Below are positions 1 through 64,000 of a stretch of DNA of 64,000 nt, in pieces. How positions within the stretch are numbered: position 1 is the first letter of the stretch; each line of letters opens with the position of its first letter. The position numbers and the translations under genes are program-made. The notes below the pieces were generated by a model, which did not search any database, was not told the origin of the DNA, and was given only the letters and a program-made list of their open reading frames with translations. Source of the DNA: an uncultured Dongia sp. (lineage in GTDB: Bacteria; Pseudomonadota; Alphaproteobacteria; Dongiales; Dongiaceae); contig NZ_CAKZGO010000004.1 of the NCBI RefSeq assembly GCF_936916975.1, forward strand, positions 248,001-312,000, given 5' to 3'.

Positions 1-233
1 TAGCCGGCGCGCGAGACCTGGGGGACGTGAAACGTCGTCATCCCGTTCTGCTTGATCTCGCGGTCGATCTGCACGATCGGCTTGGTGTTGGGCGATTTGG
101 TCCGGTCACTGAGCAACAGGCTGTTGACGCCCATATGCAACCGTTTCCAGCCGTTGAGGTTCATATCACTGGGTGGCTTGCCGGCTTCAAACACCAGCAT
201 CAGGTTTTCGCGCCGATAGATGTCGTAAAGCAT
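1..233 (-). CDS. Hypothetical protein, 3' end outside the window
   Basis: An open frame runs from an ATG at 233 to the left edge with no stop, giving 77 residues that begin MLYDIYRRENLMLVF. A Shine-Dalgarno-like AAGAGG sits five bases before the ATG, which favours this frame over the opposite-strand frame. The N-terminal part has no signal peptide or membrane segment. I do not recognise the family. It is divergent from the small gene that starts at 338, so the 100 bases between them probably carry both promoters. Real coding is likely but not certain, because only a fragment is visible. Confidence 0.5.
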   Translation of the reverse strand, partial: MLYDIYRRENLMLVFEAGKPPSDMNLNGWKRLHMGVNSLLLSDRTKSPNTKPIVQIDREIKQNGMTTFHVPQVSRAG

Positions 234-337
234 GATACCTCTTGCTGATTGCTCTGCCAGTAAGGTCACTTGTCAGGCAAATAAGCCAGCCCAATCGACC
301 GATGGCGCGCAGATTGCGTCAACATGAAGGACCCAAT

Positions 338-622
338 ATGCGCAAAAATCCCTGGTTTCGCGCCAGTTTTGATCTTTTCTCGCTGGGATTGGAAGTTGCC
401 ACCGTGATGACTCTGCGCACCGCCAAAATCGCCTTGGGCGGTGCTGCCGGCGAAACCGAGTCCCGGCGCATGGTCCAGGAGAAGATCGATTCCGCCCTGG
501 ACCTGCAGACCCGGTTCATGACGGGGCAGATGGGCACTGACGGTCCTGCCGCCATGAGCAAGACCGTCACCCATTATCGCCGCAAGGTCCGCGCCAACCG
601 CCGGCGGCTGAGCAAGAGCTAG
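338..622 (+). CDS. Small conserved hypothetical protein, phasin-like in character
   Basis: This 94-residue protein begins MRKNPWFRASFDLFSLGLE and is soluble, helix-prone and basic at the C-terminus (RRKVRANRRRLSKS). I chose the ATG at 338 over an upstream in-frame ATG at 242 because a purine-rich AAGGA lies about 7 bases before it and the MxKNPWF opening looks like a natural start. Alphaproteobacteria carry small proteins of this sort, with a short amphipathic helix followed by a Met/Gln-rich helix; a phasin-like role is only an inference. Its stop codon overlaps that of thrS inside a shared CTAG (619-622), so the two genes are strictly convergent. Confidence 0.65.
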   Translation: MRKNPWFRASFDLFSLGLEVATVMTLRTAKIALGGAAGETESRRMVQEKIDSALDLQTRFMTGQMGTDGPAAMSKTVTHYRRKVRANRRRLSKS

Positions 623-1896
623 ATCTGTTCCACCAAGCCTAAATCATACGGGCTTCCGATGGGTGCCCCCTCTTCACCGGCTGACGCCATGGCCGTGACG
701 GTGTATTGCCGCGCGGCGACGCGCTTGATCCAGGCGCCGGCCTCGCCCAAAGGCAGATCGGTCCGTACATCGTCGGCGAGTGTCCGCAGGCTGATGCGGT
801 ATTTTTCCACCTCGCGCGCACCGACGACGCCCAGGATCGGCACCCCGCGTTCCCGCCACGCGACGATCTTTTTCGGCAGCGTCTCGTTGCTGGCATCAAG
901 CGTCACCCGGTAGCCTTCCGACTCAAGCTGGATGGCCGCTTCCTCGGCGTAGCCCAGATGCTGGTCGGAAACGGCCGCGATCAGGACCTGATCGGGAGCA
1001 AGCCAGAGCGGCAGGCGCCCCTGCCAATGTTCGAGCAGCATGCCGATGAAACGCTCGAGGCTGCCCAGAACTGCATGATGGATCATGATCGGCACTTCGC
1101 TGGCACCATCCTCGCCGACGTAATGCGCACCAAGTTTTTCGGGCAGCACCAGATCGAGCTGGATCGTGCCGCACTGCCAGCGCCGCCCCAGCCGGTCCTG
1201 CAGCGAGAATTCGAGCTTGGGCCCATAGAAGGCGCCTTCGCCCGGCTGCAGATCGAAATCGAGCCCAGCGCCGCGTGCCGCACCCTGCAGGACGCGTTCG
1301 GCCACATCCCATAATTCCTCGCTGCCCTCGCGCAATGCGGGGCGCGTCGAGAAGGCGACCGCAAAATCGGCAAAGCCGAAATCGCGATAGACCATGCGCA
1401 GGAGTTGCGAGAAGCGCTTCACCTCCTCAGCCACCTGATCCATGCGACAGAGCACATGGGCATCGTCCTGGACGAAAGCGCGCGTGCGCATCAGCCCCAG
1501 CAATGCACCGGATGGTTCGTTGCGATGGCACGCGCCGAATTCGGCATAGCGCAAGGGGAGGTCGCGATAGGAGCGCAGGCGGCTGTTGAATATCTGCAGA
1601 TGACCCGGGCAGCTCATCGGCTTCACTGCGAACTGCCGCTCGCCATCTTCCAGCGCAAACATATGCGGCCCAAATTTCTGCCAATGGCCGCTTTTCTCCC
1701 AGAAGGCGCGCGCCAGGATCTGCGGCGTCTTGATCTCCTGGAAGCCCGCGGCCTTCATGCGGCGGCGGATGTAACCCTCGATCAGGCGATAGAGCGCCCA
1801 GCCCTTGGGGTGCCAGAACACCATGCCTGGCCCTTCTTCCTGGAAATGAAACAGATCCAGCTTCTGCCCGATACTTCGATGGTCGAACGCGTCCAT
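619..1896 (-). CDS. thrS: Threonyl-tRNA synthetase, short form lacking TGS and editing domains
   Basis: A class II aminoacyl-tRNA synthetase that charges tRNA-Thr. The 425 residues open directly with the catalytic core (GMVFWHPKGW, about residue 25). Motif 2 is CHRNEPSG, and motif 3 is GSLERFIGML. The zinc ligands are all visible: Cys in MSCPGH, His in QDDAH, and His in IMIH. The anticodon-binding domain fills the last 110 residues (GYRVTLDASNETL, GAREVEKY). Typical bacterial ThrRS is about 640 residues; the N-terminal TGS and editing domains are absent, not merely missed, because the upstream bases hold a terminator and leader peptide. The ATG at 1896 has a CGGAGA ribosome site. One motif-2 position is unusual (ALLGLMR where ALHGLMR is common). 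It is probably a second, regulated ThrRS. Duplicate short forms are known in other bacteria. Confidence 0.93.
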   Translation of the reverse strand: MDAFDHRSIGQKLDLFHFQEEGPGMVFWHPKGWALYRLIEGYIRRRMKAAGFQEIKTPQILARAFWEKSGHWQKFGPHMFALEDGERQFAVKPMSCPGHLQIFNSRLRSYRDLPLRYAEFGACHRNEPSGALLGLMRTRAFVQDDAHVLCRMDQVAEEVKRFSQLLRMVYRDFGFADFAVAFSTRPALREGSEELWDVAERVLQGAARGAGLDFDLQPGEGAFYGPKLEFSLQDRLGRRWQCGTIQLDLVLPEKLGAHYVGEDGASEVPIMIHHAVLGSLERFIGMLLEHWQGRLPLWLAPDQVLIAAVSDQHLGYAEEAAIQLESEGYRVTLDASNETLPKKIVAWRERGVPILGVVGAREVEKYRISLRTLADDVRTDLPLGEAGAWIKRVAARQYTVTAMASAGEEGAPIGSPYDLGLVEQI

Positions 1897-1954
1897 GTCA
1901 GTCTCCGTTGGTCTCTCATATGGGCCGAGACGAACGGTGACTTTTCCCCAATGA

Positions 1955-1984
1955 AAAAGCCCCGTCCGGTACCGGCGGGGCTTT
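1955..1984 (-). terminator. Rho-independent terminator/attenuator before thrS
   Basis: On the reverse strand AAAGCCCCG and CGGGGCTTT form a 9-bp stem, extended inside by CCGG-TA-CCGG, and are followed directly by a run of five T. It lies about 60 bases before the thrS start and about 25 bases after the stop of a threonine-rich leader peptide. A strong terminator inside the leader of a synthetase gene is the hallmark of attenuation. Confidence 0.85.
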
Positions 1985-2008
1985 GGGTGGCAGTCAGATC
2001 ACGCAAAC

Positions 2009-2089
2009 TTAACGTGCACCAACACCCCTCGCCCGCCAGGTGGCGGTCCAGGTCGTGGTAACTCGTTGATGTTTGCGCATCTGTGCCAT
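2009..2089 (-). CDS. Threonine-rich leader peptide of thrS (putative)
   Basis: A 26-codon frame from ATG 2089 (or 23 codons from ATG 2080) contains Thr-Thr-Thr-Trp-Thr-Ala-Thr-Trp: five Thr codons within seven (ACC ACG ACC TGG ACC GCC ACC). CCGCC (2046-2042), inside the Thr run, can pair with GGCGG (2037-2033). That same GGCGG can instead pair with CCCGCC in the 5' arm of the terminator (1979-1974). This is the 1:2 / 2:3 / 3:4 arrangement of classical attenuators such as those before trp and thr operons. A ribosome stalled for lack of Thr-tRNA would cover 1 and allow 2:3, so thrS would be read. The sequence arrangement is seen; the mechanism is inferred. Confidence 0.75.
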   Translation of the reverse strand: MAQMRKHQRVTTTWTATWRARGVGAR

Positions 2090-2097
2090 GGCGCGGA

Positions 2098-2126
2098 GAC
2101 TAAGGGTGGAAACGGCAGCGTGTCAA
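2098..2126 (-). promoter_or_regulatory. Probable sigma-70 promoter of the thrS leader
   Basis: On the reverse strand a perfect TTGACA (2126-2121, overlapping the stop of the upstream VOC gene) is followed after 17 bases by TTAGTC. The predicted transcript start, around 2091, is only one or two bases before the ATG at 2089. The leader peptide message would then be leaderless or nearly so, which fits the lack of a clear ribosome site there. The -10 match is weak. Confidence 0.5.
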
Positions 2127-2599
2127 GCTGCCGCACCCTGATAGGCTTCTTCAAGTTTCGCGATGTCGAGCTTGATCATGCTCCAAACGGCCTGCAGCAC
2201 GCGGTTGCGCCGCGCTTCGTCGGCATCGCTCAGCATCGCCTCCAACGCCGCGGGGATAACCTGCCAGCACAGGCCCCATTTGTCCTGCACCCAGCCACAA
2301 GCCTGCTCCTTGCCGCCGTTTTTCAGGATGGCGTTCCAGATGCTGTCGATTTCCTTCTGGTCGTCGCATTTTACCCAGAGCGAAACCGCCGGACTGAGTT
2401 TGTAGGTCGGACCGGCATTGAGGGCGCGATATTCCTGACCCGCGAGCGTAAAGACAACGCCGTAAAGATTCTTCGCGCGATCGAAATGCAGGATCGAGTC
2501 CACTTTCGAATTGGGAAGGAGCGAGGTGTAGAAATTCGCCGCTTCCTCGGCACCGTCTTCGAACCACAGATGAGTGGCGACTTTTTGTGAGATGGCCAT
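2123..2599 (-). CDS. VOC-fold / PhnB-like protein (3-demethylubiquinone methyltransferase-like domain)
   Basis: A 158-residue single-domain protein that begins MAISQKVATHLWFEDGAEEA. It carries the signature WVQDKWGLCWQVIP near the C-terminus, with NFYTSLLPNSK near the N-terminus and YRALNAGP in the middle, typical of the PhnB/3-dmu-9_3-mt branch of the vicinal-oxygen-chelate fold. Despite the Pfam name, most members have no proven methyltransferase activity. The ATG has a strong GGAGGA ribosome site; the longer frame upstream runs into an intergenic repeat. It follows an AHSA1 protein and a TetR gene on the same strand, a grouping often seen in these families. Confidence 0.85.
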   Translation of the reverse strand: MAISQKVATHLWFEDGAEEAANFYTSLLPNSKVDSILHFDRAKNLYGVVFTLAGQEYRALNAGPTYKLSPAVSLWVKCDDQKEIDSIWNAILKNGGKEQACGWVQDKWGLCWQVIPAALEAMLSDADEARRNRVLQAVWSMIKLDIAKLEEAYQGAAA

Positions 2600-2636
2600 G
2601 GGTTCCTCCGTTTCGGTTTCTTTCGTACCCCCACCA

Positions 2637-2738
2637 GTCTCGTCATCCCCGGGCGAAGACCCGGGGATCCACTGGTGGCCTGGAGAGAGTGGATGCCCGG
2701 CCAGTCTTGATTCAAGAATGGGCCCGGGCATGACGGCA
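2637..2738. repeat. Intergenic palindromic repeat
   Basis: The gap between two co-directional genes holds CGTCATCCCCGGGCGAAG...CCCGGGGATCCA and then TGGATGCCCGG...CCGGGCATGACG. These are nested inverted repeats whose outer ends, CGTCAT and ATGACG, match. This is a common style of extragenic palindrome in alphaproteobacteria. It could fold in the RNA between the AHSA1 and VOC genes and tune downstream expression. Confidence 0.7.
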
Positions 2739-2746
2739 AAATCAGA

Positions 2747-3232
2747 TCAAATGGATTTCGCCAGAGCTTCGAGCTGCGTGGCGACGATGCCCCAGCCTTC
2801 GTGGAAGCCCATCTTCTCATGCTCGGCGCGTGCTTCTGCCGACCAATGACGCGCGACGGCGCGGTAGCGGGTCTTGCCGCCTTCATCGGCGAAAGTCACG
2901 GTGGCCACCATGAAGGCACGCGGGGACGGGGTCCAGGCATCGACGAAGGCGTCGGTGAAGACGATCTTCTCGTTCTTCACAACCTCCAGGAAGATGCCGT
3001 GATTGGGAAATTCCTGCCCCTCCGGTCCCTGCATCACAATAAACGATTTGCCGCCCGGGCGGACATCGAGTTCCGCCTTGGTCACCGTCCAGGGCTTGGG
3101 GCAGAACCATTGTGAATAGGTGCTGGGATCGGTCCAGATTTGAAACAGCTTTTCGCGCGGCGCATCGAGCAATCGGTCGAGCACCAATTCGCGCTCGTTG
3201 GTGTTTTGGGTGGTTTTGGCAGCAGCAGTCAT
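2747..3232 (-). CDS. SRPBCC / AHSA1-domain protein
   Basis: A 161-residue protein of the Aha1-C-terminal-like START-fold family. Landmarks are the N-terminal ELVLDRLLDAPREKLFQIW, then WFCPKPWTV, FPNHGIFLEVV and the C-terminal helix HEKMGFHEGWG, which covers almost the full domain length. Family members bind hydrophobic ligands; the ligand here is unknown. The gene lies between a TetR repressor gene and a VOC protein on the same strand, so the three may form one transcription unit responding to the same small molecule. The start is the ATG at 3232, preceded by a GGAGGA-type ribosome site. Confidence 0.88.
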   Translation of the reverse strand: MTAAAKTTQNTNERELVLDRLLDAPREKLFQIWTDPSTYSQWFCPKPWTVTKAELDVRPGGKSFIVMQGPEGQEFPNHGIFLEVVKNEKIVFTDAFVDAWTPSPRAFMVATVTFADEGGKTRYRAVARHWSAEARAEHEKMGFHEGWGIVATQLEALAKSI

Positions 3233-3274
3233 GATGTCCTCCTTGGGTTTTCTAGGGCGTGAGTTTCTCTGGAC

Positions 3275-4012
3275 TTAGGTTTCTTTGGTTTTAAAAATGG
3301 TGACGAGATAGGCCGTGAGATGGTCCAAACAATCCTCGGCGATTTTGGTGCCCTGCTTCACCTTGGCGTAGATGAAAGACCCCTGGAGCACCGCCTGGAT
3401 GTGGAAGGCGAGGCTTTCCGGCGTCCAATCGGCCTTGATGCGGTTTTCGCGCATGGCCAGCGCGATGTCGGCGGTGATCATCGCGACATGGTCGCTCATA
3501 TGCTGGTCGCAGGCGGCACGGATGGCGGGATGGCTGTCATAGGTTTCCTGCACCAGGGTGCCGAAGAGGCAGGTGAACTCAGCGAGCTCGCCGCGCAGGA
3601 TCGCCTTGCGGAAGGCGACATAGCCCAGCACCCGGTCGGCAGCAGTGGTGAGGCTGCGATAGGGTGCCGTCGCGAAGAAGCCGTCCGCCATCGCCCCGAA
3701 ATGGGCGGCCGCCGCGATCGCCAGATCCTCCTTGCTCGGGAAATGATGGAAGAACGCACCTTTGGTGACACCCGCCGCCGCACAGATTTCGTCCACGGTG
3801 CTGGCGCCATAGCCACGCTCACGGATCACCATCATCGCGGCATCCAGCAGCTTTTCGCGCGCCCCCGTCTTGGACGCGCTGGTCATCGGCGCCCCTATCC
3901 TCGAGGAAGGCATTTTGGACAAGCCAGTTTTGGACCGGCCCGTCTTGGATAAGGCTGGCGCGCGGCCTTTGGCCGTCTCGCGCCGTGGTTCCGTCGCTTT
4001 GCTTTTGGCCAT
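3275..4012 (-). CDS. TetR/AcrR-family repressor with low-complexity N-terminus
   Basis: The DNA-binding helix-turn-helix is clear: ARDKLLDAA-type first helix (residues about 55-65), then YGASTVDEICAAAGVTKGAFFHHF, the TetR signature. The C-terminal ligand-binding part ends around residue 245. I placed the start at ATG 4012 (MAKSKATEPRR). The first 50 residues are a Ser/Lys-rich tail with repeats of SKTG/SKMPSS that precede the domain, which is unusual for TetR proteins. A near-perfect palindrome at 4042-4065 lies 30 bases upstream, between this gene and the divergent patatin gene, so autoregulation and control of both directions are likely. Confidence 0.88.
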   Translation of the reverse strand: MAKSKATEPRRETAKGRAPALSKTGRSKTGLSKMPSSRIGAPMTSASKTGAREKLLDAAMMVIRERGYGASTVDEICAAAGVTKGAFFHHFPSKEDLAIAAAAHFGAMADGFFATAPYRSLTTAADRVLGYVAFRKAILRGELAEFTCLFGTLVQETYDSHPAIRAACDQHMSDHVAMITADIALAMRENRIKADWTPESLAFHIQAVLQGSFIYAKVKQGTKIAEDCLDHLTAYLVTIFKTKET

Positions 4013-4041
4013 GATGATCGATCCAATCTGCTTCGAGAAGA

Positions 4042-4065
4042 TGCATACCAACTGGTTGGTATGCA
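4042..4065. promoter_or_regulatory. TetR-type operator palindrome
   Basis: Two perfect 11-base arms, TGCATACCAAC and GTTGGTATGCA, flank a two-base centre (TG). The ACCAAC/GTTGGT core and 24-base length match the usual form of TetR-family operators. It sits 30 bases before the TetR start and about 125 bases before the divergent patatin-like gene. Binding of this TetR protein is inferred from position and symmetry. Confidence 0.8.
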
Positions 4066-4191
4066 CGTCAAGCAGCAAATCCTCCGAATAATCTGCCGCC
4101 GGGCTGCTGCAGCCGCTGGTTGAGCAGCTGATTCGGGCGTAAACTCCGCTTTCCGGCCTTTCCCTCTCAATCACCTTGGACGCGCTCACGC

Positions 4192-6975
4192 ATGACCACC
4201 GACAGTGGCCCCGTACCGCAGCCACCCGGCCCGCTCGATCGCCTGATCGCGCGGATCGTCGCCCGCTTCACCGGGAGCGCTACCGCGCAAGGCACCGGTC
4301 ACAAGAGCGACACGACGACCAAGCGGCTGCAGCTGCGCTATTTCGAAGATGTGCTGCCGGTCGAATTGATGCGCATCAACAAACGCCGGGAAAGGCTAAG
4401 TGATCTGCGCGAAATGGACTGGCGGAAAGCGGGCGCCAAGGATCGGCGTGAAGCGCCCGCGAAGGATCGACGGACAGCCGCGAAGGACCGACAGGAAACC
4501 GGCGTCAAGGACCCGGGCGTCAAGGATCGGCGCATCACCAGCGAACGGGACCGGCGGAAAGCGCGCCGGGGCGATGTGCAGCCGCTGCCAGCACCCAAGG
4601 CCGAAGGGCAACACCGTCGCCCTTCGCCGGACCCGGACAAACTCTTCAACGACGCCCGGGGTAACAATATCCGGCGCAGTGGCGAGCCGATCGACCCCGC
4701 GAAGCCCGATCTGCGCAAGACCCGGCCACGCCCGGTGCCCAGCGACGTCACCGGCTTGGCCTTGTCCGGCGGCGGCATCCGCTCCGCCGCCGTCTGTCTT
4801 GGCGCGCTGCAGGCGCTGCACCGGACGCAACAGCTCGACGACATCGATTATCTCTCGACGGTTTCCGGCGGCGGTTATATGGGCACCTGCCTCAGTGCCG
4901 GCATGCTGCAGGCGTTTCCCGCCAACCGGCCGACGCCTGGCGATGCCTTTCCCTTCGGCGACGACATCGCCGACAATGCTGCCATGGGCCATCTGCGCAA
5001 TTTCTCGAACTATCTGCTGCCGCGCGGGCGCAGTGGGTTGCGCAACTACGCCGAGGTGACGGCGGTCCTGTTCCGTGGCCTGCTTGCCAACGCGACGCAG
5101 GTGCTCCTCGTGCTGCTGCTCTGTGCGTTGCTGACGATGAGCGCCTTTCCGGTGCGCGACCAGCTGCACGCAGGCAGCTTTCTCGGCCAGCTGGTCGATC
5201 ATACGGTCAACGGCATCGCCCATCTGATGTATTGGCCGACCTGGCCGATCAATCATTGGGTCGGGGCCTATCCCTTCAGCCTCACCTACAAGCTGCTGGG
5301 CCTGCTTGGGCTAGTCCTGCTGGTCTGGGCCGTGCTGCGCACCTTCCTGGCGCTCGACAAGATTACCGGCGATACCAGGGGCTTCTTCCTGTTCCGCGCG
5401 CGCGAGTTGATCCTCGGCATCCTTGTCATCGCCTTTCTCGATGCCCAACCGCTCGCCATCGCCTGGTTCATCAAGTATCAGGCAACGACGCACACGCAGG
5501 ACATCCAGGATTGGTTCAAATCAATTGTGCCGGTGTTGGTCGCCTTCAGCGGCGCCGTCTCGGCGCTGAGCAGCGCGCTCGGTCACTTCCTGGAAAAGAG
5601 CGAGCACACCACCAAATGGACGACACTTGTCCTGCGTCTCGCCACCAAGGCCTTGCTGCTGGTGGCCGCCTTGGCGCTGCCGCTGGCACTCTGGCTGATC
5701 TATCTCTATCTCTGCGCCTTCGGCATCCAGGCACCCTATGGCCCGCCGGCGACATTCGTGCTGCTGGACCGCAGGATCGAGATTCCGCTGCTCTATTCAA
5801 TCGCCACCGTGCCGCTCATCGGCATCTATCTGCTGCTGCGGCCGAACAGCTATTCGCTGCACCGCTTCTACCGCGACCGCCTGAGCCGCGCCTTCGTGTT
5901 CTTCGTAAAACCCGGCAGGACCAAACCGACCTGGCTCGACGATCTCAAGCTCTCGGCCCTGCAGGATAGCCTCGGCCCCTATCACATCATCAATGCCGCC
6001 ATGAACGTGCAGGGCTCGGCCGAGGCCAACAAACGCGGGCGCGATGCGGATTTCTTCATGTTCACGCCGGATTTTATCGGCTCCGATCTCACCATGTATG
6101 GCCCCACGGTGGAGGCGATGGCCCAAACGCCGGACATGGAGAAGATCGACAAGCGCCTTGATCTTGCGACTGCGATGGCGATCTCGGGCGCTGCCGTCTC
6201 CGCCAATATGGGATCGAACACCGTGCGGCTGCTGTCGCCGACACTGGCGCTGCTCAATATCCGGCTGGGCTATTGGCTCAGGAACCCGCGCCACCTTGCC
6301 CGCGACAAGAGTGTCGCCGATCGCATGCGCACCAGTTGGGTGATCGACAAATCCTATCTGCTCCTCGAAATGCTCAACCTCCTCGACGAGACCAGTCGCA
6401 ACGTCTATCTCACCGATGGCGGGCATATCGAGAATCTCGGCGCCTATGAATTGCTCAAGCGCGGCTGCAAGGTGGTCATCGTCATTGATGCCGAGGCCGA
6501 TCCCAGCATGTCGTTCGGCTCGCTGCTCAAGCTGGAACGCTATGCGCGCATCGATCTCGGCGTGCGCATCATCCTGCCCTGGGAGGAGATTGCCCGCCGT
6601 GCCAAGCGCTATGATCGCCTGCGCCATGAAGAGGCGCCGGTGCGGCGGACGGGACCGCATTGCGCAATCGGGCGCATCATCTATGAGAACAACGCCCAGG
6701 GCGTCCTCATCTATTTCAAATCCTCGGTGACCGGCGACGAGAAGGATTATATCCTCGACTACAAGAAGCGCTTCCCGGCCTTCCCCCATGAGACGACCGG
6801 CGATCAGTTCTTCACCGAGGAACAGTTCGAAGCCTACCGGGCGCTGGGTTTCCATATGGTCAACGGCGTCTTCCAGGGGGATGACGAGGTGAGCTATCTG
6901 CGCAAGGGCCCCGGCGCGTTTACATCGGACCAGATCAAGGCGCTGAAGCAGGACTTCGCCAGTGCGCTTGTTTGA
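4192..6975 (+). CDS. Large patatin-like phospholipase with internal membrane domain
   Basis: A 927-residue protein. Residues 60-130 are highly charged with repeated KDRR/AKDRR/GVKDRR units. The patatin half follows: glycine-rich oxyanion loop LALSGGGIRSAA (about 185-196) and the nucleophile elbow STVSGGGYMG (about 218-227, in place of GxSxG). Next come about six hydrophobic segments between residues 295 and 565, for example VLLVLLLCALLTM, LLGLLGLVLLVWAVL and [21 protein letters not shown]. The patatin fold resumes with the catalytic Asp motif TDGGHIENLGAYELL near 742. The lipase is therefore split by a membrane domain. It probably hydrolyses membrane lipids at the inner membrane; the substrate is unknown. 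It is divergent from the TetR gene and shares its operator region. Confidence 0.87.
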   Translation: MTTDSGPVPQPPGPLDRLIARIVARFTGSATAQGTGHKSDTTTKRLQLRYFEDVLPVELMRINKRRERLSDLREMDWRKAGAKDRREAPAKDRRTAAKDRQETGVKDPGVKDRRITSERDRRKARRGDVQPLPAPKAEGQHRRPSPDPDKLFNDARGNNIRRSGEPIDPAKPDLRKTRPRPVPSDVTGLALSGGGIRSAAVCLGALQALHRTQQLDDIDYLSTVSGGGYMGTCLSAGMLQAFPANRPTPGDAFPFGDDIADNAAMGHLRNFSNYLLPRGRSGLRNYAEVTAVLFRGLLANATQVLLVLLLCALLTMSAFPVRDQLHAGSFLGQLVDHTVNGIAHLMYWPTWPINHWVGAYPFSLTYKLLGLLGLVLLVWAVLRTFLALDKITGDTRGFFLFRARELILGILVIAFLDAQPLAIAWFIKYQATTHTQDIQDWFKSIVPVLVAFSGAVSALSSALGHFLEKSEHTTKWTTLVLRLATKALLLVAALALPLALWLIYLYLCAFGIQAPYGPPATFVLLDRRIEIPLLYSIATVPLIGIYLLLRPNSYSLHRFYRDRLSRAFVFFVKPGRTKPTWLDDLKLSALQDSLGPYHIINAAMNVQGSAEANKRGRDADFFMFTPDFIGSDLTMYGPTVEAMAQTPDMEKIDKRLDLATAMAISGAAVSANMGSNTVRLLSPTLALLNIRLGYWLRNPRHLARDKSVADRMRTSWVIDKSYLLLEMLNLLDETSRNVYLTDGGHIENLGAYELLKRGCKVVIVIDAEADPSMSFGSLLKLERYARIDLGVRIILPWEEIARRAKRYDRLRHEEAPVRRTGPHCAIGRIIYENNAQGVLIYFKSSVTGDEKDYILDYKKRFPAFPHETTGDQFFTEEQFEAYRALGFHMVNGVFQGDDEVSYLRKGPGAFTSDQIKALKQDFASALV

Positions 6976-6987
6976 GGATCCTTCCCC

Positions 6988-7602
6988 ATGATGTCGCCTG
7001 AATTCCTGATCACCTGCCTCATCATCGTGGCCTCGCCCGGCACCGGCGTGCTCTACACGCTGGCGGCGGGGCTGGCACGCGGAAGGCGGGCCAGCATCAT
7101 CGCGGCGTTCGGTTGCACCATCGGCATCGTGCCGCATCTGGCGGCCGCCATCATGGGGCTGGCCGCCCTCCTCCACACCAGCGCGCTCGCCTTCGAGGTC
7201 TTCAAATATCTCGGCGTCGCCTATCTGCTCTATATGGCGGTGATGACCTGGCGCGAACGGGGTACTCTCAAGATCGAGGAAAAGGTCGGCGCCCGCTCTG
7301 CCTGGCAGATCACGGTGACGGCGGTCCTCATCAACATCCTCAACCCCAAGCTCTCGATCTTCTTCCTGGCGTTCCTGCCGCAATTCGTAGATGCCGCCGA
7401 CCCGCAGCCCTTGGCACGCATGCTGGAGTTGTCGGCCGTGTTCATGGCGATGACCTTCGCGGTCTTTGCAATCTATGGGATCTGTGCGGCCGCCATGCGT
7501 GACCATGTGATCTCACGACCGCGGATCCTCGCCTGGTTGCGGCGCAGCTTCGCCGCCGCTTTCGTGGCGCTGGGGGCGAAGCTGGCCTTGGCCGAACGTT
7601 AG
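6988..7602 (+). CDS. LysE/RhtB-family amino-acid exporter
   Basis: This 204-residue membrane protein has the LysE order: MMSPEFLITCLIIVASPGTGVLYTL (first segment with the conserved SPGT), GRRASIIAAFGCTIGI, FEVFKYLGVAYLLYMAV, then ILNPKLSIFFLAFLPQFV and the C-terminal WLRRSFAAAFVALGAKLAL. Members export amino acids or homoserine lactones; the substrate cannot be read here. It starts 12 bases after the patatin gene and is probably co-transcribed with it. Its stop overlaps by four bases the stop of the convergent small membrane protein. Confidence 0.9.
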   Translation: MMSPEFLITCLIIVASPGTGVLYTLAAGLARGRRASIIAAFGCTIGIVPHLAAAIMGLAALLHTSALAFEVFKYLGVAYLLYMAVMTWRERGTLKIEEKVGARSAWQITVTAVLINILNPKLSIFFLAFLPQFVDAADPQPLARMLELSAVFMAMTFAVFAIYGICAAAMRDHVISRPRILAWLRRSFAAAFVALGAKLALAER

Positions 7603-7805
7603 GGCGTCGTGGTCTCTTTGGTCGTCGTGGTCGTGGTGTTGCCGGTGGCGGGTGACGTGGTCGTCTGTTCGGTCGTGGTGCTGCTCGAGCCGCCGATATA
7701 GCCGCCCTTATAGGCAAAGAAGCCGATCACGACGGCGACGACGAGGCCGCCGACGACAAAATAAAGTCCGCTGTTATTGCTGCTGCCGCTTGATGTTTCA
7801 GCCAT
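7599..7805 (-). CDS. Small single-pass membrane protein with Thr-rich tail
   Basis: A 68-residue protein with a short Ser-rich N-terminus, one hydrophobic helix (FVVGGLVVAVVIGFFAY, residues 16-32), a GGYIGGSSS linker and a tail of almost pure Thr/Glu/Asn (TTTEQTTTSPATGN, then TTTTTTKETTTP). The ATG at 7805 has a GGAGA ribosome site. The low-complexity tail could be a periplasmic spacer. I do not recognise a function. Codon use is normal for the genome, which argues that it is real. Confidence 0.7.
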   Translation of the reverse strand: MAETSSGSSNNSGLYFVVGGLVVAVVIGFFAYKGGYIGGSSSTTTEQTTTSPATGNTTTTTTKETTTP

Positions 7806-8050
7806 GTGGGTCTCCTCGACCTCTGTCCGGCCAGGCGGCCGATACTGGCGCAGGGAATGCGCATCACCGCCACACTAGGCCCGCGCCCAGATAGCGCCAG
7901 GGTCGGAATATACCCAGGCACGTGCGGGTGCAGCGCATGGCCGCCTGCGTCATTCACCTATGCCTCGGGAACCCTTACCGCAAAACTCGGTTGTTGGGGT
8001 GAGCGTGCAGGCGCGGCCTGCCGCCATGACCTATTCCTTGAAGGTGAACC

Positions 8051-8218
8051 ATGAGCACTCTGTTGATCATTATCCTGCTGATCGTCCTGTTCGGCGGTGG
8101 CGGCGGCTATTACGCGCATCGCAGTTGGGGCGGCCGCGGTCTCGGCGGCGTGCTCGGCCTCGTGCTGCTCGTCATCATCGTGCTGTGGCTGGTCGGCGGC
8201 CTCGGGCGTCCAATCTAA
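8051..8218 (+). CDS. DUF3309-like small hydrophobic protein
   Basis: A 55-residue protein, too short for most gene finders, from ATG 8051 to TAA 8218. It reads MSTLLIIILLIVLFGGGG, then GYYAHRSWGGRGLGGVLG, LVLLVIIVLWLVGGLGRPI. The two membrane helices around a Gly-rich GYYAHR...GLGGVLG turn match the DUF3309 family, which is widespread and of unknown role in proteobacteria. The ribosome site is AAGGTGA, five bases before the ATG. It stands alone between two reverse-strand genes. Confidence 0.82.
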   Translation: MSTLLIIILLIVLFGGGGGYYAHRSWGGRGLGGVLGLVLLVIIVLWLVGGLGRPI

Positions 8219-8227
8219 CGGGCCAGT

Positions 8228-9988
8228 TTAACGGGCAGCCTTCCGCCGCTTCGAGGGCGCCTTCTTGCCCGCAGGCTTGCGCTCGACACGTGGGGCGCCC
8301 CATGTGTCGAGGCTGCCCTGATCCTTCCAGGCACCACTCCAGCCCTCGGAGGCGGTGAGTGTCAGCAATTGCCGGTCGGTGGTGAGGGCGATCGCCATGG
8401 CGCGACTGCCGTGCCCCGCGACATCGACATGGCGGAATCGCGTCTCGCGCCCACTGCGACCATATCCCGGGCGGCCGAGTGGCGACCAGGCGGGCGGGCG
8501 GGCAGCACCGGGACGCCAGCGCGCCGTCTGCGCCAAGCCATCCGGTGTCACGCCGAAAATCTCCACGCCACTTCGGCCGGCCAGCACGGTGACGGCGCCG
8601 GCGAAATTGCCGCCGAGATCAACCCATTTCCCCAGCCCTGGTCCGGCCAAGGCCGTTGCCCGCAACGCGTTGCCTTCGTCGCGCGCAAACAGCAGCGGCG
8701 TCCCGTCGGCGGCGTCGGCGATGGTGAGGCCCGGTTTGAACCCCGCCCCCATATCGCGCCAGCGCAGGCCGGTACTGCGCCCGCCGGCCGCATAGCTCGC
8801 CCAACGCAGCACGCCGCTTTGCAGGGTCACGAGATGGATGCGGTCCTCGGCATCCCGCGCGATCGTGGCGCTCATGTCGCAGGCGCAGTCTACATCGCGT
8901 ACCGCACTGTGCGCCACATCACGCGCTCCTGGCCCCTCATCGATCCGCGCCCAGGCCTGCCCTGGCAGGCGCCGGAACAACGCACCTTCCGGCCCCAGGG
9001 CGAAGCCATGGGTCTTCGCATCCTTGCCACCGATTCCGGCTTTCTTGCCGACACCGCTGAGCGTGACCATGGCCTTGATCCCATCGAGCTTGGTGATGAG
9101 ATCCGGCGGAATGACCGGCGCTTCCTGCGGCGGCGTCAACGTGATCTCGACCCAGCCGTCGACCCAGTAGTGAATGCCACGCGGCCCGCTATCGAGCCGG
9201 AAATTGAAGCGGTATTCACCCGGGTCCTGCGGCATGTTGAGGGTCTGCAGCGCCTCGGCGACATTCTTGTCGTCGTTTTCGAAAGCGACCGTCGTTTCGG
9301 GCAATATCGTCGGCAATTCGGGACCGCCGGTGAATGAACCGAGGATATCCGAATCATGCTCGACGCCGTGCACAAACACACTGACCTGGTCCTGAATGGC
9401 ACCGGATTCCAGCGTGGCACCTCGCCCCAGTGGAAAGTCGCGCGTCTCGCCGCTGTCGATATCGTCTTTGAACTGGCGCACGCCGATGAGGTCCTTGTCG
9501 TTGTAGAAGCCGAAATCGAACACGAACTCCCCCTCGCCCTTCAGCCCCGGATCGCCGTCATTGAACATGAAGATGGTGCGGATCGTGAAGCGCCCCACGC
9601 GCGCCGACGTCATGAAGGTGCCGGTGACGATTGCCGCCGGAAACGTGCCGTCGCCGGCGGTGATGCGATAGTGAAAGCGTCTGTTGCTGGCCAAGCCGGT
9701 CATCACCGCCTGATGCTTGTCGGTCAAATTGCCGAGCCAGGCGCTGATGAAGTCGAAGCCCGTGGCGACGACATTCGCCGGCACCATGTCCTGCACGGGA
9801 TTGCCGCTCACCGATTGAAATATCTCGACCACCGGCACGGTCGGCTGGTTGGTCCGGAAGGTGTAGATCGCGGAGGTCGGTTGCGGCTTGATGGCCAGCT
9901 TACGGATGCGCTGCATGGGGCGCGTGAAATCCCATTCGAGAACTTTGGCGTCGACAATGCCTTTCGGATCTAACGCTGTAAGGCCCAT
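8228..9988 (-). CDS. Unrecognised 586-residue protein, beta-rich with a possible propeller
   Basis: No signal peptide or membrane segment is seen. The N-terminal half (1-280) alternates short strands and has phrases such as RRFHYRITAGDGTFPAAIVTG and GEYRFNFRLDSGPRGIHYWV, suggesting immunoglobulin/fibronectin-like modules. Residues 320-560 carry repeated short units with W and D/N/G turns (GALFRRLPGQAWARIDEG, GVLRWASYAAGG, GLGKWVDLGGNFAGAVTVL, GWSGAWKDQGSLDTW), as in PLL-like or other bladed propellers that bind sugars. The C-terminus is very basic (KKAPSKRRKAAR). The start at 9988 is the first ATG. It has no same-strand partner close by, and the function is unknown. Confidence 0.75.
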   Translation of the reverse strand: MGLTALDPKGIVDAKVLEWDFTRPMQRIRKLAIKPQPTSAIYTFRTNQPTVPVVEIFQSVSGNPVQDMVPANVVATGFDFISAWLGNLTDKHQAVMTGLASNRRFHYRITAGDGTFPAAIVTGTFMTSARVGRFTIRTIFMFNDGDPGLKGEGEFVFDFGFYNDKDLIGVRQFKDDIDSGETRDFPLGRGATLESGAIQDQVSVFVHGVEHDSDILGSFTGGPELPTILPETTVAFENDDKNVAEALQTLNMPQDPGEYRFNFRLDSGPRGIHYWVDGWVEITLTPPQEAPVIPPDLITKLDGIKAMVTLSGVGKKAGIGGKDAKTHGFALGPEGALFRRLPGQAWARIDEGPGARDVAHSAVRDVDCACDMSATIARDAEDRIHLVTLQSGVLRWASYAAGGRSTGLRWRDMGAGFKPGLTIADAADGTPLLFARDEGNALRATALAGPGLGKWVDLGGNFAGAVTVLAGRSGVEIFGVTPDGLAQTARWRPGAARPPAWSPLGRPGYGRSGRETRFRHVDVAGHGSRAMAIALTTDRQLLTLTASEGWSGAWKDQGSLDTWGAPRVERKPAGKKAPSKRRKAAR

Positions 9989-10221
9989 ATGATCGCGCTC
10001 CCCAAATCGTGTGACGTTTCAGAGCAGGCAGGATTCACAAGCAGAATTTCGACCGCCGGAATGTTGCAGTGCTGAGGTGGTCCCGCAAGACGGGAATGCG
10101 TCGGAACGACAGTTCGATATCTACTATGCGGGGCGCCGTCAGGAAATGCTGCGCGCGCAGTAACTGCTTCAAGTGGAGTCAGCGTCGTGGATGTGAGGCC
10201 GGGTTCGTCAGGCTAGTGTGG

Positions 10222-10857
10222 TCAGGCCGAGTTGGGATAGGCAATTTCCGGCGGATAGGTGGCGGCAAAAGCGGGCAGCGCCTCGAGCCGCTCCGAGAGC
10301 TTGTGGAGCCTCGGATAGGGGCCGAGCAGATCGGGGTCCGTCATCTCGACATAGCGCAGCATGCAGACCGTGGTGATCGCGGCCTGGTCCGGCGTTGCTG
10401 AATCAGCGGTCACATGCACGGACCAGTCCAACGCCGCCAGGGCCGAGAGCGCCCCAGACAACTGCAGGCGGCAGCGCACCACCCAATCCGGCCAGAGATA
10501 TTTGGGCGGCCGGATGAGCCGCTCATAACCGGACGCCCCCGCCTTGTCGATGGCGCCCGTCGCCAGCGCCAGGGTCTGCAAGCAGCGCCGCCGCGCGAGG
10601 CCCGACGCCGGGACCAGTGCGCGCTCCGGCCCCACCATGTCATCCAGGTAATCGAGAATGGCGCCAGAATCGATCAGCACCGTGCCGTCATCCAGCACCA
10701 GCGACGGAATCCGCCCGACCGGATTGGTATTCTTCCGCATATCGTCAAAGTCGCCAAACACCGAGCGCGTGTCATGGCGGTAGTCGAAGCCGAGCAACCG
10801 CAGCGAAACACCGACGCGGCGGACATAGGGTGAATCATATTGGCCGACGAGGATCAT
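10222..10857 (-). CDS. Glutathione S-transferase family protein
   Basis: A 211-residue protein with the thioredoxin-like N-terminal domain MILVGQYDSPYVRRVGV (residues 1-17), the cis-proline loop GRIPSLVLDDG and IDSGAILDYLDDMVG, which binds glutathione in the family. The helical C-terminal domain fills residues 85-205. I used the third of three clustered ATGs (10857) because family members usually begin at MILVGQYDSP; the alternatives at 10863 and 10869 add only two or four residues. Family members conjugate or reduce electrophiles; the substrate is unknown. It faces away from the acquired nuclease gene. Confidence 0.92.
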   Translation of the reverse strand: MILVGQYDSPYVRRVGVSLRLLGFDYRHDTRSVFGDFDDMRKNTNPVGRIPSLVLDDGTVLIDSGAILDYLDDMVGPERALVPASGLARRRCLQTLALATGAIDKAGASGYERLIRPPKYLWPDWVVRCRLQLSGALSALAALDWSVHVTADSATPDQAAITTVCMLRYVEMTDPDLLGPYPRLHKLSERLEALPAFAATYPPEIAYPNSA

Positions 10858-11010
10858 GGGCATCCACATTGATCATTTGAGATAGGAGACGACTGTTCTT
10901 AATTCGGTTTGGCGCCACAAACGAAATGCCCAACACGACATTGCGTAATACACTTTTCACTATTATATTCTGAATATCCTTCTCGTAAATGCCCTTCGAA
11001 AGGGATCTGC

Positions 11011-13095
11011 GTGACTACGGGTATCGACTGCGAATCAGAACCACGTAACATCGACAATATCTTCTCCGACCTTCGCGTGCTTGCACAGACCAAGGGAGCT
11101 CTGCATGGCGTTTCTTCAATTATATTTCGGGACTGGGTCCTCACCATAGACACCCAAGAACGAAGGATCGTTGACGATCCAACGCGACGATGGTCGCAAA
11201 CTAAATTGAACAAAAATGAGTTGATGCTTCTACTAGGGCTGATTGTTCAATCCAGTTCGGAAGAGATTTTCTCAGTTATACCTGAGGGGGATGACTTCGT
11301 CAGGGCCGCAGATCGCCTGCTGCAAGAGTTTCACGAGCGCTTGGCAGCTGACTTTACGAGGCAGCCTCTCATCCCACACGAGGCCTTAGAAAGTGGGGAT
11401 AGCTTTGGTGCTTTTGCCCGGGAGGCCATCTACTATGGGGCCGAAAGCTTTTACCTGCACCAGCTTGAGAACTTTGCCCGATACCGATATCGCCATGATG
11501 GCGATTGGCTTTTACAGAATGTGGGAATTTCAATTCTGCCAATGCTGCAAATTGCACGGTTTATTGTGGACCGAACTAACAATCAGATATCGGCCGCACG
11601 CCATTCAGAAAAAGCAGGTCAATTCAATTTAGGGCAGCTAACCAACAGCTTGTTAGTTTCAAAGCGTGAACTAACTCGAAAATTTGGGGAAAAAGCAAAC
11701 GCCTTCATAAAGCAGTTTTCTTCTCCGATTCTGAATAGTAATTCAGACTTCACCCATGCATTTGCGATCAACCAAGTAAGCCTAAAGCCGCTAATCGATC
11801 TCGGAGATTATTTATATGTCTCCGGGCAATTCCGACTGTTTGAATCGATCTATGAAAGTCCATTCTACTGGATGATGGCCGATGAGAAATATTGCAATAC
11901 AGAAGCAGAGCATCGCGGACAGTTCCTAGAGACAACTACCGCACATCTACTCCGCTCTGTCTTTGGTACTGATAATGTCTTTCAGAATGTGATAGTAAAA
12001 TCGAGCAAAAAAAAGACCGGCGGCGAAGCAGATGTGCTCGTCGTCTATGGTGAATTCGTTATTGTCGTTCAGGCAAAATCGAAGCGCGTAACTTTGAAAG
12101 CGCGCGCGGGCGATATTGAAGCATTAAAAGCCGATTTCGAGAATGCTATTCAAACCCCATATCGTCAGGCGCAGCAGTTCTCAGAATTACTTCTGTCGGG
12201 CGCGACCTGCACAACGGCGGACGGAAGAGTTCTAACATTGCCGCGAATAATCAGGGCATTTCCCGCTGTTGTTCTAAGTGATAGCTTCCCGTCCACAACA
12301 ATTCTCTCATCGCACATGCTTACGCGAGATAATCTAGCTGCACCTGTAATTTGGGATATTGGCATTTTAGATTGCGTCACAAAAATTCTGTCATCTCCAA
12401 TCGACCTAATATTTTATCTCAAGTGTCGCTCAGAGGCTTTTGAGGATATACTTTCCGACAGTGAATATAATCTTTTGGGCTATCATTTGAAGCACAAACT
12501 GGCCCGAGGAGCAGAGGCCGATTTCATGATGATTGGTCAGGACTTCGCTGAGGAGGTTGACGACTTTATGTTTTCTCTTGATATGAAGTTGAAAGCTACG
12601 CCTCCTATTGGAATCCTTCAGCGCATTCAGATTCCAGTCGTTTCTTTACTTTTGGATAGCCTTAGAAAGGCACCTCCATCGTTGGCGGCGGTTGCTATCG
12701 ACCTCTACGATTTTTCTAGCAGCGCCCTTGAAAATATGTCGTTGCAAATCCTGAATCTGCGCGAAGAAGTCGTGCAAGGTAAGAAGTTCAAATCTTTCTC
12801 TCTGCCGACTCAAAATGGAGGATTTACCTATCTCGTTTGTCAGGGGATCGACGAAAAGGTTATCGCAGCAGGGCATGCGCTGGGCACAAAGTATAAATAT
12901 GAATCACGCCGAGATCGTTGGTATGTAATTATCGACGATATTGAAACGCAACTTCCTATTGATCGATTGCTTCCCATATTGGGGAAATGGGAAGAGAATG
13001 AAGAAATGGGAGAGCACTCAAGGAGAGTTGGGGAAATGTTTGGTTCAAAGCGCCGAGAGATTGGGCCTCCTGAGTTTCCCAATGAACAGAAATAA
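11011..13095 (+). CDS. AT-rich gene for a PD-(D/E)XK / NERD-like nuclease-domain protein
   Basis: A 694-residue protein from a GTG at 11011, preceded by an AAGGGA ribosome site. An upstream TTG at 10909 is possible but has a cysteine-rich, unlike-protein N-terminus. Around residues 305-370 the motif set E (FLETTTAHLL), then GGEADVLVVYGEFVIVVQAKSK, matches the acid-D-QxK core of Mrr/NERD-type nucleases. The flanking 300-residue N- and C-terminal parts are unassigned. The base composition is about 40-48% GC, against 60-65% on both sides, and codon use differs, so it is recently acquired. It stands alone between two reverse-strand genes. A DNA-cleaving defence or quality-control role is inferred; no partner gene is adjacent. 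Confidence 0.78.
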   Translation: MTTGIDCESEPRNIDNIFSDLRVLAQTKGALHGVSSIIFRDWVLTIDTQERRIVDDPTRRWSQTKLNKNELMLLLGLIVQSSSEEIFSVIPEGDDFVRAADRLLQEFHERLAADFTRQPLIPHEALESGDSFGAFAREAIYYGAESFYLHQLENFARYRYRHDGDWLLQNVGISILPMLQIARFIVDRTNNQISAARHSEKAGQFNLGQLTNSLLVSKRELTRKFGEKANAFIKQFSSPILNSNSDFTHAFAINQVSLKPLIDLGDYLYVSGQFRLFESIYESPFYWMMADEKYCNTEAEHRGQFLETTTAHLLRSVFGTDNVFQNVIVKSSKKKTGGEADVLVVYGEFVIVVQAKSKRVTLKARAGDIEALKADFENAIQTPYRQAQQFSELLLSGATCTTADGRVLTLPRIIRAFPAVVLSDSFPSTTILSSHMLTRDNLAAPVIWDIGILDCVTKILSSPIDLIFYLKCRSEAFEDILSDSEYNLLGYHLKHKLARGAEADFMMIGQDFAEEVDDFMFSLDMKLKATPPIGILQRIQIPVVSLLLDSLRKAPPSLAAVAIDLYDFSSSALENMSLQILNLREEVVQGKKFKSFSLPTQNGGFTYLVCQGIDEKVIAAGHALGTKYKYESRRDRWYVIIDDIETQLPIDRLLPILGKWEENEEMGEHSRRVGEMFGSKRREIGPPEFPNEQK

Positions 13096-13116
13096 TACGC
13101 TACGCGCCGCTGCCTC

Positions 13117-13386
13117 TTATTTCTTAACCAACGGCACCCAGGTGAAGTGCAGCGCCAGCATCGCGACCGCACCGATGCCGACTGTGGCATAGCCAAGGAC
13201 CGGGTTGGACGTGTTCTGCGCGAACAGCACGCCGATCAGGAAGGGAACCACGGCCGCGAAGCTTTTCACCCAGGGGACGCCGATCTTGCCGCCGCAGTTC
13301 TGGCACGTCGCGGGGACGGCGGGGCCGAGCATGGCGCGGCGGGTCCAGGAGATGCCGGGCTGGTTGCAATGCGGGCAGGTGTACAT
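13117..13386 (-). CDS. Zinc-ribbon membrane protein
   Basis: An 89-residue protein beginning MYTCPHCNQPGISWTRR. Four cysteines in two CxxC pairs (CPHC at 4-7, CQNC at 28-31) form a rubredoxin-like ribbon, and two hydrophobic helices follow (FAAVVPFLIGVLFA and ATVGIGAVAMLALHF). A GGGGAGA site precedes the ATG at 13386. Similar small ribbon-plus-two-helix proteins are common and uncharacterised. It lies beside the AT-rich nuclease gene but has host-like composition. Confidence 0.75.
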   Translation of the reverse strand: MYTCPHCNQPGISWTRRAMLGPAVPATCQNCGGKIGVPWVKSFAAVVPFLIGVLFAQNTSNPVLGYATVGIGAVAMLALHFTWVPLVKK

Positions 13387-13495
13387 CGGGTGGTCTCCCC
13401 CTCTTGGGTGTTGGTGGCTGCGGTGCGTCGTGGTGGAGCAACACATGGCGCGGTGGTTTGTGCCTTGGATTGTTGGACCGCACCATGCTGATGGA

Positions 13496-13532
13496 AACTC
13501 GTGGGTGGTCGGCCTTCGCCGACCATGACGAG
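13496..13532. repeat. Palindromic repeat, copy A (GGTCGGC stem)
   Basis: The sequence AACTCGTGGGTGGTC followed by the hairpin GGTCGGC-CTTC-GCCGACC and ATGACGAG. The same core recurs at 15915-15951, 15971-16009, 48875-48914 and 49275-49314. A degenerate second hairpin (GTCGACCTTCGCCGAC) follows at 13540-13556. It fills part of the 250-base gap between the zinc-ribbon gene and the cupin gene. Confidence 0.85.
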
Positions 13533-13634
13533 GGAGAGTGGTCGACCTTCGCCGACCGGCGACCATGGCGATTGAGGACCGCCCATGACGATTGGGCGAG
13601 AGGGTCAGGCAGGACCCATCCCCGCATTGCGCCG

Positions 13635-13964
13635 TCAATCGACGATGAAGAGCTTGGCGCCGGTTTGGGTGGAGGAGCGATGTGGCTCGGCATTGTCGGC
13701 GACCTGATAGCTCATGCCGGGCTTTAGCGTGAAGACGCGGCCGTCTTCCAGCTCGGTCCGCAATTCTCCCTCGAGGCAAAAGAGGATGTGACCTTTGATG
13801 CACCAATGATCGGCGAGGTAGCCCGGCGAATATTCGACCAGGCGCACGCGCATGTCGCCGAAATTTCGGGTACGCCAGAGGGCGATGCCGCTATCCCCCT
13901 TATGCTCGGTAGGCGCCACGGTCGACCAATCCGTCGTGCCGAACGGGATGGCGCTCATCTTCAT
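13635..13964 (-). CDS. DHCW-motif cupin-fold protein
   Basis: A 109-residue single cupin. The family motif is visible as ADHWCIKGHILFCLEGEL (about residues 51-68), followed by the second cupin motif around MSYQVADNAEPHRSS. It begins MKMSAIPFGTTDWS at ATG 13964, which has a GGGGAGG ribosome site; a longer frame from 13994 adds ten unconvincing residues. The family is named for its motif and has no proven reaction; the conserved His and Cys could bind metal. It lies 31 bases downstream of the SDR gene on the same strand, so the two are probably co-transcribed. Confidence 0.88.
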   Translation of the reverse strand: MKMSAIPFGTTDWSTVAPTEHKGDSGIALWRTRNFGDMRVRLVEYSPGYLADHWCIKGHILFCLEGELRTELEDGRVFTLKPGMSYQVADNAEPHRSSTQTGAKLFIVD

Positions 13965-13995
13965 CTCAACCTCCCCTGGCTGCCTTGGGCGCAAT

Positions 13996-14736
13996 TCACA
14001 GCAGATGCTGCCCGCCGGTAAGGAACACTTCCGTCCCCGTCACATAGGCAAAATCCGGCCCGCAGAGTTGGAAGATGACGCCGGCCACTTCGGCTGGCGT
14101 GCCCATGCGGCCCATCGGGATACGCGGGATGAGGGCTTCGTATTCGGGGCCGATCATGGCGGTTTCGATCTCGCCGGGGGCGACGGCATTCACGCGCACG
14201 CCCAAGGGTGCGAACTCACCGGCCATTTCGCGCGTCAGGGCCGAGAGGGCGGATTTCGAGGTCGAATAGGCAGCACCGGCGAAGGGGTGGATCGAATGGC
14301 CGGCGATCGAGGTGATGTTGACGATGGCGCCCTTGGCCCTCGCGAGAGGGGTCGCGAAGCCCTTGGCGAGCTGCAGCGGGGCAAACAGATTGAGCTCATA
14401 GACCTCGCGCCAGGCGGCGACGTCGCCGTTGAGCGTGCCCAACCGTTCCTTGAACGAGGTCTTGGGGCTAATCGCGGCGTTGTTGATGAGCGCGTGGACG
14501 GGGGCACCGCCCAGCACGTCGAGCGCCTCGCTCACGAACTTGCCGGCGTCACCCGGTTCGGCGAGGTCGACGGTGATGTGATGCGCCCAGTTGGGGTCGC
14601 GCTTGCACTCATCCGGGATCGCGTCGCGCGAGCAGGTGATGATGCGCCAGCCTTCGGATGAGAAGCGCTGCACCGTCGCATGGCCGATGCCGCGGCTGGC
14701 GCCGGTCAGGATCACGGTCTTTCTGGTTTCGGTCAT
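13996..14736 (-). CDS. Short-chain dehydrogenase/reductase
   Basis: A 246-residue classical SDR: cofactor loop TGASRGIG (residues 11-18), NNAA motif (ALINNAAISP, about 84-93), catalytic Ser in NITSIAGHS and YxxxK in YSTSKSALSAL (about 158-168). The C-terminus IPMGRMGTPAEVAGVIFQL and VTGTEVFLTGGQHLL is typical. The arginine (CSRD) after strand 2 suggests NADP preference, by family rule. The substrate is not readable. It sits before the DHCW cupin in the same direction. Confidence 0.92.
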   Translation of the reverse strand: MTETRKTVILTGASRGIGHATVQRFSSEGWRIITCSRDAIPDECKRDPNWAHHITVDLAEPGDAGKFVSEALDVLGGAPVHALINNAAISPKTSFKERLGTLNGDVAAWREVYELNLFAPLQLAKGFATPLARAKGAIVNITSIAGHSIHPFAGAAYSTSKSALSALTREMAGEFAPLGVRVNAVAPGEIETAMIGPEYEALIPRIPMGRMGTPAEVAGVIFQLCGPDFAYVTGTEVFLTGGQHLL

Positions 14737-14764
14737 TTGGCCTTCGTCCTCAATCGTCTTTTCA

Positions 14765-14921
14765 TCAGTCGCTCCCCCTCACCTAACCCTCCCCCACGTT
14801 GGGGGGAGGGGACTCTAGCCAGTTTGAACGCGACCCATGCGACAACTCGGTGAGCTCCCTCCCCCGCCCGCCGACGAATGTCGGCCTTCGCCGACAGTGG
14901 GGGAGGGTCGGGGAGAGGGGG
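14765..14921. repeat. Long intergenic inverted repeat with internal CTTC hairpin
   Basis: Outer arms CTCCCCCTCACCTAACCC/TCCCCCAC and GTGGGGGAGGGTC/GGGGAGAGGGGG are complementary. Near the right arm lies the perfect hairpin TGTCGGC-CTTC-GCCGACA (14879-14896), which shares its core with the GGTCGGC repeat family. It fills the gap between the CDF gene and the SDR gene, both on the reverse strand, so it is also transcribed from the reverse strand. Confidence 0.7.
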
Positions 14922-14939
14922 TGTTAGCAACAAATCCGC

Positions 14940-15908
14940 TCATCCATCTCTTGCCTCATCCGCCGCCAGCAGCGCGCTGCGCCCTGGCCGGGATTGGTCC
15001 ATGCGGGCGCGGAGGTCTTGCCGGCGTTCCACCACCGCATGGGGGTCCTGGTGGATGATGATCTCGGCGCCGGGGAATTCGGTTTGCAGCGCAGCCTCGA
15101 CCGCGTCGGAGATGACATGTGCCGCCATCAGCGAAATGTCATCGGGCAGTTCGAGATGGAACTGGATGAACACATCCTGCCCGGCCGCACGGGTGCGGAG
15201 GTCGTGGAGGTTGAGGGCCTGGGGGTGGCGTTTGACGATCTCCATGATGCGGGCGCGTTCGGAATCGCTCATCTCGCGGTCCATCAGCATGTCGAAGCTC
15301 TGCCGGCCGATGCGGATCGCGGTATAGGCGATGTAGATCGCCACCAAGAGCCCGAACAGCGGGTCGGTCCACCAGATACCGAATTCGGCCGAGATGACGA
15401 GGGCGGCGATGACGCTGAAATTCACCAGGAAATCGCTGCTGTAATGGGCGGAATCGGCGCTGACCGCGATCGACCCGGTGCGCTTTACGACATGGCGCTG
15501 CAGCAGGATGAGCCCGCCGGTGATGACGATCGAGAGCACCATGATGCCGATGCCGATCTCGGGATTTTCGACCGGCTTCGGGTGCCTGAAATGGTCGTAG
15601 ACCTCCATGAGGAGGAGAAGCGAGGAGCCGAGGATGAACGCCACCTGGACGAGGCCTGCCAGCGGTTCCGCCTTGCCATGGCCGAAGCGATGTTCGGCAT
15701 CGGCCGGCATCAGGGCATGGCGCACGGCCAGCAGATTGACCAGCGAAGCCGCGATGTCGAGGGCGGAGTCAAAGAGCGTCGAGAGCAGGCTCACCGAGCC
15801 GGTCGCGAGATAGGCGTAGAATTTGAGGCCGATCATGATGACGGCCGCCGCCACCGCCGCGTTGGTGGCCAGCCGCATGAGACGCGCGGCGTCTTCGCGG
15901 GTGGTCAT
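14940..15908 (-). CDS. Cation diffusion facilitator (CDF) metal exporter
   Basis: A 322-residue inner-membrane proton/metal antiporter, FieF/YiiP-like. Six membrane segments are visible, with metal-site motifs DSALDIAAS in helix 2 (D-x3-D) and SAHYSSD in helix 5 (H-x3-D), which together form the transport site. The cytoplasmic C-terminal domain has a ferredoxin-like fold with LHDLRTRAAGQDVFIQFHLEL and IIHQDPHAV. The D/D-H/D quartet fits the Zn/Fe/Cd branch. The ATG at 15908 begins directly after a palindromic repeat (copy B), which therefore lies in the 5' leader. Confidence 0.93.
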   Translation of the reverse strand: MTTREDAARLMRLATNAAVAAAVIMIGLKFYAYLATGSVSLLSTLFDSALDIAASLVNLLAVRHALMPADAEHRFGHGKAEPLAGLVQVAFILGSSLLLLMEVYDHFRHPKPVENPEIGIGIMVLSIVITGGLILLQRHVVKRTGSIAVSADSAHYSSDFLVNFSVIAALVISAEFGIWWTDPLFGLLVAIYIAYTAIRIGRQSFDMLMDREMSDSERARIMEIVKRHPQALNLHDLRTRAAGQDVFIQFHLELPDDISLMAAHVISDAVEAALQTEFPGAEIIIHQDPHAVVERRQDLRARMDQSRPGRSALLAADEARDG

Positions 15909-15914
15909 TTCAGA

Positions 15915-15951
15915 TCGTCATGGTCGGCGAAGGCCGACCACCCACGAGTTG
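15915..15951. repeat. Palindromic repeat, copy B
   Basis: TCGTCATGGTCGGCGAAG followed by GCCGACCACCCACGAGTT, the inverse orientation of copy A. It is immediately upstream of the CDF gene and is paired, 19 bases away, with copy C in the opposite orientation, making an inverted pair between the CDF and pdxH genes. Confidence 0.85.
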
Positions 15952-15970
15952 CTTTCTTTGCGCGGACGGA

Positions 15971-16009
15971 AATTCGTGGGTGGTCCGCCTTCGCGGACCA
16001 TGACGAATT
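15971..16009. repeat. Palindromic repeat, copy C (GGTCCGC stem)
   Basis: AATTCGTGGGT followed by GGTCCGC-CTTC-GCGGACC and ATGACGAATT. Relative to copies A and B, the fifth stem pair is C-G instead of G-C, with both sides changed. This is a compensatory change that keeps the hairpin. Confidence 0.85.
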
Positions 16010-16035
16010 GAAAGAGCGATATGTTGCCATATCCC

Positions 16036-16692
16036 TCACGGATAGAACTTCTCCGTCACCCAGGACTCGCCCCAGGCGGCACCCGGTGCCGGCGTGTAGA
16101 CCAGCCGGTCGTGGAGTCGGAACGGGCGGTCTTCCCAGAATTCGATATAGCTCGGCTTGATGCGGAAGCCGGACCAATGCGGCGGGCGCGGGATGGTGCC
16201 GATGGGGTGTTTCGCGGTGAACAGCGCCACGCGCTTTTCGAGATCGAAGCGGTTCTGCATCGGGCGCGACTGGATCGACGCCCAGGCGCCGAGCTGGCTG
16301 CTGCGCGGTCGCGAATGATAATAATCATCAGCTTCCTGATCCGTCACCACCTCGACCTCGCCTTCGACGCGGATCTGGCGGCGCAAGCTCTTCCAATGCA
16401 GCACGATCGCGGCTTTCATGGCGTGAAGGATCTGCGTGCCCTTCTTGCTTTCGAAATTGGTGTAGAAGACGAAGCCGCGTTCGTCGAAATCCTTCAGCAG
16501 CACCATGCGCACCGAGGGCATGCCATCCGCGCCGACGGTCGCCAGCGCCATGCCGTTGGGATCGTTGGGTTCGGAGGCTTCCGCTTCCTTCAGCCAGGCG
16601 GCGAATTGCTGGAAAGGCTCGCCCCAAGGATGGCGGGCTTTGGAGTCGAGATCTGCGTCGGTCGCGGTATCGGTCATGATCGGCCTGTTCAT
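16036..16692 (-). CDS. pdxH: Pyridoxamine/pyridoxine 5'-phosphate oxidase
   Basis: Makes pyridoxal 5'-phosphate from PNP or PMP using FMN and oxygen, in the cytoplasm. The 218 residues show FMN-binding [18 protein letters not shown] and [27 protein letters not shown], the [11 protein letters not shown] segment and the C-terminal signature [29 protein letters not shown] chose the ATG at 16692 ([10 protein letters not shown]) because AAAGGA lies five bases before it; a longer frame to 16803 overlaps the divergent lipoprotein gene. Its length matches the family. It is divergent from the glycine-zipper lipoprotein. Confidence 0.96.
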
Positions 16693-16787
16693 CACATTCC
16701 TTTGACCAACTTCTATAGCATTGAATTTGGAACCGGATGCCGCCATTTTCATTATGATTTCGGCGCCATTTGACACAGGATTCGGTG

Positions 16788-17306
16788 ATGAAAATGTCTG
16801 CACACATGTCGCGCGACGGCTTTGCCGGGAAGATCATCGCCGGCGCCCTGGTGGCTGCCCTGGCTTTGCCGCTCGCCGCCTGCTCCGCCAACTCCTATGG
16901 CGGGGGCAAGCAGAACACCGGGACCGTGCTGGGCGCCGTGGGCGGTGCAGCGGCGGGTGCTGCCATCGGCGGCAAGGATAATTGGTGGTGGGCGGCGGGC
17001 CTGGGTGCCCTGGCCGGCGGTGTGGTCGGCAACCAGGTCGGCGCCTATCTCGACCGCCAGGACCAGCAGACCTCCTACCAGACGGCCAACCGCGCGCTCA
17101 ATTCCGTGCCGGACGGGCAACAGGCCAAATGGTCCAATCCGCAGAACCAGACCAGCGGCTATACCAAGCCGACCGAGACGGTGCAGACGGCCAGCGGCCA
17201 GACCTGCCGCGAGTTCCAGACCGGCGTCACCGCGCAGGGCCAGACCAGCACCGGGACCGGCACGGCGTGCCGCCAGCCCGATGGCACTTGGAAAATCGTC
17301 CGCTAG
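16788..17306 (+). CDS. Glycine-zipper outer-membrane lipoprotein
   Basis: A 172-residue lipoprotein. The signal peptide ends in the lipobox LPLAAC (Cys about residue 26). A Gly-zipper follows ([18 protein letters not shown] and [19 protein letters not shown]), the arrangement of 17 kDa surface antigen / SlyB-like proteins. A C-terminal domain has the conserved Cys pair in [10 protein letters not shown] and [13 protein letters not shown]. It probably sits in the outer membrane facing the periplasm. The start at 16788 (MKMSAHMSR) was chosen over 16770 since the signal peptide then has a normal length. Confidence 0.88.
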
Positions 17307-17353
17307 CCCCTATTTTTCTGCCATGACGAATTATTCGCGTGGCGGAAACCTGC

Positions 17354-18292
17354 ATGCCCGATCCCTATAAGACGCTGGGCGTCGGCCGACTCGCCACGGC
17401 AGATGAGATCAAGAAGGCTTATCGCAAGCTGGCGAAGAAGCTGCATCCCGATCTCAATCCCGGCGACAAGAAGATCGAGTCTCAGTTCAAAGAGATCAGC
17501 GCCGCCTATGACATGCTCTCGGATGTCGAGAAGCGGCGGAAATATGATCGCGGCGAGCTCGACGACAATGGCAATCCCCGCGCCGGCTTCCAGGCCGGCA
17601 ATCCCTGGGGCGCTGCGCGCCCGGGTGCCGGTCAGGCGGGTGGGCGCGCCCGCACGGCCAAGGATTTCGGCATCGACGAAGGCGACAATGACGAGATCTT
17701 CAAGGATTTCTTCGGCTTCGGTCGCGGCCGCAGCGGCTTCAAGATGCGCGGCGCCGACGTCACCTATCGGCTGGAAGTCGATTTCGTCGATGCCGTGAAT
17801 GGTGGCAAGAAGCGCCTAGGCCTCGCCGACGGGAAGACGCTCGATGTCACCTTGCCGCCCGGCACCGAGGATGGCAGCCAGCTGCGCCTCAAAGGCCAAG
17901 GCATGCCCGGCCAGGGGGGTGCCCCTAATGGCGATGCCTTTGTCGAGATCGGCGTGAAGGCGCATCCATTCTTCGAGCGCGACGGCCTCGACATCCTGCT
18001 GGAATGCCCGATCACCCTCACCGAAGCCGTGCTTGGCGGCACGGTGCAGGTGCCGACCATTGATGGCCGCGTGGCGCTCAAGGTGCCGATCGGCAGCAAT
18101 TCCGGCACGCAGTTACGCCTGAAGGGCAAGGGTATCTTGAACGCCAAGACCAAGGCGCGCGGCGATCAATATGTGCGCTTTGTCGTGACCTTGCCCGCCA
18201 ACATCGATGCCGATCTCGAAGCGAAGATCCGCGATTGGTCGAAGGCACATCCCTATGACGTGCGCGGCAAGTTCGACCTCAAGACTTCGTGA
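17354..18292 (+). CDS. DnaJ-class co-chaperone, CbpA-like
   Basis: A 312-residue J-protein without the zinc finger. The J domain (residues 1-70) has YKTLGVGRLATADEIKKAYR and the HPD triad in LHPDLNPGDKK. A Gly/Phe linker around 75-125 follows (GFQAGNPWGAARPGAGQ), then two DnaJ C-terminal beta domains (VTYRLEVDFVDAVNGGKK, LPPGTEDGSQLRLKGQG, LKVPIGSNSGTQLRLKGKG). It would stimulate DnaK ATPase. The ATG at 17354 gives MPDPYKTLGV, a normal start. CbpA and DjlA-type J-proteins share this layout; a CbpA-type role is inferred. Confidence 0.93.
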   Translation: MPDPYKTLGVGRLATADEIKKAYRKLAKKLHPDLNPGDKKIESQFKEISAAYDMLSDVEKRRKYDRGELDDNGNPRAGFQAGNPWGAARPGAGQAGGRARTAKDFGIDEGDNDEIFKDFFGFGRGRSGFKMRGADVTYRLEVDFVDAVNGGKKRLGLADGKTLDVTLPPGTEDGSQLRLKGQGMPGQGGAPNGDAFVEIGVKAHPFFERDGLDILLECPITLTEAVLGGTVQVPTIDGRVALKVPIGSNSGTQLRLKGKGILNAKTKARGDQYVRFVVTLPANIDADLEAKIRDWSKAHPYDVRGKFDLKTS

Positions 18293-18296
18293 GCCC

Positions 18297-18317
18297 TAGG
18301 CTTTTTTTAAGCCTATG
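18297..18317. terminator. Possible bidirectional terminator
   Basis: TAGGCTT-TTTTT-AAGCCTA is a perfect 7-bp stem with a T-rich loop, between the stop of the DnaJ-like gene (18292) and the stop of the convergent DMT exporter (18313). The sequence continues with CCTTTTTAAG. The stem is AT-moderate and there is no long T tail, so efficiency is uncertain. Confidence 0.4.
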
Positions 18318-19218
18318 CCTTTTTAAGATTCACGATCACCACGCCACCCAGCGCCAGCACGCCGCCCAGAATCCCCAAGAGGCCGGGCGTTTCAGAAAGC
18401 CAGACATAGCCCAGGGCGGTTGCCACCGGCGGAACGCAGTACATGAAGTTGGAGGCACGGCTGGCTGGCATGCGCGAGAGCACGATCGACCAGGTGCCAT
18501 AGGCAATGAGACTGGGCACGATGCCCAGATAGATCGCCGACAGCAGCGATTCCGTCGACGCCAGCGGCATCTGCGCGATGGCCGATGGCAAAGCCGGGGC
18601 CAGCAGCACTGCGCCGATCACCATGTTCCAGGCCGAGACGGTGAGCGGCTTGTGGCGCTGGAACAGCGGCTTCTGCACGATCGTGGTGACCGAGTTGCAA
18701 AGCGCGGCACCCAGGATCAGCAGCGCCCCCATATCGATCTGCATGGCCGACCCTTCGCCCAGGGCGATGAGGCCGATGCCGGCAAAGGACAGCAAGGTCC
18801 CGGCCCACGCCCATTTGCCGAAGCGCTCGCCCAGAATGGCGATGGCCATGAGAGCCGTGATGATCGGGTTGACGTTGATGATGAAGCTGGCGGGGCCCGC
18901 TGACACGGTCTGCTCGCCGATATTGAGCAGAATCGTATAGAGGCAGACGAAGAACAACCCGCCACTGGCAAAGCGCCACAGCTCGTTCCACCTTGGCAGG
19001 CTAGGCTTTGTGATCAGCAGGAAGAGTGCTGCCGGCAGGGCGGCGATGGCAAAGCGCACGGCACCGAGTTCCACAGGCCCGAAGCCCTGCAGCCCGGCGC
19101 GGATCGCCGGAAAGGCGCTGGCCCAGGCGAGGACCGTGACCGCCACGAAGACAAACGTCCCACGCTGGGCATTTCCGGTGGTGGAAGCTGGCATGGTCGG
19201 TGTTGACGTGACACTCAT
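18313..19218 (-). CDS. DMT/EamA-family exporter
   Basis: A 301-residue membrane protein with ten predicted helices in two EamA repeats. The first repeat begins TFVFVAVTVLAWASAFPAIRAGL (residues 20-42), and the second holds GALLILGAALCNSVTTIV and ALGYVWLSETPGLLGILGGVLALGGVVIV. Such proteins export amino acids or other metabolites; the substrate is unknown. I used ATG 19218 (MSVTSTP). It is divergent from the LysR gene at 19303, whose palindrome region could also affect it; LysR regulators often control a divergent exporter. Confidence 0.88.
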   Translation of the reverse strand: MSVTSTPTMPASTTGNAQRGTFVFVAVTVLAWASAFPAIRAGLQGFGPVELGAVRFAIAALPAALFLLITKPSLPRWNELWRFASGGLFFVCLYTILLNIGEQTVSAGPASFIINVNPIITALMAIAILGERFGKWAWAGTLLSFAGIGLIALGEGSAMQIDMGALLILGAALCNSVTTIVQKPLFQRHKPLTVSAWNMVIGAVLLAPALPSAIAQMPLASTESLLSAIYLGIVPSLIAYGTWSIVLSRMPASRASNFMYCVPPVATALGYVWLSETPGLLGILGGVLALGGVVIVNLKKA

Positions 19219-19290
19219 CTGGTCTGCTGCCTCTGTTGGGCGGGCACCATCCCAAATCTGCAGCCCCTTGACAAACGAACAAATGAACGC

Positions 19291-19317
19291 TGAGCTGTGA
19301 CTATGGATCACAGCTCA
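19291..19317. promoter_or_regulatory. Perfect palindrome over the LysR start codon
   Basis: Arms TGAGCTGTGA and TCACAGCTCA are perfectly complementary with a 7-base spacer that contains the LysR ATG (19303). At DNA level it has the symmetry of a regulator-binding site; at RNA level it would fold a hairpin that hides the start codon. A TTGACA (19268-19273) lies just upstream. Autoregulation is inferred. Confidence 0.6.
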
Positions 19318-20238
19318 GCCAACACCCTCCCGCCCCTGGACACCTTGCGCGCCTTCGAGGCGGCGGCGCGCGGCGGCAGCTTTTCAGCGGCCGCCAACAC
19401 GCTCAATCTCACCCATGGCGCAGTCAGCCGGCAGGTGGCGAAGCTGGAACATTGGCTGGGCCTCAAGCTCTTTGAGCGGCAGGCGCGTGGCGTCGCCCTG
19501 ACGCCGGAAGGGCAGCGGCTGTATCTGCGCACCGTTGATGCCTTCGCGCTTATCGCCGACACATCGGATCGCTGGACGGAATCCCGCGGCTCGGCGGTGG
19601 TGCGGCTCTCCACCATCCCCTCGGTCTGCGGCTTGTGGCTGATGCCGCGCCTCAAAAAATTCGAGAGCGGCAAGCCGAGCCTGCGGGTGACGCTGAGCGC
19701 CGATCATCGTCATGTCGATCTTGCCGATGACGGCATCGACCTCGCCATCCGCTGCGGCCGTGGTGCCATTCCCGGCCGCATTTCGCTGCAGCTGTTCGAG
19801 GAGCATTGCTTCCCGGTCGCGGCACCCGAACTCGCTGAGGAGATCGGCACCGGCGAAGGCGAGCCGGCGCGCTTCCTCGACCAGCCGCTCATCCACGATT
19901 CCGATGCCGCCGGCTGGCGCGCCTGGTTCATGGCGCAGAATCTCGATTATAAACCACGGCCCCATGACCGCCGCTTCGAGGATTACAATCTGGTGCTGGA
20001 CGCGGCGATGAACGGCCTCGGTGTGGCACTCGCACGACCGCCCCTGGTGGCCGACTTCATCCGTCAAGGCAAGCTGGTCGCGGTCGATCCAAGGAAGGTG
20101 CTCAACCCCTCCTCCTACTGGCTCGACCGGCCACCCGGGCCCGTGCGCGACGCCGCCGCCAGCCTCGCCCGCCGCATCGGTCGCGAGGCCGGTCTCGGCG
20201 CCGACGCTATTGCAGCCTTTCTGGTGGCCGAGCGTTGA
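19303..20238 (+). CDS. LysR-family transcriptional regulator, GcvA-like
   Basis: A 311-residue regulator. The winged helix-turn-helix is at residues 15-72 (LDTLRAFEAAARGGSFSAAA, then HGAVSRQVAKLEHWLGLKLF). The effector domain has LRVTLSADHRHVDLADDGIDLAIRCG, a GcvA-group hallmark. The family controls nearby metabolic genes. It is divergent from a DMT exporter and translationally coupled to the following PAS_5 gene (TTGA overlap). A palindrome covers its own start codon. An in-frame GTG at 19297 is an alternative start. Confidence 0.92.
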   Translation: MDHSSANTLPPLDTLRAFEAAARGGSFSAAANTLNLTHGAVSRQVAKLEHWLGLKLFERQARGVALTPEGQRLYLRTVDAFALIADTSDRWTESRGSAVVRLSTIPSVCGLWLMPRLKKFESGKPSLRVTLSADHRHVDLADDGIDLAIRCGRGAIPGRISLQLFEEHCFPVAAPELAEEIGTGEGEPARFLDQPLIHDSDAAGWRAWFMAQNLDYKPRPHDRRFEDYNLVLDAAMNGLGVALARPPLVADFIRQGKLVAVDPRKVLNPSSYWLDRPPGPVRDAAASLARRIGREAGLGADAIAAFLVAER

Positions 20239-20705
20239 CCGGAACGCGTGACACGATCGCAGCACTTGCAGCCTATTGGACCAGCCTCGCGGGGGGAAAG
20301 GTGCCGGCGCGCGACCTGCTGAACCCTGGGGCGATCCTGCCGCTGCTGCCCTGGCTGCTGCTATGCGATTTCGAACAGGATCCCTTTCGCGTGCGCTACC
20401 GGTTGACGGGAACGCTCGTCGACCAATGGAATCGCAGCAACATTACCGGCCGCTATCTCGACGAACTCGACGACGAGGGCTATCACGGTGCCGTCGACAA
20501 ATTGCAGGTCAGCTATCGCGATTGTTTTGACCGCGCAGCGCCGGTCATCGACGATTATGACTGGCCGGGTCCCCATGGCGGCGTGCTCAAGGTACGCTTC
20601 GGCCTATTCCCGTTGTTGTTGGATGGAACCATCCGTCAATGCCTCGCCATCGAGGACTATAGCGCCCTCCCGCATCGCTATGATGGCGGGCCGCTGGCGC
20701 GGTAG
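20235..20705 (+). CDS. PAS_5-type (PF07310-like) small protein, first of three paralogs
   Basis: A 156-residue protein starting at TTG 20235, overlapping the LysR stop in TTGA. It has the family pattern LLPWLLLCDFEQDPFRVRY-RLTGT (residues 34-58), GRYLDELD and a final LAIEDYSALP. The same spacing (I/LLPW..., DPFR...YR..GT, YLDEL, CLVLEDY) appears in the proteins at 32090 and 42700. PAS_5 proteins are common in Rhodospirillales; ligand and partner are unknown. Coupling to a LysR gene suggests that it modulates that regulator or shares its control. Confidence 0.78.
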   Translation: MTGTRDTIAALAAYWTSLAGGKVPARDLLNPGAILPLLPWLLLCDFEQDPFRVRYRLTGTLVDQWNRSNITGRYLDELDDEGYHGAVDKLQVSYRDCFDRAAPVIDDYDWPGPHGGVLKVRFGLFPLLLDGTIRQCLAIEDYSALPHRYDGGPLAR

Positions 20706-20723
20706 CAGCAAGGCCACATTCGC

Positions 20724-22001
20724 ATGATCTCTAAATTCCGGCCTTTCGCATTTGTTTGCACCCTCGCGGCGGCCATCATGCCGACGGGTCAAGCCGCAGC
20801 AGATACGCCAGCGCGTCAAGTTGCCGTACGCGCCTGTGGCGCGTTGCTGGCACGGGTGGCGGCATTTCCCGGCAACGGCCCGGTCTTTCTGCGCAGTTAT
20901 GACAGCGCTTTGGGCGAAGGTCTCGGCGTCGAACCGGTGCTGGGCGGCGCCTTCACCTATGACAATGCACTGGCGATCATCGCGCTGCATGCCTGCGGCG
21001 AGGATGCAGCAGCACGGCGGGTTGGCGATGCTTTGCTGGCGGCCGCGGAAGGCGACCGCCTGGGACCAGCGGGCCGGTTGCGCAATGCTTATCGACCCGG
21101 CCCGCTCACCGAGCATCCTGTGCCGCCGATGGGCTGGTGGAGTGAACAGGACAAGCGCTGGGTTGAATATCCCTATCAGGTCGGCACTGCCACAGGGAAT
21201 GTTGCCTGGGCCGCCTTGGCCCTGCTGACACTTGCCGAGGCGACAGGCGACAAACGCTACCTCGCGGGCGCCGCCAAGCTCGCCGATTGGGCCGTGGCGA
21301 CAACCTATGATGCACGACAACCTCCCGGCTTCAGCGGCGGCATCTATGGCTATGACGATAAGCCGGACCGCCAGACCTGGAAATCCACCGAGCACAACAC
21401 GGATCTCGCTGCGGTCTTCGATTGGCTCATCCGACTGCAGCCAGAAGAAAAATGGCGGGCGAACGCGCAGATCGCACGAGGATTCGTCGCGGCACAATGG
21501 GACGCAAGCAGCGGCCATTTCTGGGTCGGCACCACGCCCGATGGCAGCACGCCAAATCGCGGCAATGCCGGATTGGACGCGCAGCTTTGGCCGCCACTGC
21601 TGGCGGATGCACCGGTGGCCTGGCAGGCCTCGATCCATCACGCTGAACAGGCACATGGTGTGCGCAAGGAAAATGTCCTCACAGGATTCGATTTCAACGA
21701 TGATCGCGACGGTGTCTGGTGGGAGGGAACGGCGCAGGCCGCCCTGCTCTACCGCGCCTTGGGAAGAAGGCAGGATGCCGACCGACTCTTTGTGGCGATG
21801 ACCGATCAATTCAGTCCCGGCGGGATGATCTGGGCCACCGATTCAGCGCAGATCACAACCGGCTTCGCCCTGTCGCCCACCAGCACCACCGCCGATTTCT
21901 TTTACTTCCGGCTGCCGCATCTAGGTGCCACTGCCTGGGCGGCTCTCGCGGCCACCGGCTGGAATCCCTTGACCGGCGCGCGCGTCGCAGGAGATCAGTG
22001 A
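20724..22001 (+). CDS. Exported six-hairpin glycosidase-like protein
   Basis: A 425-residue protein with a cleavable signal peptide (FAFVCTLAAAIMPTGQAAA, cleavage near residue 26). The mature part alternates helices and W/G-rich loops with repeated phrases such as WAALALLTLAEATGDKRYLAGAAKLADWAV, TDLAAVFDWLIRL and DGVWWEGTAQAALLYRALGR, as in (alpha/alpha)6-barrel glycosidases and lyases. No single family is assured. It is 185 bases before a GMC oxidoreductase gene on the same strand, which suggests periplasmic carbohydrate processing followed by oxidation. Confidence 0.72.
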   Translation: MISKFRPFAFVCTLAAAIMPTGQAAADTPARQVAVRACGALLARVAAFPGNGPVFLRSYDSALGEGLGVEPVLGGAFTYDNALAIIALHACGEDAAARRVGDALLAAAEGDRLGPAGRLRNAYRPGPLTEHPVPPMGWWSEQDKRWVEYPYQVGTATGNVAWAALALLTLAEATGDKRYLAGAAKLADWAVATTYDARQPPGFSGGIYGYDDKPDRQTWKSTEHNTDLAAVFDWLIRLQPEEKWRANAQIARGFVAAQWDASSGHFWVGTTPDGSTPNRGNAGLDAQLWPPLLADAPVAWQASIHHAEQAHGVRKENVLTGFDFNDDRDGVWWEGTAQAALLYRALGRRQDADRLFVAMTDQFSPGGMIWATDSAQITTGFALSPTSTTADFFYFRLPHLGATAWAALAATGWNPLTGARVAGDQ

Positions 22002-22044
22002 AAGCGTGATTGAATAAGGCGGCATCTCGTCGCAGCCCCAGATA

Positions 22045-22101
22045 CCTTGTCATTCGGCCGCCTTGTCATTCGGCCGCCTCGTCATTCGGCCGCCTCGTCA
22101 T
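22045..22101. repeat. Tandem 16-base repeat
   Basis: Three and a half head-to-tail units of CCTTGTCATTCGGCCG, the second pair with one or two base changes (CCTCGTCATTCGGCCG). It fills most of the gap between the exported glycosidase-like gene and the GMC gene. I see no gene inside it. Confidence 0.85.
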
Positions 22102-22186
22102 GAATTTGTCATAGAGGAACTAAAATCGCGGCGAAGCTTTTCGTTCTCGTCCCTGATTGGCGGACGGTATCCAGGACGAAGCACTT

Positions 22187-23749
22187 ATGTTCATCGACGG
22201 CCGGCAGGTTCCCGACGGCACCATCATCGAGACCGACATCGCCATCATCGGCGCGGGTGCGGCCGGGATTACGCTGGCGCGGGAATTCATCGGCAGCCAG
22301 CGCCACGTCACGCTGATCGAAAGCGGCGGCCTTGAACCGGACGAGGCCACGCAGGCACTGTATGCGGGCGAGAGCAAGGGTGTCGACTATCCGCTGGAGG
22401 CGGCGCGGCTGCGCTATTTCGGCGGCAGCACCAATCATTGGGGCGGATTCTGCCGGCCGCTGGCGCCGATCGATTTCGAAGCACGATCATGGGTCCCGCA
22501 TTCCGGCTGGCCGATCACGCGCGCGACGCTCGATCCGTTTTACGCACGCGCGACAACGATCTGCCAATTGGGAGCAGGCCTCACCGCCGGCGATTTTGAC
22601 GACAGTGCTGCCTGGCGATTGCGGGCGGGTGGCAAGTCGTTGAATTGGCAATCGATCGATCTGCCCGGCGACGATTTCGTCACGCGCTTTTTCATCTATA
22701 GCAAACCCACGCATTTCGGTGAGGCCTATGGTGGCGAGATCGGGCGCGCCACCAACATCACCACTTATCTCAACAGCAATGTGACGGAGATCGTACCGGA
22801 TGCGGCCGTACAGCGCGTTGAGCGGCTGACCGTTGCGACGCTGGGGGTTGAGGGCCATCCTGGCCGGCGCTTCGAGATTCGTCCACGCATGACGATCCTT
22901 GCCTGTGGCGGAATCGAGAATGCGCGCTTGCTGCTGCTCTCCAACAGCGTGGCGACAGAGGGCCTCGGCAATGGCCGCGATCTCGTCGGCCGCTTCTTCA
23001 TGGAGCATGTGCATGTGCCGGGACAGATCGCCCTCATCGCTCTCGACGCGCGGGCGCGGATTGCCACCGGTTACGACGAGCCGCAGGTTGTGGGCGATGC
23101 CGAGGTGCGCGCTATTCTGATGCCGTCGGATGCCTATCTGCGGCGCGAACAGCGGCTGGGGCTCAACATCGCGATCTATCCGCAGCGGCCGGTTGCAGAA
23201 GGATCAGATGCCGAGCGACCTGTCGAGGCCGGCGTGCTGGGATTGCTGCGGTTGCCCGGCGCACCAGATGCAACGGTGGCCGGTGAGGCAACCCTCTTCG
23301 GCGCGTCCTGTGCGGCGGAGCCGATTCCCTCCCCCGACAACCGTGTCACCCTGTCGACGGACCGGGATGCACTGGGTTTGCCACGCACGCGGCTCGATTG
23401 GCGGCCGCTGCCGGTGGAGCAACGCGATCTGGCGCGCAACGTCGATGCGCTGGCGCGGAATTTCGGCGCCTGGGGCCACGGCATTGTGCGTGCCCTGTTC
23501 ACCGAACGGCCGGATTGGCAGGACGAGGATATCGGCTGGGGTAATCATCACATGGGCACGACGCGCATGGCGGCCGACCCGCAGGCAGGCGTGGTGGATG
23601 CCGATTGCCGCGTGCATGGCATCGACAACCTTTATGTCGCCGGCAGTTCCATCTTTCCGACCGGCGGTCCGGTCAACCCGACCTTCACCATCGTGGCCCT
23701 GGCGATGCGGCTCGCCGATCATCTCAAATCCCGCAAACTGGCCGGATGA
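22187..23749 (+). CDS. GMC-family FAD-dependent oxidoreductase
   Basis: A 520-residue flavoprotein. The FAD motif is IAIIGAGAAGITLAREF (residues 19-35), followed by the conserved GGSTNHWGGF and the C-terminal GSSIFPTGGPVNPTFTIVALA; the catalytic His is in GNHHMGTTRM. The order matches choline/sugar dehydrogenase-like GMC proteins. I chose ATG 22187 (MFIDGRQVPDG) with AGGACGAAG before it; a TTG 30 bases earlier is weaker. It overlaps the following small Tat protein in ATGA, like the subunits of membrane-linked sugar or alcohol dehydrogenases. The flavoprotein itself has no signal peptide, so it may be exported by hitch-hiking on the Tat subunit. Confidence 0.9.
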   Translation: MFIDGRQVPDGTIIETDIAIIGAGAAGITLAREFIGSQRHVTLIESGGLEPDEATQALYAGESKGVDYPLEAARLRYFGGSTNHWGGFCRPLAPIDFEARSWVPHSGWPITRATLDPFYARATTICQLGAGLTAGDFDDSAAWRLRAGGKSLNWQSIDLPGDDFVTRFFIYSKPTHFGEAYGGEIGRATNITTYLNSNVTEIVPDAAVQRVERLTVATLGVEGHPGRRFEIRPRMTILACGGIENARLLLLSNSVATEGLGNGRDLVGRFFMEHVHVPGQIALIALDARARIATGYDEPQVVGDAEVRAILMPSDAYLRREQRLGLNIAIYPQRPVAEGSDAERPVEAGVLGLLRLPGAPDATVAGEATLFGASCAAEPIPSPDNRVTLSTDRDALGLPRTRLDWRPLPVEQRDLARNVDALARNFGAWGHGIVRALFTERPDWQDEDIGWGNHHMGTTRMAADPQAGVVDADCRVHGIDNLYVAGSSIFPTGGPVNPTFTIVALAMRLADHLKSRKLAG

Positions 23750-23757
23750 GGAAAGAG

Positions 23758-24183
23758 ATGCTCTCACGACGACAGACACTGACCATGTTGGGCCTCGGCA
23801 CCGTGAGCACGGGATTGATGCTGGGCGCCGGGGGCTTGTGGCTGGATTATCGGCGGCGCTGGGAAACGCCAGCGCTTGCCCAGACTCTCTTTGCTCTGCT
23901 GCCGGACCCGGACGGAGCTGCCGCCCTTGGCGCATTGTGGCTGGCGCGGCATCCGGAACTGGTTGCGAGCCCGCGCGCCCTCCCCGACCATCTGGCGGCA
24001 CGGTTGGCAGGCCATGGCTGGGTCGCTGCGGGTGATGGCCTTGCTGCCATGGTGGTTGCCATCGTGCGCGACGAATTCCGCCGCGGGCAGGTCGAGGATG
24101 TGCAGGGCTGGCGCCTGAGCGAATTCCAGGCGGCGCTGTGCGGTCTCGCCTATCACATGACGTCACTGCCGCGGATGGGATAG
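23758..24183 (+). CDS. Tat-signal small subunit of the GMC dehydrogenase (probable)
   Basis: A 141-residue protein beginning MLSRRQTLTMLGLGTVSTGLML, a twin-arginine-like signal (SRRQT then a hydrophobic stretch). The mature part is helical and ends WRLSEFQAALCGLAYHMTSLP. I preferred ATG 23758, preceded by GAGGA, over ATG 23746, which overlaps the GMC stop in ATGA. Sugar dehydrogenases of the gluconate, fructose and sorbitol type pair a GMC subunit with a small Tat-exported protein, the cargo carrier for the flavoprotein. The exact family is not identifiable by eye. Confidence 0.75.
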   Translation: MLSRRQTLTMLGLGTVSTGLMLGAGGLWLDYRRRWETPALAQTLFALLPDPDGAAALGALWLARHPELVASPRALPDHLAARLAGHGWVAAGDGLAAMVVAIVRDEFRRGQVEDVQGWRLSEFQAALCGLAYHMTSLPRMG

Positions 24184-24195
24184 AGCGCCAAGCGC

Positions 24196-24567
24196 TCAGG
24201 TCGCCGCCATGCATTCCCGGATGGCGTTGACCAGTGCCTTGGGACCGAACGGCTTGTTGAGAATGCGGGTGGCGCCGAACGACAACGCGGCGGCGAGAAA
24301 GTCGACGCTGCCGAGGCTCGAGCCGCCGCTCATCGCGATGATGGGAATCGTCGGGTCCAGCTTGCGGATTGCCAGGATGGTCTCGATACCCTCCTGTTCC
24401 GGCATGATGATGTCGGTGATGACGATGTCCGGCCGGTGGGCGGAAAACTGGCGCAGGCCATCGCGGCCATTACCGGCGATCGCGACGTCATAGCCAGCGA
24501 GTTCCAGCGCCGCCTTCAGCGTGGCCTGAATCATGTCGTCGTCGTCAATCAGCAAGACACTCGCCAT
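24196..24567 (-). CDS. Stand-alone response-regulator receiver (CheY-like)
   Basis: A 123-residue single receiver domain: acidic pocket LLIDDDD (residues 5-11), phosphoacceptor Asp52 in VITDIIMPE, conserved Ser in AMSGG and Lys105 in NKPFGPKAL. It has no output domain. It is divergent from the hybrid histidine kinase at 24831, with 263 bases between, and the kinase also carries its own receiver, so this protein may take part in a phosphorelay from that kinase. The downstream convergent Tat gene ends 13 bases away. Confidence 0.94.
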   Translation of the reverse strand: MASVLLIDDDDMIQATLKAALELAGYDVAIAGNGRDGLRQFSAHRPDIVITDIIMPEQEGIETILAIRKLDPTIPIIAMSGGSSLGSVDFLAAALSFGATRILNKPFGPKALVNAIRECMAAT

Positions 24568-24830
24568 ATCGCGCGCTTCCCGGCAGATGGGCAGATCGTG
24601 GAACTGTGGTCACGGGCAAGTTTGGCCTGTCTCGCGAAGCTATGTCTAGTCCGCGCCAGCTTATCAAGACGTTAAGATGGCTTATGTTCCCCCGCTTCCA
24701 GGAAATCGTTCATATTTGTGCTGAGAACTGCCGACATCTGACGTCTATATGACAGGAAGCAATCAGGCTATATTCCGCGGCGCGTCCCCATTTGTCAGAG
24801 CCCGGGGCCCGGCGGAGATAGAAAGACCTC

Positions 24831-27068
24831 ATGAGCATTCGCTCCCGCCTCCTGATCCTGGTGCTTCTGGCGACCCTGGTGCCCGGAATTCTGGTGGGCT
24901 TGCGCTTCTGGCAGGACCGCACGGCGGGCATTGCCGCCGCCCAGATCGGCCTTTCCGAGATGGCCCAGGTCATCACCCATGACCTCGACGAAAAGATCAA
25001 CGGCACGGCCCAGCTTCTTTACGGCCTGGCGCGCGCCCGCGACCTCGAGACCACGGACCGTGCGGCGTGTTCGCGCTTCCTCTCCGACGTGCGCGGACAG
25101 AATCCGCAATATACCGGCATCCTGACGATCCAGCCCGATGGCGCCCTGTTCTGCGATTCACTGCAATCGGGCCGAGAGCTCAAGCTCACCGACCGCAGAT
25201 ATTTCCAAAAGGCCTTGGAGCTGCCGGCAGGTGTTGCGCTGGAGCCGACGTTCGGCCGGTTGACCGGCCTCGCCGTGCTGCAGATCGCACAGCCCGCGCT
25301 GGCAGAAAACGGCATGCTTCAATTCATCCTGCTGGCTTCGTTCAATCTGCAGAAATTTGTCGATGGCTATGATTCGCAGCGGCAGGAAACCGAAATTCTG
25401 CTGGTCGCGAAGAACGGCACCGTGCTGGTGTGGCTGCCGGCCGGCGAACAGATTTCCCCACTCGGCACGTCGATTGCCGAGAGCGACCTCTTCCGCGCGG
25501 CCCAGGACGGCCTGACAGGGGCCACAGGCGGCGAGGTCGCGGTCATCAACCACGATCAAAAGGTCTGGGCGGTCGCCGATTCCGCGGTGACACAGGACGC
25601 CGGGCTTTATGTGATGGTCGGCCTGCCCGAGAGCGAACTGGTGGCGGCGGCAAACCGCCGCCTCGGGCAGGATCTCGGCACGCTCATTGCCGTTTCGCTG
25701 CTGCTCTTTGCCGGCGTGTGGACATTTGCCGAGCTCAGCATCCGGCGCCAGGTCGGCCTCATTGCCGCGATGACGGCGAAACTGGGCCAGGGCGATCTCT
25801 CTGCTCGCATTCCCCCGCCACATCCCAAGGGCGATTTGGGCGAGTTGATGGCGCTGCTCAACGGCACGGCGCAATCGCTGGAGCGGCAGCGCGATGCGAT
25901 CGAGGAACTGGATCAGAAGCTGCGCCAGTCGCAGAAGATGGAGGCGCTCGGACAGCTGACCGGCGGGATCGCCCATGACTTCAACAACCTGCTGACGGTC
26001 GTCATGGGCAATGCCGAGCTGCTGGCGGAACGCCTGACCGCGCAGCCGCAATTGCAGGGGCTGGCGGAAATGACCGCCAAGGCCGCGACACGGGGTGCCG
26101 AGCTGACCAACCGGCTGCTGGCCTTTGCGCGGCGCCAGCCACTCCATCCCAAGGTGCTCGACGTCAACCAGCTGATCGCCGGCATGGATGGCCTGCTGCG
26201 CCGGACGCTGGGCGAGCAGATCGAGATCAGGATCGTGCGGCAGCCCGGACTCTCGGCGGCGCTGGTCGATCAAGGCCAGCTTGAGAACGCTCTCCTTAAC
26301 CTGTGCATCAATGCGCGCGATGCGATGCCGGGCGGTGGGCGCCTCACCCTCGAAACCGCCAATGCCGACCTTGATTCAGCCTATGCGACACCGCTGGCCG
26401 AGGTCGAGCCTGGGCGCTACGTCATGATCGCCGTGTCCGATACCGGCATCGGGATGGACGGCATCACCTTGGAACGCGCCTTCGAGCCGTTCTTTACGAC
26501 CAAGGAGATGGGCCGGGGCAGCGGCCTTGGCCTCAGCATGGTCTATGGCTTCGTGAAGCAGTCGAAGGGGCATGTGCAGCTCTATTCGGAACTCGGCCAC
26601 GGCACCACGGTCCGGCTCTATCTGCCGCGCGCTGAGGGTGCTGCCGAGGTGGCGCCGGAGACACGCAGCGTCGCAGTGCCGACAGGCGGCAGTGAAAAAA
26701 TCCTGCTGGTCGAAGATGATGACATCGTACGCGACCATGTCGCGGCTCAATTGGCGAGCCTGGGATATGACGTTGTCCCGGTGCCCGGCGGCATGGAAGC
26801 CATCGCGGCGCTGAAGGCACGCGCGGATTTCGATCTCCTCTTCACGGACATTGTCATGCCCGGCGGCATCGACGGTCGCCAACTGGCAGAGGAAGCACAT
26901 AGACTTCGACCGACGCTGCCGATCCTCTTCACCTCCGGCTATTCCGAGCACGCCATCGTGCATCAGGGGCGTCTCGATGCCGGACACTACTTCCTCGCCA
27001 AGCCGTTTCGCCGGCAGGATCTGGCAGCCAAGGTGCGCGCCGTGCTGGACCAGGACGCCAAGGCTTAG
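24831..27068 (+). CDS. Hybrid sensor histidine kinase
   Basis: A 745-residue membrane kinase. It has a first helix at residues 7-27, a periplasmic Cache-like sensor to about 285, a second helix around 278-300, and HAMP to 355. The phospho-His is His382 in GGIAHDFNNLL, followed by an HWE-like ATP-lid region (NALLNLCINARDAM, DTGIGM, GSGLGLSMVYGF). A C-terminal receiver has Asp673 in LFTDIVMPGG and SGYSEHAI. The IAHDFNN form marks the orthodox HisKA subgroup with a built-in receiver. It probably signals to the CheY-like protein encoded divergently. The stimulus is unknown. Confidence 0.95.
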   Translation: MSIRSRLLILVLLATLVPGILVGLRFWQDRTAGIAAAQIGLSEMAQVITHDLDEKINGTAQLLYGLARARDLETTDRAACSRFLSDVRGQNPQYTGILTIQPDGALFCDSLQSGRELKLTDRRYFQKALELPAGVALEPTFGRLTGLAVLQIAQPALAENGMLQFILLASFNLQKFVDGYDSQRQETEILLVAKNGTVLVWLPAGEQISPLGTSIAESDLFRAAQDGLTGATGGEVAVINHDQKVWAVADSAVTQDAGLYVMVGLPESELVAAANRRLGQDLGTLIAVSLLLFAGVWTFAELSIRRQVGLIAAMTAKLGQGDLSARIPPPHPKGDLGELMALLNGTAQSLERQRDAIEELDQKLRQSQKMEALGQLTGGIAHDFNNLLTVVMGNAELLAERLTAQPQLQGLAEMTAKAATRGAELTNRLLAFARRQPLHPKVLDVNQLIAGMDGLLRRTLGEQIEIRIVRQPGLSAALVDQGQLENALLNLCINARDAMPGGGRLTLETANADLDSAYATPLAEVEPGRYVMIAVSDTGIGMDGITLERAFEPFFTTKEMGRGSGLGLSMVYGFVKQSKGHVQLYSELGHGTTVRLYLPRAEGAAEVAPETRSVAVPTGGSEKILLVEDDDIVRDHVAAQLASLGYDVVPVPGGMEAIAALKARADFDLLFTDIVMPGGIDGRQLAEEAHRLRPTLPILFTSGYSEHAIVHQGRLDAGHYFLAKPFRRQDLAAKVRAVLDQDAKA

Positions 27069-27080
27069 CCGCCAGGTGAC

Positions 27081-29666
27081 CTACTCACCCGGCGCCAGAC
27101 CTCGGCGCGGCCCGCGCCACAGGGTGTGGGCGAGCGGGGTGTTGCGCAGCCAGCGGCTCAAACGTTGCACCGCATGATGGACGGCAAGGCCTAAGGCCAG
27201 GCCGAGCACAAAATGGATGATGTCATCATAGGGTTTAGCCAAGGCAGCATCTTCCAGCCACAGGAAGAACGGCACGTTGTGAAAGAGATAGATGCAGTAG
27301 CTGGCCGCGGCAACGCTGGCGAGGATTTGTGCGAGATGCCGCGGCAGCAGGATGTTGGCGCACCATAGCAGGATGAGGCTGCTGCCGATGACCACGCCGG
27401 CGCGCACCCACAGGATGCTGGCCTTGGCTTCTTCGTACCAGGGCAGTCCCAGAAACAAAGCGACGATGAGCAGCGTCATGAACGCGCGTTTGGCGCCCGT
27501 ATCGGCGAAATAGAGACACCAGCCGAGGGCGGCCAGATAGAAGATGCGCGGCGTGGCGAAGGCGCGCATCTCGCCCGCATTCCACAATTGCGGCTGCAGC
27601 TCACGGGCCAAGATTGCGAATACCAGGCAGAGAAGGCCGGCGGCGAATGAGTGGCGTGCCACGAAACGGCGCAAGGGCGCCCAGGCAAAGAGGCCGGCCA
27701 CGACCAGCATCACCTGCGCATAGGCTTCGATGAACCAATAGGCGACGAGCGGTGTCGGCATGGTGGAATAGCCATCGATCCCGAGATTGCCCAGCAGAAC
27801 CAGGCTCTGCCAGGGATAGCGCCCGGTATAGAAGCAATAGCCGAGCAGTACGGCGTAATAGAGCAGCAAGGGGCGGAGTGTCGCGCGCAGCATGACGCCG
27901 ATCCTGCCAGAGAGCAGCAGCCCGCCCTGGAAGCGCGCCAGATTGTAGCCAACCAGCACCATCAGGGTCGCAGCACCGCCGGCGATCTCCCACAGCGTCG
28001 CGTGATGCAGCACGATGAACAGGATCGCGAGCGCACGCAGCACATGGCTGGTGTCGAGCGGGCGCCAGGCAGCGAACCAGTTTTGCCACAGGGGGAGTTG
28101 TTTCGCGGGCACGGGTTGCGCGCCGGTCAGCTCAGCGATGCTGCGCTGTTCCCAATCCCGCGGCAGGGATCCCAGGATTTCTTCCAGCGCCAGAGAGAGC
28201 TGCACGAAGGACAGCGAATCGCCACCAAGCCGGACGAAGCTGTCGTCCGGACGCAGCGGCCTGGGCGCGAAGGTCGCCGCAAAGGCGTCGTGCACGGATT
28301 CCGGTCGGGCGGTGTCCTGCCGATCGTCAAACAGGGCAGCGACAGCGCCGTAATCCAGCTTGCCATTCGCCCCGCGCGGCAGTTCATCGACGGGGACGAT
28401 GCGGATGAAGGTGGGATTGAGGGCACAAGCGGCGGCAATCTCGGTACGCAAGGCAGCGATCTCCGCCGCCGTCGCGATACCGCTACAGGCCACGCGGATT
28501 TCGCGGTCGTCGCCCGTCACGGCGAGGCCGCGGCCCGGCACCTCGAACAAGCGTTCGAGATGGTCATGGCCAAGGCGCAGGCCGGCGATCTTGGAGAAGC
28601 GGCTGCGGCGGCCGGTGATGCGATAGAAACCGGCGGCGGTCCGTTCGGCAAGATCGCCGGTGCGCAGTTCAACAAGCTCGGCGCCGCGCGCCAGATCATC
28701 GCGGCAGGTGGCATAACTCATCATCACATTGGGGCCGCGATAGACCAGCTCACCCGCCTGCCCAATTGCGTTGATGCTGTGGCCTTGGTCGTCGATGAGT
28801 GAAAGCGTGCCGCCAGGAATCGCCTCACCGATGCAGTCGGGGTGAGCGAGGGCGGCATGTGGCGGCAGATAGGCGATGCGCGAAGTAGCCTCGGTCTGGC
28901 CATACATGACGAAGAACTGAGTGCCACGGCGAGCGAGGTGACCGGCATAGAGCCGCACCAGATCCGGCGCCAAGCGTCCACCCGCAACACTCATGAAGCG
29001 AAGGTCGGGCAAATCATTTTCGCGGAAGCCGATCTGTTCCAGGAGCTCGAAGCTGTAGGGAACACCAGCAAGATTCGTGCAGCGGGCAGCACGGATGTTG
29101 GTGACGAAATCCGGCGCCAGGATATGCGGGGTGCCCAAGTAGAGGCTGGCGCCGACAGAGAGATGGGCATGCAGGACCGAGAGGCCATAGGCGTAATGGA
29201 GCGGCAGAATCAGCGCTGTGCGGTCATCGGCACGGAGGTTCTGATAGTCGGCGATCGAGCCGGCGTTGGCGGCAAGATTCGCGGCCGAGAGCCGCACCAG
29301 CTTTGACGCTCCGGTGCTGCCGGAGGTGGCGAGCAGGAGTGCGAGGTCCGGGTGATACGGCGTCGGCACATCCGGCCGATACGTGTCGATCAGCTGCGCG
29401 CGGTGCCGGGCGGCGTGAGGGTTCGCATCCAGCGGTGGCACGGGCAGCACCGGATGCCCCGCCTTGAGGGCGGCAAGATACTGCGCGATGGCATCGGGTT
29501 CGGCGTGCGCCTCCCACAGAACGAGTCGGCGTTCGGGACCGAAATCAGCCACATATGCGTCGACTTCAGCCGCAAGGTCGCGGTAGGAGATCGCGCGACC
29601 ATCGCCGCAGACCAGGGCAACGCGATCGCCATGCCGTGCCAGATCGTGTGCAAAGGAAACGCCCAT
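27081..29666 (-). CDS. Adenylation-carrier-acyltransferase-3 fusion protein
   Basis: An 861-residue three-part protein. Residues 1-460 are an AMP-forming acyl ligase: LLLATSGSTGASKLVRLS, VMYGQTEATSRI and TGDLAERTAAGFYRITGR. Residues 465-545 are a carrier domain, with the phosphopantetheine Ser484 in RLGGDSLSFVQLS. From about 550 an integral acyltransferase-3 domain begins RALAILFIVLHHATLWEIAGG, with about ten helices. The logic is that an acyl group is activated, loaded on the carrier, and passed to a membrane-bound acceptor. I set the start at ATG 29666 (MGVSFAHDL); the upstream frame is Pro-rich non-coding sequence. The substrate is unknown. It stands alone, convergent with the kinase gene. 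Confidence 0.88.
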   Translation of the reverse strand: MGVSFAHDLARHGDRVALVCGDGRAISYRDLAAEVDAYVADFGPERRLVLWEAHAEPDAIAQYLAALKAGHPVLPVPPLDANPHAARHRAQLIDTYRPDVPTPYHPDLALLLATSGSTGASKLVRLSAANLAANAGSIADYQNLRADDRTALILPLHYAYGLSVLHAHLSVGASLYLGTPHILAPDFVTNIRAARCTNLAGVPYSFELLEQIGFRENDLPDLRFMSVAGGRLAPDLVRLYAGHLARRGTQFFVMYGQTEATSRIAYLPPHAALAHPDCIGEAIPGGTLSLIDDQGHSINAIGQAGELVYRGPNVMMSYATCRDDLARGAELVELRTGDLAERTAAGFYRITGRRSRFSKIAGLRLGHDHLERLFEVPGRGLAVTGDDREIRVACSGIATAAEIAALRTEIAAACALNPTFIRIVPVDELPRGANGKLDYGAVAALFDDRQDTARPESVHDAFAATFAPRPLRPDDSFVRLGGDSLSFVQLSLALEEILGSLPRDWEQRSIAELTGAQPVPAKQLPLWQNWFAAWRPLDTSHVLRALAILFIVLHHATLWEIAGGAATLMVLVGYNLARFQGGLLLSGRIGVMLRATLRPLLLYYAVLLGYCFYTGRYPWQSLVLLGNLGIDGYSTMPTPLVAYWFIEAYAQVMLVVAGLFAWAPLRRFVARHSFAAGLLCLVFAILARELQPQLWNAGEMRAFATPRIFYLAALGWCLYFADTGAKRAFMTLLIVALFLGLPWYEEAKASILWVRAGVVIGSSLILLWCANILLPRHLAQILASVAAASYCIYLFHNVPFFLWLEDAALAKPYDDIIHFVLGLALGLAVHHAVQRLSRWLRNTPLAHTLWRGPRRGLAPGE

Positions 29667-29896
29667 GGTAATTCTATCCCGCCAAAACCTGCAGGCCGCG
29701 ATGCGGCCGATCTTCAATGCGGCTGACGGGATGCGGCCGACCGATGGGCCGGGCGCTCTCGCTGGCGGGTGATCGGGAAAAGACATGCCGGGCGGCGGAG
29801 GCGGCGTCAAGGCGTCGCGGTACCGGCATATGACAGACAGTGGCGGTTCACGCTAATCTGACGGCCATTTCCGCAAGTGGATCAGGGGGATCGGTC

Positions 29897-30748
29897 ATGG
29901 CGGCACTCAGTCTGGCGCAGCTGCGGCGGTGCTATGCCGAGGAATTGCGGGCGGCGGCGCCGGTGCGGCGGCATGAGGCGGTGGTGAAGGCCTTCGCCAC
30001 GGTGCCGCGCGACGCCTTCTTCGGAACAGGGCCGTGGTCGATCATCCCACCCAAGCAGATGTCCGCGCGCTACGTAACACCCGATGCCGACCCCCGGCAT
30101 CTCTATCATGACGTACTCATTGCCATCGATGCCGAGAAAGGCATCAACAACGGCGAACCTGGCTTGTGGGCGCGGCTGCTCGATCAGATCGAGATCAAGC
30201 GCGGGGCGCGTATCCTGCAGGTGGGAGCCGGCACCGGCTATTACAGCGCCATCCTGGCGCAGCTCGCCGGCCCCAAGGGTCGGGTGATTGCAGTCGAGTA
30301 TGAAGCGGCTCTCGCGCGCGCCGCTCGCCGGCATTTGCGACCCTGGCGCCAGATCAAGGTCGTGCAGGGCGATGGCACGCGGCATGATCCAGGCAAAGTC
30401 GACGCCGTTATCGTCTTCGCCGGCGCCACACACCCCGCTCCATTGTGGCTGACGCTGTTGAACGATGGTGGCCAATTGCTGATGCCGCTTACCGGGCACA
30501 ACGGTTGGGGTATTTTTCTCAAGGTGACGCGGCACGGGGCGACATACGCGGCCGAGTCGCTGGGGTCGTGCGGCTTCTTCCCGTGCGTCGGTGCGCGCGA
30601 TGACGCTGCGGCGCGCCGGCTGCAGCAACGCATGACCGGTTTGCACGGCCGGGCAGCACCGATCAAATCGCTCCATTGCGGCAAGCCACCATTGAACACG
30701 CGCGATCTGTGGTATGCGGGGCCGGGCTTCTGGCTGTCACGCAGCTGA
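29897..30748 (+). CDS. PCMT-like methyltransferase (protein-L-isoaspartate O-methyltransferase family)
   Basis: A 283-residue SAM-dependent methyltransferase. SAM loop ARILQVGAGTGYYSAILAQLAG (residues about 115-136) and motif post-I RVIAVEYEAALARAA fit the PCMT branch. The N-terminal VPRDAFFGTGPWSIIPPKQM resembles the region before the SAM loop in PCMT. It is longer than the usual 210-220 residues at the C-terminus. Isoaspartate repair is probable but a different carboxyl substrate is possible. The start at ATG 29897 was chosen over 29840, which lacks a ribosome site. Confidence 0.82.
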   Translation: MAALSLAQLRRCYAEELRAAAPVRRHEAVVKAFATVPRDAFFGTGPWSIIPPKQMSARYVTPDADPRHLYHDVLIAIDAEKGINNGEPGLWARLLDQIEIKRGARILQVGAGTGYYSAILAQLAGPKGRVIAVEYEAALARAARRHLRPWRQIKVVQGDGTRHDPGKVDAVIVFAGATHPAPLWLTLLNDGGQLLMPLTGHNGWGIFLKVTRHGATYAAESLGSCGFFPCVGARDDAAARRLQQRMTGLHGRAAPIKSLHCGKPPLNTRDLWYAGPGFWLSRS

Positions 30749-31051
30749 CACGTGCCAGCCGACACGTACCAGAAAAAGCCTGCCGCAAAAATGCCCGTTT
30801 CCTGTGCAAATATCCCGAATGTGGGCAGCGGCGGTAACGTGTTTCATCCCGCCATCACATGTGAATGTGTAAAGATGCAAGGCTGTGCGAAAGTGCTTTG
30901 ACGCGTGAGTTATTTGTGAGGTATCCGAGAGATTATCGGGAACAAGCGAAGTGGTGAGCGCTTGTTTCCATCAGCGTCGCTGCCGAGATGAGAGCTATCT
31001 CCGCCGGCCGCGAATCTGATCAATGCAAGTCAGGGGCGATAGGGACATACC
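30749..31051. other. 303-base intergenic region with one inverted repeat
   Basis: No gene is supported here. At 30939-30969 GGAACAAGCG and CGCTTGTTTCC form a ten-base stem with one bulge and a loop of about nine bases. A TTGACG at 30898 is a possible -35 element but no good -10 follows. The region leads into the tiny membrane protein at 31052. Confidence 0.6.
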
Positions 31052-31141
31052 ATGATCAATTTGACGGTCGTCGGGATCTGGGTCGCTTCGTTGCTGGTGG
31101 TGAGCGGGGGCCTGGTCGCCCTCACCCTTTTCACGCTGTAA
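31052..31141 (+). CDS. 29-residue single-helix membrane peptide
   Basis: An ATG at 31052 preceded by AGGGA opens a 29-codon frame that encodes MINLTVVGIWVASLLVV, then SGGLVALTLFTL, ending TAA 31141. It is a single membrane helix with a Gly-Gly kink. Its hydrophobicity, its ribosome site and its isolation downstream of a 300-base non-coding region support it, but peptides this small are easily coincidental. Confidence 0.45.
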   Translation: MINLTVVGIWVASLLVVSGGLVALTLFTL

Positions 31142-31239
31142 GGGCCGTTCGCCGAGCAGCCATGTGGATCATTCAGGCGCTTGCTCCGACTCAAGCTGGC
31201 GCCGGACAATGCCCCCTCGGTTAGCGAGGTAATCTGGGC

Positions 31240-31893
31240 ATGTGCGGGCGGTTTGTGCAGAAGGGGTCGCCGAAGGCGATCGCGGAGTTCTTCGACATCA
31301 AGGGACCGCCCATTAATCTGGCACCTCGCTACAATGTGGCGCCCACACAGGACGTTGCCGTGGTCTCGGCCGGCCCGCTTGGGCCGCAACTTGGCCTGAA
31401 GAAATGGGGCCTGATCCCCGCTTGGTCAAAGGACGGCAAGGCGACCTTCGCCACCTTCAACGCGCGGGCGGAGTCGATCCGCGAAAAGCCGACCTACCGA
31501 CAGGCGTTCGAACGGCGGCGCTGCATCGTGCCGGCGGACGGTTTCTATGAGTGGACCGGCCCCAAGGGCGACAAGACCCCGCATCTGTTCGAACGACGTG
31601 ACGGCACTATGCTGGCGCTGGCGGGGTTACATGATAGCTGGCGGGCGCCCGACGGCAGCGAGACGATCCATTCCTTCACCATTGTGGTCACCGCCGCCAA
31701 TAGCTGGATGTCGGCCTATCACGACCGCATGCCGGTGATCCTGGAGCGGGCAGATATGGCGACATGGCTCAGCGCCAACCCGGACGAAGCGGCGACCTTG
31801 ATGCGAGCAGCGCCGGACGATGCGCTCACGGAACGCACCGTCTCGAAGCTCGTCAACAACGTGAAGAATGAGGGGCCTGAACTGGTGGCCTGA
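31240..31893 (+). CDS. SRAP-domain (YedK/HMCES-type) abasic-site shield protein
   Basis: A 217-residue SRAP protein, which crosslinks to abasic sites in single-stranded DNA to protect them. Catalytic Cys2 is exposed after Met removal (MCGRF). The conserved Asn is in RYNVAPTQ (about 36), Glu in PADGFYEW (about 104) and His in AYHDRMPVIL (about 163). Length and order match YedK. It is a house-keeping repair protein and has no obvious operon partner. Confidence 0.95.
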   Translation: MCGRFVQKGSPKAIAEFFDIKGPPINLAPRYNVAPTQDVAVVSAGPLGPQLGLKKWGLIPAWSKDGKATFATFNARAESIREKPTYRQAFERRRCIVPADGFYEWTGPKGDKTPHLFERRDGTMLALAGLHDSWRAPDGSETIHSFTIVVTAANSWMSAYHDRMPVILERADMATWLSANPDEAATLMRAAPDDALTERTVSKLVNNVKNEGPELVA

Positions 31894-32089
31894 GCCGTTA
31901 GTCGCCGTGTATTTCCTGTGACACGCCGCACTTTACGAGCCAATTGCCGGAAAGGCGGGGAATCCGGCCGCGTCGGCTTTACCAAGCGTTAAGATTTGCC
32001 GCCCACACTTGGTGGTATTGCTGCCGGTCGAGTTGATCCCACTCTGGTTGCAGGGGTAGCTAGACGGGCCGCGGGACGCCAAAGGTGGA

Positions 32090-32650
32090 ATGTTGCGCGA
32101 GCAAGCTGCCACGGTCATCAAGCCCGATCTGGCGAGGTTCGACCTCATCGAGCCAGGATATGCGCCGGCGTTCCGGTCGCCACGGCTGGATGCGCTCTAT
32201 CGCTATTGGCTGACTCGACGCCCTGGCGCCTTGGCCCGGCGAGAGGATGTCGATCCGGCAGAGATCAAATCATTGCTGCCCTATGTCATCATTGTCGATA
32301 TCAGCACCGATCCCTTCCGCATCTATTACCGGCTGGTCGGGACCGCAGTGGTGCATTTCTCCGGCATGGATTTTACCGGCACCTATCTCGACGAACTGGC
32401 TTTCGACATCTGCGCCACCGAGGATCTGCGGCGCGCCTACAAGTCGGTTTGCGGCACCCGGCAACCGGGCTTCGGCACGGCGTTTGCGCAGATCACGCAT
32501 CAATCGGCGCTTGATGTGGAATACCTGATCTGTCCACTGGTCGATGACAGCGGCAAGGTGACGCAATGCCTGGTGTTGGAAGATTATGTCGCCAAGGACG
32601 GGTTCTCGGCCGGCCAGCTGCGCCTGGCGCGACCGCTGGGGGCCGACTGA
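32090..32650 (+). CDS. PAS_5-type small protein, second of three paralogs
   Basis: A 186-residue protein with the same landmarks as the proteins at 20235 and 42700: LDALYRYWLTRRPGALARR (N-terminal helix), SLLPYVIIVDISTDPFRIYYRLVG (about 62-85), GTYLDELAFD and CLVLEDYVAKDGF. An N-terminal extension of some 40 residues is present compared with the first paralog. The ligand is unknown. It is free-standing, 196 bases after the SRAP gene. Confidence 0.78.
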   Translation: MLREQAATVIKPDLARFDLIEPGYAPAFRSPRLDALYRYWLTRRPGALARREDVDPAEIKSLLPYVIIVDISTDPFRIYYRLVGTAVVHFSGMDFTGTYLDELAFDICATEDLRRAYKSVCGTRQPGFGTAFAQITHQSALDVEYLICPLVDDSGKVTQCLVLEDYVAKDGFSAGQLRLARPLGAD

Positions 32651-32733
32651 TCACGCATTCGTGAGGTGAAAAGGCACTGCAACCTTCTGCCTGCAGCGCC
32701 ATTTCTATCCCTGAGGATAGAAGGATCGCCGCC

Positions 32734-33054
32734 ATGACACCGACACGCACAATTTTGATGGGGCTATTGCTGGGCGCTGGAGTAGCTTTGGCGCCGATAG
32801 CCTTGGCAGATAGCGGGCAGCTGCGCGATCCAACGCGCTGCGGCTCGGGTCCCGCCAACTGCCGCAATTTACCGCCCTCCGCCAGCGATCGCATCAAGAG
32901 CGCCCCGCGTGGGATCGAGCGAGAGGAGCGTGGTACGCGCCCGTCGCTACGCAAGACCTCGCCATTGCCCAGTGAATTCCTGAAGCCCGTCAAGCCCGGC
33001 TCCACCGGCCTCGACAAGGGCTCGACCGGCCTCGGCAAAGATCCGCCGAAATAG
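32734..33054 (+). CDS. Small exported proline-rich protein
   Basis: A 106-residue protein with a signal peptide (TILMGLLLGAGVALAPIALA, cleavage near 25). The mature part is Pro/Ser/Lys-rich with Cys-containing RCGSGPANCRN and ends KPGSTGLDKGSTGLGKDPPK. The layout, with signal, a CG...C motif, PSLRK/PLLPRK and a Pro/Lys-rich end, resembles the small exported protein at 36055, so these may be related. Function unknown. It ends 164 bases before the fasciclin gene. Confidence 0.68.
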   Translation: MTPTRTILMGLLLGAGVALAPIALADSGQLRDPTRCGSGPANCRNLPPSASDRIKSAPRGIEREERGTRPSLRKTSPLPSEFLKPVKPGSTGLDKGSTGLGKDPPK

Positions 33055-33218
33055 GCTCCTCCCAAATAGCCCCAGAGAAGCCCTAGTTAAGCCACGGGGG
33101 CGCTTGGATCACTGACATGACCGATATTTTTTTCGCTGCATCCGGGGTGACCGCGGCCGCGTAGATCTGTTCATGCGGCGCAGATGAGCTGTGCCGCGCC
33201 ACAGATCGGAGCGATGAC

Positions 33219-33773
33219 ATGAATCGGAAATTGATGGGTGCGATGACGGCCTTGACCCTGCTCGCCGGCAGTTCGTTGGCGGCACTCGCGGTGGAGAATC
33301 CGATGGTCGGCGGTGCGCCGATGTACGATTCGAAGAACATCATCGAGAATGCGCTCAATTCCAAGGATCACACCACGCTGGTGACCGCCGTGAAGGCGGC
33401 CGGTCTGGTCGAGACCTTGCAAGGGCCGGGGCCGTTCACCGTGTTTGCACCGACCAATGCAGCCTTCGCGGCCTTGCCGGCCGGTACCGTCGAGACGCTG
33501 GTGAAGCCGGAGAACAAGGACACGCTGACTGGTATCCTCACCTATCACGTGGTGCCCGGCAAACTGGACAGCAAGGCGCTTGATGCCGCCATCAAGGCCG
33601 GCAACGGCAAGGCCATGCTGAAGACCGTGAACGGCGAGGAGCTCACCTTTGAAGGCACGGGCATGAAGCTCATGCTGACCGACTCAAAGGGCCATAAGGC
33701 CCACGTCACCGTCGCCGATGTCTATCAGTCCAACGGTGTCATCCAGGTGATTGATACCGTGCTGATGCCGTAA
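33219..33773 (+). CDS. Exported fasciclin-domain protein
   Basis: A 184-residue protein with a signal peptide (ALTLLAGSSLAALA) and one FAS1 domain: NPMVGGAPMYDSKNIIENA, TLQGPGPFTVFAPTNAAFAAL (H1 motif), YHVVPGKL (H2 motif region) and the end GVIQVIDTVLMP. It is closely similar, including the NPMVGGAPM opening, to the lipoprotein at 36459, so the pair is a duplication. FAS1 proteins mediate adhesion or bind polysaccharide and small molecules in the periplasm. A Rho-independent terminator follows at 33805. Confidence 0.93.
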   Translation: MNRKLMGAMTALTLLAGSSLAALAVENPMVGGAPMYDSKNIIENALNSKDHTTLVTAVKAAGLVETLQGPGPFTVFAPTNAAFAALPAGTVETLVKPENKDTLTGILTYHVVPGKLDSKALDAAIKAGNGKAMLKTVNGEELTFEGTGMKLMLTDSKGHKAHVTVADVYQSNGVIQVIDTVLMP

Positions 33774-33804
33774 CCCCCCATCATTTACGGTATCAGCGGG
33801 CTGG

Positions 33805-33843
33805 CCCCCATCGAGCCGCATCTCGATGGGGGTCAGTTTTTTT
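33805..33843 (+). terminator. Rho-independent terminator after the fasciclin gene
   Basis: CCCCCATCGAG and CTCGATGGGGG pair perfectly (11 bp, 6-base loop) and are followed, after TCAG, by seven T. It lies 32 bases after the stop at 33773. Confidence 0.9.
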
Positions 33844-33852
33844 ATGCTCGCC

Positions 33853-34164
33853 TCACAGCAATTGGCGGATAATGGCGACAGCGACGATGCCGGAAAGGGC
33901 CGCCAGGAAATCGTTGCCGGTCACCTTCATCAGCAGCAGTACCAGGCCAAGACCGATCAGCTCCGGGATTTTGCCCAACGCCGCCACCGGCGCCACGATC
34001 CCGATCATGACGCCCAGCGGCAGGATGCGGAGTGCTGCTTCCAGCCGTGGTGTCACAGTGACAAAGCGCATCAGGAAGAACCCGCCCGCGCGACAGGCGA
34101 AGGAGGCAAGCCCCATGGCGAGCAAGGCCAGGAGGAAGTCAGGCGCGATCGACATGCGCCACAT
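33853..34164 (-). CDS. azlD: AzlD, small subunit of a branched-chain amino-acid exporter
   Basis: A 103-residue four-helix membrane protein (LLALLAMGLASFACRAGGFFL; LIGLGLVLLLMKVTG; GIVAVAIIRQLL), the size and pattern of AzlD. It starts within the end of azlC (overlap 34139-34164), as is usual for azlCD. AzlC and AzlD form a two-component exporter for branched-chain amino acids or related compounds such as azaleucine. Confidence 0.88.
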   Translation of the reverse strand: MWRMSIAPDFLLALLAMGLASFACRAGGFFLMRFVTVTPRLEAALRILPLGVMIGIVAPVAALGKIPELIGLGLVLLLMKVTGNDFLAALSGIVAVAIIRQLL

Positions 34165-34873
34165 ATCCGATGATGGCGGCAGCCAGGCCGCTTAACACGA
34201 TGACCCAACCGCTGCCGAGGAACTGCGCGGCGACGACAGCGATGAAGATAGTGCCGATGGCTGGCCACAGATCGCGGCGGCCGCGGAACATGCCCATCAT
34301 CAGGGCAGCCGAAAACGCGGTGAGCAGAAAATCAACGCCGAACAATTCCGGCCGCGCCACCAGGCTGCCCAGCAGATGGCCGATGAGCGTGCCAACGGTC
34401 CAGCCGATGAACATGACGAGGCCGGACCCCAGCAGGAAACCGGCATCATCATCGCCAGCCTCGCGTTCCTTCATGGCGAGCGCCCAATTGCCGTCACCCA
34501 GCAGGAACAAGCTGAGATACGCGCGCGGCGCGTCGAGGCCACCCAGCCACGGGCGCAAGGCAGCACCGTAGAGTACATAGCGCGCATTCATGATGAGGAT
34601 GGTGACGACGATGGGCAGGATCTGCGGTGCGCCGGACCAGCCTTGCAAGGCCGCCATCTGTGCCGAGCCGGAATAAACCAGGGCGCTCATCAGCAGCGAT
34701 TCCAGGGCCGACAAGGCGGCCGAGGACGCCAGCACGCCGAACATCATGCCATAGAGCAGCACGCTCCACGCCAAGGGCTGGGCGCGCAGGAAGCCGTGGC
34801 GGATGCCGCGGCGCGTGAAAGGCGGTGCGATCAGGATTTCGGCGGTGGTCACCGGATTTTTCTTTCTAACCAT
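34139..34873 (-). CDS. azlC: AzlC, large subunit of a branched-chain amino-acid exporter
   Basis: A 244-residue membrane protein with the AzlC core: GIRHGFLRAQPLAWSVLLYGMMFGVL, YSGSAQMAALQGWSG, NARYVLYGAALRPWLGG and SLFLLGDGNWALAM. The ATG used is 34873. An inverted repeat (CTAACC-N8-GGTTAG, 34866-34885) overlaps the first codons, so control may act at this point. It is divergent from a CGNR-type regulator at 34916, which is the obvious candidate regulator. Confidence 0.9.
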   Translation of the reverse strand: MVRKKNPVTTAEILIAPPFTRRGIRHGFLRAQPLAWSVLLYGMMFGVLASSAALSALESLLMSALVYSGSAQMAALQGWSGAPQILPIVVTILIMNARYVLYGAALRPWLGGLDAPRAYLSLFLLGDGNWALAMKEREAGDDDAGFLLGSGLVMFIGWTVGTLIGHLLGSLVARPELFGVDFLLTAFSAALMMGMFRGRRDLWPAIGTIFIAVVAAQFLGSGWVIVLSGLAAAIIGYVAHVDRA

Positions 34874-34885
34874 CAAAACGGTTAG
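34866..34885. promoter_or_regulatory. Inverted repeat over the azlC start
   Basis: CTAACC and GGTTAG are perfect complements separated by eight bases (ATCAAAAC). The left arm covers azlC codon 2, and the right arm is 30 bases before the CGNR-regulator start. It may be the operator of that regulator for both genes. Low to moderate certainty. Confidence 0.5.
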
Positions 34886-34915
34886 TATGATGGCGACAGT
34901 CGGATGAGGATGTCA

Positions 34916-35545
34916 ATGTCGATCGCCGCAGAACCTTCCCCGGAACCTTCCTATGCCGAGAAACTGCCAAAGGCGATCGCGGGTGCGCTGTGCCTCGATT
35001 TCGTCAACACGGTGACCTGGCGCGGTGATCCGGCACGCCAGGCCGAGCGTCTGACCAGCTATGGCGAGCTGGTGCTGTGGAGCCGGCTGCTGGGGACGCT
35101 GAACCAGAAGACTGCCGACGCGCTGCTCGCCGCGGCCAAGCGGGCGCCGAAGGATGCAGAAAGAGTACGGCAACGCGCCCTCGCCTTGCGCCATGAGATC
35201 GAGCATCTGTTCGGCCCCAACCTTGCGAAGCCGGCAAAGACGCCGGTGCTGGATACGCTGACACGGGAGATGGGGCGGGCCGGGCGATGGGTCCCGGGCA
35301 AGGGCTGGCAGCCTGCGGCGGCGACGCCCGATCTCAATTTGCCTTTGCTGCCGGTGGCCGTGAGCGCGCTCGCCCTGGCCACCGCGCCACAGCAGCTGCG
35401 CGCGCGAAGCTGCGCCGATCCCCAGTGCAGCTGGATGTTTCTTGACGAGAGCAAGAACCAGTCGCGGCAATGGTGTTCGATGGAAGACTGCGGCAACCGC
35501 GCCAAAGCGCGGGCGCATTACGCACGCAGCCGCGGGAAAAATTAA
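34916..35545 (+). CDS. CGNR zinc-finger regulator with ABATE domain
   Basis: A 209-residue protein. The N-terminal ABATE part includes GALCLDFVNTVTWR and LTSYGELVLWSRLLG. The C-terminal CGNR zinc finger reads SCADPQCSWMFLDESKN, then WCSMEDCGNRAKARAHYAR, with the Cys4 set CxxxxC...CxxxxCGNR. Such proteins are DNA-binding regulators, often next to the exporter they control. I chose ATG 34916, with AGGA seven bases before; ATGs at 34904 and 34910 add two to four residues. It is divergent from azlCD. Confidence 0.88.
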   Translation: MSIAAEPSPEPSYAEKLPKAIAGALCLDFVNTVTWRGDPARQAERLTSYGELVLWSRLLGTLNQKTADALLAAAKRAPKDAERVRQRALALRHEIEHLFGPNLAKPAKTPVLDTLTREMGRAGRWVPGKGWQPAAATPDLNLPLLPVAVSALALATAPQQLRARSCADPQCSWMFLDESKNQSRQWCSMEDCGNRAKARAHYARSRGKN

Positions 35546-35706
35546 CCGCGGGTATGTGCCTGGCGCGCGATCTGGCACTCTCGAAGCAGCACTCCTGACA
35601 TATCTGTCATGCATGCAAGTCCTTGTTTCAAGGCACTTTCTGCTGATCCGGCCGGGCCGGGGGAACCGGCATCCGGCCAGGAGTGTTTCTTTAGCAGGTG
35701 ACTGTC

Positions 35707-35719
35707 GGGGTCAGACCCC
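35707..35719. repeat. Short palindrome in a leader
   Basis: GGGGTC-A-GACCCC is a perfect 13-base palindrome that ends one base before the AAGGAGG ribosome site of the gene at 35733. It could form a small hairpin in the 5' leader. Confidence 0.5.
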
Positions 35720-35732
35720 AAGGAGGTCAGCG

Positions 35733-36077
35733 ATGAAACACTTTAATCCGAGCAAATATATGGCGGCGACGATGGCAGGTGCTTTGCTGCTCGGCGCCGG
35801 TTTATGGGCGGCGCCGGCATCGGCCGATGATGGTTTCGATCCGGCCCATGTGCTCCAGGCGAGTGTGATCCAAGCCAATGCCATCGATCATATGACTCCA
35901 GTACAGAACTTGGTGAGCGAGCAGGAAGCGCAGCTGTGGGTACTCAATTCCGGATATAATCAGGTGTCCGGCCTGACCCGCGACGGACGCCTCTATCGCG
36001 GCACGGCGCTGTTGAACGGTGACATCTATGACGTGGTGGTCGACGCGCAGGGCAATGTCCTGGGCGCCAAGGAATAA
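35733..36077 (+). CDS. Small exported protein, beta-rich
   Basis: A 114-residue protein with a strong ribosome site (AAGGAGG) before ATG 35733 and a signal peptide (MAGALLLGAGLWAAPASA, cleavage near 31). The mature region ends in GRLYRGTALLNGDIYDVVVDAQGNVLGAKE, which looks like a PepSY-like or beta-sheet module. Function unknown. It overlaps the start of the next small exported gene by 23 bases. Confidence 0.78.
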   Translation: MKHFNPSKYMAATMAGALLLGAGLWAAPASADDGFDPAHVLQASVIQANAIDHMTPVQNLVSEQEAQLWVLNSGYNQVSGLTRDGRLYRGTALLNGDIYDVVVDAQGNVLGAKE

Positions 36078-36390
36078 AGCCAGGATCTGCGGTGCCGCCT
36101 TCGTCATCATATTGATGGCGGGCGGTGCCGCTCTCGCACAGAACAATACCGGTTATCCCAGCGGCACCAGATGCGGCGATCTCATCGAACCGCGCCGCTC
36201 AGCCTGCAACGACGCGTTCGATCCGCGCCCCAATCCGCGCGAGATCATCAACAAGCCCGGACAAAAACCGTTGCTGCCACGCAAGGTGCCGTCGCTTGGC
36301 CAGTCCGTGATGCCGACCAATCCGAAATCATCGGGCAGCGTGCCGCCACCAATCCTCAAAGGGCCGCTTCAGAACCCGCCGTTGCGGTAA
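36055..36390 (+). CDS. Small exported Pro-rich protein
   Basis: A 111-residue protein; signal region ICGAAFVIILMAGGAALA, then a Cys pair in TRCGDLIEPRRSACNDAF, PGQKPLLPRKVPSLGQ and a Pro-rich end GSVPPPILKGPLQNPPLR. The start at ATG 36055 (MSWAPRNKARIC) overlaps the preceding gene by 23 bases and gives a signal peptide of normal length. It resembles the protein at 32734. Function unknown. Confidence 0.65.
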   Translation: MSWAPRNKARICGAAFVIILMAGGAALAQNNTGYPSGTRCGDLIEPRRSACNDAFDPRPNPREIINKPGQKPLLPRKVPSLGQSVMPTNPKSSGSVPPPILKGPLQNPPLR

Positions 36391-36401
36391 GTCACGCTAA
36401 C

Positions 36402-36431
36402 AAAAAAATCCCTCCCGCAGGCGCGGGAGGG
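36402..36431 (-). terminator. Rho-independent terminator of the reverse-strand fasciclin gene
   Basis: On the reverse strand CCCTCCCGC, loop GCCT, GCGGGAGGG and A followed by seven T. It lies 28 bases past the stop of the gene that ends at 36459. The hairpin also lies just after the stop of the forward-strand gene ending at 36390. Confidence 0.9.
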
Positions 36432-36458
36432 AAGAGGTACACGGGACGAGTTGTCGGT

Positions 36459-37016
36459 TTACGGCAGCAGGACCGTGTCGACGACGTGAATAACGCCGTT
36501 CTTCTGATAGACGTCGGCGATGGTGACCTTGGAAACATCGCCTTTTTCGTCGGTGACGGTGATGCCGTTGCCCATGCCCATCAGGGTCAGTTTTTCACCG
36601 TTGACGGTGGTGAGTTCCGCCTTGCCGCCGCCGGCCTTGATATCGGCCATAAGGGCATTTGAATCGAGCGTGCCAGGCACGACGTGATAGGTCAGAATGC
36701 TGGTCAGCATCTGTTTGTTTTCCGGCTTCACCAGCGTTTCCACGGTGCCGGCGGGCAGCTTGTCGAAGGCGGCGTTGGTGGGAGCGAAGACCGTGAACGG
36801 GCCGGGGCTCTGCAACGTATCGACGAGATCGGCAGCCTTGACCGCCGCCACCAGGGTGGTGTGGTCCTTGGAGTTTACCGCGTTTTCGACGATGTTCTTC
36901 GAGGCAAACATGGGCGCCCCGCCAACCATCGGATTTTCCGACTTCATCATGGCATTCGACGAACAGCCGGCCGCAATCGTGCACGCGAGCAGCGTGCCCA
37001 GGATCTTCGCTTTCAT
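36459..37016 (-). CDS. Fasciclin-domain lipoprotein
   Basis: A 185-residue lipoprotein with a lipobox ending AAGC (Cys about 18) and one FAS1 domain. It repeats the sequence of the protein at 33219: ENPMVGGAPMFASKNIVENA, TLQSPGPFTVFAPTNAAFDKL, YHVVPGTLDS and GVIHVVDTVLLP. It would be membrane-anchored where the first is soluble. The pair sit 3 kb apart in opposite orientations, with terminators after each. FAS1 domains typically act in adhesion or ligand binding. Confidence 0.93.
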   Translation of the reverse strand: MKAKILGTLLACTIAAGCSSNAMMKSENPMVGGAPMFASKNIVENAVNSKDHTTLVAAVKAADLVDTLQSPGPFTVFAPTNAAFDKLPAGTVETLVKPENKQMLTSILTYHVVPGTLDSNALMADIKAGGGKAELTTVNGEKLTLMGMGNGITVTDEKGDVSKVTIADVYQKNGVIHVVDTVLLP

Positions 37017-37165
37017 GGAGCTTTCCTCTTGAGATTTTCGCGTGAAGCATCCCCTGCTTCACTGCAGATATCTACGCGGCCACTTCCGGGTTGGATGCAG
37101 GGGGTGCGAAGTTTTTTTGTGAGAGTGCGATCCAGTTCCTTCCCCTTCGTGGGGAGGGAGTAACA

Positions 37166-38113
37166 TCACCCCTTGTTCTGCGCGCTCAGCAAGGCGACGG
37201 CTTCAGCGTCGCCGAGAATGATCGGGCGGCGCCAGCTGCGCAGGACTGGGGTGACCCCGGCCGCGGCGGCGGGCGCTTCGAAGCGTGTGAAGGGCGACCA
37301 GGCGCGGTCGGCATAGGAATGCACCACGCCGCCGGACGCCTCGACCAACGCGAGGCCACCCGCCACATCCCAGATGTTGGGTGTTTCGAAACGGGCGACG
37401 CGCAGCAGGCCGGCCGCCACGAAGGCGCATTCGATCGCTGCCGAGCCAGTCTTGCGCACGTCCCAGGGAAGGCCGGCATCGGCCACGGCATGTGGTTCGC
37501 CGGCCAGATGGCGGCGGATACCGGCGTTCAGGCGCGGCCGCATGGCCTCGCCGTCGAAACAGACATCGCCGCCGAGGCAGGCGTGATAGACGCCGGCATA
37601 GAGCACATGACTCACAGAGCACCAGATGGCCCCGGCGATCGGCCGGCCGCGATAGAGGATTCCGACCGAGGCCGCGAACATCGGAAAGCCGTTGATGAAG
37701 TTGGTGGTGCCGTCGATCGGATCGACTGCCCATAAAAAATCGCTGGTGCTCTCTGACGCTTCGTTGATTTCCTCGCCGAGAATATCGTGGGTGGGAAATT
37801 TGTCGGCGAGGCGCAGGCGAATCAGTTTCTCGACATTCTGGTCGACCTCGGAGACAGGATCGCGGAAGAGATTGATCGGCGCCGAGTCCTTAGCAGCTTT
37901 TGCAGCCACCTTTGCCGGGTCGACGGATTTATAGCGGATGCTGATACTGCGGCCCAACGCCTGTACGATCTCGGCACCGGCAAGCTTGGCAAGATCGACC
38001 GCGGTCTCTTCTATCTGGCGCAGTTTGTCGGCCGTGAGGCCGGGAATTTCCAGAACGGCATCGGCCACCGGATCGGTATCGCGCTCTGGCGGTTTGACGA
38101 TCTTGAAGCTCAT
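37166..38113 (-). CDS. Inositol-monophosphatase-family phosphatase
   Basis: A 315-residue enzyme with the metal site motifs DILGEEINEASES (Glu ligand) and WAVDPIDGTTNFINGFP (DPIDGT, about 144-160), plus the C-terminal WDVAGGLALVEASGG. Members hydrolyse inositol phosphate, fructose-1,6-bisphosphate or PAP. The N-terminal 80 residues are longer than usual. It follows the lipid-kinase gene with an overlap of four bases (stop/start ATGA), so the two are translationally coupled. Confidence 0.9.
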   Translation of the reverse strand: MSFKIVKPPERDTDPVADAVLEIPGLTADKLRQIEETAVDLAKLAGAEIVQALGRSISIRYKSVDPAKVAAKAAKDSAPINLFRDPVSEVDQNVEKLIRLRLADKFPTHDILGEEINEASESTSDFLWAVDPIDGTTNFINGFPMFAASVGILYRGRPIAGAIWCSVSHVLYAGVYHACLGGDVCFDGEAMRPRLNAGIRRHLAGEPHAVADAGLPWDVRKTGSAAIECAFVAAGLLRVARFETPNIWDVAGGLALVEASGGVVHSYADRAWSPFTRFEAPAAAAGVTPVLRSWRRPIILGDAEAVALLSAQNKG

Positions 38114-39063
38114 GCCGTCACCGTCGAGCTGATCCCGAACAAACTGACAGCAGGCTCGGGCTTTTCCGCCTGCTGATCGCGCTTCGACGGCACCAGGATA
38201 TCGAGCCGTTCGGCAACGAAGCCGATGCTCACCTGGCCTTCATACACATCCGTTTCCGGCGCGTAATCGTCGATGCGCAGGGGGTCGCCCTGCCAATCGA
38301 TCTCGATTGCGCGGGCGCGGGTGATGGTGAGCGGCGGCTCCTCACTCGCCCCCGACTTGATCCAGGCCAGCACTGCATCACGCTGGTCCGGTCGGATCGT
38401 CACCACGTCGAACTGGCCATCGCCGATATCGGCATCGGGCGCCAGGCGCAGGCGCGACCCGGCATGCTGGATGTTCATCACCTCGACCAGCAGCAGGCCC
38501 TGCTCCAGGGCCTGGCCGTCGAGCGTCACGCGTGACCGCAGCGGCTCGGCGCGGCCAAGTGCATGATGGAAGGCCTCGCGACCGAGGCGGATTTGATCGG
38601 CCGTGGCCAACCCTTCGCTCTTGAATTGCAGGATGGTGCGGGCGAGCGGGCCGATGCCGACCGCTTCGACAAAACAGTTCTCGCCCCAGGGCCCGGTGAC
38701 GCGGCCGATATCGAGGCGCTGGATGTCAGCATGCTTCCAGGCCGTGACGATCTCATTGCCGGAACCGGGATTGGCGGCATCGAGGATACCCAGCGACTGC
38801 GCAATGTTATTGGCGGTGCCGAGTGGCACGATGGCGACCGACCGTTTTTGGAACGGCATTTTCGAGAGGATACGGGCAATGGTGCCGTCGCCACCGGCCA
38901 GCACCACCAGCTGCGAGGGTTCGGCCAGCATGGCATCAAGCGCCGGGTCCTGTGGCGAACAATGGCGGATGGCAAGGCCACCGGCGCTCAGAGCCGCGGT
39001 CAATTCATCAGGGGTCAGTTGACCAGCGCCGGCGGAATCATTGTGAACAAGGAGTGTTTGCAT
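38110..39063 (-). CDS. Diacylglycerol/lipid kinase family protein
   Basis: A 317-residue DAGK-catalytic-domain protein, as in YegS/BmrU. It opens LVHNDSAGAGQ and has the nucleotide loop VVLAGGDGTIARIL (about 55-68) and VAIVPLGTANNIAQSLGI (about 75-92). Substrate could be diacylglycerol, ceramide or another lipid. Coupling with an IMPase-family phosphatase suggests a phosphorylated lipid or inositol-lipid pathway, which is inference. ATG 39063 gives the full domain. Confidence 0.9.
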   Translation of the reverse strand: MQTLLVHNDSAGAGQLTPDELTAALSAGGLAIRHCSPQDPALDAMLAEPSQLVVLAGGDGTIARILSKMPFQKRSVAIVPLGTANNIAQSLGILDAANPGSGNEIVTAWKHADIQRLDIGRVTGPWGENCFVEAVGIGPLARTILQFKSEGLATADQIRLGREAFHHALGRAEPLRSRVTLDGQALEQGLLLVEVMNIQHAGSRLRLAPDADIGDGQFDVVTIRPDQRDAVLAWIKSGASEEPPLTITRARAIEIDWQGDPLRIDDYAPETDVYEGQVSIGFVAERLDILVPSKRDQQAEKPEPAVSLFGISSTVTA

Positions 39064-39115
39064 GCACCAGAAACAATGCGACAGGGGTTATGTTCCAAGT
39101 TGAAAAGCCAAGTTG

Positions 39116-39153
39116 AAAAGATGGGGGCGCCTCATTGCTGAGACGCCCCCATC
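39116..39153 (-). terminator. Rho-independent terminator after the stress-domain gene
   Basis: GATGGGGGCG plus CTCA pair with TGAG plus CGCCCCCATC across a TTGC loop, one mismatch, and the reverse strand then reads CTTTT. It lies 100 bases past the end of the reverse-strand gene at 39253 and before the lipid-kinase gene. Confidence 0.7.
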
Positions 39154-39252
39154 GCCTGGTATCTGGCAGCGCCGCGTCGCTCACATCGCGGGACGGGATC
39201 TAAGAAACGCTTTGGTGCACACCTCTACCAGGGTTTGTTTGCCAATACGCCG

Positions 39253-39867
39253 TCACAGCATCGGCATGCGCGGATCCTGGCGGGCGCGGGCAATCTCTTC
39301 CTCGCTGAAGGCACGACCCTTCTCGTCGAACTGACGCCAACCGTTGTCGCGGAATACGTCGCGGCGGGCGTTGATATCGACATGATCGTGGGCGTGGAGG
39401 ATTTCCTCCGCCACGGTAACACGGTCATCTTCCACGCGGGCGGAAACCAGACTGCCGCCGCGGCGGACACCCTCGGCATAGAAATGCGCATCTTCCTCCG
39501 GAACACCCGAACGTGTCAGGCCACCGACGATTCCGCCACCTATGGCACCGGCAATCGCACCTGCCGCCGCACCGACCGCCGTCGCTGCCAGCCAACCAGC
39601 CGCAACCACCGGACCGATGCCCGGAATGGCGATGATACCGAGGCCGGCAAGCAGTCCCGCACCGCCACCGATCAGCGAGCCGGCACCAGCACCGTCAGCC
39701 GCGATATCGCCGGCGGTCTCGTGTTCTTTCTCGCCGCGGTAATGGTTGTCGACATTGTTCGAGACGAGGCTGATATCGGCAGCCGGCACACCGGCATCCT
39801 CCAGCGCCCGCACCGCCGTCGCGGCTTCGTCGTAATTATCGTAGAGCGCGCTGACAGTCTTGGTCAT
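39253..39867 (-). CDS. General-stress-type protein with glycine-zipper core
   Basis: A 204-residue protein. The N-terminal domain (SALYDNYDEAATAVRALEDAGVPAADISLVSN) is of the heat-induced stress/YflT or DUF1269 type. A long Gly/Ala membrane-like zipper fills residues 65-130 (GAGAGSLIGGGAGLLAGLG, AAAGAIAGAIGGGIVGGLTRSG). The C-terminal part is charged and may form a coiled helix. ATG 39867 (MTKTVSALY) has an AGGAGG ribosome site. Function unknown. Confidence 0.8.
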   Translation of the reverse strand: MTKTVSALYDNYDEAATAVRALEDAGVPAADISLVSNNVDNHYRGEKEHETAGDIAADGAGAGSLIGGGAGLLAGLGIIAIPGIGPVVAAGWLAATAVGAAAGAIAGAIGGGIVGGLTRSGVPEEDAHFYAEGVRRGGSLVSARVEDDRVTVAEEILHAHDHVDINARRDVFRDNGWRQFDEKGRAFSEEEIARARQDPRMPML

Positions 39868-40059
39868 GGTCGACCTCCTGAAATGATGCAGCTTCCTGCG
39901 TGAGACTTGAGGACCTAATGCCTGTTCGCTGTACACGTTCCGCACCATCCGGCTGTGGCGGGCCTATTCGGAGAAACTGCCGCCAATGCGGAACGAATGC
40001 AGAGAAAGCCTGTTTCTTGCCACGCCACGAGGGGTGGCAATCAAGCCGCGGACGCCACC

Positions 40060-40458
40060 ATGTCGATCTCACAGAAGTTCACACACTTCGCCAATGCCAT
40101 TGCCCATGCGACCGGGCGACCGATCACCTTCGTCCTGTGTTGTGCCATCGTCGTGGGGTGGGCTGCCTGCGGGCCGGTGTTCGGTTTTTCCGACACCTGG
40201 CAGCTGATCATCAATACGGGCACCACCATCATCACCTTCCTGATGGTGTTCCTCATCCAGAACACCCAGAACCGCGACAGCGCCGCCATCCAGGTGAAAC
40301 TCGATGAACTCCTGCGCTCGCACCGCCCGGCCAGCAACTCGTTCATCGGCGTCGAACATCTGACCGAAGACGAGTTGGAGGAACTGCGCAGCAAATGCGA
40401 AGCCGCCGCCGGCAATTTCCGCAAGAAGGCCGCGCGGTCGCGCAAGGCGGGCAGATAG
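40060..40458 (+). CDS. Low-affinity iron permease family small membrane protein
   Basis: A 132-residue protein with two helices (ITFVLCCAIVVGWAACGPV and INTGTTIITFLMVFLIQNTQNRD) followed by the family tag AAIQVKLDELLRS and a charged tail. The core segment, TGTTIITFLMVFLIQNTQNRD, is diagnostic for the family. Its transport role in bacteria is unproven. ATG 40060 was chosen over an upstream frame, as it opens MSISQKFTHFA. A terminator follows at 40521. Confidence 0.88.
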   Translation: MSISQKFTHFANAIAHATGRPITFVLCCAIVVGWAACGPVFGFSDTWQLIINTGTTIITFLMVFLIQNTQNRDSAAIQVKLDELLRSHRPASNSFIGVEHLTEDELEELRSKCEAAAGNFRKKAARSRKAGR

Positions 40459-40520
40459 GAGCGCCCACCCGGTCTCAAATAAACGCGTCCCTCCCGGGTC
40501 AGGCCTGGGGAAGACACGCT

Positions 40521-40555
40521 CTGGCCTGGAATGCCCAGGCCAGCCCCCTCTTTTT
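40521..40555 (+). terminator. Rho-independent terminator after the permease gene
   Basis: CTGGCCTGG and CCAGGCCAG form a perfect nine-base stem with a five-base loop, followed by CCCCCTC and five T. It lies 60 bases after the stop at 40458 and about 100 bases before fabI. Confidence 0.75.
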
Positions 40556-40653
40556 GCCCATCCCCTATGCCATTCCCGCGAATTGACCGGCCTGCCCGAT
40601 GGTGTAGGATGCGGACGATAACCTTTGTTAAATCAAGGAATTGGGGTTTCTGA

Positions 40654-41496
40654 ATGAGTGATTCGAAAGGGCTGATGGCGGGTAAGCGCGGCCTGGTGAT
40701 GGGCGTTGCCAACGACCGGTCAATCGCCTGGGGGATTGCCAAGGCCGTAGCCGCCCAAGGCGGCGAGGTGGCCTTTACCTATCAGGGCGAGGCGCTGGAG
40801 CGCCGGGTGAAGCCGCTGGCCACGTCGATCGGCGCCGATATCGTGGTGCCCTGCGACGTGACTGATGATGCCAGTATCGACGCCACCTTTGCCACGCTGA
40901 AAGAGCGTTGGGGCAGCCTCGATTTTGTGGTCCATGCCATCGCCTTTTCCGACAAGGATGAGCTGAAGGGCAAATATGTCGACACGTCGCGCGGCAATTT
41001 TCTGCGCACGCTCGACATCTCCTGCTTCAGTTTCACCGCGGTCGCCAACCGCGCCAAGGAATTGATGACCAATGGCGGGTCGCTGGTCACCCTCACCTAT
41101 CTCGGCGCTGAACGCGTCATGCCGCATTACAACGTGATGGGTGTCGCCAAGGCGGCCCTCGAATGTTCGGTGCGCTATCTGGCGGCCGACCTCGGTGACC
41201 AGGCCATTCGCGTCAATGCGATCTCGGCCGGTCCGATCAAGACACTGGCGGCATCCGGCATCGGCGATTTCCGGCAGATCCTGCGCTGGAACGAACTCAA
41301 CGCGCCGATGGTGCGCAATGTCACGATCGAGGATGTCGGCGGCGCCGGCCTCTATTTCGTCTCCGACCTGTCGCGCGGTGTCACCGGCGAGGTACACCAT
41401 GTCGATAGCGGCTACAACGTCGTCGGCATGCTGCGCCCGGAATCGGCGGTGGAACTGACCGAGATGCTGCGCAATTTCTCCAAGACCGAGTCCTAA
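40654..41496 (+). CDS. fabI: Enoyl-[acyl-carrier-protein] reductase (NADH)
   Basis: Reduces trans-2-enoyl-ACP to acyl-ACP in the last step of the fatty-acid synthesis cycle. The 280 residues show the FabI NADH loop [17 protein letters not shown] (about 18-34), [18 protein letters not shown], the catalytic Tyr and Lys in [22 protein letters not shown] and [18 protein letters not shown] precedes the ATG by about 10 bases. It sits 13 bases before aroC and is probably co-transcribed. Confidence 0.97.
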
Positions 41497-41509
41497 AAGC
41501 AGTCCGTCG

Positions 41510-42598
41510 ATGTCGCATAACTCCTTCGGGCATCTGTTTCGGTTCACCACCTGGGGCGAAAGCCATGGGCCGGCGATCGGCTGCGTGGTCGACGGTACGC
41601 CGCCCGGCATTGCCATCGAAGCTGCGGAAATCCAGCATTGGCTGGATAAGCGCAGGCCCGGCCAGTCGCGCTTTGTGACGCAGCGGCGCGAGCCGGATAC
41701 GGTCGAGATCCTCTCCGGCGTGTTCGAGGGCAAGACCACGGGCACGCCGATTTCGCTGATGATCCGCAACGAGGATCAGCGCAGCAAGGATTACGGCAAG
41801 ATCGCCGACCAGTTCCGCCCGGGCCATGCCGATTACACCTATTGGGCCAAATACCAGGGCAACCGAGATTATCGCGGCGGCGGGCGCTCCTCGGCGCGCG
41901 AGACCGCGTCGCGGGTTGCTGCCGGTGCCATTGCCCGCAAGGTTTTGGATCATCTGCTGCCCCAGTCGGTCGAGATTCGCGGCGCGCTGGTGCAGATGGG
42001 TCATCTGAAGATCGATCGCCACGCCTGGGATTGGGAAGAAGTCGAGAAGAACCCGTTCTGGTCGCCCGATGCCGCCACGGCCGTGGTGTGGGAGGAGTAT
42101 CTCGACGGCATCCGCAAATCCGGCTCCTCGACCGGCGCCGTCATCGAAGTGGTGGCGAAGAACGTGCCCGTTGGCTTGGGTGCGCCACTCTATGGCAAGC
42201 TCGATGCAGATCTTGCCGCCGCGATGATGAGCATCAATGCGGTGAAGGGTGTCGAGATCGGCGCCGGCTTTGAAGCAGCAGCCTTGAGCGGCGAAGAGAA
42301 TGCCGATGAGATGCGCATGAAGGATGGCAAGGTTTCGTTCCTCTCCAACAAGGCCGGCGGAATCCTCGGTGGCATCTCCACCGGCCAGAATGTCGTGGTG
42401 CGTTTCGCGGTGAAGCCGACCAGCTCGATCAACACCCCGCGCAAGGGTGTGACGACGACCGGTGGCGAGGTCGATGTGGTGACCACCGGCCGCCATGATC
42501 CTTGTGTCGGTATCCGCGCGGTACCGGTGGGCGAGGCGATGCTGGCCATCGTGCTCGCCGATCATCTGCTGCGGCATCGGGCCCAGATCGGGCTCTAG
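41510..42598 (+). CDS. aroC: Chorismate synthase
   Basis: Converts EPSP to chorismate in the shikimate pathway, using reduced FMN. The 362 residues show [53 protein letters not shown] and [26 protein letters not shown]. Length matches the family. It follows fabI by 13 bases. Confidence 0.98.
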
Positions 42599-42699
42599 AC
42601 TCGCCTCACGCAGAAACATTTGGATATTAATTCCTACCAATTGTGATACCTTGAAAATGATCGGCGCGCCGGTCGGCTTATGCGTACCCCCGGGATCCA

Positions 42700-43191
42700 A
42701 TGGCAGCAGATAAATCGCGGTGGAAGAAGAAGACCGAGCTCGACTCAGCCGCGCTGCAGGCACTTGAGGCCGCGTGGCGCGATTGGGCGGCCGAAGACGG
42801 ATTGCCGCGGCGGGCGCGCTTCGACCCGATGCATTTCCCGGACCTCCTGCCCTGGATGATCCTGAGCGAGCTCACCGACCGGCCGAATGAGAAGCCGCCC
42901 TATGACATGTATTTCCGCTATATCGGCACCGAGTTCGCGCGGTACTTCAACGCGCAATCGGTGACGCGCATGCATCTTTCGGAGGTGGGTCAGCCATATG
43001 CCGACCGCTGGTTCGCGATCGGCGATGCCGTGAAGAAGGCGCTGGGACCGTGCTATTTCACGGGCGCGCCGCTTGGCACCGGCTATGAATATATCACGCT
43101 GGAAATGCTGGCCCTGCCGCTCGCCCGCGAAGACGGCAAGATTGGCTTCATCCTGTGCAGCTTCGCGCGGACCGAAGAGTTGCTGCTCTAG
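42700..43191 (+). CDS. PAS_5-type small protein, third of three paralogs
   Basis: A 163-residue protein with the pattern LPWMILSELTDRPNEKPPYDMYFRYIGTEF (about 46-75), VGQPYADRWFAIGDAVKKAL and FILCSFARTEELLL. It is the most diverged of the three PAS_5-type proteins in the window; it replaces YLDEL with HLSEV. Its stop overlaps by four bases the stop of the convergent methyltransferase. Function unknown. Confidence 0.72.
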   Translation: MAADKSRWKKKTELDSAALQALEAAWRDWAAEDGLPRRARFDPMHFPDLLPWMILSELTDRPNEKPPYDMYFRYIGTEFARYFNAQSVTRMHLSEVGQPYADRWFAIGDAVKKALGPCYFTGAPLGTGYEYITLEMLALPLAREDGKIGFILCSFARTEELLL

Positions 43192-44483
43192 GCGCGCTTG
43201 AACACCGCCACCAGTTCGGCGTGATGCGACCACAGGAACTGATCGAGGACGGTGAGCGATTTCAGCACATAACCGCCATCCAGCAGCAGCCGCGCATCAC
43301 GGGCAAAGCTCGCCGGATTGCAGGAGACCGCGACCACCAGCGGCACGCGGCTTTTCACCAGCATGCGCGATTGCATCTCCGCACCGCCACGCGGCGGATC
43401 GAACACCACCGCATCGAAGGGCTTGAGATCGTTCGGCGGCAGCGGCGATTGATCGAGATCGCGTGCCAACGTCTCGATGCGGCCGGCAAGCTGCGCGCGG
43501 TTGGCAGCGGTCGTGAGGGCGGCGATGGCGGGCTTGGCACTGTCGATCGCCAGCACCCGCGCCTTTGCCGACAACGGAAAGCTGAAGGTGCCACAGCCGG
43601 CATAAAGATCGGCGATGCGCTTGGCCTTGCCGACACCGTTGAGCACTGCATCGACCAACGCTGCTTCGCCCGCCACACTCGGCTGCAGGAACGCACCGAT
43701 GGGTAGATCGACCAGATGGCCACCGAAGCGGATCTGCGGGACGCGGGCCATGACGATCGGTTCGGGCTGCGCCTTGCCGTGAGCCCAAGCCACGCGCGCG
43801 AAATCGGCGTCGCGCGCGATGGCGATCAAGGGTTGGCGGCGCGTGTCGGCGAGATTGACGGCGGAGAGCACCAGCACGTCGAGGCCGGTCAGCGTCTCGG
43901 TCACCTGGATGTCGGCGGCCTGCTTGTTGTGAAGCGCTGCATGCACGAGCGCCTTGAGATGCGGCAGGCTCGCGCGCAAGGCCGGTGTGAGGAGCAGGCA
44001 ATCGTCGAGCGGTACGATCGTGCTGCTCATGGCCTCGTGGAAGCCCAGGGTCACCCGGTCATTGTCCTTGGTAGCGGCGAAGATGGCGCGGCGGCGCGCA
44101 CCGGGTTCGGTGGTGATGAGCCGGACATCCGCCGGCATCGCGATCGCGCGCGTCGCCAGGGTCGCCGCCACCTGGGCCATTTTCCAGGCGCTGTAATCAG
44201 GCATCGCCATATGCTGCATCTGGCAGCCACCGCATTGCGTGAACACCGGGCATGGTGCGACGACGCGGTTAGGGGCGGCGGTCACGATCTCCTTCACCCT
44301 TCCGGTGAAGGCGCTGTTTCCCTTGGCGGTGAGGGCCACGCGGACGCGGTCACCGGGCAAGGCATAGGCGACGAAGACCGAGGCACCTTGATACCGCGCG
44401 ATGCCGTCGCCCTGGGCGCCGAGCGCATCGATGGTGAGATCGACGGTGTCGGTGATGGCGGGTTGCGCAGGACGTTTAGACAT
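43188..44483 (-). CDS. RumA/TrmA-family RNA uracil C5-methyltransferase
   Basis: A 431-residue SAM-dependent RNA methyltransferase. The N-terminal TRAM domain (DLTIDALGAQGDGIARYQGASVFVAYALPGDRV) is followed by the FeS cluster motif CPVFTQCGGCQMQH. The catalytic part has DLYAGCGTFSFPL, VVFDPPRGGAEMQ and the nucleophile Cys in VAVSCNPASFARD. Target is probably 23S rRNA uridine in the RlmD style; tRNA cannot be excluded. It overlaps tlyA by eight bases, so the two are co-transcribed. Confidence 0.93.
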   Translation of the reverse strand: MSKRPAQPAITDTVDLTIDALGAQGDGIARYQGASVFVAYALPGDRVRVALTAKGNSAFTGRVKEIVTAAPNRVVAPCPVFTQCGGCQMQHMAMPDYSAWKMAQVAATLATRAIAMPADVRLITTEPGARRRAIFAATKDNDRVTLGFHEAMSSTIVPLDDCLLLTPALRASLPHLKALVHAALHNKQAADIQVTETLTGLDVLVLSAVNLADTRRQPLIAIARDADFARVAWAHGKAQPEPIVMARVPQIRFGGHLVDLPIGAFLQPSVAGEAALVDAVLNGVGKAKRIADLYAGCGTFSFPLSAKARVLAIDSAKPAIAALTTAANRAQLAGRIETLARDLDQSPLPPNDLKPFDAVVFDPPRGGAEMQSRMLVKSRVPLVVAVSCNPASFARDARLLLDGGYVLKSLTVLDQFLWSHHAELVAVFKRA

Positions 44484-45225
44484 GGGCGACGCCCTTCCGT
44501 GCCGCGATCAGGAATTCCTTGTTGCCCTCAGGCCCCAGGATCGGGCTTTCGCTGATACCCAGCACCGTCCAGCCGGGCAGGCCGCCGAACCAGGCTTCTA
44601 TGCGCGCACAGACCTGCTCATGCAAGGCGGGATCGCGCACCACGCCGCCCTTGCCGACCAGAGCGGGGCCGACTTCGAATTGCGGCTTGATCAGCGCCAC
44701 CGCCCAGGCCTCGGGTTTCGTGAGTGCAAGAGCTGCCGGCAGCACAGTCTCCAACCCGATGAAGCTCGCATCGCAGACCACGATGTCGAGCGCATCGGGA
44801 ATCTGCTCAACGGTCAGGCGCCGCGCATTGGTTTTTTCCAACACGATCACGCGCGGATCCTGCCGCAGTTTCCACGCCAATTGGCCGTGGCCCACATCGA
44901 CCGCATAGACCTTGGCGGCACCGTTCGTCAGCAGCACGTCGGTGAAGCCGCCGGTCGAGGCGCCGATATCGGCCGCGATCAGATCCTTGACCGGCAGCGC
45001 AAATGCTTCGATGCCATGGGCGAGCTTCTGGCCGCCGCGGCTGACCCAGGGATGATCCTGGCCCTTCACATTAAGCGGCGCATCGAGTTGGATCTGGTCG
45101 CCGGCCTTGTTGATGCGCCTGGTGTCGCTGTAGACGAGGCCAGCGAGGATCAACGCCTGCGCCTTGGCGCGGGTTTCAACGAGACCCCGATCCACCAGCA
45201 GCTTATCGACGCGCTCCTTGGCCAT
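44476..45225 (-). CDS. tlyA: TlyA-family rRNA methyltransferase
   Basis: A 249-residue protein: N-terminal S4 domain (KERVDKLLVDRGLVETRAKAQALILAG) and a Rossmann FtsJ-like methyltransferase (ADIGASTGGFTDVLLTNGAAKVYAVDVGHGQL, CDASFIGLETVLPAAL, ALIKPQFEVG). In other bacteria it 2'-O-methylates 16S and 23S rRNA. ATG 45225 begins five bases after the stop of the MATE gene. It is next to the uracil methyltransferase, forming an RNA-modification pair. Confidence 0.95.
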   Translation of the reverse strand: MAKERVDKLLVDRGLVETRAKAQALILAGLVYSDTRRINKAGDQIQLDAPLNVKGQDHPWVSRGGQKLAHGIEAFALPVKDLIAADIGASTGGFTDVLLTNGAAKVYAVDVGHGQLAWKLRQDPRVIVLEKTNARRLTVEQIPDALDIVVCDASFIGLETVLPAALALTKPEAWAVALIKPQFEVGPALVGKGGVVRDPALHEQVCARIEAWFGGLPGWTVLGISESPILGPEGNKEFLIAARKGVAHV

Positions 45226-45229
45226 GCGC

Positions 45230-46645
45230 TCACCCGTCCCGCAGATGGAGGCGCGAGATATGCTGGAAACGCAGCAACAGCAACGTGCCCGAGGCGAGGA
45301 GACCGATGGCAAGACCCCACCATACGCCCGGACCGCGGACGTCGAATGTGTAGGCCATGGCGATACCGCCGCCGATGCCAATCACCCAATAGCCGAAGAA
45401 GGCGATGACCATCGGCACCTTGGTATCCTTATAGCCGCGCAAGGCGCCCAGCGCCGACACCTGCAGCCCATCGAAGAACTGGAAGATGGCGGCGATCGGA
45501 AAGAGCGTCACCGCGACGGCCAGTGCTGCCGCATTGCCGACATCGGATAGATCGAGATAGAAGCCGGCGAGAAAGACCGGTGCCTGCCACATGACCAATG
45601 CGCCGAACAGCATCCACAGCAAGGCCAGCGAAATCGCGATGAAGCCGGCCTGGCGTGCGTCATGGGACCGGCCCGCACCCAGGGCCCAGCCGACACGGAC
45701 CGTGCCGGCCTGTCCCAGCGCATAGGGGATCATGAAGGTGATGCTGGTGACGTTGAGCACGATGTTATGGGCGGCCAGCGCATCGGTGCCGAAGCCAGCC
45801 ATGGCGGCGGTCGAGCCGAAGAACATCCCGGTCTCGAACAGATATGCCCCGGCGATCGGGGCGCCCACGACCAGCATCTCTTTCAGCAGCCTGCCATCGC
45901 TTTCGCGCAAATAGGCGAAGATCGGGTACGAGGCAAATGGTTCGAAGCGCCGTACATAGAGGACGCCAAGCCCAAACTGCAGCCAGGAGATGAGCGTGGT
46001 GGCCAAGCCAATCGAGGGAACGCCCATGCCGTTCCAACCGAACGCACCATACATGAGGAGATAGAGCATGCCGACGAAGACCGGCAGGATCGAGAGGCCG
46101 ATGATGGTGATCGCAATCGGGCGGCCGAGCACGGTGACGAAGCTGCGCAGCACCTGGAACCAGAGAAACGGCATCACCGAGGGAAGCGCCCACCACATCA
46201 GCTGCTCAATGGCCGCGATGTCGAGTTCAAAGTCCGGATTGTGAGCGGCGAACAGGCGCAGGACCGGGCCCAGCGCCAGCATCACCAGCATCACCGGGAT
46301 GGAGAGAATCGTGGCAAGCCGGAGGCCTTGGCGCACGATGCGCAGCAATTCGTCGGGCTTGCCCGCACCATGGGCATGTGAGCCCAAGGCTGCTACGGCG
46401 TAAAGCGCACCCATGGCCAGGATCTTGGGCACATAGAGGAACTGCGCGCCGAAGCCCGCGGCGGCGAAGGCCGCGGCACCGAGGCGTCCGGCCATGGCGT
46501 ATTCGGTGACGCCCATCGCCATTTCGACCAGCAAGGCAACCGCGATGGGTGCCGCCAGCCAGATCGTGGCGCGGATATCGGCGAAGCGGGACAACCGGCT
46601 TCCCGCCGGTGCGCCCTGCTGGGAGCCGGCGGGAGGGGAGGTCAT
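45230..46645 (-). CDS. MATE-family multidrug/toxin exporter
   Basis: A 471-residue membrane protein with 12 helices, NorM-like: ATIWLAAPIAVALLVEMAMGV (residues 29-49), GFGAQFLYVPKILAMGALYAVA, FETGMFFGSTAAMAGFGTDAL and ALGQAGTVRVGWALGAGRSHDAR. It lies between ispA (16 bases upstream) and tlyA (5 bases downstream) on the same strand. In many alphaproteobacteria dxs occupies this spot, so its presence here is a local rearrangement. The substrate is unknown. Confidence 0.93.
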   Translation of the reverse strand: MTSPPAGSQQGAPAGSRLSRFADIRATIWLAAPIAVALLVEMAMGVTEYAMAGRLGAAAFAAAGFGAQFLYVPKILAMGALYAVAALGSHAHGAGKPDELLRIVRQGLRLATILSIPVMLVMLALGPVLRLFAAHNPDFELDIAAIEQLMWWALPSVMPFLWFQVLRSFVTVLGRPIAITIIGLSILPVFVGMLYLLMYGAFGWNGMGVPSIGLATTLISWLQFGLGVLYVRRFEPFASYPIFAYLRESDGRLLKEMLVVGAPIAGAYLFETGMFFGSTAAMAGFGTDALAAHNIVLNVTSITFMIPYALGQAGTVRVGWALGAGRSHDARQAGFIAISLALLWMLFGALVMWQAPVFLAGFYLDLSDVGNAAALAVAVTLFPIAAIFQFFDGLQVSALGALRGYKDTKVPMVIAFFGYWVIGIGGGIAMAYTFDVRGPGVWWGLAIGLLASGTLLLLRFQHISRLHLRDG

Positions 46646-46660
46646 CTCATTCCCTTCCGG

Positions 46661-47545
46661 TCAGCTCTTTCGGCTGATGACGAATTCCGTCATCCAGCGC
46701 AGGGGATCGGCCTTGCGGCCGAACATCTCGAGATGCGCGTTGGCCTGGTTGCCGAGCATACGGGCCTGCTGGCGCGCGCGGTCGAGGCCCAGGATCGAGA
46801 CGAAGGTCGCCTTGCCCGCCGCGGCATCGGCGCCGGTCGGCTTCCCGGTCTCGGCGGCATCGCCTTCGGCATCCAGCAGGTCGTCGACGATCTGGAAGGC
46901 AAGCCCCAGATCATGGGCATAATTGATGAGGGCCTGGCGCTGCTCCTTCGATGCATGGCCGAGAATGGCGCCTGCCTCGCAGGAGAAGGCGATGATGGCG
47001 CCGGTCTTCAGGCGCTGGAGATGCGTGATGGCGCCGATGTCGAGTTCCAGGTTCTCGGACGCCAGATCGATCATCTGCCCACCGACCATGCCGGCAGCAC
47101 CGCCGGAGACGGCCAGCGCGTGGCAGAGTTCCGCGCGCACGCCGCCATCGGGATGGGTATCCGGATGCGCCAGCACCTCGAACGCCATGGTGAGAAGGCC
47201 GTCACCGGCCAGGATCGCCGTCGCCTCGTCGAATTTCTTATGTGCGGTCGGCTGGCCGCGGCGCAGATCGCTGTCATCCATGGCGGGGAGATCGTCATGC
47301 ACCAGGCTGTAGCAATGCAGCATCTCGATGGCCGCCGCCGCGCGCAACGCATAGTCGCCATGCACGTCGAAGATCGCCGCACTGTTGATCAGCAGATAGG
47401 GGCGGATGCGCTTGCCGCCAACCATGGTGGTGTAGCGCATCGCGTCATAGACGCGCGCCTCGGCGCCATTCACAGGCTGGATCAGTTCGTCGAGCTTGCG
47501 GTTGACTGAAAGGGCGGCATCGTGGAGGGCGTTCTCGATGGACAC
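46661..47545 (-). CDS. ispA: Farnesyl diphosphate synthase / short-chain polyprenyl synthetase
   Basis: A 294-residue prenyltransferase that condenses IPP with DMAPP/GPP. The first Asp-rich motif is LVHDDLPAMDDSDLRRG (DDxxxxD) and the second is FQIVDDLLDAEGD (DDxxD). The start is GTG 47545, with GAGG five bases upstream; no suitable ATG exists. xseB is upstream by 50 bases, as in alphaproteobacterial xseB-ispA operons. Confidence 0.95.
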   Translation of the reverse strand: MSIENALHDAALSVNRKLDELIQPVNGAEARVYDAMRYTTMVGGKRIRPYLLINSAAIFDVHGDYALRAAAAIEMLHCYSLVHDDLPAMDDSDLRRGQPTAHKKFDEATAILAGDGLLTMAFEVLAHPDTHPDGGVRAELCHALAVSGGAAGMVGGQMIDLASENLELDIGAITHLQRLKTGAIIAFSCEAGAILGHASKEQRQALINYAHDLGLAFQIVDDLLDAEGDAAETGKPTGADAAAGKATFVSILGLDRARQQARMLGNQANAHLEMFGRKADPLRWMTEFVISRKS

Positions 47546-47595
47546 AGGAACCTCAATAAATTCTAAAGTCGATTGTTCGATTGCAGCGGAAGCGA

Positions 47596-47862
47596 TCACT
47601 CGATGTTGGCAGCCACGGCCTGAGGCTTGCCGTCGGCACCAAGGACGATCTTCTCGACCTTGAGCTGGGCTTCCTTGAGCTTTGTCTCGCAATGCTGCTT
47701 CAGAAGCGCGCCGCGCTCATAGGCGTTGATCGCCTCGTCGAGCTTGTTGTCGCCCCGCTCCAGCCGCTTCACCAGATCCTGCAACTCGGCCAAGGCTTCC
47801 TCGAAGCTCATGCCCGCAATATCTGCGGCGCCTTTGGCGCTGCCCGATTTGTTGTCCACCAT
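47596..47862 (-). CDS. xseB: Exonuclease VII small subunit
   Basis: An 88-residue helical protein with the XseB pattern ADIAGMSFEEALAELQDLVKRLERGDNKLDEAINAYERG, followed by LKQHCETKLKEAQLKVEKI. It assembles with XseA into exonuclease VII, which degrades single-stranded DNA. It begins the operon xseB-ispA-MATE-tlyA-methyltransferase on the reverse strand. Confidence 0.95.
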   Translation of the reverse strand: MVDNKSGSAKGAADIAGMSFEEALAELQDLVKRLERGDNKLDEAINAYERGALLKQHCETKLKEAQLKVEKIVLGADGKPQAVAANIE

Positions 47863-48205
47863 GGCTGTATCCCCTGATGCCGCTTTTTTTCGGCGGCGCT
47901 TCTTTCGTCAAATTTTTGTCATGAACGTCAGGCATGAGACGTCTGCCGTTCGGGTGACGTGGCCAATCAAAATGGCGCCGGCGCGGCCTTCTGTCGCAAG
48001 GCGGCCGCGCAAGCGCCGATCGGCCGCATTCTACTGACGCAGATGATCGGCGACAATAGCAGGGAAACGTGCTGATTCAGATAGTTGGCAGAACGAGCCC
48101 GGCGAATCGCCACCCTAGACGTTGGTCGCAGGTATTTGTTCGACGATTGCAATTTGTGGCTCGATCTTGCCAAATGACGATAACAGGGAAATCAGAACAC
48201 CAAAT
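47863..48205. other. 343-base divergent intergenic region
   Basis: No gene is supported between the xseB start and the DUF2062 start. It presumably holds both promoters. A short poly-T (CGCTTTTTTTCGG, 47881-47893) lies near xseB; it is not a terminator for either direction. No strong palindrome was seen. Confidence 0.6.
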
Positions 48206-48838
48206 ATGACGCCAGCGAACGATACTGCCAGAAGCCGCCCCCCGATAGGTCGCGCCAAGCCCGCCGGCCTATTCCGCCGCGCCAATCGCTACATCCGCTA
48301 TCGCCTGGTGACGCCGATGCTGCGCGCCCGGCACCCGGCCGAATACAGTGCCCGGGCAGTGCTGGTCGGCGTGATCTGCGGGTTGATGCCGATCATCGGC
48401 CAGTCGACCATCGTGCTGGCCATCTGGCTGGTCGCGCGCCGTTTCAACTGGGGCTTCAACGTCGTCGTGGCGGCCCTGTGGACCTTCATCAGCAACCCGC
48501 TCACCACGCTGCCCATGTTCTATGGGTTCTATCTCACCGGCCAGGTGATGATGGGCAATTGGGACGATCTTTCTGGTTTCGACCGCTTCGTCTCCATGTC
48601 GCGCGATCTCGTCTCCGATCAGCTGGGCCTCTGGGACCAGATCAAGGTGATCTCGCGCCTCCTCTTCCTCGACTGGGCGCTCGCCATGTGGGTGGGATTC
48701 ATTCCCTGGGCGGCCTTGTGCGGCTGGCTCGGCTATCGCTGGAGCCTCAAGGTCGTCCTCGCCTATCGCCACCTGCGCGAGAAACGCATCCAGCGCCGCC
48801 GCAGTGAACTCGCCGCCATCGACGCGCTGAAGGCGTAG
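48206..48838 (+). CDS. DUF2062 membrane protein
   Basis: A 210-residue protein of the DUF2062 family. Landmarks are ARHPAEYSARAVLVGVICGLMPIIGQ (about 38-63), ALWTFISNPLTTLPMFYGFYLTG and, after a charged loop, WALAMWVGFIPWAALCGWLGYRWS. Three or four helices and a basic C-terminus (REKRIQRRR) are seen. The function is unknown in the family. ATG 48206 (MTPANDTARS) was chosen over a frame to 48122, which is non-coding in character. Confidence 0.85.
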   Translation: MTPANDTARSRPPIGRAKPAGLFRRANRYIRYRLVTPMLRARHPAEYSARAVLVGVICGLMPIIGQSTIVLAIWLVARRFNWGFNVVVAALWTFISNPLTTLPMFYGFYLTGQVMMGNWDDLSGFDRFVSMSRDLVSDQLGLWDQIKVISRLLFLDWALAMWVGFIPWAALCGWLGYRWSLKVVLAYRHLREKRIQRRRSELAAIDALKA

Positions 48839-48874
48839 TTAGGTTGGAGCGTTAATTCTGCGAGGCAGGATAAA

Positions 48875-48914
48875 AATTCGTCATGGTCCGCGAAGGCGGA
48901 CCACCCACGAGTTG
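48875..48914. repeat. Palindromic repeat, copy D, inside the end of the GIY-YIG gene
   Basis: AATTCGTCATGGTCCGCG followed by AAGGCGGACCACCCACGAGTT. It is the inverse of copy E at 49275-49314. The reverse-strand GIY-YIG stop codon and its last ten residues (SWVVRLRGP) are read from this repeat. Confidence 0.88.
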
Positions 48915-49207
48915 CTTTCATATTCTTCCGCACTGAGATCTCGCCAGTCTGGATTCGCCGCGACGATCAATCGAACCTTCCAGGCGCGCAGCCAGGTCTT
49001 CAATCGCTTCTCGCGCGCAATCGCCCCTGCGATATCGTCATGGCGCTCGGCGTAAACTAATCGCTTCAGGCCATATTGCTTCGTGAAACCTTCGACCGTG
49101 CCGTCGCGGTGCTGCGCCATGCGTTGCGCAAGATCACTGGTCACGCCGATGTAAAGCGTTCCATTCGGGCGATTGGTAAGGATATAGACCCAGCCACCAA
49201 GCTGCAT
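48881..49207 (-). CDS. GIY-YIG nuclease-domain protein, bracketed by inverted repeats
   Basis: A 108-residue single-domain protein: VYILTNRPNGTLYIG (residues 7-21, the GIY-YIG core), catalytic Arg in LAQRMAQHRDG, YGLKRLVYAE, and the Glu in AIAREKRLKTW. This matches the small stand-alone UPF0213/YhbQ-like group, common in alphaproteobacteria. The C-terminal ten residues are encoded by palindromic repeat copy D. An inverted copy (E) lies 67 bases upstream. The promoter region (49215-49270) is markedly AT-rich. Physiological activity is unknown for this group. Context suggests a mobile or repeat-associated unit. Confidence 0.9.
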   Translation of the reverse strand: MQLGGWVYILTNRPNGTLYIGVTSDLAQRMAQHRDGTVEGFTKQYGLKRLVYAERHDDIAGAIAREKRLKTWLRAWKVRLIVAANPDWRDLSAEEYESNSWVVRLRGP

Positions 49208-49274
49208 TGGCCAGAAACGTTTTTCGTTTATATCGAACGAACATATAATACTAATAATAGTATATCAATCAAGA

Positions 49275-49314
49275 AACTCGTGGGTGGTCCGCCTTCGCGG
49301 ACCATGACGAATTT
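49275..49314. repeat. Palindromic repeat, copy E
   Basis: AACTCGTGGGT, hairpin GGTCCGC-CTTC-GCGGACC, then ATGACGAATT. This is the perfect inverse of copy D across the 39-40 base core and lies upstream of the GIY-YIG gene. D and E thus form terminal inverted repeats about 440 bases apart. Confidence 0.88.
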
Positions 49315-49344
49315 TTCTGTGCCCAGCTTGTTTCGGTAGAGCAA

Positions 49345-50271
49345 CTACGCCCTCTGCAGCGCATAGACATGCGCGGTCACGGATTCGGCCAGCGCGTTGA
49401 GATCATAGCCGCCTTCCAGGGTCGAGACGATGCGGCCGCCGCAGACAGTCTTGGCCAGGCCGACGAGTTCGTCGGTGACCCAAGCATAATCCTCGGTTTC
49501 GAATTCGAGGCTGGCCAGGGGATCGTTGCGGTGGGCATCGAAGCCCGCTGAAATCATGATGAGGTCGGGGCGGAATTTTTCGAGTGCGGGCAGGATCACT
49601 TCCTCGCAGGCGTCGCGGAATTCCTCGGACCCGGCATAGGGCGGCAGCGGGGCATTGACGATGTTGCCGACGCCCTTCTCGTTCTTGGCACCCGTACCGG
49701 GATAAAGTGGGCTTTGATGGGTCGAGGCATAGAGCACGCGCGGATCATGATCGAAGATGTGCTGTGTGCCGTTGCCGTGATGCACGTCGAAATCGAAGAT
49801 CGCGACACGGTCGAGGCCGCAGGCATCGAGTGCCTGGGCCGCCCCCACCGCCACATTGTTGAAGATGCAGAAACCCATGGCGAGATCGCGCTCGGCATGA
49901 TGTCCCGGCGGGCGCACGGCACAAAACGCGTTCTTGAGATCACCCTTGACCACGGCATCGACGGCGGCAGCAACCGCGCCGGCCGCATGCAAAGCGGCGG
50001 CACCGGACCCCGGCGAGAGCACCGTGTCGCCATCGAGCTCGGCCTGCCCCATATTCGGGATGGCGGCGAAGACTTCGTCGATATAGGCGCGGGTATGGAC
50101 GCGGGCGAGCTGATCGATGGTGGCCTCGGGCGCCTCGCGCCGGTCTAGGGCGGCGTAGATCGGATCATCCAGCAGGCGCAGGATGGCAACGAGGCGCTGG
50201 ATCCGCTCCGGATGCCCGGTACCGGTATCGTGGCCGAGGCAGGCCGCGTGGGTATATAGCCCGGTCGTCAT
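49345..50271 (-). CDS. Histone-deacetylase-family amidohydrolase
   Basis: A 308-residue class II HDAC-like zinc enzyme (acetoin utilisation AcuC or acetylpolyamine hydrolase type). Landmarks: RPPGHHAERDLAMGFCIFNNVAVGA (catalytic His pair), DFDVHHGNGTQHIF (zinc Asp/His), SAGFDAHRNDPL (zinc Asp) and STLEGGYDLNALAESV. Bacterial substrates include acetyl-polyamines and acetylated proteins. ATG 50271 overlaps by four bases the stop of the LprI-like gene, so they are co-transcribed. In related genomes this family often stands near xseB and ispA; here the GIY-YIG unit lies between. Confidence 0.95.
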   Translation of the reverse strand: MTTGLYTHAACLGHDTGTGHPERIQRLVAILRLLDDPIYAALDRREAPEATIDQLARVHTRAYIDEVFAAIPNMGQAELDGDTVLSPGSGAAALHAAGAVAAAVDAVVKGDLKNAFCAVRPPGHHAERDLAMGFCIFNNVAVGAAQALDACGLDRVAIFDFDVHHGNGTQHIFDHDPRVLYASTHQSPLYPGTGAKNEKGVGNIVNAPLPPYAGSEEFRDACEEVILPALEKFRPDLIMISAGFDAHRNDPLASLEFETEDYAWVTDELVGLAKTVCGGRIVSTLEGGYDLNALAESVTAHVYALQRA

Positions 50272-51032
50272 GGCGTCCCGCTCGAGAGGCGCTTCAGGCG
50301 ATAGAGCGCGTTGGCATCCGCCACCAGCAGCGTGCCATCGTCGGCCGGCAGATAGAGCGCAAACAGGCGGCCGAGACAATAGCCGGCAACACCGTCGGGA
50401 TTGTTGGCATTGGCGGCATCGGCCTTGGTGATGAGCGCTTGTTCATCGGCATCCATTGGCCGCGCACGGGCCTCTTTCAGCGGCTGCAAGGTGGGACCTG
50501 CACAACCGGCACCACTCAATGTCGCCAAGGCATGCCGGTCGAGACGGATGAGGCGGCCCTCCTGCCCGGCGCTGGTGATGGCAGGATCATCGGCCGCGAT
50601 CACTTCGCTCAATTGCCACAAACCGGTGAGCAGGCGCGCCGGATCGGGCGCATTGCCCGCCACGGGGACGGCCGCACCCAGGCTGCCGACGCGCGCGGTG
50701 TAGAGGTCAACCAGGCAGGCATTGGCCGCATCGCTGATGTCCGGCATGTCGTCATCGGCGCCGGGCAGGATGCCGCAGGCAGCAGCGCGCTGCGCCGACC
50801 AATCGCGCTGCTCGTTGCGCAAGCCTTCAGCATCGGCCGATTGCGTGAGCGCCTCGGCATAGATGCCGGCCAGTTTCGCGTCGAGCAGCGAGAGGGTCTC
50901 GTTCGCGCAGATGGCGTGTTCGATCGGGGTCGCTGCCTTGGCGCAATCGAAGCTCGGCTGCGCGTCCTGCGCAATAGCGGGCGTCATCAGGAGCAGGCCA
51001 AATGCGGAGGCGACCAACGCGGAACGGAACAT
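50268..51032 (-). CDS. LprI-like (DUF1311) exported protein
   Basis: A 254-residue protein with a signal peptide (ASAFGLLLMTPAIAQ, cleavage near 22) and a short LprI/DUF1311 domain: FDCAKAATPIEHAICANETLSLLDAKLAG and QRDWSAQRAAACG. LprI is a periplasmic lysozyme inhibitor in Mycobacterium; the same fold occurs widely without proof of that function. The 130-residue C-terminal part is unassigned. It ends in the start of the HDAC-like gene. Confidence 0.88.
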   Translation of the reverse strand: MFRSALVASAFGLLLMTPAIAQDAQPSFDCAKAATPIEHAICANETLSLLDAKLAGIYAEALTQSADAEGLRNEQRDWSAQRAAACGILPGADDDMPDISDAANACLVDLYTARVGSLGAAVPVAGNAPDPARLLTGLWQLSEVIAADDPAITSAGQEGRLIRLDRHALATLSGAGCAGPTLQPLKEARARPMDADEQALITKADAANANNPDGVAGYCLGRLFALYLPADDGTLLVADANALYRLKRLSSGTP

Positions 51033-51407
51033 TCAAATAGAACCTTTCTTGAAACCGGCGATCAGCAGCAGGAGCCAGCCGAGAATGAGCAGGGCGCCGC
51101 CGATCGGCGTGAGATAGACGAGCATGGGCGGCCCGTTCCAGGCCAGGAGATAAAGACTACCCGAAAATAGCAGCGCGCCAAGGGCGAAGGCGAGGCCGGA
51201 GATTGTGACAAGTCGCACAGATTGGCGCGCAGCCAGGGCAGCGATGCCCAGAAGTGCCACCGCATGCCATAGCTGGTAGGAGGCGCCTGTTCTGACCCAG
51301 TCGATAGCAGAAGGCGGCAGCACCGCTTCAGCCCCATGCGCCGCCCAGGCGCCGAACGCCACCGCCATCGCACCGTGAAAACCGGCCAGGCCCAACCATC
51401 TATTCAT
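51033..51407 (-). CDS. DUF423 membrane protein
   Basis: A 124-residue four-helix protein: WLGLAGFHGAMAVAFGAWAAHGAEAVL (residues 3-29), TGASYQLWHAVALLGIAALA, FALGALLFSGSLYLL and GGALLILGWLLLLIAGF. This is the DUF423 signature. Function unknown. The ATG at 51407 (MNRWLGL) was chosen over an upstream extension that runs into 51506. It precedes the LprI-like gene directly, one base apart. Confidence 0.93.
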   Translation of the reverse strand: MNRWLGLAGFHGAMAVAFGAWAAHGAEAVLPPSAIDWVRTGASYQLWHAVALLGIAALAARQSVRLVTISGLAFALGALLFSGSLYLLAWNGPPMLVYLTPIGGALLILGWLLLLIAGFKKGSI

Positions 51408-51543
51408 GTTCTCACCCTGAAACTGTCCATTTCCAGAACTATCGCCCAGAACTATCGCATGGTGCGTCCGATATGGCATCATCGCCGCCTGCGACCAGTT
51501 GACCACCCAGAGAAGTGACCATCAGCAAAGCGATACCAGCATC

Positions 51544-52329
51544 ATGAGTGAAGCCGACATCCTCGTCTCAGCAGACGGCGCCATCCGACGCCTCACCCTC
51601 AACCGCCCGCAGCGCTTGAATGCGTTGACACGGCAGCTGCTCGGCAATCTGTCCGATGCGCTAGCCGATATCGCCGCCGATGACACGGCGCGCGTGCTGG
51701 TGATCACGGGATCGGGCCGCGGCTTTTGCGCCGGCCAGGATCTCGGCGACAAGGGCGCCGTCGAGGATGGCCGCGTCGTCCGCGACACGGTCGAGCGCTA
51801 TTATAATCCAGTCGTGCGCCAGATCCGCAGCCTCGATCTGCCGGTGATCGCCGCGATCAATGGCATCGCCGCCGGTGCGGGCATGAGCCTGGCCTTGGCC
51901 GCCGACATCACGGTGGCGACGGAGAGCGCCGTCTTCGATCTCGCTTTCGCGCGCATCGGCCTCATCCCCGATGCCGGCGCCACCTATGCCTTGCAGCGCC
52001 TGCTCGGGCCGGCACGCGCCATGGGCTTGGCCATGCTGGGCGACAAGCTCACGGCAAGCCAAGCGGTCGATCTCGGCCTCATCTGGCGCGCTGTCCCGGA
52101 TGCGGAATTCGCCGCGGAGGTCGAGGCCCTGGCAGCCCGCCTCGCGCAAGCGCCGACCCGCGCGCTGGCGTTGATGAAAAAGGCATTCAATGCCGGCGGT
52201 CACCATTCGCTCGAACAGCAACTGGCGCTGGAAGCGGAACTGCAGGCGCAGGCCGCCGACAGCGAGGATTTCCAGGAAGGCCTTGCCGCCTTCCTCGGCA
52301 AACGCCCGGCGAAATTCAAGGGGTTGTGA
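51544..52329 (+). CDS. Enoyl-CoA hydratase/isomerase, PaaG-like
   Basis: A 261-residue crotonase-fold enzyme. The oxyanion hole is in RGFCAGQDLGD (about residues 64-74) and IAAINGIAAGAGMSLALAADI (about 101-121), followed by AFARIGLIPDAGATYALQRLLG. The CAGQDLG form and length fit PaaG-type 2-(1,2-epoxy-phenyl)acetyl-CoA isomerases, but enoyl-CoA hydratases share it. The next gene, an MBL-fold hydrolase, follows by two bases. No other paa gene is present, so pathway is not certain. Confidence 0.9.
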   Translation: MSEADILVSADGAIRRLTLNRPQRLNALTRQLLGNLSDALADIAADDTARVLVITGSGRGFCAGQDLGDKGAVEDGRVVRDTVERYYNPVVRQIRSLDLPVIAAINGIAAGAGMSLALAADITVATESAVFDLAFARIGLIPDAGATYALQRLLGPARAMGLAMLGDKLTASQAVDLGLIWRAVPDAEFAAEVEALAARLAQAPTRALALMKKAFNAGGHHSLEQQLALEAELQAQAADSEDFQEGLAAFLGKRPAKFKGL

Positions 52330-52331
52330 GC

Positions 52332-53099
52332 ATGTTCCCGATCGCCGACCGCTGGTTCGAGATGAAGCGCATCGATGACGGCATCACCCTTTTGTGGGAA
52401 CCGCATGTCATTCCACTCATGCGCTGCAATATCTGGCATGTGCGGGGCCGTGACCGCGACCTCATGATCGACACTGGCATGGGGATTGCCAGCCTCACCG
52501 AAGCCGCGAAGACTCTCATCGGCAAGGCGGTGACGGCGGTGGCCACGCATACCCATGCCGATCACATCGGTGGCCATCATGAGTTCGAACACACGCTGGT
52601 GCATGAGGCGGAGGCGGAAAATCTAGGGCGACCGACCAAGGACGGCACGCTGCTCTACACCGACTTCACCCAGGAAGAACTGATCAAGATCCGTGTCGCC
52701 GGCTATGAAATCGACAGCGACCTCATCACCGCGATCCCGCATGCGGGCTACGACCTCCGCAGTTACAAGGTGCACCCGGCGAAGGTGACGGAGATCGTTG
52801 GCGAGGGCGATGTGGTGGAGATCGGCGACCGCCGTTTCGAGGTGCTGCATCTCCCCGGCCACTCGCCGGGCTCGATGGGCTTGTGGGAAGCTTCGACCGG
52901 CACGCTGTTCTCCGGCGATGCGCTCTATGACGGGCCGCTGCTGGATGAACTCGGCCATTCCGATATCCCGGCCTATGTCCGCACGATGAAACGCTTGCGC
53001 GAGCTGCCGGTCACGGTGGTGCATGCCGGGCATGATCCCAGCTTCGGCCGCGATCGGCTGGTTGAGCTGTGTGATGAATATTTGGCCAAACGAGCCTGA
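52332..53099 (+). CDS. Metallo-beta-lactamase-fold hydrolase
   Basis: A 255-residue MBL protein. The metal motif is ATHTHADHIGGHHEF (HxHxDH, about residues 74-88), with LPGHSPGSMGLW (third His) and FSGDALYDG (bridging Asp). Substrate is unknown; glyoxalase-II-like thioester hydrolases and other members share this frame. The start codon may be GTG 52326, overlapping the previous stop; ATG 52332 is preferred. It is coupled with the PaaG-like gene. Confidence 0.93.
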   Translation: MFPIADRWFEMKRIDDGITLLWEPHVIPLMRCNIWHVRGRDRDLMIDTGMGIASLTEAAKTLIGKAVTAVATHTHADHIGGHHEFEHTLVHEAEAENLGRPTKDGTLLYTDFTQEELIKIRVAGYEIDSDLITAIPHAGYDLRSYKVHPAKVTEIVGEGDVVEIGDRRFEVLHLPGHSPGSMGLWEASTGTLFSGDALYDGPLLDELGHSDIPAYVRTMKRLRELPVTVVHAGHDPSFGRDRLVELCDEYLAKRA

Positions 53100-53109
53100 G
53101 CTCCTCTAG

Positions 53110-53234
53110 CCTCCCCCCCTTGAGGGGGAGGCCGCGCGCATGCGCGGGAGGGGGGGTGTGGTGCGACTGGGCTCGATATATCGAGAGGTTGATAGACACC
53201 CCCCTCCCCGGCCCTCCCCCTCAAGGGGGGAGGG
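53110..53234. repeat. Long intergenic inverted repeat
   Basis: CTCCCCCCCTTGAGGGGGAGG (left) and CCCTCCCCCTCAAGGGGGGAG (right) are complementary; inner arms GGGAGGGGGGGTGT and ACACCCCCCTCCCC extend the pairing. It can form a cruciform or RNA hairpin between two convergent genes and may serve as a bidirectional terminator. Confidence 0.75.
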
Positions 53235-53248
53235 AGTTTAGATCGACC

Positions 53249-54070
53249 TCACCCCTTCCCCACCGCGGCGATCCAGGCGGCGATGCGTTCGTCGCACAGC
53301 ACGATCTCGCGGCGGTCGGGGTTGAAGAAGGCGTTGGGGCCGCCGCATTCGGTCACCAGCAGCATGCGCGCAAAGGGCAGGGCGAGTTCGGCATTGAGGC
53401 GCTCGGCCAAGCTGTCGAACAGCCCGTTGCCGCGCAAAGATTCAGCGATGGCTTCATTGGCTTCGTCGATCACCGGCGCGATCTCGACATAAAGCGGGCC
53501 GGAATCCTTGGGCGGCGTCAGTCCTGGACCGCGGCGATAGGGAGCGAGGCGCCCGTTCCAGAGGGCGGCCGCCTTCGCCTGGGTCTTGGCGCAATCGGCC
53601 GCGTCATCCGCGTCGATGCCTAGTGTCGAGCCCAACGCCGCATGCGCCACCGGATCGGCGCCGATCAACTGGCAGGCCAAAGCGCGCGCGAGCTTGGGGC
53701 TGAGCGGCGTTTCCTTGGCCTTGTCGAGGGTGCCGGCGAAACTGAGGAACGCATCCAGTGCCTTGCCGAGATCGGCTTCGCCCCCATCGGTGCCACTGGC
53801 TGCCGGCGGATCGATGATGCCAGTCAGCAGAATGAGCTGGGCTGCACCTGTAATGGCCTCTTCGGAGGTCGCGGCGTCGGGAATGGCTTCAGGCGTCGTG
53901 TCCGGCACCAGCGAGGCTGCGACGCTGATGTGGAATTCCGCCACCAGGGCGCCCAGGATCACGTCGTCATTGATATCCGTGGCCCGGGCCAAACCCACCC
54001 CATAAAACCCTGGCCCATACATCGCGGCGGCCGCCCCGAAAAAAACCGCTACACATCGCCACAGCCGCAT
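53249..54070 (-). CDS. DUF4344-like exported protein with apparently lost metal motif
   Basis: A 273-residue protein with a signal peptide (AVFFGAAAAMYGPGFYGVG). The C-terminus CGGPNAFFNPDRREIVLCDERIAAW resembles the DUF4344 putative metallopeptidase end (CG-NAF-P--R-I--C-E). DUF4344 members have HExGH near the N-terminal side; the matching spot here reads LVAEFHISVAASLVPDTTPEA, with no HExxH. It may be a pseudoenzyme. It lies convergent to the MBL gene and divergent to the EEP pair. Confidence 0.65.
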   Translation of the reverse strand: MRLWRCVAVFFGAAAAMYGPGFYGVGLARATDINDDVILGALVAEFHISVAASLVPDTTPEAIPDAATSEEAITGAAQLILLTGIIDPPAASGTDGGEADLGKALDAFLSFAGTLDKAKETPLSPKLARALACQLIGADPVAHAALGSTLGIDADDAADCAKTQAKAAALWNGRLAPYRRGPGLTPPKDSGPLYVEIAPVIDEANEAIAESLRGNGLFDSLAERLNAELALPFARMLLVTECGGPNAFFNPDRREIVLCDERIAAWIAAVGKG

Positions 54071-54232
54071 GAATCCGTCCGCAATCCGGTGTCGTTACGG
54101 TTGCAGCATGGCATGATTTGCCTTGGGATTGCACCTCCCCCGCCACAATATCGCCATGGCACCCGACCATATAGCCAGGATGGTTCTGAACGCGTTATTG
54201 AAAGCCGGGCTTTCCGGCCCGAAAGGGACATT

Positions 54233-55333
54233 TTGACGGATCTTTCAGCCGCCCCGGATCTTGACGAACAGCTGCCGCCGCTCCGGCGCGCAGGTGGCGC
54301 GTTCCTGCGTGGCCTGCATGTCGGCCTCGGCTTGGGCGGCGTGGTGCTGGTCGTGGCGACCTTCCTGCCGCTGCTGCACCCGTTCTGGCCGCTGGCGGCA
54401 GTCGCCGAGCATTTTGCACTCCAGGTGCTGATGGGCGCCGCGGCACTGGGACTTCTTGCCCTGCTGCTGCGACGCTGGCGCTGGCTGGGGCTGGTGGCAG
54501 GTGTTGCCTTCATCCAGATCTGGACCATCCATCCCTATTGGCCGAGCTTCGTGCCGGGGACTCATGGAGGCACCCATGCCGCCCAGGCTGAGGTTCTCAA
54601 TCCCAATGAGATGAAAGTGGTCTCGCTCAACGTCCATCACAGCGGCCGATCCTTTGAACAGGTGCGGAAGTATCTGCACGACAGCGGTGCCGATGTGATC
54701 GGCCTGGTCGAGATGTCGCGACGCTGGAAGATGGAACTGGCGCCGCTGACCGCAATCTATCCCTTTCGCATAGATTGCATCGACAGCGACGAGTTGTGCG
54801 AGGAAATGCTGCTCTCCAAGCATCCGTTTCAGCGACAAGGGGCGGGACTCACCGATCGCAATCTGCCGATGCTGGTCTGGGGCGAGATCGCACCGCCGGA
54901 CGGTAGCAAGCCAGTTACCTTTGCGGTCACACATCTCGCCTGGCCGCTCCTGATCGCCGAGGCGCCGGGGGCAAGCGTCACCAATCCCTATCTGCGGTCG
55001 CTGCCCAACGGCCTGCCGCGCCTGGTGCAGGCGGAACAGATGGTGACGCTGGCCGACACATTGAACGGGCTCGGGCGCGATCTGGTTTTGATGGGCGATT
55101 TCAACGCGGCACCGTGGAGCCGCGTCCAGGACTATCTGCATCAGCAAAGCGGCGTCGATGATCCAGGGCATCTCGCCCCCACCTGGCCGGCCTGGGGTCC
55201 TGCCTTCATCCGTCTGCCGATCGATCACATCATGACGCGCGGGAATTTGCGGCTGGTCAGCTTCGAGCCCGGCCCGGATGTCGGTTCCGACCATCTGCCG
55301 GTCGAAGCCATTCTGGCGCTCTCCGCCCCGTGA
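54233..55333 (+). CDS. Membrane-anchored endonuclease/exonuclease/phosphatase (EEP) protein, first of a pair
   Basis: A 366-residue protein. Two or three helices occupy the N-terminus (LHVGLGLGGVVLVVATFLPLL; FALQVLMGAAALGLLALLLRRW). The EEP domain begins at about residue 110 with EMKVVSLNVHHSG (Asn), IGLVEMSRRW (catalytic Glu), LMGDFNAAPW (Asp/Asn), and ends VGSDHLPVEAI (Asp/His). All catalytic residues are present. Members cleave phosphodiesters in nucleic acids or lipids. The start is probably TTG 54233 (AAAGGGA four bases before it); a much longer frame overlaps the opposite gene. It overlaps the next gene by four bases (GTGA). Confidence 0.82.
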   Translation: MTDLSAAPDLDEQLPPLRRAGGAFLRGLHVGLGLGGVVLVVATFLPLLHPFWPLAAVAEHFALQVLMGAAALGLLALLLRRWRWLGLVAGVAFIQIWTIHPYWPSFVPGTHGGTHAAQAEVLNPNEMKVVSLNVHHSGRSFEQVRKYLHDSGADVIGLVEMSRRWKMELAPLTAIYPFRIDCIDSDELCEEMLLSKHPFQRQGAGLTDRNLPMLVWGEIAPPDGSKPVTFAVTHLAWPLLIAEAPGASVTNPYLRSLPNGLPRLVQAEQMVTLADTLNGLGRDLVLMGDFNAAPWSRVQDYLHQQSGVDDPGHLAPTWPAWGPAFIRLPIDHIMTRGNLRLVSFEPGPDVGSDHLPVEAILALSAP

Positions 55334-56286
55334 GGCGACGACAACGCAGCGCGACACTTCTTCTGGGCGCGTGGCTGGCGATGGCGCTGACCGTGCTGCT
55401 GGCGCCGTTTTCCTTGCATCTGGTGGTGATCGACGGCTTCCGCCTGCCGTTGCTGCTCGTGGCCGCACCGCTGCTGGCCTACCTGCTGTGGCAAAAGCTC
55501 TGGCGGCGCAGCATGGCCATGGCCATAGCCGTTTTGGCATTGCTGGCGCCATGGCTGGCGAGCGGGCAGATCCCGATCGCCGGAGACATGCAGCAGATCA
55601 AGCTCATCATCCTGCCGAGTTCGGACCCGGAGGCGCTTGAGTATGCCGTGGCTGAGAAACCCGACCTCATCTTCATTCCCGATTTCAGCGACGAGACCGA
55701 CCGGGCAATGGGGAAGCAGAAAGCGATCCTGCCAGACCCTGCCCAGCGTCCTGAGGTCGGCGCGGCCTTGCCGGAGCTGACTGGGGATTACCGGCCCTGG
55801 ATCCTCAAGACATCCGACGGCATGGCGATTTTCATGCGCGCGGGGCTGGGCGAAGCCGACGATCTCCGCGTGCGGGAGGCGCGCGTCGGCTCCAACGCCC
55901 TGGTGGTCGATGCCAAGCTTGCCGGCATCGACCTCACCTTGGCCACGGTGCATTTCACGCGACCCTTTCCGATCAACCAGTTCGGACGGCAGGTGCTGGA
56001 GGTCCGGCGCCTCAGCGCGCAACTGGGCGCCATCCCGCGGCCGATCATCCTGGCCGGCGATTTCAACGCCTTGCCCTGGTCCGGGGTACTCGACGAACTG
56101 TCCGAGGCGGTCGGCGCCACGGGCGCGCAATGGATCGGCACCTTTCCTGCCTGGTCGCCGGTAAAACTGCCGATCGATCAGGTCCGGGTGAGCGGCGGGC
56201 TGCAGATCGTCTCGCTGAAGACCGGGCCGTTCGTGGGCTCGATCCACCTGCCTTTGGTGGCCGTCATCGCCCTGCCGCCGCGCTGA
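55330..56286 (+). CDS. Degenerate EEP-fold paralog, second of the pair
   Basis: A 318-residue membrane-anchored protein with the same layout: two helices in the N-terminus (LLGAWLAMALTVLLAPFSL, LLLVAAPLLAYLLWQKL), then an EEP-like domain. LAGDFNALPWSG is conserved, but the other active-site residues differ: the Asn site is in QIKLIILPSSD, the Glu site in LIFIPDFSD, and the His site is VGSIHLPLVA, with Asp replaced by Ile. It may therefore be an inactive partner of the first. It begins at GTG 55330 and is translationally coupled. Confidence 0.78.
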   Translation: MRRRQRSATLLLGAWLAMALTVLLAPFSLHLVVIDGFRLPLLLVAAPLLAYLLWQKLWRRSMAMAIAVLALLAPWLASGQIPIAGDMQQIKLIILPSSDPEALEYAVAEKPDLIFIPDFSDETDRAMGKQKAILPDPAQRPEVGAALPELTGDYRPWILKTSDGMAIFMRAGLGEADDLRVREARVGSNALVVDAKLAGIDLTLATVHFTRPFPINQFGRQVLEVRRLSAQLGAIPRPIILAGDFNALPWSGVLDELSEAVGATGAQWIGTFPAWSPVKLPIDQVRVSGGLQIVSLKTGPFVGSIHLPLVAVIALPPR

Positions 56287-56405
56287 CACGGGCAGCGTTG
56301 CTGCCGTGCATGACGCCTATGCAGGCCCCTTTCGCGCTTGCGGCAGGCGGGCGGAATCCCTAGTCTCCGGCGGCTTTTCATTGAAATTTGTACCCGAGAG
56401 AGACG

Positions 56406-58001
56406 ATGACCGACGACCGTATGTATGCCCAAGCCGCGCGCGCCTGGCCGTTCGAAGAAGCCAAAAAGCTGGTCGAACGCTATAAAGCTGCGCCGCCGAA
56501 AAAGGGCTATGTGCTGTTCGAGACCGGTTACGGCCCATCTGGCCTGCCCCATATCGGCACCTTCGGCGAAGTGGTGCGCACCACCATGGTGCGCCAGGCG
56601 TTCCAGCGCTTGTCAGACATTCCGACCCGCCTGTTCGCCTTTTCCGACGACATGGACGGCCTGCGCAAGGTGCCGACCAATGTGCCGAACCAGGAGATGC
56701 TGGCGCAGCATCTGGGCAAGCGGCTGACCTTGGTGCCCGACCCCTTCGGCACCCATGAGAGCTTCGGCCACCACAACAACGCCATGCTGCGCGGCTTCCT
56801 CGACGGCTTCGGCTTCGAATACGAATTCCAATCCTCGACCGATTGGTACATGTCAGGGCGCTTCGACCAGGGACTGCTCGACGTGCTGCGCCATTACGAA
56901 CAGGTGCAGGACATCATGCTGCCGAGCCTGCGCGAAGAGCGCGCCGCCAGCTATTCGCCCTTCCTGCCGGTCTGCCAGAAGACCGGCCGCGTGCTGCAGG
57001 TGCCGATCCTCGAGACCAATGCTGATGCGGGCACCATCGTCTATCAGGACGAGGACGGCAGCAAGGTCGAAACACCCGTGACCGGCGGTCGCTGCAAGCT
57101 GCAATGGAAGCCCGACTGGGCGATGCGCTGGCATGTGATGAATGTCGATTACGAGATGTCGGGCAAGGACCTCATCCCCTCCGTGCAGCTTGCCAACAAG
57201 ATCTGCCGCGAACTGGGCTCGCCGCCACCGGACGGCTTCAATTACGAACTGTTTCTCGACGACAAGGGCCAGAAGATCTCGAAGTCGAAGGGCAATGGCC
57301 TCTCGGTCGAAGAATGGCTGGAATATGCACCGCCGGAGAGCCTGGCGCTGTTCATGTATCAGAAGCCCCGCGCCGCCAAGCGCCTCTATTTCGATGTCAT
57401 CCCGCGCGCGGTCGACGATTACCTGACCTTCGTCGAAAAGTTCGAGGGCGAGGCGGATGCGCAGAAGCTGGAGAACCCGGCCTGGCATATCCATAACGGC
57501 AAGCCGCCGGTCACCGGCAATGGCATTCCGCGCAACGCGCTCAGCTTCGGCATTCTGCTCAATCTGGCGTCGGTCGCCAATGCCGAGACCAAGGATACGC
57601 TGTGGGGCTTCGTCAGCCGCTATCTGCCGGAAGCCAATCCGCAATCGGCACCCTTCCTCGACAAGATGGTGGGCTACGCCATCAACTACTACCGCGACCA
57701 TGTAAAGCCGCATAAGAAGTACAAGGCCCCTGACGACATGGAACGCGTAGCACTCACCGAGTTGCTCGCGGCCCTCGAAGCAGCCCCCGACGGCGCCAGC
57801 GCCGAGGAACTGCAGAACATCGTCTTCGAGATCGGCAAGAAGCATCCCTTCCCGGAACTGCGTGCCTGGTTCAAGGCGCTTTACGAAACGCTGCTGGGCC
57901 AGGAAACCGGGCCCCGCATGGGTTCGTTCTTCGCGCTCTATGGCCGCAAGGAATCGGCGGCACTCATCCGCAAAGCCCTCGACGGCAGCATCGCCGCATG
58001 A
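56406..58001 (+). CDS. lysK: Lysyl-tRNA synthetase, class I
   Basis: A 531-residue archaeal-type class I LysRS, also normal in alphaproteobacteria. The signature HIGH-like motif is [13 protein letters not shown] (about residues 47-59), and the KMSKS loop is [15 protein letters not shown] (about 285-299). The alpha-helix-cage anticodon-binding domain lies in the C-terminal third. ATG 56406 has GAGAGAG before it; an in-frame upstream start at 56388 is less likely. It overlaps the next gene by four bases (ATGA). Confidence 0.96.
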
Positions 58002-59224
58002 CCGACAAATCGGCAAAGCCGGGCATGAAGCCGCAGCCGATGACGGCGGCGGTGCATGCCGGCCTTGCGGTCGACGCGGCGACGGGCGCCATTGCGCCCA
58101 ATATCAGCATGTCGGTCAACAACGCCTTCCGTCCCGGCGACGGTGCGTTTTCCGCCGCTGAAGCCGGCGATCTGGTTGACCTGCCCTATCTCTATGCGCG
58201 CTGGACCAACCCCACGGTGCGGCAGCTGGAACAGCGCATGGCCGCCCTTGAGAATGCCGAGGAAGCCATGGCGACGGCGACGGGTGTCGCAGCCATCGCC
58301 GCCTTGTTCCTGGGTACCTTGAAAGCCGGCGATCATCTCATCATCAGCGATGTCTGCTATGCGGGTGCGCGCGAGATGGCCGACACGCTGCTGCCGGGCT
58401 TCGGCATCGAAATCAGCGCCGTCAACCTATCCGATCTCGACGCGGTGCGCGCGGCCTTGCGCCTCAATACGCGCCTCATCCATGCCGAGACACCGTGCAA
58501 CCCGCTATTGCGCTTGACCGACCTTGCCGAGTTGGCCGTGATCGCCCATGCCCATGGCGCCCTGGTCTCGGTAGATTCCACCGTGGCAACGCCCGTCGCC
58601 ACGCGGCCGCTCGATCTTGGCGTCGACTTCGTCATTCACTCGCTGACCAAATTCATCAACGGCCATGGCGACGCCTTGGGCGGCATCCTCATCGGCCGCA
58701 AGGCGGATGTTGCGCGCATCCGGTCGCTGGCCGGCGTCTATCTGGGTGCGGCGATGAGCGCCAGCAATGCCTGGCTCATTCTGCGCGGCATCGACACGCT
58801 GTTCCCGCGCATGGCACAGGTGGGCGCCAGTGCGCAAAGGATCGCCGAATATCTGTCGGCGCAGCCCAAGGTCATCGGCGTGAGCTATCCCGGGCTGCCC
58901 TCGCACCCACAGGCGGAACTCGCGCGTCGGCAAATGAATTTCTTTGGCGGCCTCGTCTCGTTCCAGACACGCGACCCGCATCGCCTGGCAGCCTTGATGC
59001 CGGACCGGCTGCGCTACATCCACTACGCCTTCTCGCTGGGGCACCAGCGCAGCATCATCGTCTATCTCGATACCGCCGAGATGATGGCGTCGACCTTCAA
59101 GCTCGACGGCGCCGCTGCCGCCGATTATCGCCGCTATGCCGGCGACGGTGTCTTCCGCCTGTCGGTGGGGCTGGAGGCGGTGGAGGATATCATCGCCGAT
59201 CTCGACCGCGCGTTGGCGGATTAG
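57998..59224 (+). CDS. Cys/Met-metabolism PLP-dependent enzyme (cystathionine gamma-synthase family)
   Basis: A 408-residue fold-type I PLP enzyme. The lysine that binds PLP is in [19 protein letters not shown] (about residue 210). Landmarks [23 protein letters not shown] and [14 protein letters not shown] are shared by the family. Cystathionine gamma-synthase, methionine gamma-lyase and O-acetylhomoserine sulfhydrylase cannot be told apart here. It is translationally coupled to lysRS (ATGA), an unusual partner. Confidence 0.92.
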
Positions 59225-59236
59225 TCGACTGACCGC

Positions 59237-61009
59237 CTAATCCTTCGTAATGCGTTCCGTCGTCTTGTCCGGTTCTTCGCTGCCGTAGATCTGCTGTTCG
59301 GCGCGGAAGGCGGCGATGTAGGTGTCGACGGCATCCTCGTCACGCCCCAACCGACGCAGCATCGAGCTGCCCAAGCCCAATCCGATCTCTATATCCTCGG
59401 GGATCGCTTCGTTGACGCCGAGACGCGCCAGACGCCGGGCGTGGCCGCCATCCCAGGCGCGGGCGACGATGACGAGGTTCGGTGAAATTTCATGCAAGGC
59501 CGCCGCCATGCGTTCGGCCATGGCTGGGCTGTCCATGGCAATAACCGCCAAGGATGCGCGCTCGACGCCGGCGGCGCGCAATACATCGATACGGCCGGCG
59601 TCGCCGAAATAGACCGGCAAGCCCCGCGCGCGGGCGCGGATCACGCGCTGCACGTCGAGATCAAGTGCCACATAGCCGATCTCGGCATTGTCGAGGAGGC
59701 GGCAGATCGCCTGGCCGACGCGGCCATAACCCGCCACCAGCACATGTTCGGTCAGGCGTTCCGATTCATCCGAGAGCGTGCTTGCCTTGCGCCCGCGCCG
59801 GTCACGGATGAGGGTCGCCATGCGCTTGCCGAGATAAGCGAGGAACGGCGTCAGGCAGATGCTGAGCACGATGGCGGCATTGAGATTGAGGATGATGTCG
59901 GCCGGGAGAATACCGCCGATCCCGGCAAGGCTGGTCAGCACGAAGCCGAATTCGCTGCCCTGCGCCAGAATGAGGGCGGCGCGCAAGGCGGTTTCGGATT
60001 TGAGGCCGAAGGCACGTGCCACCAACGCCGTCAGCAGGATCTTGACCGAGACGAACGCCAAGGTGAGGACGATGATCACCAGGATGTTCACCCAAACGGC
60101 GGCAAGGTCAAACGTCATGCCGACCGTGACGAAGAACAGGCCGAGCAGCAGGCCGCGGAATGGCTGGATGTCAGCTTCGATCTGGTGGCGGTAGGGCGTG
60201 CCCGCCAAGAGCATGCCGGCCAGGAATGCGCCCAGACCCATCGACATGCCAGCTTCGCGCGTCACCCAACCAAGTCCCAGAAGGATGAACAGGCTGGCGG
60301 CGGTGAACAGCTCCGAATTGCCCGTGCCGGCAATCTGGCGGAACAGCGGTCTGATGAGGAAGCGAGCGGCCAGGATGATGAAGCCAAGAGCCAGCAGCGC
60401 CTTAATAAGTGCCAGGCCCAGCGCGAACCACAGGCTGCTGCCATCGCCACCCAGCAGCGGAATGAGCGCCAGCATCGGCACCACCGCCAGATCCTGGAAC
60501 AGCAGAACAGCGACCGCGATACGGCCGAAACGCGCCGCCGCTTCGCCGCGGTCGAGAAGCAGCTTCAGCACAGTGGCTGTCGAGGACAGCGCCAGGATGC
60601 CGCCAATGACGACGGCTGAAGCCGGTGCCACGCCCAGCAGCACGGCCACGAGGCCGATCACCAGCATGGTGACCAGCATCTGCGCACCCCCTAAGCCAAA
60701 GACGTAATAGCGCATGGTCTTCAGGCGATCGAGCGGCAGCTCCAGGCCGATCGCAAACAGCATGAAGACGACGCCGAGTTCGGCGAGCCACGCCGCTTGT
60801 TCGGGGTCCTCGATCGCTTGGAGGCCGGACGGGCCGATGATCATGCCCACCGCCAGATAGCCCAGGACCGAGGAAATCCCGGCCCTGTGCAGCAGCGGCA
60901 CGATGACCAGTGCCGCCGTGAGGACGATCAGGATGTCGGTAATGGCGTCGCTATGCACGTGGGGCTGGTTTCCGCTGGAGTGAGGGAGATTTCGGCTGGT
61001 CACCCCCAT
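59237..61009 (-). CDS. Kef-type monovalent cation:proton antiporter with RCK domain
   Basis: A 590-residue membrane protein. Ten to twelve helices occupy residues 20-405, with the CPA2 family core (LGYLAVGMIIGPSGLQAI, FAIGLELPLDRL, LSSTATVLKLLLDRGEAA). A C-terminal RCK/TrkA-N domain follows (HVLVAGYGRVGQAICRLLDN, about 425-445; YFGDAGRIDVLRAAGVERA). The layout matches KefB/KefC/YbaL, regulated by glutathione or nucleotides. ATG 61009 was chosen; a longer frame to 61171 overlaps the divergent pmbA region. Confidence 0.93.
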   Translation of the reverse strand: MGVTSRNLPHSSGNQPHVHSDAITDILIVLTAALVIVPLLHRAGISSVLGYLAVGMIIGPSGLQAIEDPEQAAWLAELGVVFMLFAIGLELPLDRLKTMRYYVFGLGGAQMLVTMLVIGLVAVLLGVAPASAVVIGGILALSSTATVLKLLLDRGEAAARFGRIAVAVLLFQDLAVVPMLALIPLLGGDGSSLWFALGLALIKALLALGFIILAARFLIRPLFRQIAGTGNSELFTAASLFILLGLGWVTREAGMSMGLGAFLAGMLLAGTPYRHQIEADIQPFRGLLLGLFFVTVGMTFDLAAVWVNILVIIVLTLAFVSVKILLTALVARAFGLKSETALRAALILAQGSEFGFVLTSLAGIGGILPADIILNLNAAIVLSICLTPFLAYLGKRMATLIRDRRGRKASTLSDESERLTEHVLVAGYGRVGQAICRLLDNAEIGYVALDLDVQRVIRARARGLPVYFGDAGRIDVLRAAGVERASLAVIAMDSPAMAERMAAALHEISPNLVIVARAWDGGHARRLARLGVNEAIPEDIEIGLGLGSSMLRRLGRDEDAVDTYIAAFRAEQQIYGSEEPDKTTERITKD

Positions 61010-61163
61010 TAACGCGACCGTGCCCCGTTCTGGCAAGCGGGCCCAGCAACGGGAGGGGGCAAGCGGGGCTTGTCTTTTGCGCGGCTTTGTCCCAGCTTGC
61101 GGAACCTTGTGGCGGGGCCCATCTATGAGGTCTCGTCGATCCCCCGAATTCGTGAAAGACCGC

Positions 61164-62504
61164 ATGTCCAACCTCGATCAGCTTGCCCTTCTCGATACCG
61201 TGCTCACCAAGGCCAAAGCAGCCGGCGCCGATGCTGCCGATGCGTTGATCGGCCGCAGCATCTCGCTCTCCCTGGGTGAACGCCTGGGCGCCAAGGAGAA
61301 GCTGGAGCGGGCAGAGAGCCAGGATCTGGGCCTCCGGGTCTTCGTGGGCCGTCGCCAGGCGATCGTCTCCACCAGCGATTTTGCCCCGGCCTCGCTCGCT
61401 GAACTGACCGCCCGCGCGGTCGCCATGGCGAAGGCCGTGCCGGAGGACCCGCATTGCGGTCTCGCGGACCCCGGCCAGCTGGCGAAGAACTGGCCGACAC
61501 TCGATCTCTGCGACAACACCGATCCCAGCGAAGCCAAGCTCACTGAACTGGTGCGTGCTGCGGAAGATGCGGCGCGCAGCGTCAAGGGTGTCACCAATTC
61601 GGAAGGCGCCGAGGCCGGCTATGGCCGCTCGGACGTCGCGATCGCCGCCAGCAACGGCTTCCACGGCGCCTATTCCAGCAGCCATTTCGGCCTCTCCGTC
61701 TCGGTGTTGGCCGGCGAAGGCACGGGGATGGAACGGGATTACGATTACAGCTCGACCGTCTATCTCTCCGACCTCGAAGATCCGGTGAAGCTGGGCAAGG
61801 CTGCAGGTGCCCGCGCCGTGGCGAGGCTCAATCCGCAGAAGGCGAAGACCGCAATCGTGCCGGTGGTGTTCGACCCCCGCATCAGCAATTCGATCGTCGG
61901 CCATCTGGTCGGCGCCATCAACGGTGCCGGCATCGCCCGCGGCACGTCGTTCCTCAAAGACAGCCTGGGCCAAGACATCTTTGCCGCCGGCATCGACATC
62001 ATCGACGACCCGCACCGCCACCGCGGCCTGCGCTCGCGCCCCTTCGATGGCGAAGGCCTGCCCACCACGCAAGCCAAACTGATCGACAATGGCCGCCTGA
62101 CCATGTGGCTGCTCGATTGCCGCTCCGCACGGCAATTGGGCCTCGTCTCCAACGGCCACGCCTCGCGCGGCACCTCGAGCCCGCCTTCGCCGGCACCGTC
62201 CAACGTGCATATGGCGGCGGGCAAGATCAGCCGGCAGCAGATGATCGGCGAGATCAAACAAGGTCTCTATGTCACCGAGATGATCGGCTCCGGCGTCAAT
62301 GGCGTCACCGGCGATTACAGCCGGGGTGCTGCCGGTTTCTGGATCGAGAATGGCGAGCTCACCCATCCGGTCTCCGAAGTGACCCTCGCCGGCAACCTCA
62401 AGGACATCTTCAAGAACATCACCGCCGCCAACGATCTTGTCTTCAAATACGGCACCAACGCGCCCACCCTGCGCATCGACGGCATGACCCTCGCCGGTGC
62501 TTGA
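61164..62504 (+). CDS. pmbA: PmbA/TldE family peptidase subunit
   Basis: A 446-residue TldD/PmbA-family protein, the non-metal subunit of the TldD/TldE protease complex that degrades unfolded peptides and matures microcin/PQQ-like peptides. Landmarks are DALIGRSISLSLGERLGAKEKLERAES, SNGFHGAYSSSHFG, ARLNPQKAKTAIVPVVFDPR, SFLKDSLGQDIFAAGIDIIDDPHRHRG, and SGVNGVTGDYSRGAAGFWIENGEL. The HExxxH of TldD is absent, as expected for PmbA. ATG 61164 gives the family length. Confidence 0.94.
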   Translation: MSNLDQLALLDTVLTKAKAAGADAADALIGRSISLSLGERLGAKEKLERAESQDLGLRVFVGRRQAIVSTSDFAPASLAELTARAVAMAKAVPEDPHCGLADPGQLAKNWPTLDLCDNTDPSEAKLTELVRAAEDAARSVKGVTNSEGAEAGYGRSDVAIAASNGFHGAYSSSHFGLSVSVLAGEGTGMERDYDYSSTVYLSDLEDPVKLGKAAGARAVARLNPQKAKTAIVPVVFDPRISNSIVGHLVGAINGAGIARGTSFLKDSLGQDIFAAGIDIIDDPHRHRGLRSRPFDGEGLPTTQAKLIDNGRLTMWLLDCRSARQLGLVSNGHASRGTSSPPSPAPSNVHMAAGKISRQQMIGEIKQGLYVTEMIGSGVNGVTGDYSRGAAGFWIENGELTHPVSEVTLAGNLKDIFKNITAANDLVFKYGTNAPTLRIDGMTLAGA

Positions 62505-62550
62505 AGGTGGGGGCGCGTAACCTGCTATAGTCCGCGCGGGGGAAGCACAG

Positions 62551-63189
62551 ATGGGGACAAAGCCGCGGGGCATCGAGCAGGTATTGATCGCCCAGGATCT
62601 CGCCTGCCGGCGGGCCGAGCGGCTGCTGTTCCGCAATCTCAATTTCACCTTGGGGTCCGGCCAAGCCTTGCTGCTGCGCGGGCCCAATGGCAGCGGCAAG
62701 TCGAGCCTGCTGCGGTTGCTGGCCGGGCTGCTGCCGCCGGAAGAAGGCACGCTGTCATGGCGCGGCCGTCCTGTCTCCACCGACCGCGCGCAATATCGCG
62801 GCGACCTTGCCTATCTCGGCCATCTCGATGCGCTGAAGCCGCAATTGCTGGTGCGCGAGAATCTGGATTTCTGGGCCAAGCTCATCGGCGCCACGGTGCC
62901 GGTCGAGAACGCACTGGCCAAGGTCGGCCTCACTGCTTGTGCCGAGTTTCCAGCGCAGCAGCTCTCCGCCGGGCAGCGACGGCGCTTTGGCCTGGCGCGC
63001 CTGTTGCTCAAGCCCGTGCCGATCTGGCTGCTCGATGAACCAAGTACCGCGCTCGATGCCGCCGGCCAGAAGCTCGCCCTCGACCTCATCGCGCGGCACC
63101 GCGCCGCCGGCGGCCTTGCGGTGATATCGAGTCACGACGACCTTGCCATTCCGCAAGCCACCTCCCTGCAGTTGGGGGGCGGGTCATGA
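62551..63189 (+). CDS. ccmA: Heme exporter ATP-binding subunit CcmA
   Basis: A 212-residue ABC ATPase: Walker A LLRGPNGSGKSSLLRLLAGL (about residues 45-64), signature QLSAGQRRRFGLARLLL and Walker B VPIWLLDEPSTALDA. CcmA powers CcmBCD/CcmE in the cytochrome c maturation system I. It overlaps ccmB by four bases (ATGA at 63186-63189). Confidence 0.95.
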   Translation: MGTKPRGIEQVLIAQDLACRRAERLLFRNLNFTLGSGQALLLRGPNGSGKSSLLRLLAGLLPPEEGTLSWRGRPVSTDRAQYRGDLAYLGHLDALKPQLLVRENLDFWAKLIGATVPVENALAKVGLTACAEFPAQQLSAGQRRRFGLARLLLKPVPIWLLDEPSTALDAAGQKLALDLIARHRAAGGLAVISSHDDLAIPQATSLQLGGGS

Positions 63190-63851
63190 ACGCATTTTCG
63201 GCTCTGCTGCGCCGCGATTTGCGTCTCGGTTTCCGTCAAGGAATCGATGCTTTGGTGGTGGTGCTGTTCTTTCTCGCGGCCGGCGCCCTCTTCCCCTTCG
63301 CGCTCGGGCCGGAACCGCAATTGCTGGCCCGGATCGCCGCCGGCATCGTCATGGCGATGGCGGCCTTGGCCTCCCTCCTCTCCCTCGACCGGTTGTTCGC
63401 CACCGATCTCGAGGATGGCAGCCTGGATGCCCTCGCCCTTTCTCCGCTTTCCCTGGAGCTGGTGGCCCTGGCCAAGGTGCTGAGCCATTGGCTGATGACC
63501 GGCCTGCCGCTGCTGGTGGCGGCCCCCGTCCTTGGCCTGCTGCTCAATCTACCGACGGCGCTTTATCCGATTCTGCTGCTGTCGCTTCTCGCCGTGACGC
63601 CGGCACTATCGCTGCTGGGCGGGCTGGGTGCAGCGCTTACCCTGGGTGCGCGGCGGGGCGGCCTGCTGCTGGCCTTCGTCATTCTGCCGCTATTTATTCC
63701 TATCCTGATCCTGGGCATGGGGGCGGTGAGCGCCAGCGCCCAGGGAACCAGCCCGGCCACGGCCCTGGAACTGCTCCTGGCGCTTGATCTTGCCTGCCTG
63801 GCCCTGGTTCCCTGGGCGATGGCGATGGCTTTGCGCCAAGTGTTGCGCTGA
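63186..63851 (+). CDS. ccmB: Heme exporter permease subunit CcmB
   Basis: A 221-residue permease with six helices: FSALLRRDLRLGFRQGIDALVVVLFFLAAGALF (residues 3-35), MAALASLLSLDRLFATDLEDGSLDAL, SHWLMTGLPLLVAAPVLGLLL, and ILPLFIPILILGMGA. The conserved DLEDGSLDAL loop is diagnostic for CcmB. It would be followed by ccmC just outside the window. The last 149 bases contain no gene. Confidence 0.96.
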   Translation: MNAFSALLRRDLRLGFRQGIDALVVVLFFLAAGALFPFALGPEPQLLARIAAGIVMAMAALASLLSLDRLFATDLEDGSLDALALSPLSLELVALAKVLSHWLMTGLPLLVAAPVLGLLLNLPTALYPILLLSLLAVTPALSLLGGLGAALTLGARRGGLLLAFVILPLFIPILILGMGAVSASAQGTSPATALELLLALDLACLALVPWAMAMALRQVLR

Positions 63852-64000
63852 AGCCGCGGGCCGGATGTGACGGATCGCACAGGAACGTGTTCGCATTGAA
63901 CAAAACCCCTGATGGGACGACAAACCGATCGATACCCAGCTTTGTGTCTTATCTGCCACAGCTGCGGGCATTTTGACACAGGTCGCGTAATCAAACCCGA

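Follow-up and report, generated by a model that had tools for sequence, protein, structure and literature searches.

The leader locus upstream of thrS2

The minus strand of the window (the whole 64,000-nucleotide stretch of DNA that was analysed) carries, at positions 2126-1954 upstream of a short threonyl-tRNA synthetase gene denoted here thrS2, a putative promoter, a 26-residue leader peptide, a hairpin formed by two segments denoted strands 1 and 2 (1:2) and a predicted intrinsic terminator composed of strands 3 and 4 (Table 1). A promoter, a Thr-rich peptide, competing strands, a terminator and thrS had been described here in the initial annotation, and all of them are present, base for base and position for position. 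An alternative second ATG at 2080 would yield a leader peptide of 23 amino acids. The gene located upstream (2123-2590) is on the same strand as thrS2, and its end coincides with the promoter. A simple consensus scan of 1890-2200 for promoters and terminators returned no match, a result that is explained by the weak -10 box and by the T-run being partly paired within the stem; the promoter and terminator calls at this leader are predictions that rest on conservation.

Table 1. Features of the thrS2 leader locus in window coordinates
Feature	Position	Strand	Remarks
-35 box TTGACA	2121..2126	-	read in the sequence; kept in the relatives G001 and G006
-10 box TTAGTC	2098..2103	-	N17 spacer to the -35 box; conserved in the genus, G006 included
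Leader peptide ORF MAQMRKHQRVTTTWTATWRARGVGAR	2009..2089	-	ATG at 2089, TAA at 2009, 26 aa; equivalents precede 24/24 thrS2
Regulatory codons ACC ACG ACC TGG ACC GCC ACC	2039..2059	-	five Thr in seven positions
Strand 1, CCGCC	2042..2046	-	partner of strand 2; compensatory changes in the 1:2 hairpin
Strand 2, GGCGG	2033..2037	-	partner of strand 1 or strand 3; nt 48-52 in 12/12 tabulated thrS2 leaders
Strand 3, 5' arm of the terminator, AAAGCCCCGCCG	1973..1984	-	GCCCCGCCGG invariant in 12 leaders; CCCGCC at 1979-1974
Strand 4, 3' arm of the terminator and T-run	1954..1968	-	stem 1984-1956, T-run to 1954
thrS2, short threonyl-tRNA synthetase, 425 aa	619..1896	-	start at 1896; TIGR00418 and Pfam domains

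Two further observations concern the ends of this transcription unit. A 7-bp inverted repeat (CGGCAGC-N7-GCTGCCG, window 2132-2112) lies over the -35 box; both other species show one mismatch in it, and it could represent either an operator or a chance occurrence. At the opposite end, a convergent plus-strand ORF (326-622) shares four bases with thrS2 (window 619-622), suggesting that thrS2 is probably transcribed as a single gene.

The short threonyl-tRNA synthetase

The thrS2 product is recognized by TIGR00418 with 461.5 bits, against an equivalog cut-off of 383.65 (NCBIfam), and the only Pfam domains found in it are tRNA-synt_2b and HGTP_anticodon, i.e., those for catalysis and anticodon binding; there is neither a TGS nor an editing domain. 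The Cys, His and His zinc ligands are retained together with motif 2 (CHRNEPSG), and given that these ligands and the region of the motif-2 arginine are intact, the protein is predicted to be an active synthetase. It is the second threonyl-tRNA synthetase (ThrRS) of this organism, a fact absent from the initial annotation: a full-length thrS is located elsewhere in the same genome. The latter gene, considered as a further target of a leader, has no Thr leader and was rejected; the full-length thrS genes of the two relatives from the same genus likewise lack one.

A tree of 61 sequences sets the 12 short enzymes that it includes apart from the rest by a branch supported at 100/100. In all 24 short enzymes that we collected, Ser precedes the zinc-ligand Cys, whereas the full-length enzymes with a readable motif have Asn in this position in all but two cases. 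All 24 also contain FYGPK and thus retain Gly463 (E. coli numbering). A drug-resistant ThrRS copy of the ObaO type was ruled out because this glycine is not replaced in any of them, and we accordingly make no claim of drug resistance.

Conservation of the leader among thrS2 genes

A leader with Thr codons (3-10 Thr per peptide) and a terminator with the GCCCCGCCGG stem precede all 24 short thrS2 genes, 20 of which were collected by protein alone, whereas for four the leader was first found by an RNA covariance model. Within the genus, thrS2 is present in three of seven genomes, and the leader in the same three. In the two relatives (G001 and G006), the length and frame of the leader peptide are unchanged and four of the five Thr residues are conserved, as are the promoter, the hairpin and the terminator, with synonymous changes among the codons (e.g., ACG to ACT, GTT to GTA). 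Outside the genus, five short thrS2 genes, each with a Thr-rich leader (e.g., MHRVAHLCTTTTTTTRFGGPDGVVMR and MKHVGRTPLTTTTTRFGGPIGWLVR), were identified in other families by a protein search that covered 385 alphaproteobacterial genomes, and the covariance model, built on eight leaders, found four further thrS2 leaders in the same genomes; the four short genes behind these were also recovered in an independent protein search. Finally, once the pattern had emerged, a test set of 12 thrS2 genes was gathered by protein only. Its members come from two families (f93 and f39), from the order to which G367 belongs and from a further class of the phylum, with three of the 12 outside Alphaproteobacteria; all 12 have both leader and terminator. 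As a control, a small ORF with at least four Thr in seven codons was found before none of the 23 full-length alphaproteobacterial thrS genes. A scan of genome contigs returned full-length thrS only and was used as background.

The terminator could, instead, belong to the upstream gene or be a plain constitutive one, with the Thr-rich ORF being merely a chance frame. The upstream gene indeed has the same orientation and extends as far as the promoter, and stems of the GCCCCGCCGG type occur in partial matches of the RNA model elsewhere in alphaproteobacterial genomes. However, the promoter stands between this gene and the terminator, a Thr peptide is found before each of the 24 thrS2 genes, and in G006, where the upstream gene is different, the promoter, the peptide and the terminator persist, with conservation starting just before the -35 box. 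The conservation and the arrangement in G006 refute this explanation in the main, and we consider it highly improbable. A terminator kept after loss of the Thr codons, which would have argued against attenuation, is not seen in any of the 24 loci.

The Thr codons themselves differ synonymously among lineages, and the peptides share little apart from these codons and the GG that encodes part of the hairpin. An exception is the G217 group (MQSIILTVATIKVTAVGGALGRCA; L127, L174, L175, L177, L178), where the peptide is nearly identical between species, unlike in other thrS2 groups, and has only three or four Thr codons with Ile/Val codons around them. The Trp codons conserved in the peptide of the genus (TTTWT) are not accounted for by Thr sensing and count against it.

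Another possibility is that the peptide arrests the ribosome as a nascent chain in response to a drug or metabolite, as in erm- or tna-like leaders, rather than to the supply of Thr-tRNA. ThrRS is targeted by natural antibiotics, and in an obafluorin producer a second copy of the enzyme confers self-resistance (PMC11252418). Nevertheless, the leaders have little in common other than Thr codons and the GG that codes for the hairpin, which does not fit such a peptide, the known change at the obafluorin/borrelidin target is absent from the 24 ThrRS2, and parallel leaders of asd and dapA (see below) contain the amino acids of their own pathways. We therefore view a drug- or metabolite-sensing arrest peptide as improbable.

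Alternative pairings and folding

The 12 tabulated leaders show a near-constant geometry, with the Thr codons ending, in most, at nt 42-45, followed by GGCGG at 48-52, the stop codon at nt 72-81 and the terminator CCGCCGG at nt 106-116. The leader folds with an energy of -69.2 kcal/mol, compared to -47.5 +/- 4.0 kcal/mol for dinucleotide-preserving shuffles (z -5.5). In the 1:2 hairpin, both partners have changed in a compensatory manner in three of the five pairs, and sliding the partner by 1-3 columns reduces 1:2 pairing from 92.5% to 26-57%; in this count, four members with a 3-base loop and shifted register are scored as unpaired even though a separate hairpin is available to them. The antiterminator (2:3) can form 7-8 bp in each of the 12 leaders, but strands 2 and 3 are nearly invariant, so that it shows no covariation, and covariation supports the 1:2 pairing only. 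An alignment of relatives had been proposed in the initial annotation as a check for a conserved Thr-rich peptide and covarying stems; it bears out the peptide and the first hairpin, whereas the near-invariant strands of the second leave no covariation to score.

In predicted folding, a ribosome placed on codons 11-13 lets the antiterminator form in the transcript before strand 4, and one that has reached the stop codon permits the terminator alone. At equilibrium, the terminator is predicted to be more stable than the antiterminator even when a stalled ribosome is included; a switch of this kind would thus have to be kinetic, i.e., co-transcriptional. Three leaders have a weak U-tract (G308, G217 and G385; CCTTGGTNT).

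A scan of the thrS2 leader against Rfam yielded no family at the gathering threshold, Thr_leader included; with E values up to 10, the sole amino-acid leader was Trp_leader, at 13.3 bits against a cut-off of 41. The T-box covariance model did not match the leader either. In view of these results, the T-box or another known Rfam RNA was rejected as the identity of the leader.

A probable leaderless start

The distance from the -35 box to the ATG is 35-39 nt in 30 of the 31 leaders, and a Shine-Dalgarno-like motif is absent from 30 of the 31. Every tabulated thrS2 leader has TTGACN or TTTACA the same distance upstream of its ATG. With this constant spacing, transcription is predicted to start at the ATG or directly beside it, suggesting that the peptide is probably translated from a leaderless message, in line with what the initial annotation had surmised. 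A precedent is the Sinorhizobium meliloti trp attenuator RNA, which starts with the AUG of trpL (PMC7298713).

The same system raises the possibility that the main product of the locus is the terminated leader RNA or the peptide, acting in trans in the manner of rnTrpL and peTrpL, and that read-through into thrS2 is secondary. A leaderless attenuator RNA that gives rise to both a trans-acting sRNA and a peptide is documented in Alphaproteobacteria (PMC7298713); here, however, the peptide is not conserved beyond its Thr codons, and the leader accompanies thrS2 from one lineage to another. The probability that trans action is the main function appears small.

A proposed mechanism of attenuation

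We consider it very probable that the leader works by ribosome-mediated attenuation of transcription, with the level of charged tRNA-Thr as its signal and the expression of a second, dispensable ThrRS as its output. The logic of the trp and thr operons, which the initial annotation had invoked for this locus, holds up well, given that the terminator and the Thr codons are kept in 24 of 24 homologs and the competing pairings hold across lineages. The elements and how well they are conserved, the bias of the codons and the competing pairings can all be read in the sequences; from these we infer that the ribosome stalls, that transcription reads through, which way the response runs and that the enzyme serves as a backup, as follows.

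RNA polymerase would initiate at the ATG or immediately beside it, giving a leaderless message on which a ribosome loads. When Thr-tRNA-Thr is plentiful, the ribosome would pass the Thr codons and reach the stop, so that 1:2 pairs, the 3:4 terminator forms and thrS2 is off. When Thr-tRNA-Thr is scarce, be it through Thr starvation or because the main ThrRS is inhibited, zinc-starved or limiting, the ribosome would stall on the Thr codons and cover strand 1, whereupon 2:3 would form before strand 4 is made, allowing read-through into thrS2.

The likely use of thrS2 is that of a backup synthetase. An extra ThrRS is of little use against a pure lack of Thr, which makes the physiological trigger uncertain; the backup would help when the main ThrRS is inhibited or limiting.

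Related leaders before other genes

The RNA model also detects the same architecture, with Thr/Lys codons, before asd (14 loci tabulated; four of the proteins were confirmed as Asd). The asd leaders, which are probably translated from leaderless messages, occur in many Alphaproteobacteria (L130, L133, L134, L136, L140, L141, L143, L146, L147, L148, L155, L159, L165, L166). A scan of two of these (L133 and L143) against Rfam matched no family. Lys-codon leaders of the same type are located before dapA (L160, L162, L167 and possibly L149, with three of the proteins confirmed; e.g., MIQARKKLFALKRPPLPGPRDRCAR). For both asd (Thr/Lys) and dapA (Lys), the leader codons match the pathway of the product. 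The recurrence of the design before these genes suggests that much of the control of Thr and Lys in these Alphaproteobacteria is exerted by leaderless attenuators that have no Rfam family. A published member of the asd branch is probably SEP5 of S. meliloti (PMC10117765). This translated small ORF, with six codons for Thr and three for Lys, lies in the 5'-UTR of a gene named there as 'aspartate dehydrogenase' and differs from the thrS2 leader in its target gene.

In one alphaproteobacterial genome (G066, L153), a Thr leader (MRTHPVLRSTATTTTTATGGRWRMRA) precedes a full-length thrS, the sole thrS matched in that genome. In Cupriavidus and a few other betaproteobacteria, a tRNA-Val(GAC) gene is followed by a short Thr-rich ORF (e.g., MVMTPRTTTAGKRQ) and then by full-length thrS, with a strong predicted terminator after the ORF in most cases; this arrangement looks like an independent Thr attenuator. 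Such tRNA-Val/Thr-ORF/thrS loci are L038, L043, L045, L049, L050, L057, L062, L078, L086, L093, L096 and L103.

The RNA model has other matches as well. Three (L132, L138, L139) are associated with non-Thr peptides (e.g., ...NAAMTRSGGP...) and precede DUF1127-like small genes, and three more (L154, L158, L163) are located before genes for ABC-transporter ATPases.

Given that all 24 thrS2 genes are linked to a leader, gene and switch are apparently passed on together. We propose, with confidence evenly divided for and against, that thrS2 and its Thr attenuator constitute a transferable proteobacterial emergency module, in which an editing-less ThrRS stays silent until the cell's own ThrRS fails, through an inhibitor, loss of zinc or damage, with the failure sensed via uncharged tRNA-Thr, and that this module belongs, as a single branch, to a general class of compact leaderless attenuators (thrS2, thrS, asd, dapA) that is largely undescribed. 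The expectation from this proposal is that an editing-free ThrRS would be induced exactly at Thr-tRNA shortage, which bears on tolerance of ThrRS inhibitors and on Ser/Thr mistranslation.

Comparison with known systems

Synthetase genes regulated by leader attenuation are already known, among them hisZ and, in E. coli, pheST, which is preceded by a leader-peptide attenuator. Candidate leader attenuators have been described for trpS2 and leuS in Streptomyces (PMC1262725), His leaders before hisS paralogs in bacilli (PMC2965389), and a leader before trpS in Caulobacter (PMC4117421). The pheST, trpS2/leuS, hisS-paralog and Caulobacter trpS cases resemble the thrS2 locus in that a leader peptide precedes a synthetase gene, several of these genes being paralogs, and has cognate codons where these are described, but they involve other amino acids and lineages. 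The initial view of such regulation as rare or undescribed thus has to be narrowed: attenuation of synthetase genes as such is established, whereas for a Thr leader before thrS or thrS2 we found no description in the open-access literature, our coverage of which is incomplete.

Among attenuators of biosynthetic genes, the trpL-trpE(G) leader of S. meliloti (rnTrpL/peTrpL; PMC7298713) is similar in being an alphaproteobacterial ribosome-mediated attenuator with an AUG-start transcript and a terminator before the structural gene, but it senses Trp, controls biosynthesis and has been shown to have roles in trans. The leader of the E. coli thr operon (thrL; Rfam Thr_leader) shares the Thr-codon peptide, the competing hairpins and the terminator; unlike the thrS2 leader, which has neither a Shine-Dalgarno sequence nor an Rfam leader match, it controls biosynthesis and is found in gammaproteobacteria.

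With respect to function, a comparable gene is thrZ of Bacillus subtilis, which is under T-box control and is induced on tRNA-Thr shortage. The T-box RNA binds tRNA directly, without a translated leader peptide, and the locus described here would be a Gram-negative counterpart of this T-box-controlled spare synthetase gene, in which a translated leader replaces the tRNA-binding RNA. As is the case for thrS2, the product of thrZ is a second threonyl-tRNA synthetase, and thrZ has an attenuating leader (PMC3997798). In Anabaena, the second ThrRS (T2, encoded by a gene also named thrS2) is inducible, defective in editing and serves when the main enzyme fails (PMC4787780); in contrast to the short enzymes analysed here, T2 retains a degenerate editing domain, and its regulator is the zinc repressor Zur rather than a leader peptide.

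Follow-up and report, generated by a model that had tools for sequence, protein, structure and literature searches.

Organization of the fusion gene

The window, a 64,000-nucleotide stretch of DNA from an uncultured Dongia sp., carries on its minus strand an open reading frame (ORF) encoding an 861-residue chain, with an ATG at position 29666 and a stop codon ending at 27081 (Table 1); stops are present on the plus strand across the same interval. A longer in-frame start is available (TTG at 29810, giving 909 residues), but the alignments with homologues start at the ATG. Three Pfam domains pass their gathering scores, i.e., AMP-binding (142.8 versus 29.9; residues 98-318), PP-binding (24.7 versus 20.8; residues 470-513), and Acyl_transf_3 (residues 542-829), the last being a weak match (34.1 versus 31 bits). 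The ORF, the three domain matches, and the motifs described below confirm the chain proposed by a first-pass annotation of this DNA, in which an acyl-AMP ligase, a carrier domain (Ser484), and a membrane acyltransferase-3 (AT3) are joined. In a model of the whole chain, the relative placement of the two halves is uncertain (pTM 0.62).

Table 1. Position of the fusion gene and of its domains in the window
Feature	Position	Strand	Basis
Adenylation-carrier-AT3 (A-T-AT3) fusion, whole gene, 861 residues plus stop	27081..29666	-	Pfam, motifs, homologues
Adenylation domain, residues 1-450	28317..29666	-	Pfam AMP-binding, PDB alignments, fold match, conservation
Carrier (thiolation) domain, approximately residues 455-520, LGGDSL	28107..28304	-	Pfam PP-binding, Ser484 in 84/84 aligned fusions
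AT3/TmAT acyltransferase domain, approximately residues 536-845, ten long helices	27132..28061	-	Pfam, model, HGSNAT match, conservation

A sensor-kinase-like ORF on the plus strand (24831..27068) ends 12 bases from the fusion, and a divergent methyltransferase-like ORF begins at 29840 on its other side, both names coming from reading of the sequence. Many of the surrounding ORFs (LysR-like, YedK-like, fabI-like, and aroC-like) are common by eye to genome G001 of the same genus, in which the fusion (locus L025, 8598-11267) adjoins the fabI-like gene, whereas in the window it sits between the LysR-like and YedK-like genes. Its neighbors are different again in genome G012. The fusion therefore appears to have changed place, and this lineage shows no conserved partner. 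Between L025 and the window, the gene neighborhood is the same but the position of the fusion within it is not, which would fit either a local move or two separate gains.

Elsewhere in the window, a 728-residue ORF with a TTG start (10909-13095, plus strand) looks nuclease-like by eye and was possibly acquired; the 10-14 kb stretch that contains it has a G+C content of 53%, versus 63% for the window. Two similar small ORFs in opposite orientation and 3 kb apart (33219-33773, plus strand; 36459-37016, minus strand) have the motif FTVFAPTNAAF in common and are presumably fasciclin-like.

Distribution and conservation of the fusion

Full-length homologues occur in related genomes at 53% and 50% identity, and full-length matches were found in 3 of 61 relatives, counting the genome of origin. 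At the level of the class, the carrier-AT3 half is present in 4 of 385 genomes (E ≤ 1e-10). Prevalence was estimated for Pseudomonadota only: of 398 genomes, nine matched at E ≤ 1e-20; eight of these carry the fusion in one long frame (869-1158 residues), and in the ninth, G609, it is split (342-residue frame). A contig scan of named genomes kept the best 80 of 549 relatives and is therefore biased toward close, full-length ones, with identities of 35-51% and alignments that nearly all span most of the query. Judging by record titles, 52 of these 80 loci are actinobacterial. One of them (L033) duplicates the record of L025, the relative with 53% identity, and was dropped, so that the alignment of 84 fusions comprises the window, L025, L026, L031, L032, and 79 of the 80 scan loci. 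Ser484, R544, H555, Y793, and H796 are kept in all 84 rows, as is the catalytic Lys436, although many rows are close strains and such counts do not represent independent events.

The full-length homologues and the 80 matching loci indicate that the fusion did not arise by chance; it is conserved and, by its sequence, looks functional. The first-pass annotation suggested a search for the same domain order and named separate halves in all relatives as a refutation; the search returned single-chain relatives (84 aligned rows), so that the refuting case does not apply. In a tree of 63 of the aligned fusions, actinobacterial and other rows separate with 91 and 93% SH-aLRT support (not starred); the distant L031 stands apart, and the window groups with L025, then with L026 and L032. 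A phmmer search with the adenylation domain of L089 as the query gave no match at E 1e-20. In the plasmid records whose features were inspected, relatives are annotated only as "AMP-binding protein" or "AMP-dependent synthetase."

No conserved neighbor is common to the whole set of proteobacterial fusion loci, and those of Ensifer/Sinorhizobium have neighbors in common among themselves. An adenylate-cyclase-like regulator is found among the genes after the fusion in several Rhizobium (L052, 13739-15665; L124, 13817-15734), along with a gene pair resembling YcaO and TfuA. Three relatives, possibly two (L031, L056, and L162), lie among genes read as sugar-polymer genes from sequence alone, and the product may be an acylated glycan or lipid, as the first-pass annotation suggested. 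One of these is the split pair of G609 (L162), in which an adenylation-carrier gene (4295..6262; AMP-binding by Pfam) overlaps an AT3 gene (6255..7271; Acyl_transf_3) and which adjoins ORFs reading as glycosyltransferases and a sugar transferase. The occurrence of the two parts as overlapping genes supports their joint action. Next to the distant fusion of genome G155 (L031), ORFs at 12508-17574 resemble by eye an MBOAT, an FkbH-like protein, and an FMN-dependent 2-hydroxyacid dehydrogenase. They read as an additional acylation system within this sugar-polymer locus, where an IS3-like transposase lies at 7013-8311.

The adenylation domain probably activates a small carboxylic acid

The adenylation domain carries a TSGSTG loop (residues 114-119), the catalytic Lys436, and Arg263, and its loop, TGD motif, A10 lysine, and fold are those of an ANL adenylating enzyme (PF00501). 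Its closest sequences are small-acid enzymes, namely PltF, VinN, and oxalyl- and malonyl-CoA ligases. Structural matches of the whole-chain model are tied at Z 33-35 and include FACL13 (top row, Z 35.4), PltF, VinN, HitB, and MatB. In amino-acid-activating relatives, an aspartate reads the substrate amino group (D230 in VinN and D235 in GrsA, according to passages of PMC11253843). The corresponding position of the fusion, residue 159, is Ser, Cys, Ala, or Gly in 84/84 rows and never Asp. Arg263, present in all 84 rows, aligns with Arg331 of VinN across a one-residue gap, and because the loop differs by one residue, this equivalence is only a lead to the substrate. Most pocket columns compared are the same in actinobacterial and other fusions, with exceptions such as 159, 205, and 227, which argues for one substrate class. 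Taken at the level of sequence, the acid that is adenylated is probably a small carboxylic acid and not an alpha-amino acid.

Alternatively, the domain might be a fatty acyl-AMP ligase whose product is an acylated membrane lipid, since long-chain acyl-CoA ligases are among its NCBIfam matches and FACL13 heads the tied structural rows. Given that the nearest sequences are small-acid enzymes and that Arg263 is invariant, we consider a fatty-acyl system quite unlikely. The best NCBIfam match, TIGR03098, falls far under its cut-off (145.7 versus 592.35 bits), and membership among exosortase-A ligases was rejected on this basis.

The carrier serine lies in the LGGDSL motif (codon 28215-28217), and phosphopantetheinylation of Ser484 is possible, as the genome of the window contains two PF01648-type phosphopantetheinyl transferase matches. 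Besides AMP-binding, PP-binding, and Acyl_transf_3, Pfam found only a sub-threshold DUF2238 in the window protein, with no condensation or thioesterase domain. Both were likewise missing from the same tally over a set of 38 fusion members (A4), in which PP-binding matched 33 and Acyl_transf_3 matched 32 (E ≤ 0.01). Membership among NRPS siderophore synthetases was rejected for want of these two domains.

The membrane half is a divergent AT3/TmAT acyltransferase

The AT3 half contains R544-X10-H555 in TMH1 and Y793, the Tyr of the SxxxY motif, in TMH9, together with H796. Modeled alone, it reached a pLDDT of 89.4 and a pTM of 0.89 and matched HGSNAT (Z 14.4, 274 aligned residues, 4.8 Å) and GWT1 (Z 10.9, 268 aligned residues, 6.1 Å), the next match having a Z of 6.1. 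A Foldseek comparison of this half with the PDB gave no match at E ≤ 0.001; its top match was again HGSNAT (E 0.096, probability 0.97). No AT3 fold is among the structural matches listed for the whole-chain model, which the adenylation domain filled. By its gathering score, modeled ten-helix fold, R-X10-H motif, and TMH9 tyrosine, the AT3 half is predicted to fold as a TmAT.

In TmAT proteins, the acyl-CoA site is described as comprising DxxR in TMH1, FxxxxG in TMH2, RxxR in TMH3, and the TMH9 Tyr, with basic residues at the 3′-phosphate (passages of PMC9833829 and PMC12423673). For comparison with the fusions, we took 29 AT3 loci from relatives, leaving out fusion loci and choosing the frame automatically by hydrophobicity; 27 had a readable R/K-X10-H. 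In this contrast of one lineage (84 fusions) with a mixed set (27 AT3), Asp at R-3 (DxxR) was found in 0/84 fusions versus 17/27 stand-alone AT3, F....G in 2/84 versus 22/27, and RxxR.xP in 2/84 versus 14/27. All 84 fusions have Leu or Met at the aligned TMH2 position, and one Arg of the TMH3 region is often retained (R594 in 55/84 and R598 in 52/84). Judged by these motifs, the window protein is a divergent member of the AT3/TmAT family and not a canonical CoA-using one. The depletion of the CoA-site motifs is compatible with a donor that lacks the CoA nucleotide, namely the fused carrier.

AT3 proteins are nonetheless described as acyl-CoA users (PMC12423673 and PMC9833829), and the halves might merely be tethered, with the AT3 using ordinary acyl-CoA and the adenylation-carrier part serving another reaction. 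We regard this as very unlikely in view of the single chain in 84/84 aligned rows, the overlapping split pair in G609, and the depletion of CoA-site motifs. The activate-hold-transfer logic that the first-pass annotation ascribed to one gene is well supported by the motifs kept in 84/84 rows, the modeled TmAT fold, and the G609 pair, at the level of sequence and model.

Actinobacterial relatives are linked to a predicted iron response

The surprising part of this family is a linkage to iron, which lies in relatives and not in the window. Importer genes were located in 84 loci (the 80 scan loci plus L025, L026, L031, and L032) by tblastn with examples of FbpA, FbpB, and FbpC, which replaced a length-based picking of ORFs that had been misled by antisense ORFs in high-GC Actinobacteria. 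An FbpA-type gene is present in 42/84 fusion loci and in 39 of the 52 actinobacterial ones. The match in L039 is weak (57 bits, more than 6 kb off, and without the tandem Tyr). The layouts vary: importer and fusion may be divergent (L070), or run in one direction with the importer first (L089 and L109), or have the fusion first (L083 and L094). Linked solute-binding proteins match ferric-binding structures (L070 to 7w3w, E 1.6e-76; L089 to 7li0, E 1.6e-87), and the tandem Tyr is found in 40/42, the exceptions being L039 and the short L105. NCBIfam gave the linked importer no iron-specific name, its best matches (2-aminoethylphosphonate and other transporters) being far under cut-off; the ferric-iron reading comes from the structure matches, the tandem Tyr, and the iron boxes. 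At least three motif types occur at the tandem Tyr (NHYYWY, YHYYW, and NNHYYLA; e.g., in L070, L063, and L089), which would be consistent with repeated joining of different importers to the fusion.

Upstream regions were scanned with a 19-bp sequence that we take to be the DtxR/IdeR iron-box consensus, and a box was called when at least 13 of 19 bases matched within -350 to +30 of the fusion start. Of 51 actinobacterial loci (L072 being too short), 36 have a predicted box before the fusion, compared with 21/1020 shuffles and 6/1814 windows elsewhere in the same loci, and 17 of these boxes fall in the interval from -31 to -23. Among the 11 loci with fbpABC ahead of the fusion, 10 have a predicted box before fbpA. 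Altogether, the fusion or its importer operon has a predicted box in 46/52 actinobacterial loci and none in 6/52: four have an importer without a box (L094, L099, L106, and L109) and two have neither (L072 and L095). In 11 actinobacterial loci, a predicted box occurs without an importer having been found. Both the linkage and the boxes are direct observations, from which we infer regulation, namely that the actinobacterial fusion belongs to a DtxR-type iron-starvation response with a ferric-iron ABC importer.

The fusion had been described as standing without biosynthetic partners. This holds for the lineage of the window, where it is alone, but not for the family, given the ferric-iron ABC importer and iron boxes linked to actinobacterial fusions. 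In the window's lineage, the region before the fusion showed no iron box, and an FbpA homologue (43%) in the window's genome is encoded far from it. Searches for Fur/Irr boxes before the 32 non-actinobacterial fusions revealed no excess over shuffles.

Conceivably, a surface-held or secreted iron ligand is made by the whole family, including the window's copy. The importer linkage and iron boxes of Actinobacteria would fit this, as would the near-identical pocket columns in both groups and an importer linked separately to the fusions of Rhizobium giardinii and R. herbae (L048 and L049), whose solute-binding proteins are only 27-35% identical to actinobacterial ones, bar one short fragment at 44%, so that this linkage may have arisen independently. 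We nevertheless judge it unlikely, because no iron signal was found in the window's lineage, an importer adjoins the fusion in just those 2 of 32 non-actinobacterial loci (the L039 match being weak and distant), and two or three relatives sit in sugar-polymer loci instead.

Proposed mechanism

Domains, motifs, and fold are seen directly in the sequence or model of the fusion; from them, we infer the adenylation, loading, and transfer steps, the donor, and the membrane side. The cytosolic adenylation domain would adenylate a small carboxylic acid, probably not an alpha-amino acid, and load it as a thioester onto the phosphopantetheine carried by Ser484 of its own chain. The AT3 domain would then take the acyl-pantetheine arm into its pore from the cytosolic side and, through a catalytic center that includes His555, transfer the acyl group to an extracytoplasmic acceptor.

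With moderate confidence, we thus read the gene as a self-contained, carrier-fed envelope acyltransferase that in Actinobacteria is part of a DtxR-type iron response with a ferric importer. A bolder version, in which one polypeptide is a complete iron-starvation acylation pathway, seems doubtful: a metal-liganding acid, charged onto the protein's own carrier, would pass through the TmAT pore to an extracytoplasmic acceptor and yield an Fe(III) ligand, secreted or kept at the surface, from which FbpABC would receive iron, a siderophore-like system that lacks a condensation domain. If the carrier-fed reading is true, AT3 proteins can take their donor from a carrier protein and not from CoA, the acyl groups that they can export may be as varied as adenylation domains allow, and the fusion offers a tractable one-gene model of acyl transfer across a membrane. 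Attention is also drawn to an unstudied gene that would belong to the iron response predicted for common soil Actinobacteria.

Comparison with known systems

An AT3 review names fusions to SGNH and alanine-racemase domains (PMC9558356), with NRF and unspecified eukaryotic fusions mentioned in later papers (PMC9833829 and PMC12423673); passages of these three sources make no mention of an adenylation-carrier fusion to AT3. Open-licence PMC literature, mostly at the level of titles and abstracts, yielded no description of the architecture or its iron link, nor do the parts consulted of two iron-box papers describe the fusion (PMC3219685 and PMC3388012). AT3-only and AT3-SGNH acyltransferases (OafB, OatA, and OafA) have R-X10-H, SxxxY, and the ten-helix fold in common with the window protein. 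In AT3-SGNH proteins, however, the extra domain is at the C terminus of AT3, whereas the window protein has its adenylation-carrier part at the N terminus of AT3 and does not keep DxxR, FxxxxG, and RxxR.

Among ligases, VinN-type stand-alone adenylation domains (3-methylaspartate) resemble the fusion in fold (Z 34.5, 26% identity) and in the alignment of Arg331 with Arg263, but the window protein lacks Asp230, has a loop one residue longer, and is fused to a carrier and AT3. The exosortase-A-associated acyl-CoA ligase model TIGR03098, the best NCBIfam match of the adenylation domain, represents a ligase only.

The closest functional parallels are multiprotein. In the Dlt system for teichoic acid D-alanylation (DltA ligase, DltC carrier, and DltB MBOAT), an adenylated substrate is likewise loaded onto a carrier and handed to a membrane acyltransferase from the cytosolic side (passages of PMC11035591 and PMC3783018); DltB is reported to receive the D-alanyl group from DltC on that side, the pantetheine arm being long enough for its tunnel (PMC11035591). 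Dlt differs in consisting of separate proteins with an MBOAT, whereas the window protein is one chain with an AT3/TmAT and without the amino-acid-reading Asp. Membership was rejected on the TmAT fold in place of MBOAT and on residue 159, which is never Asp. AlmE-AlmF-AlmG, described in part of PMC3783018 as a similar chain for LPS, follows the same three-step logic in a Gram-negative bacterium (lipid A glycylation in Vibrio cholerae), and PDB matches of the window protein include 4OXI, a structure of AlmE. The Alm proteins are separate, AlmG is described as being of the LPLAT type (PMC3783018), and the substrate is glycine; the roles of AlmE and AlmF are given differently in the text of PMC3783018 and a table of PMC11253843. 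By analogy, the fusion may be viewed as a single-chain equivalent of DltA-DltC-DltB or AlmE-AlmF-AlmG, a member of neither, with a TmAT/AT3 fold in the seat of the transferase.
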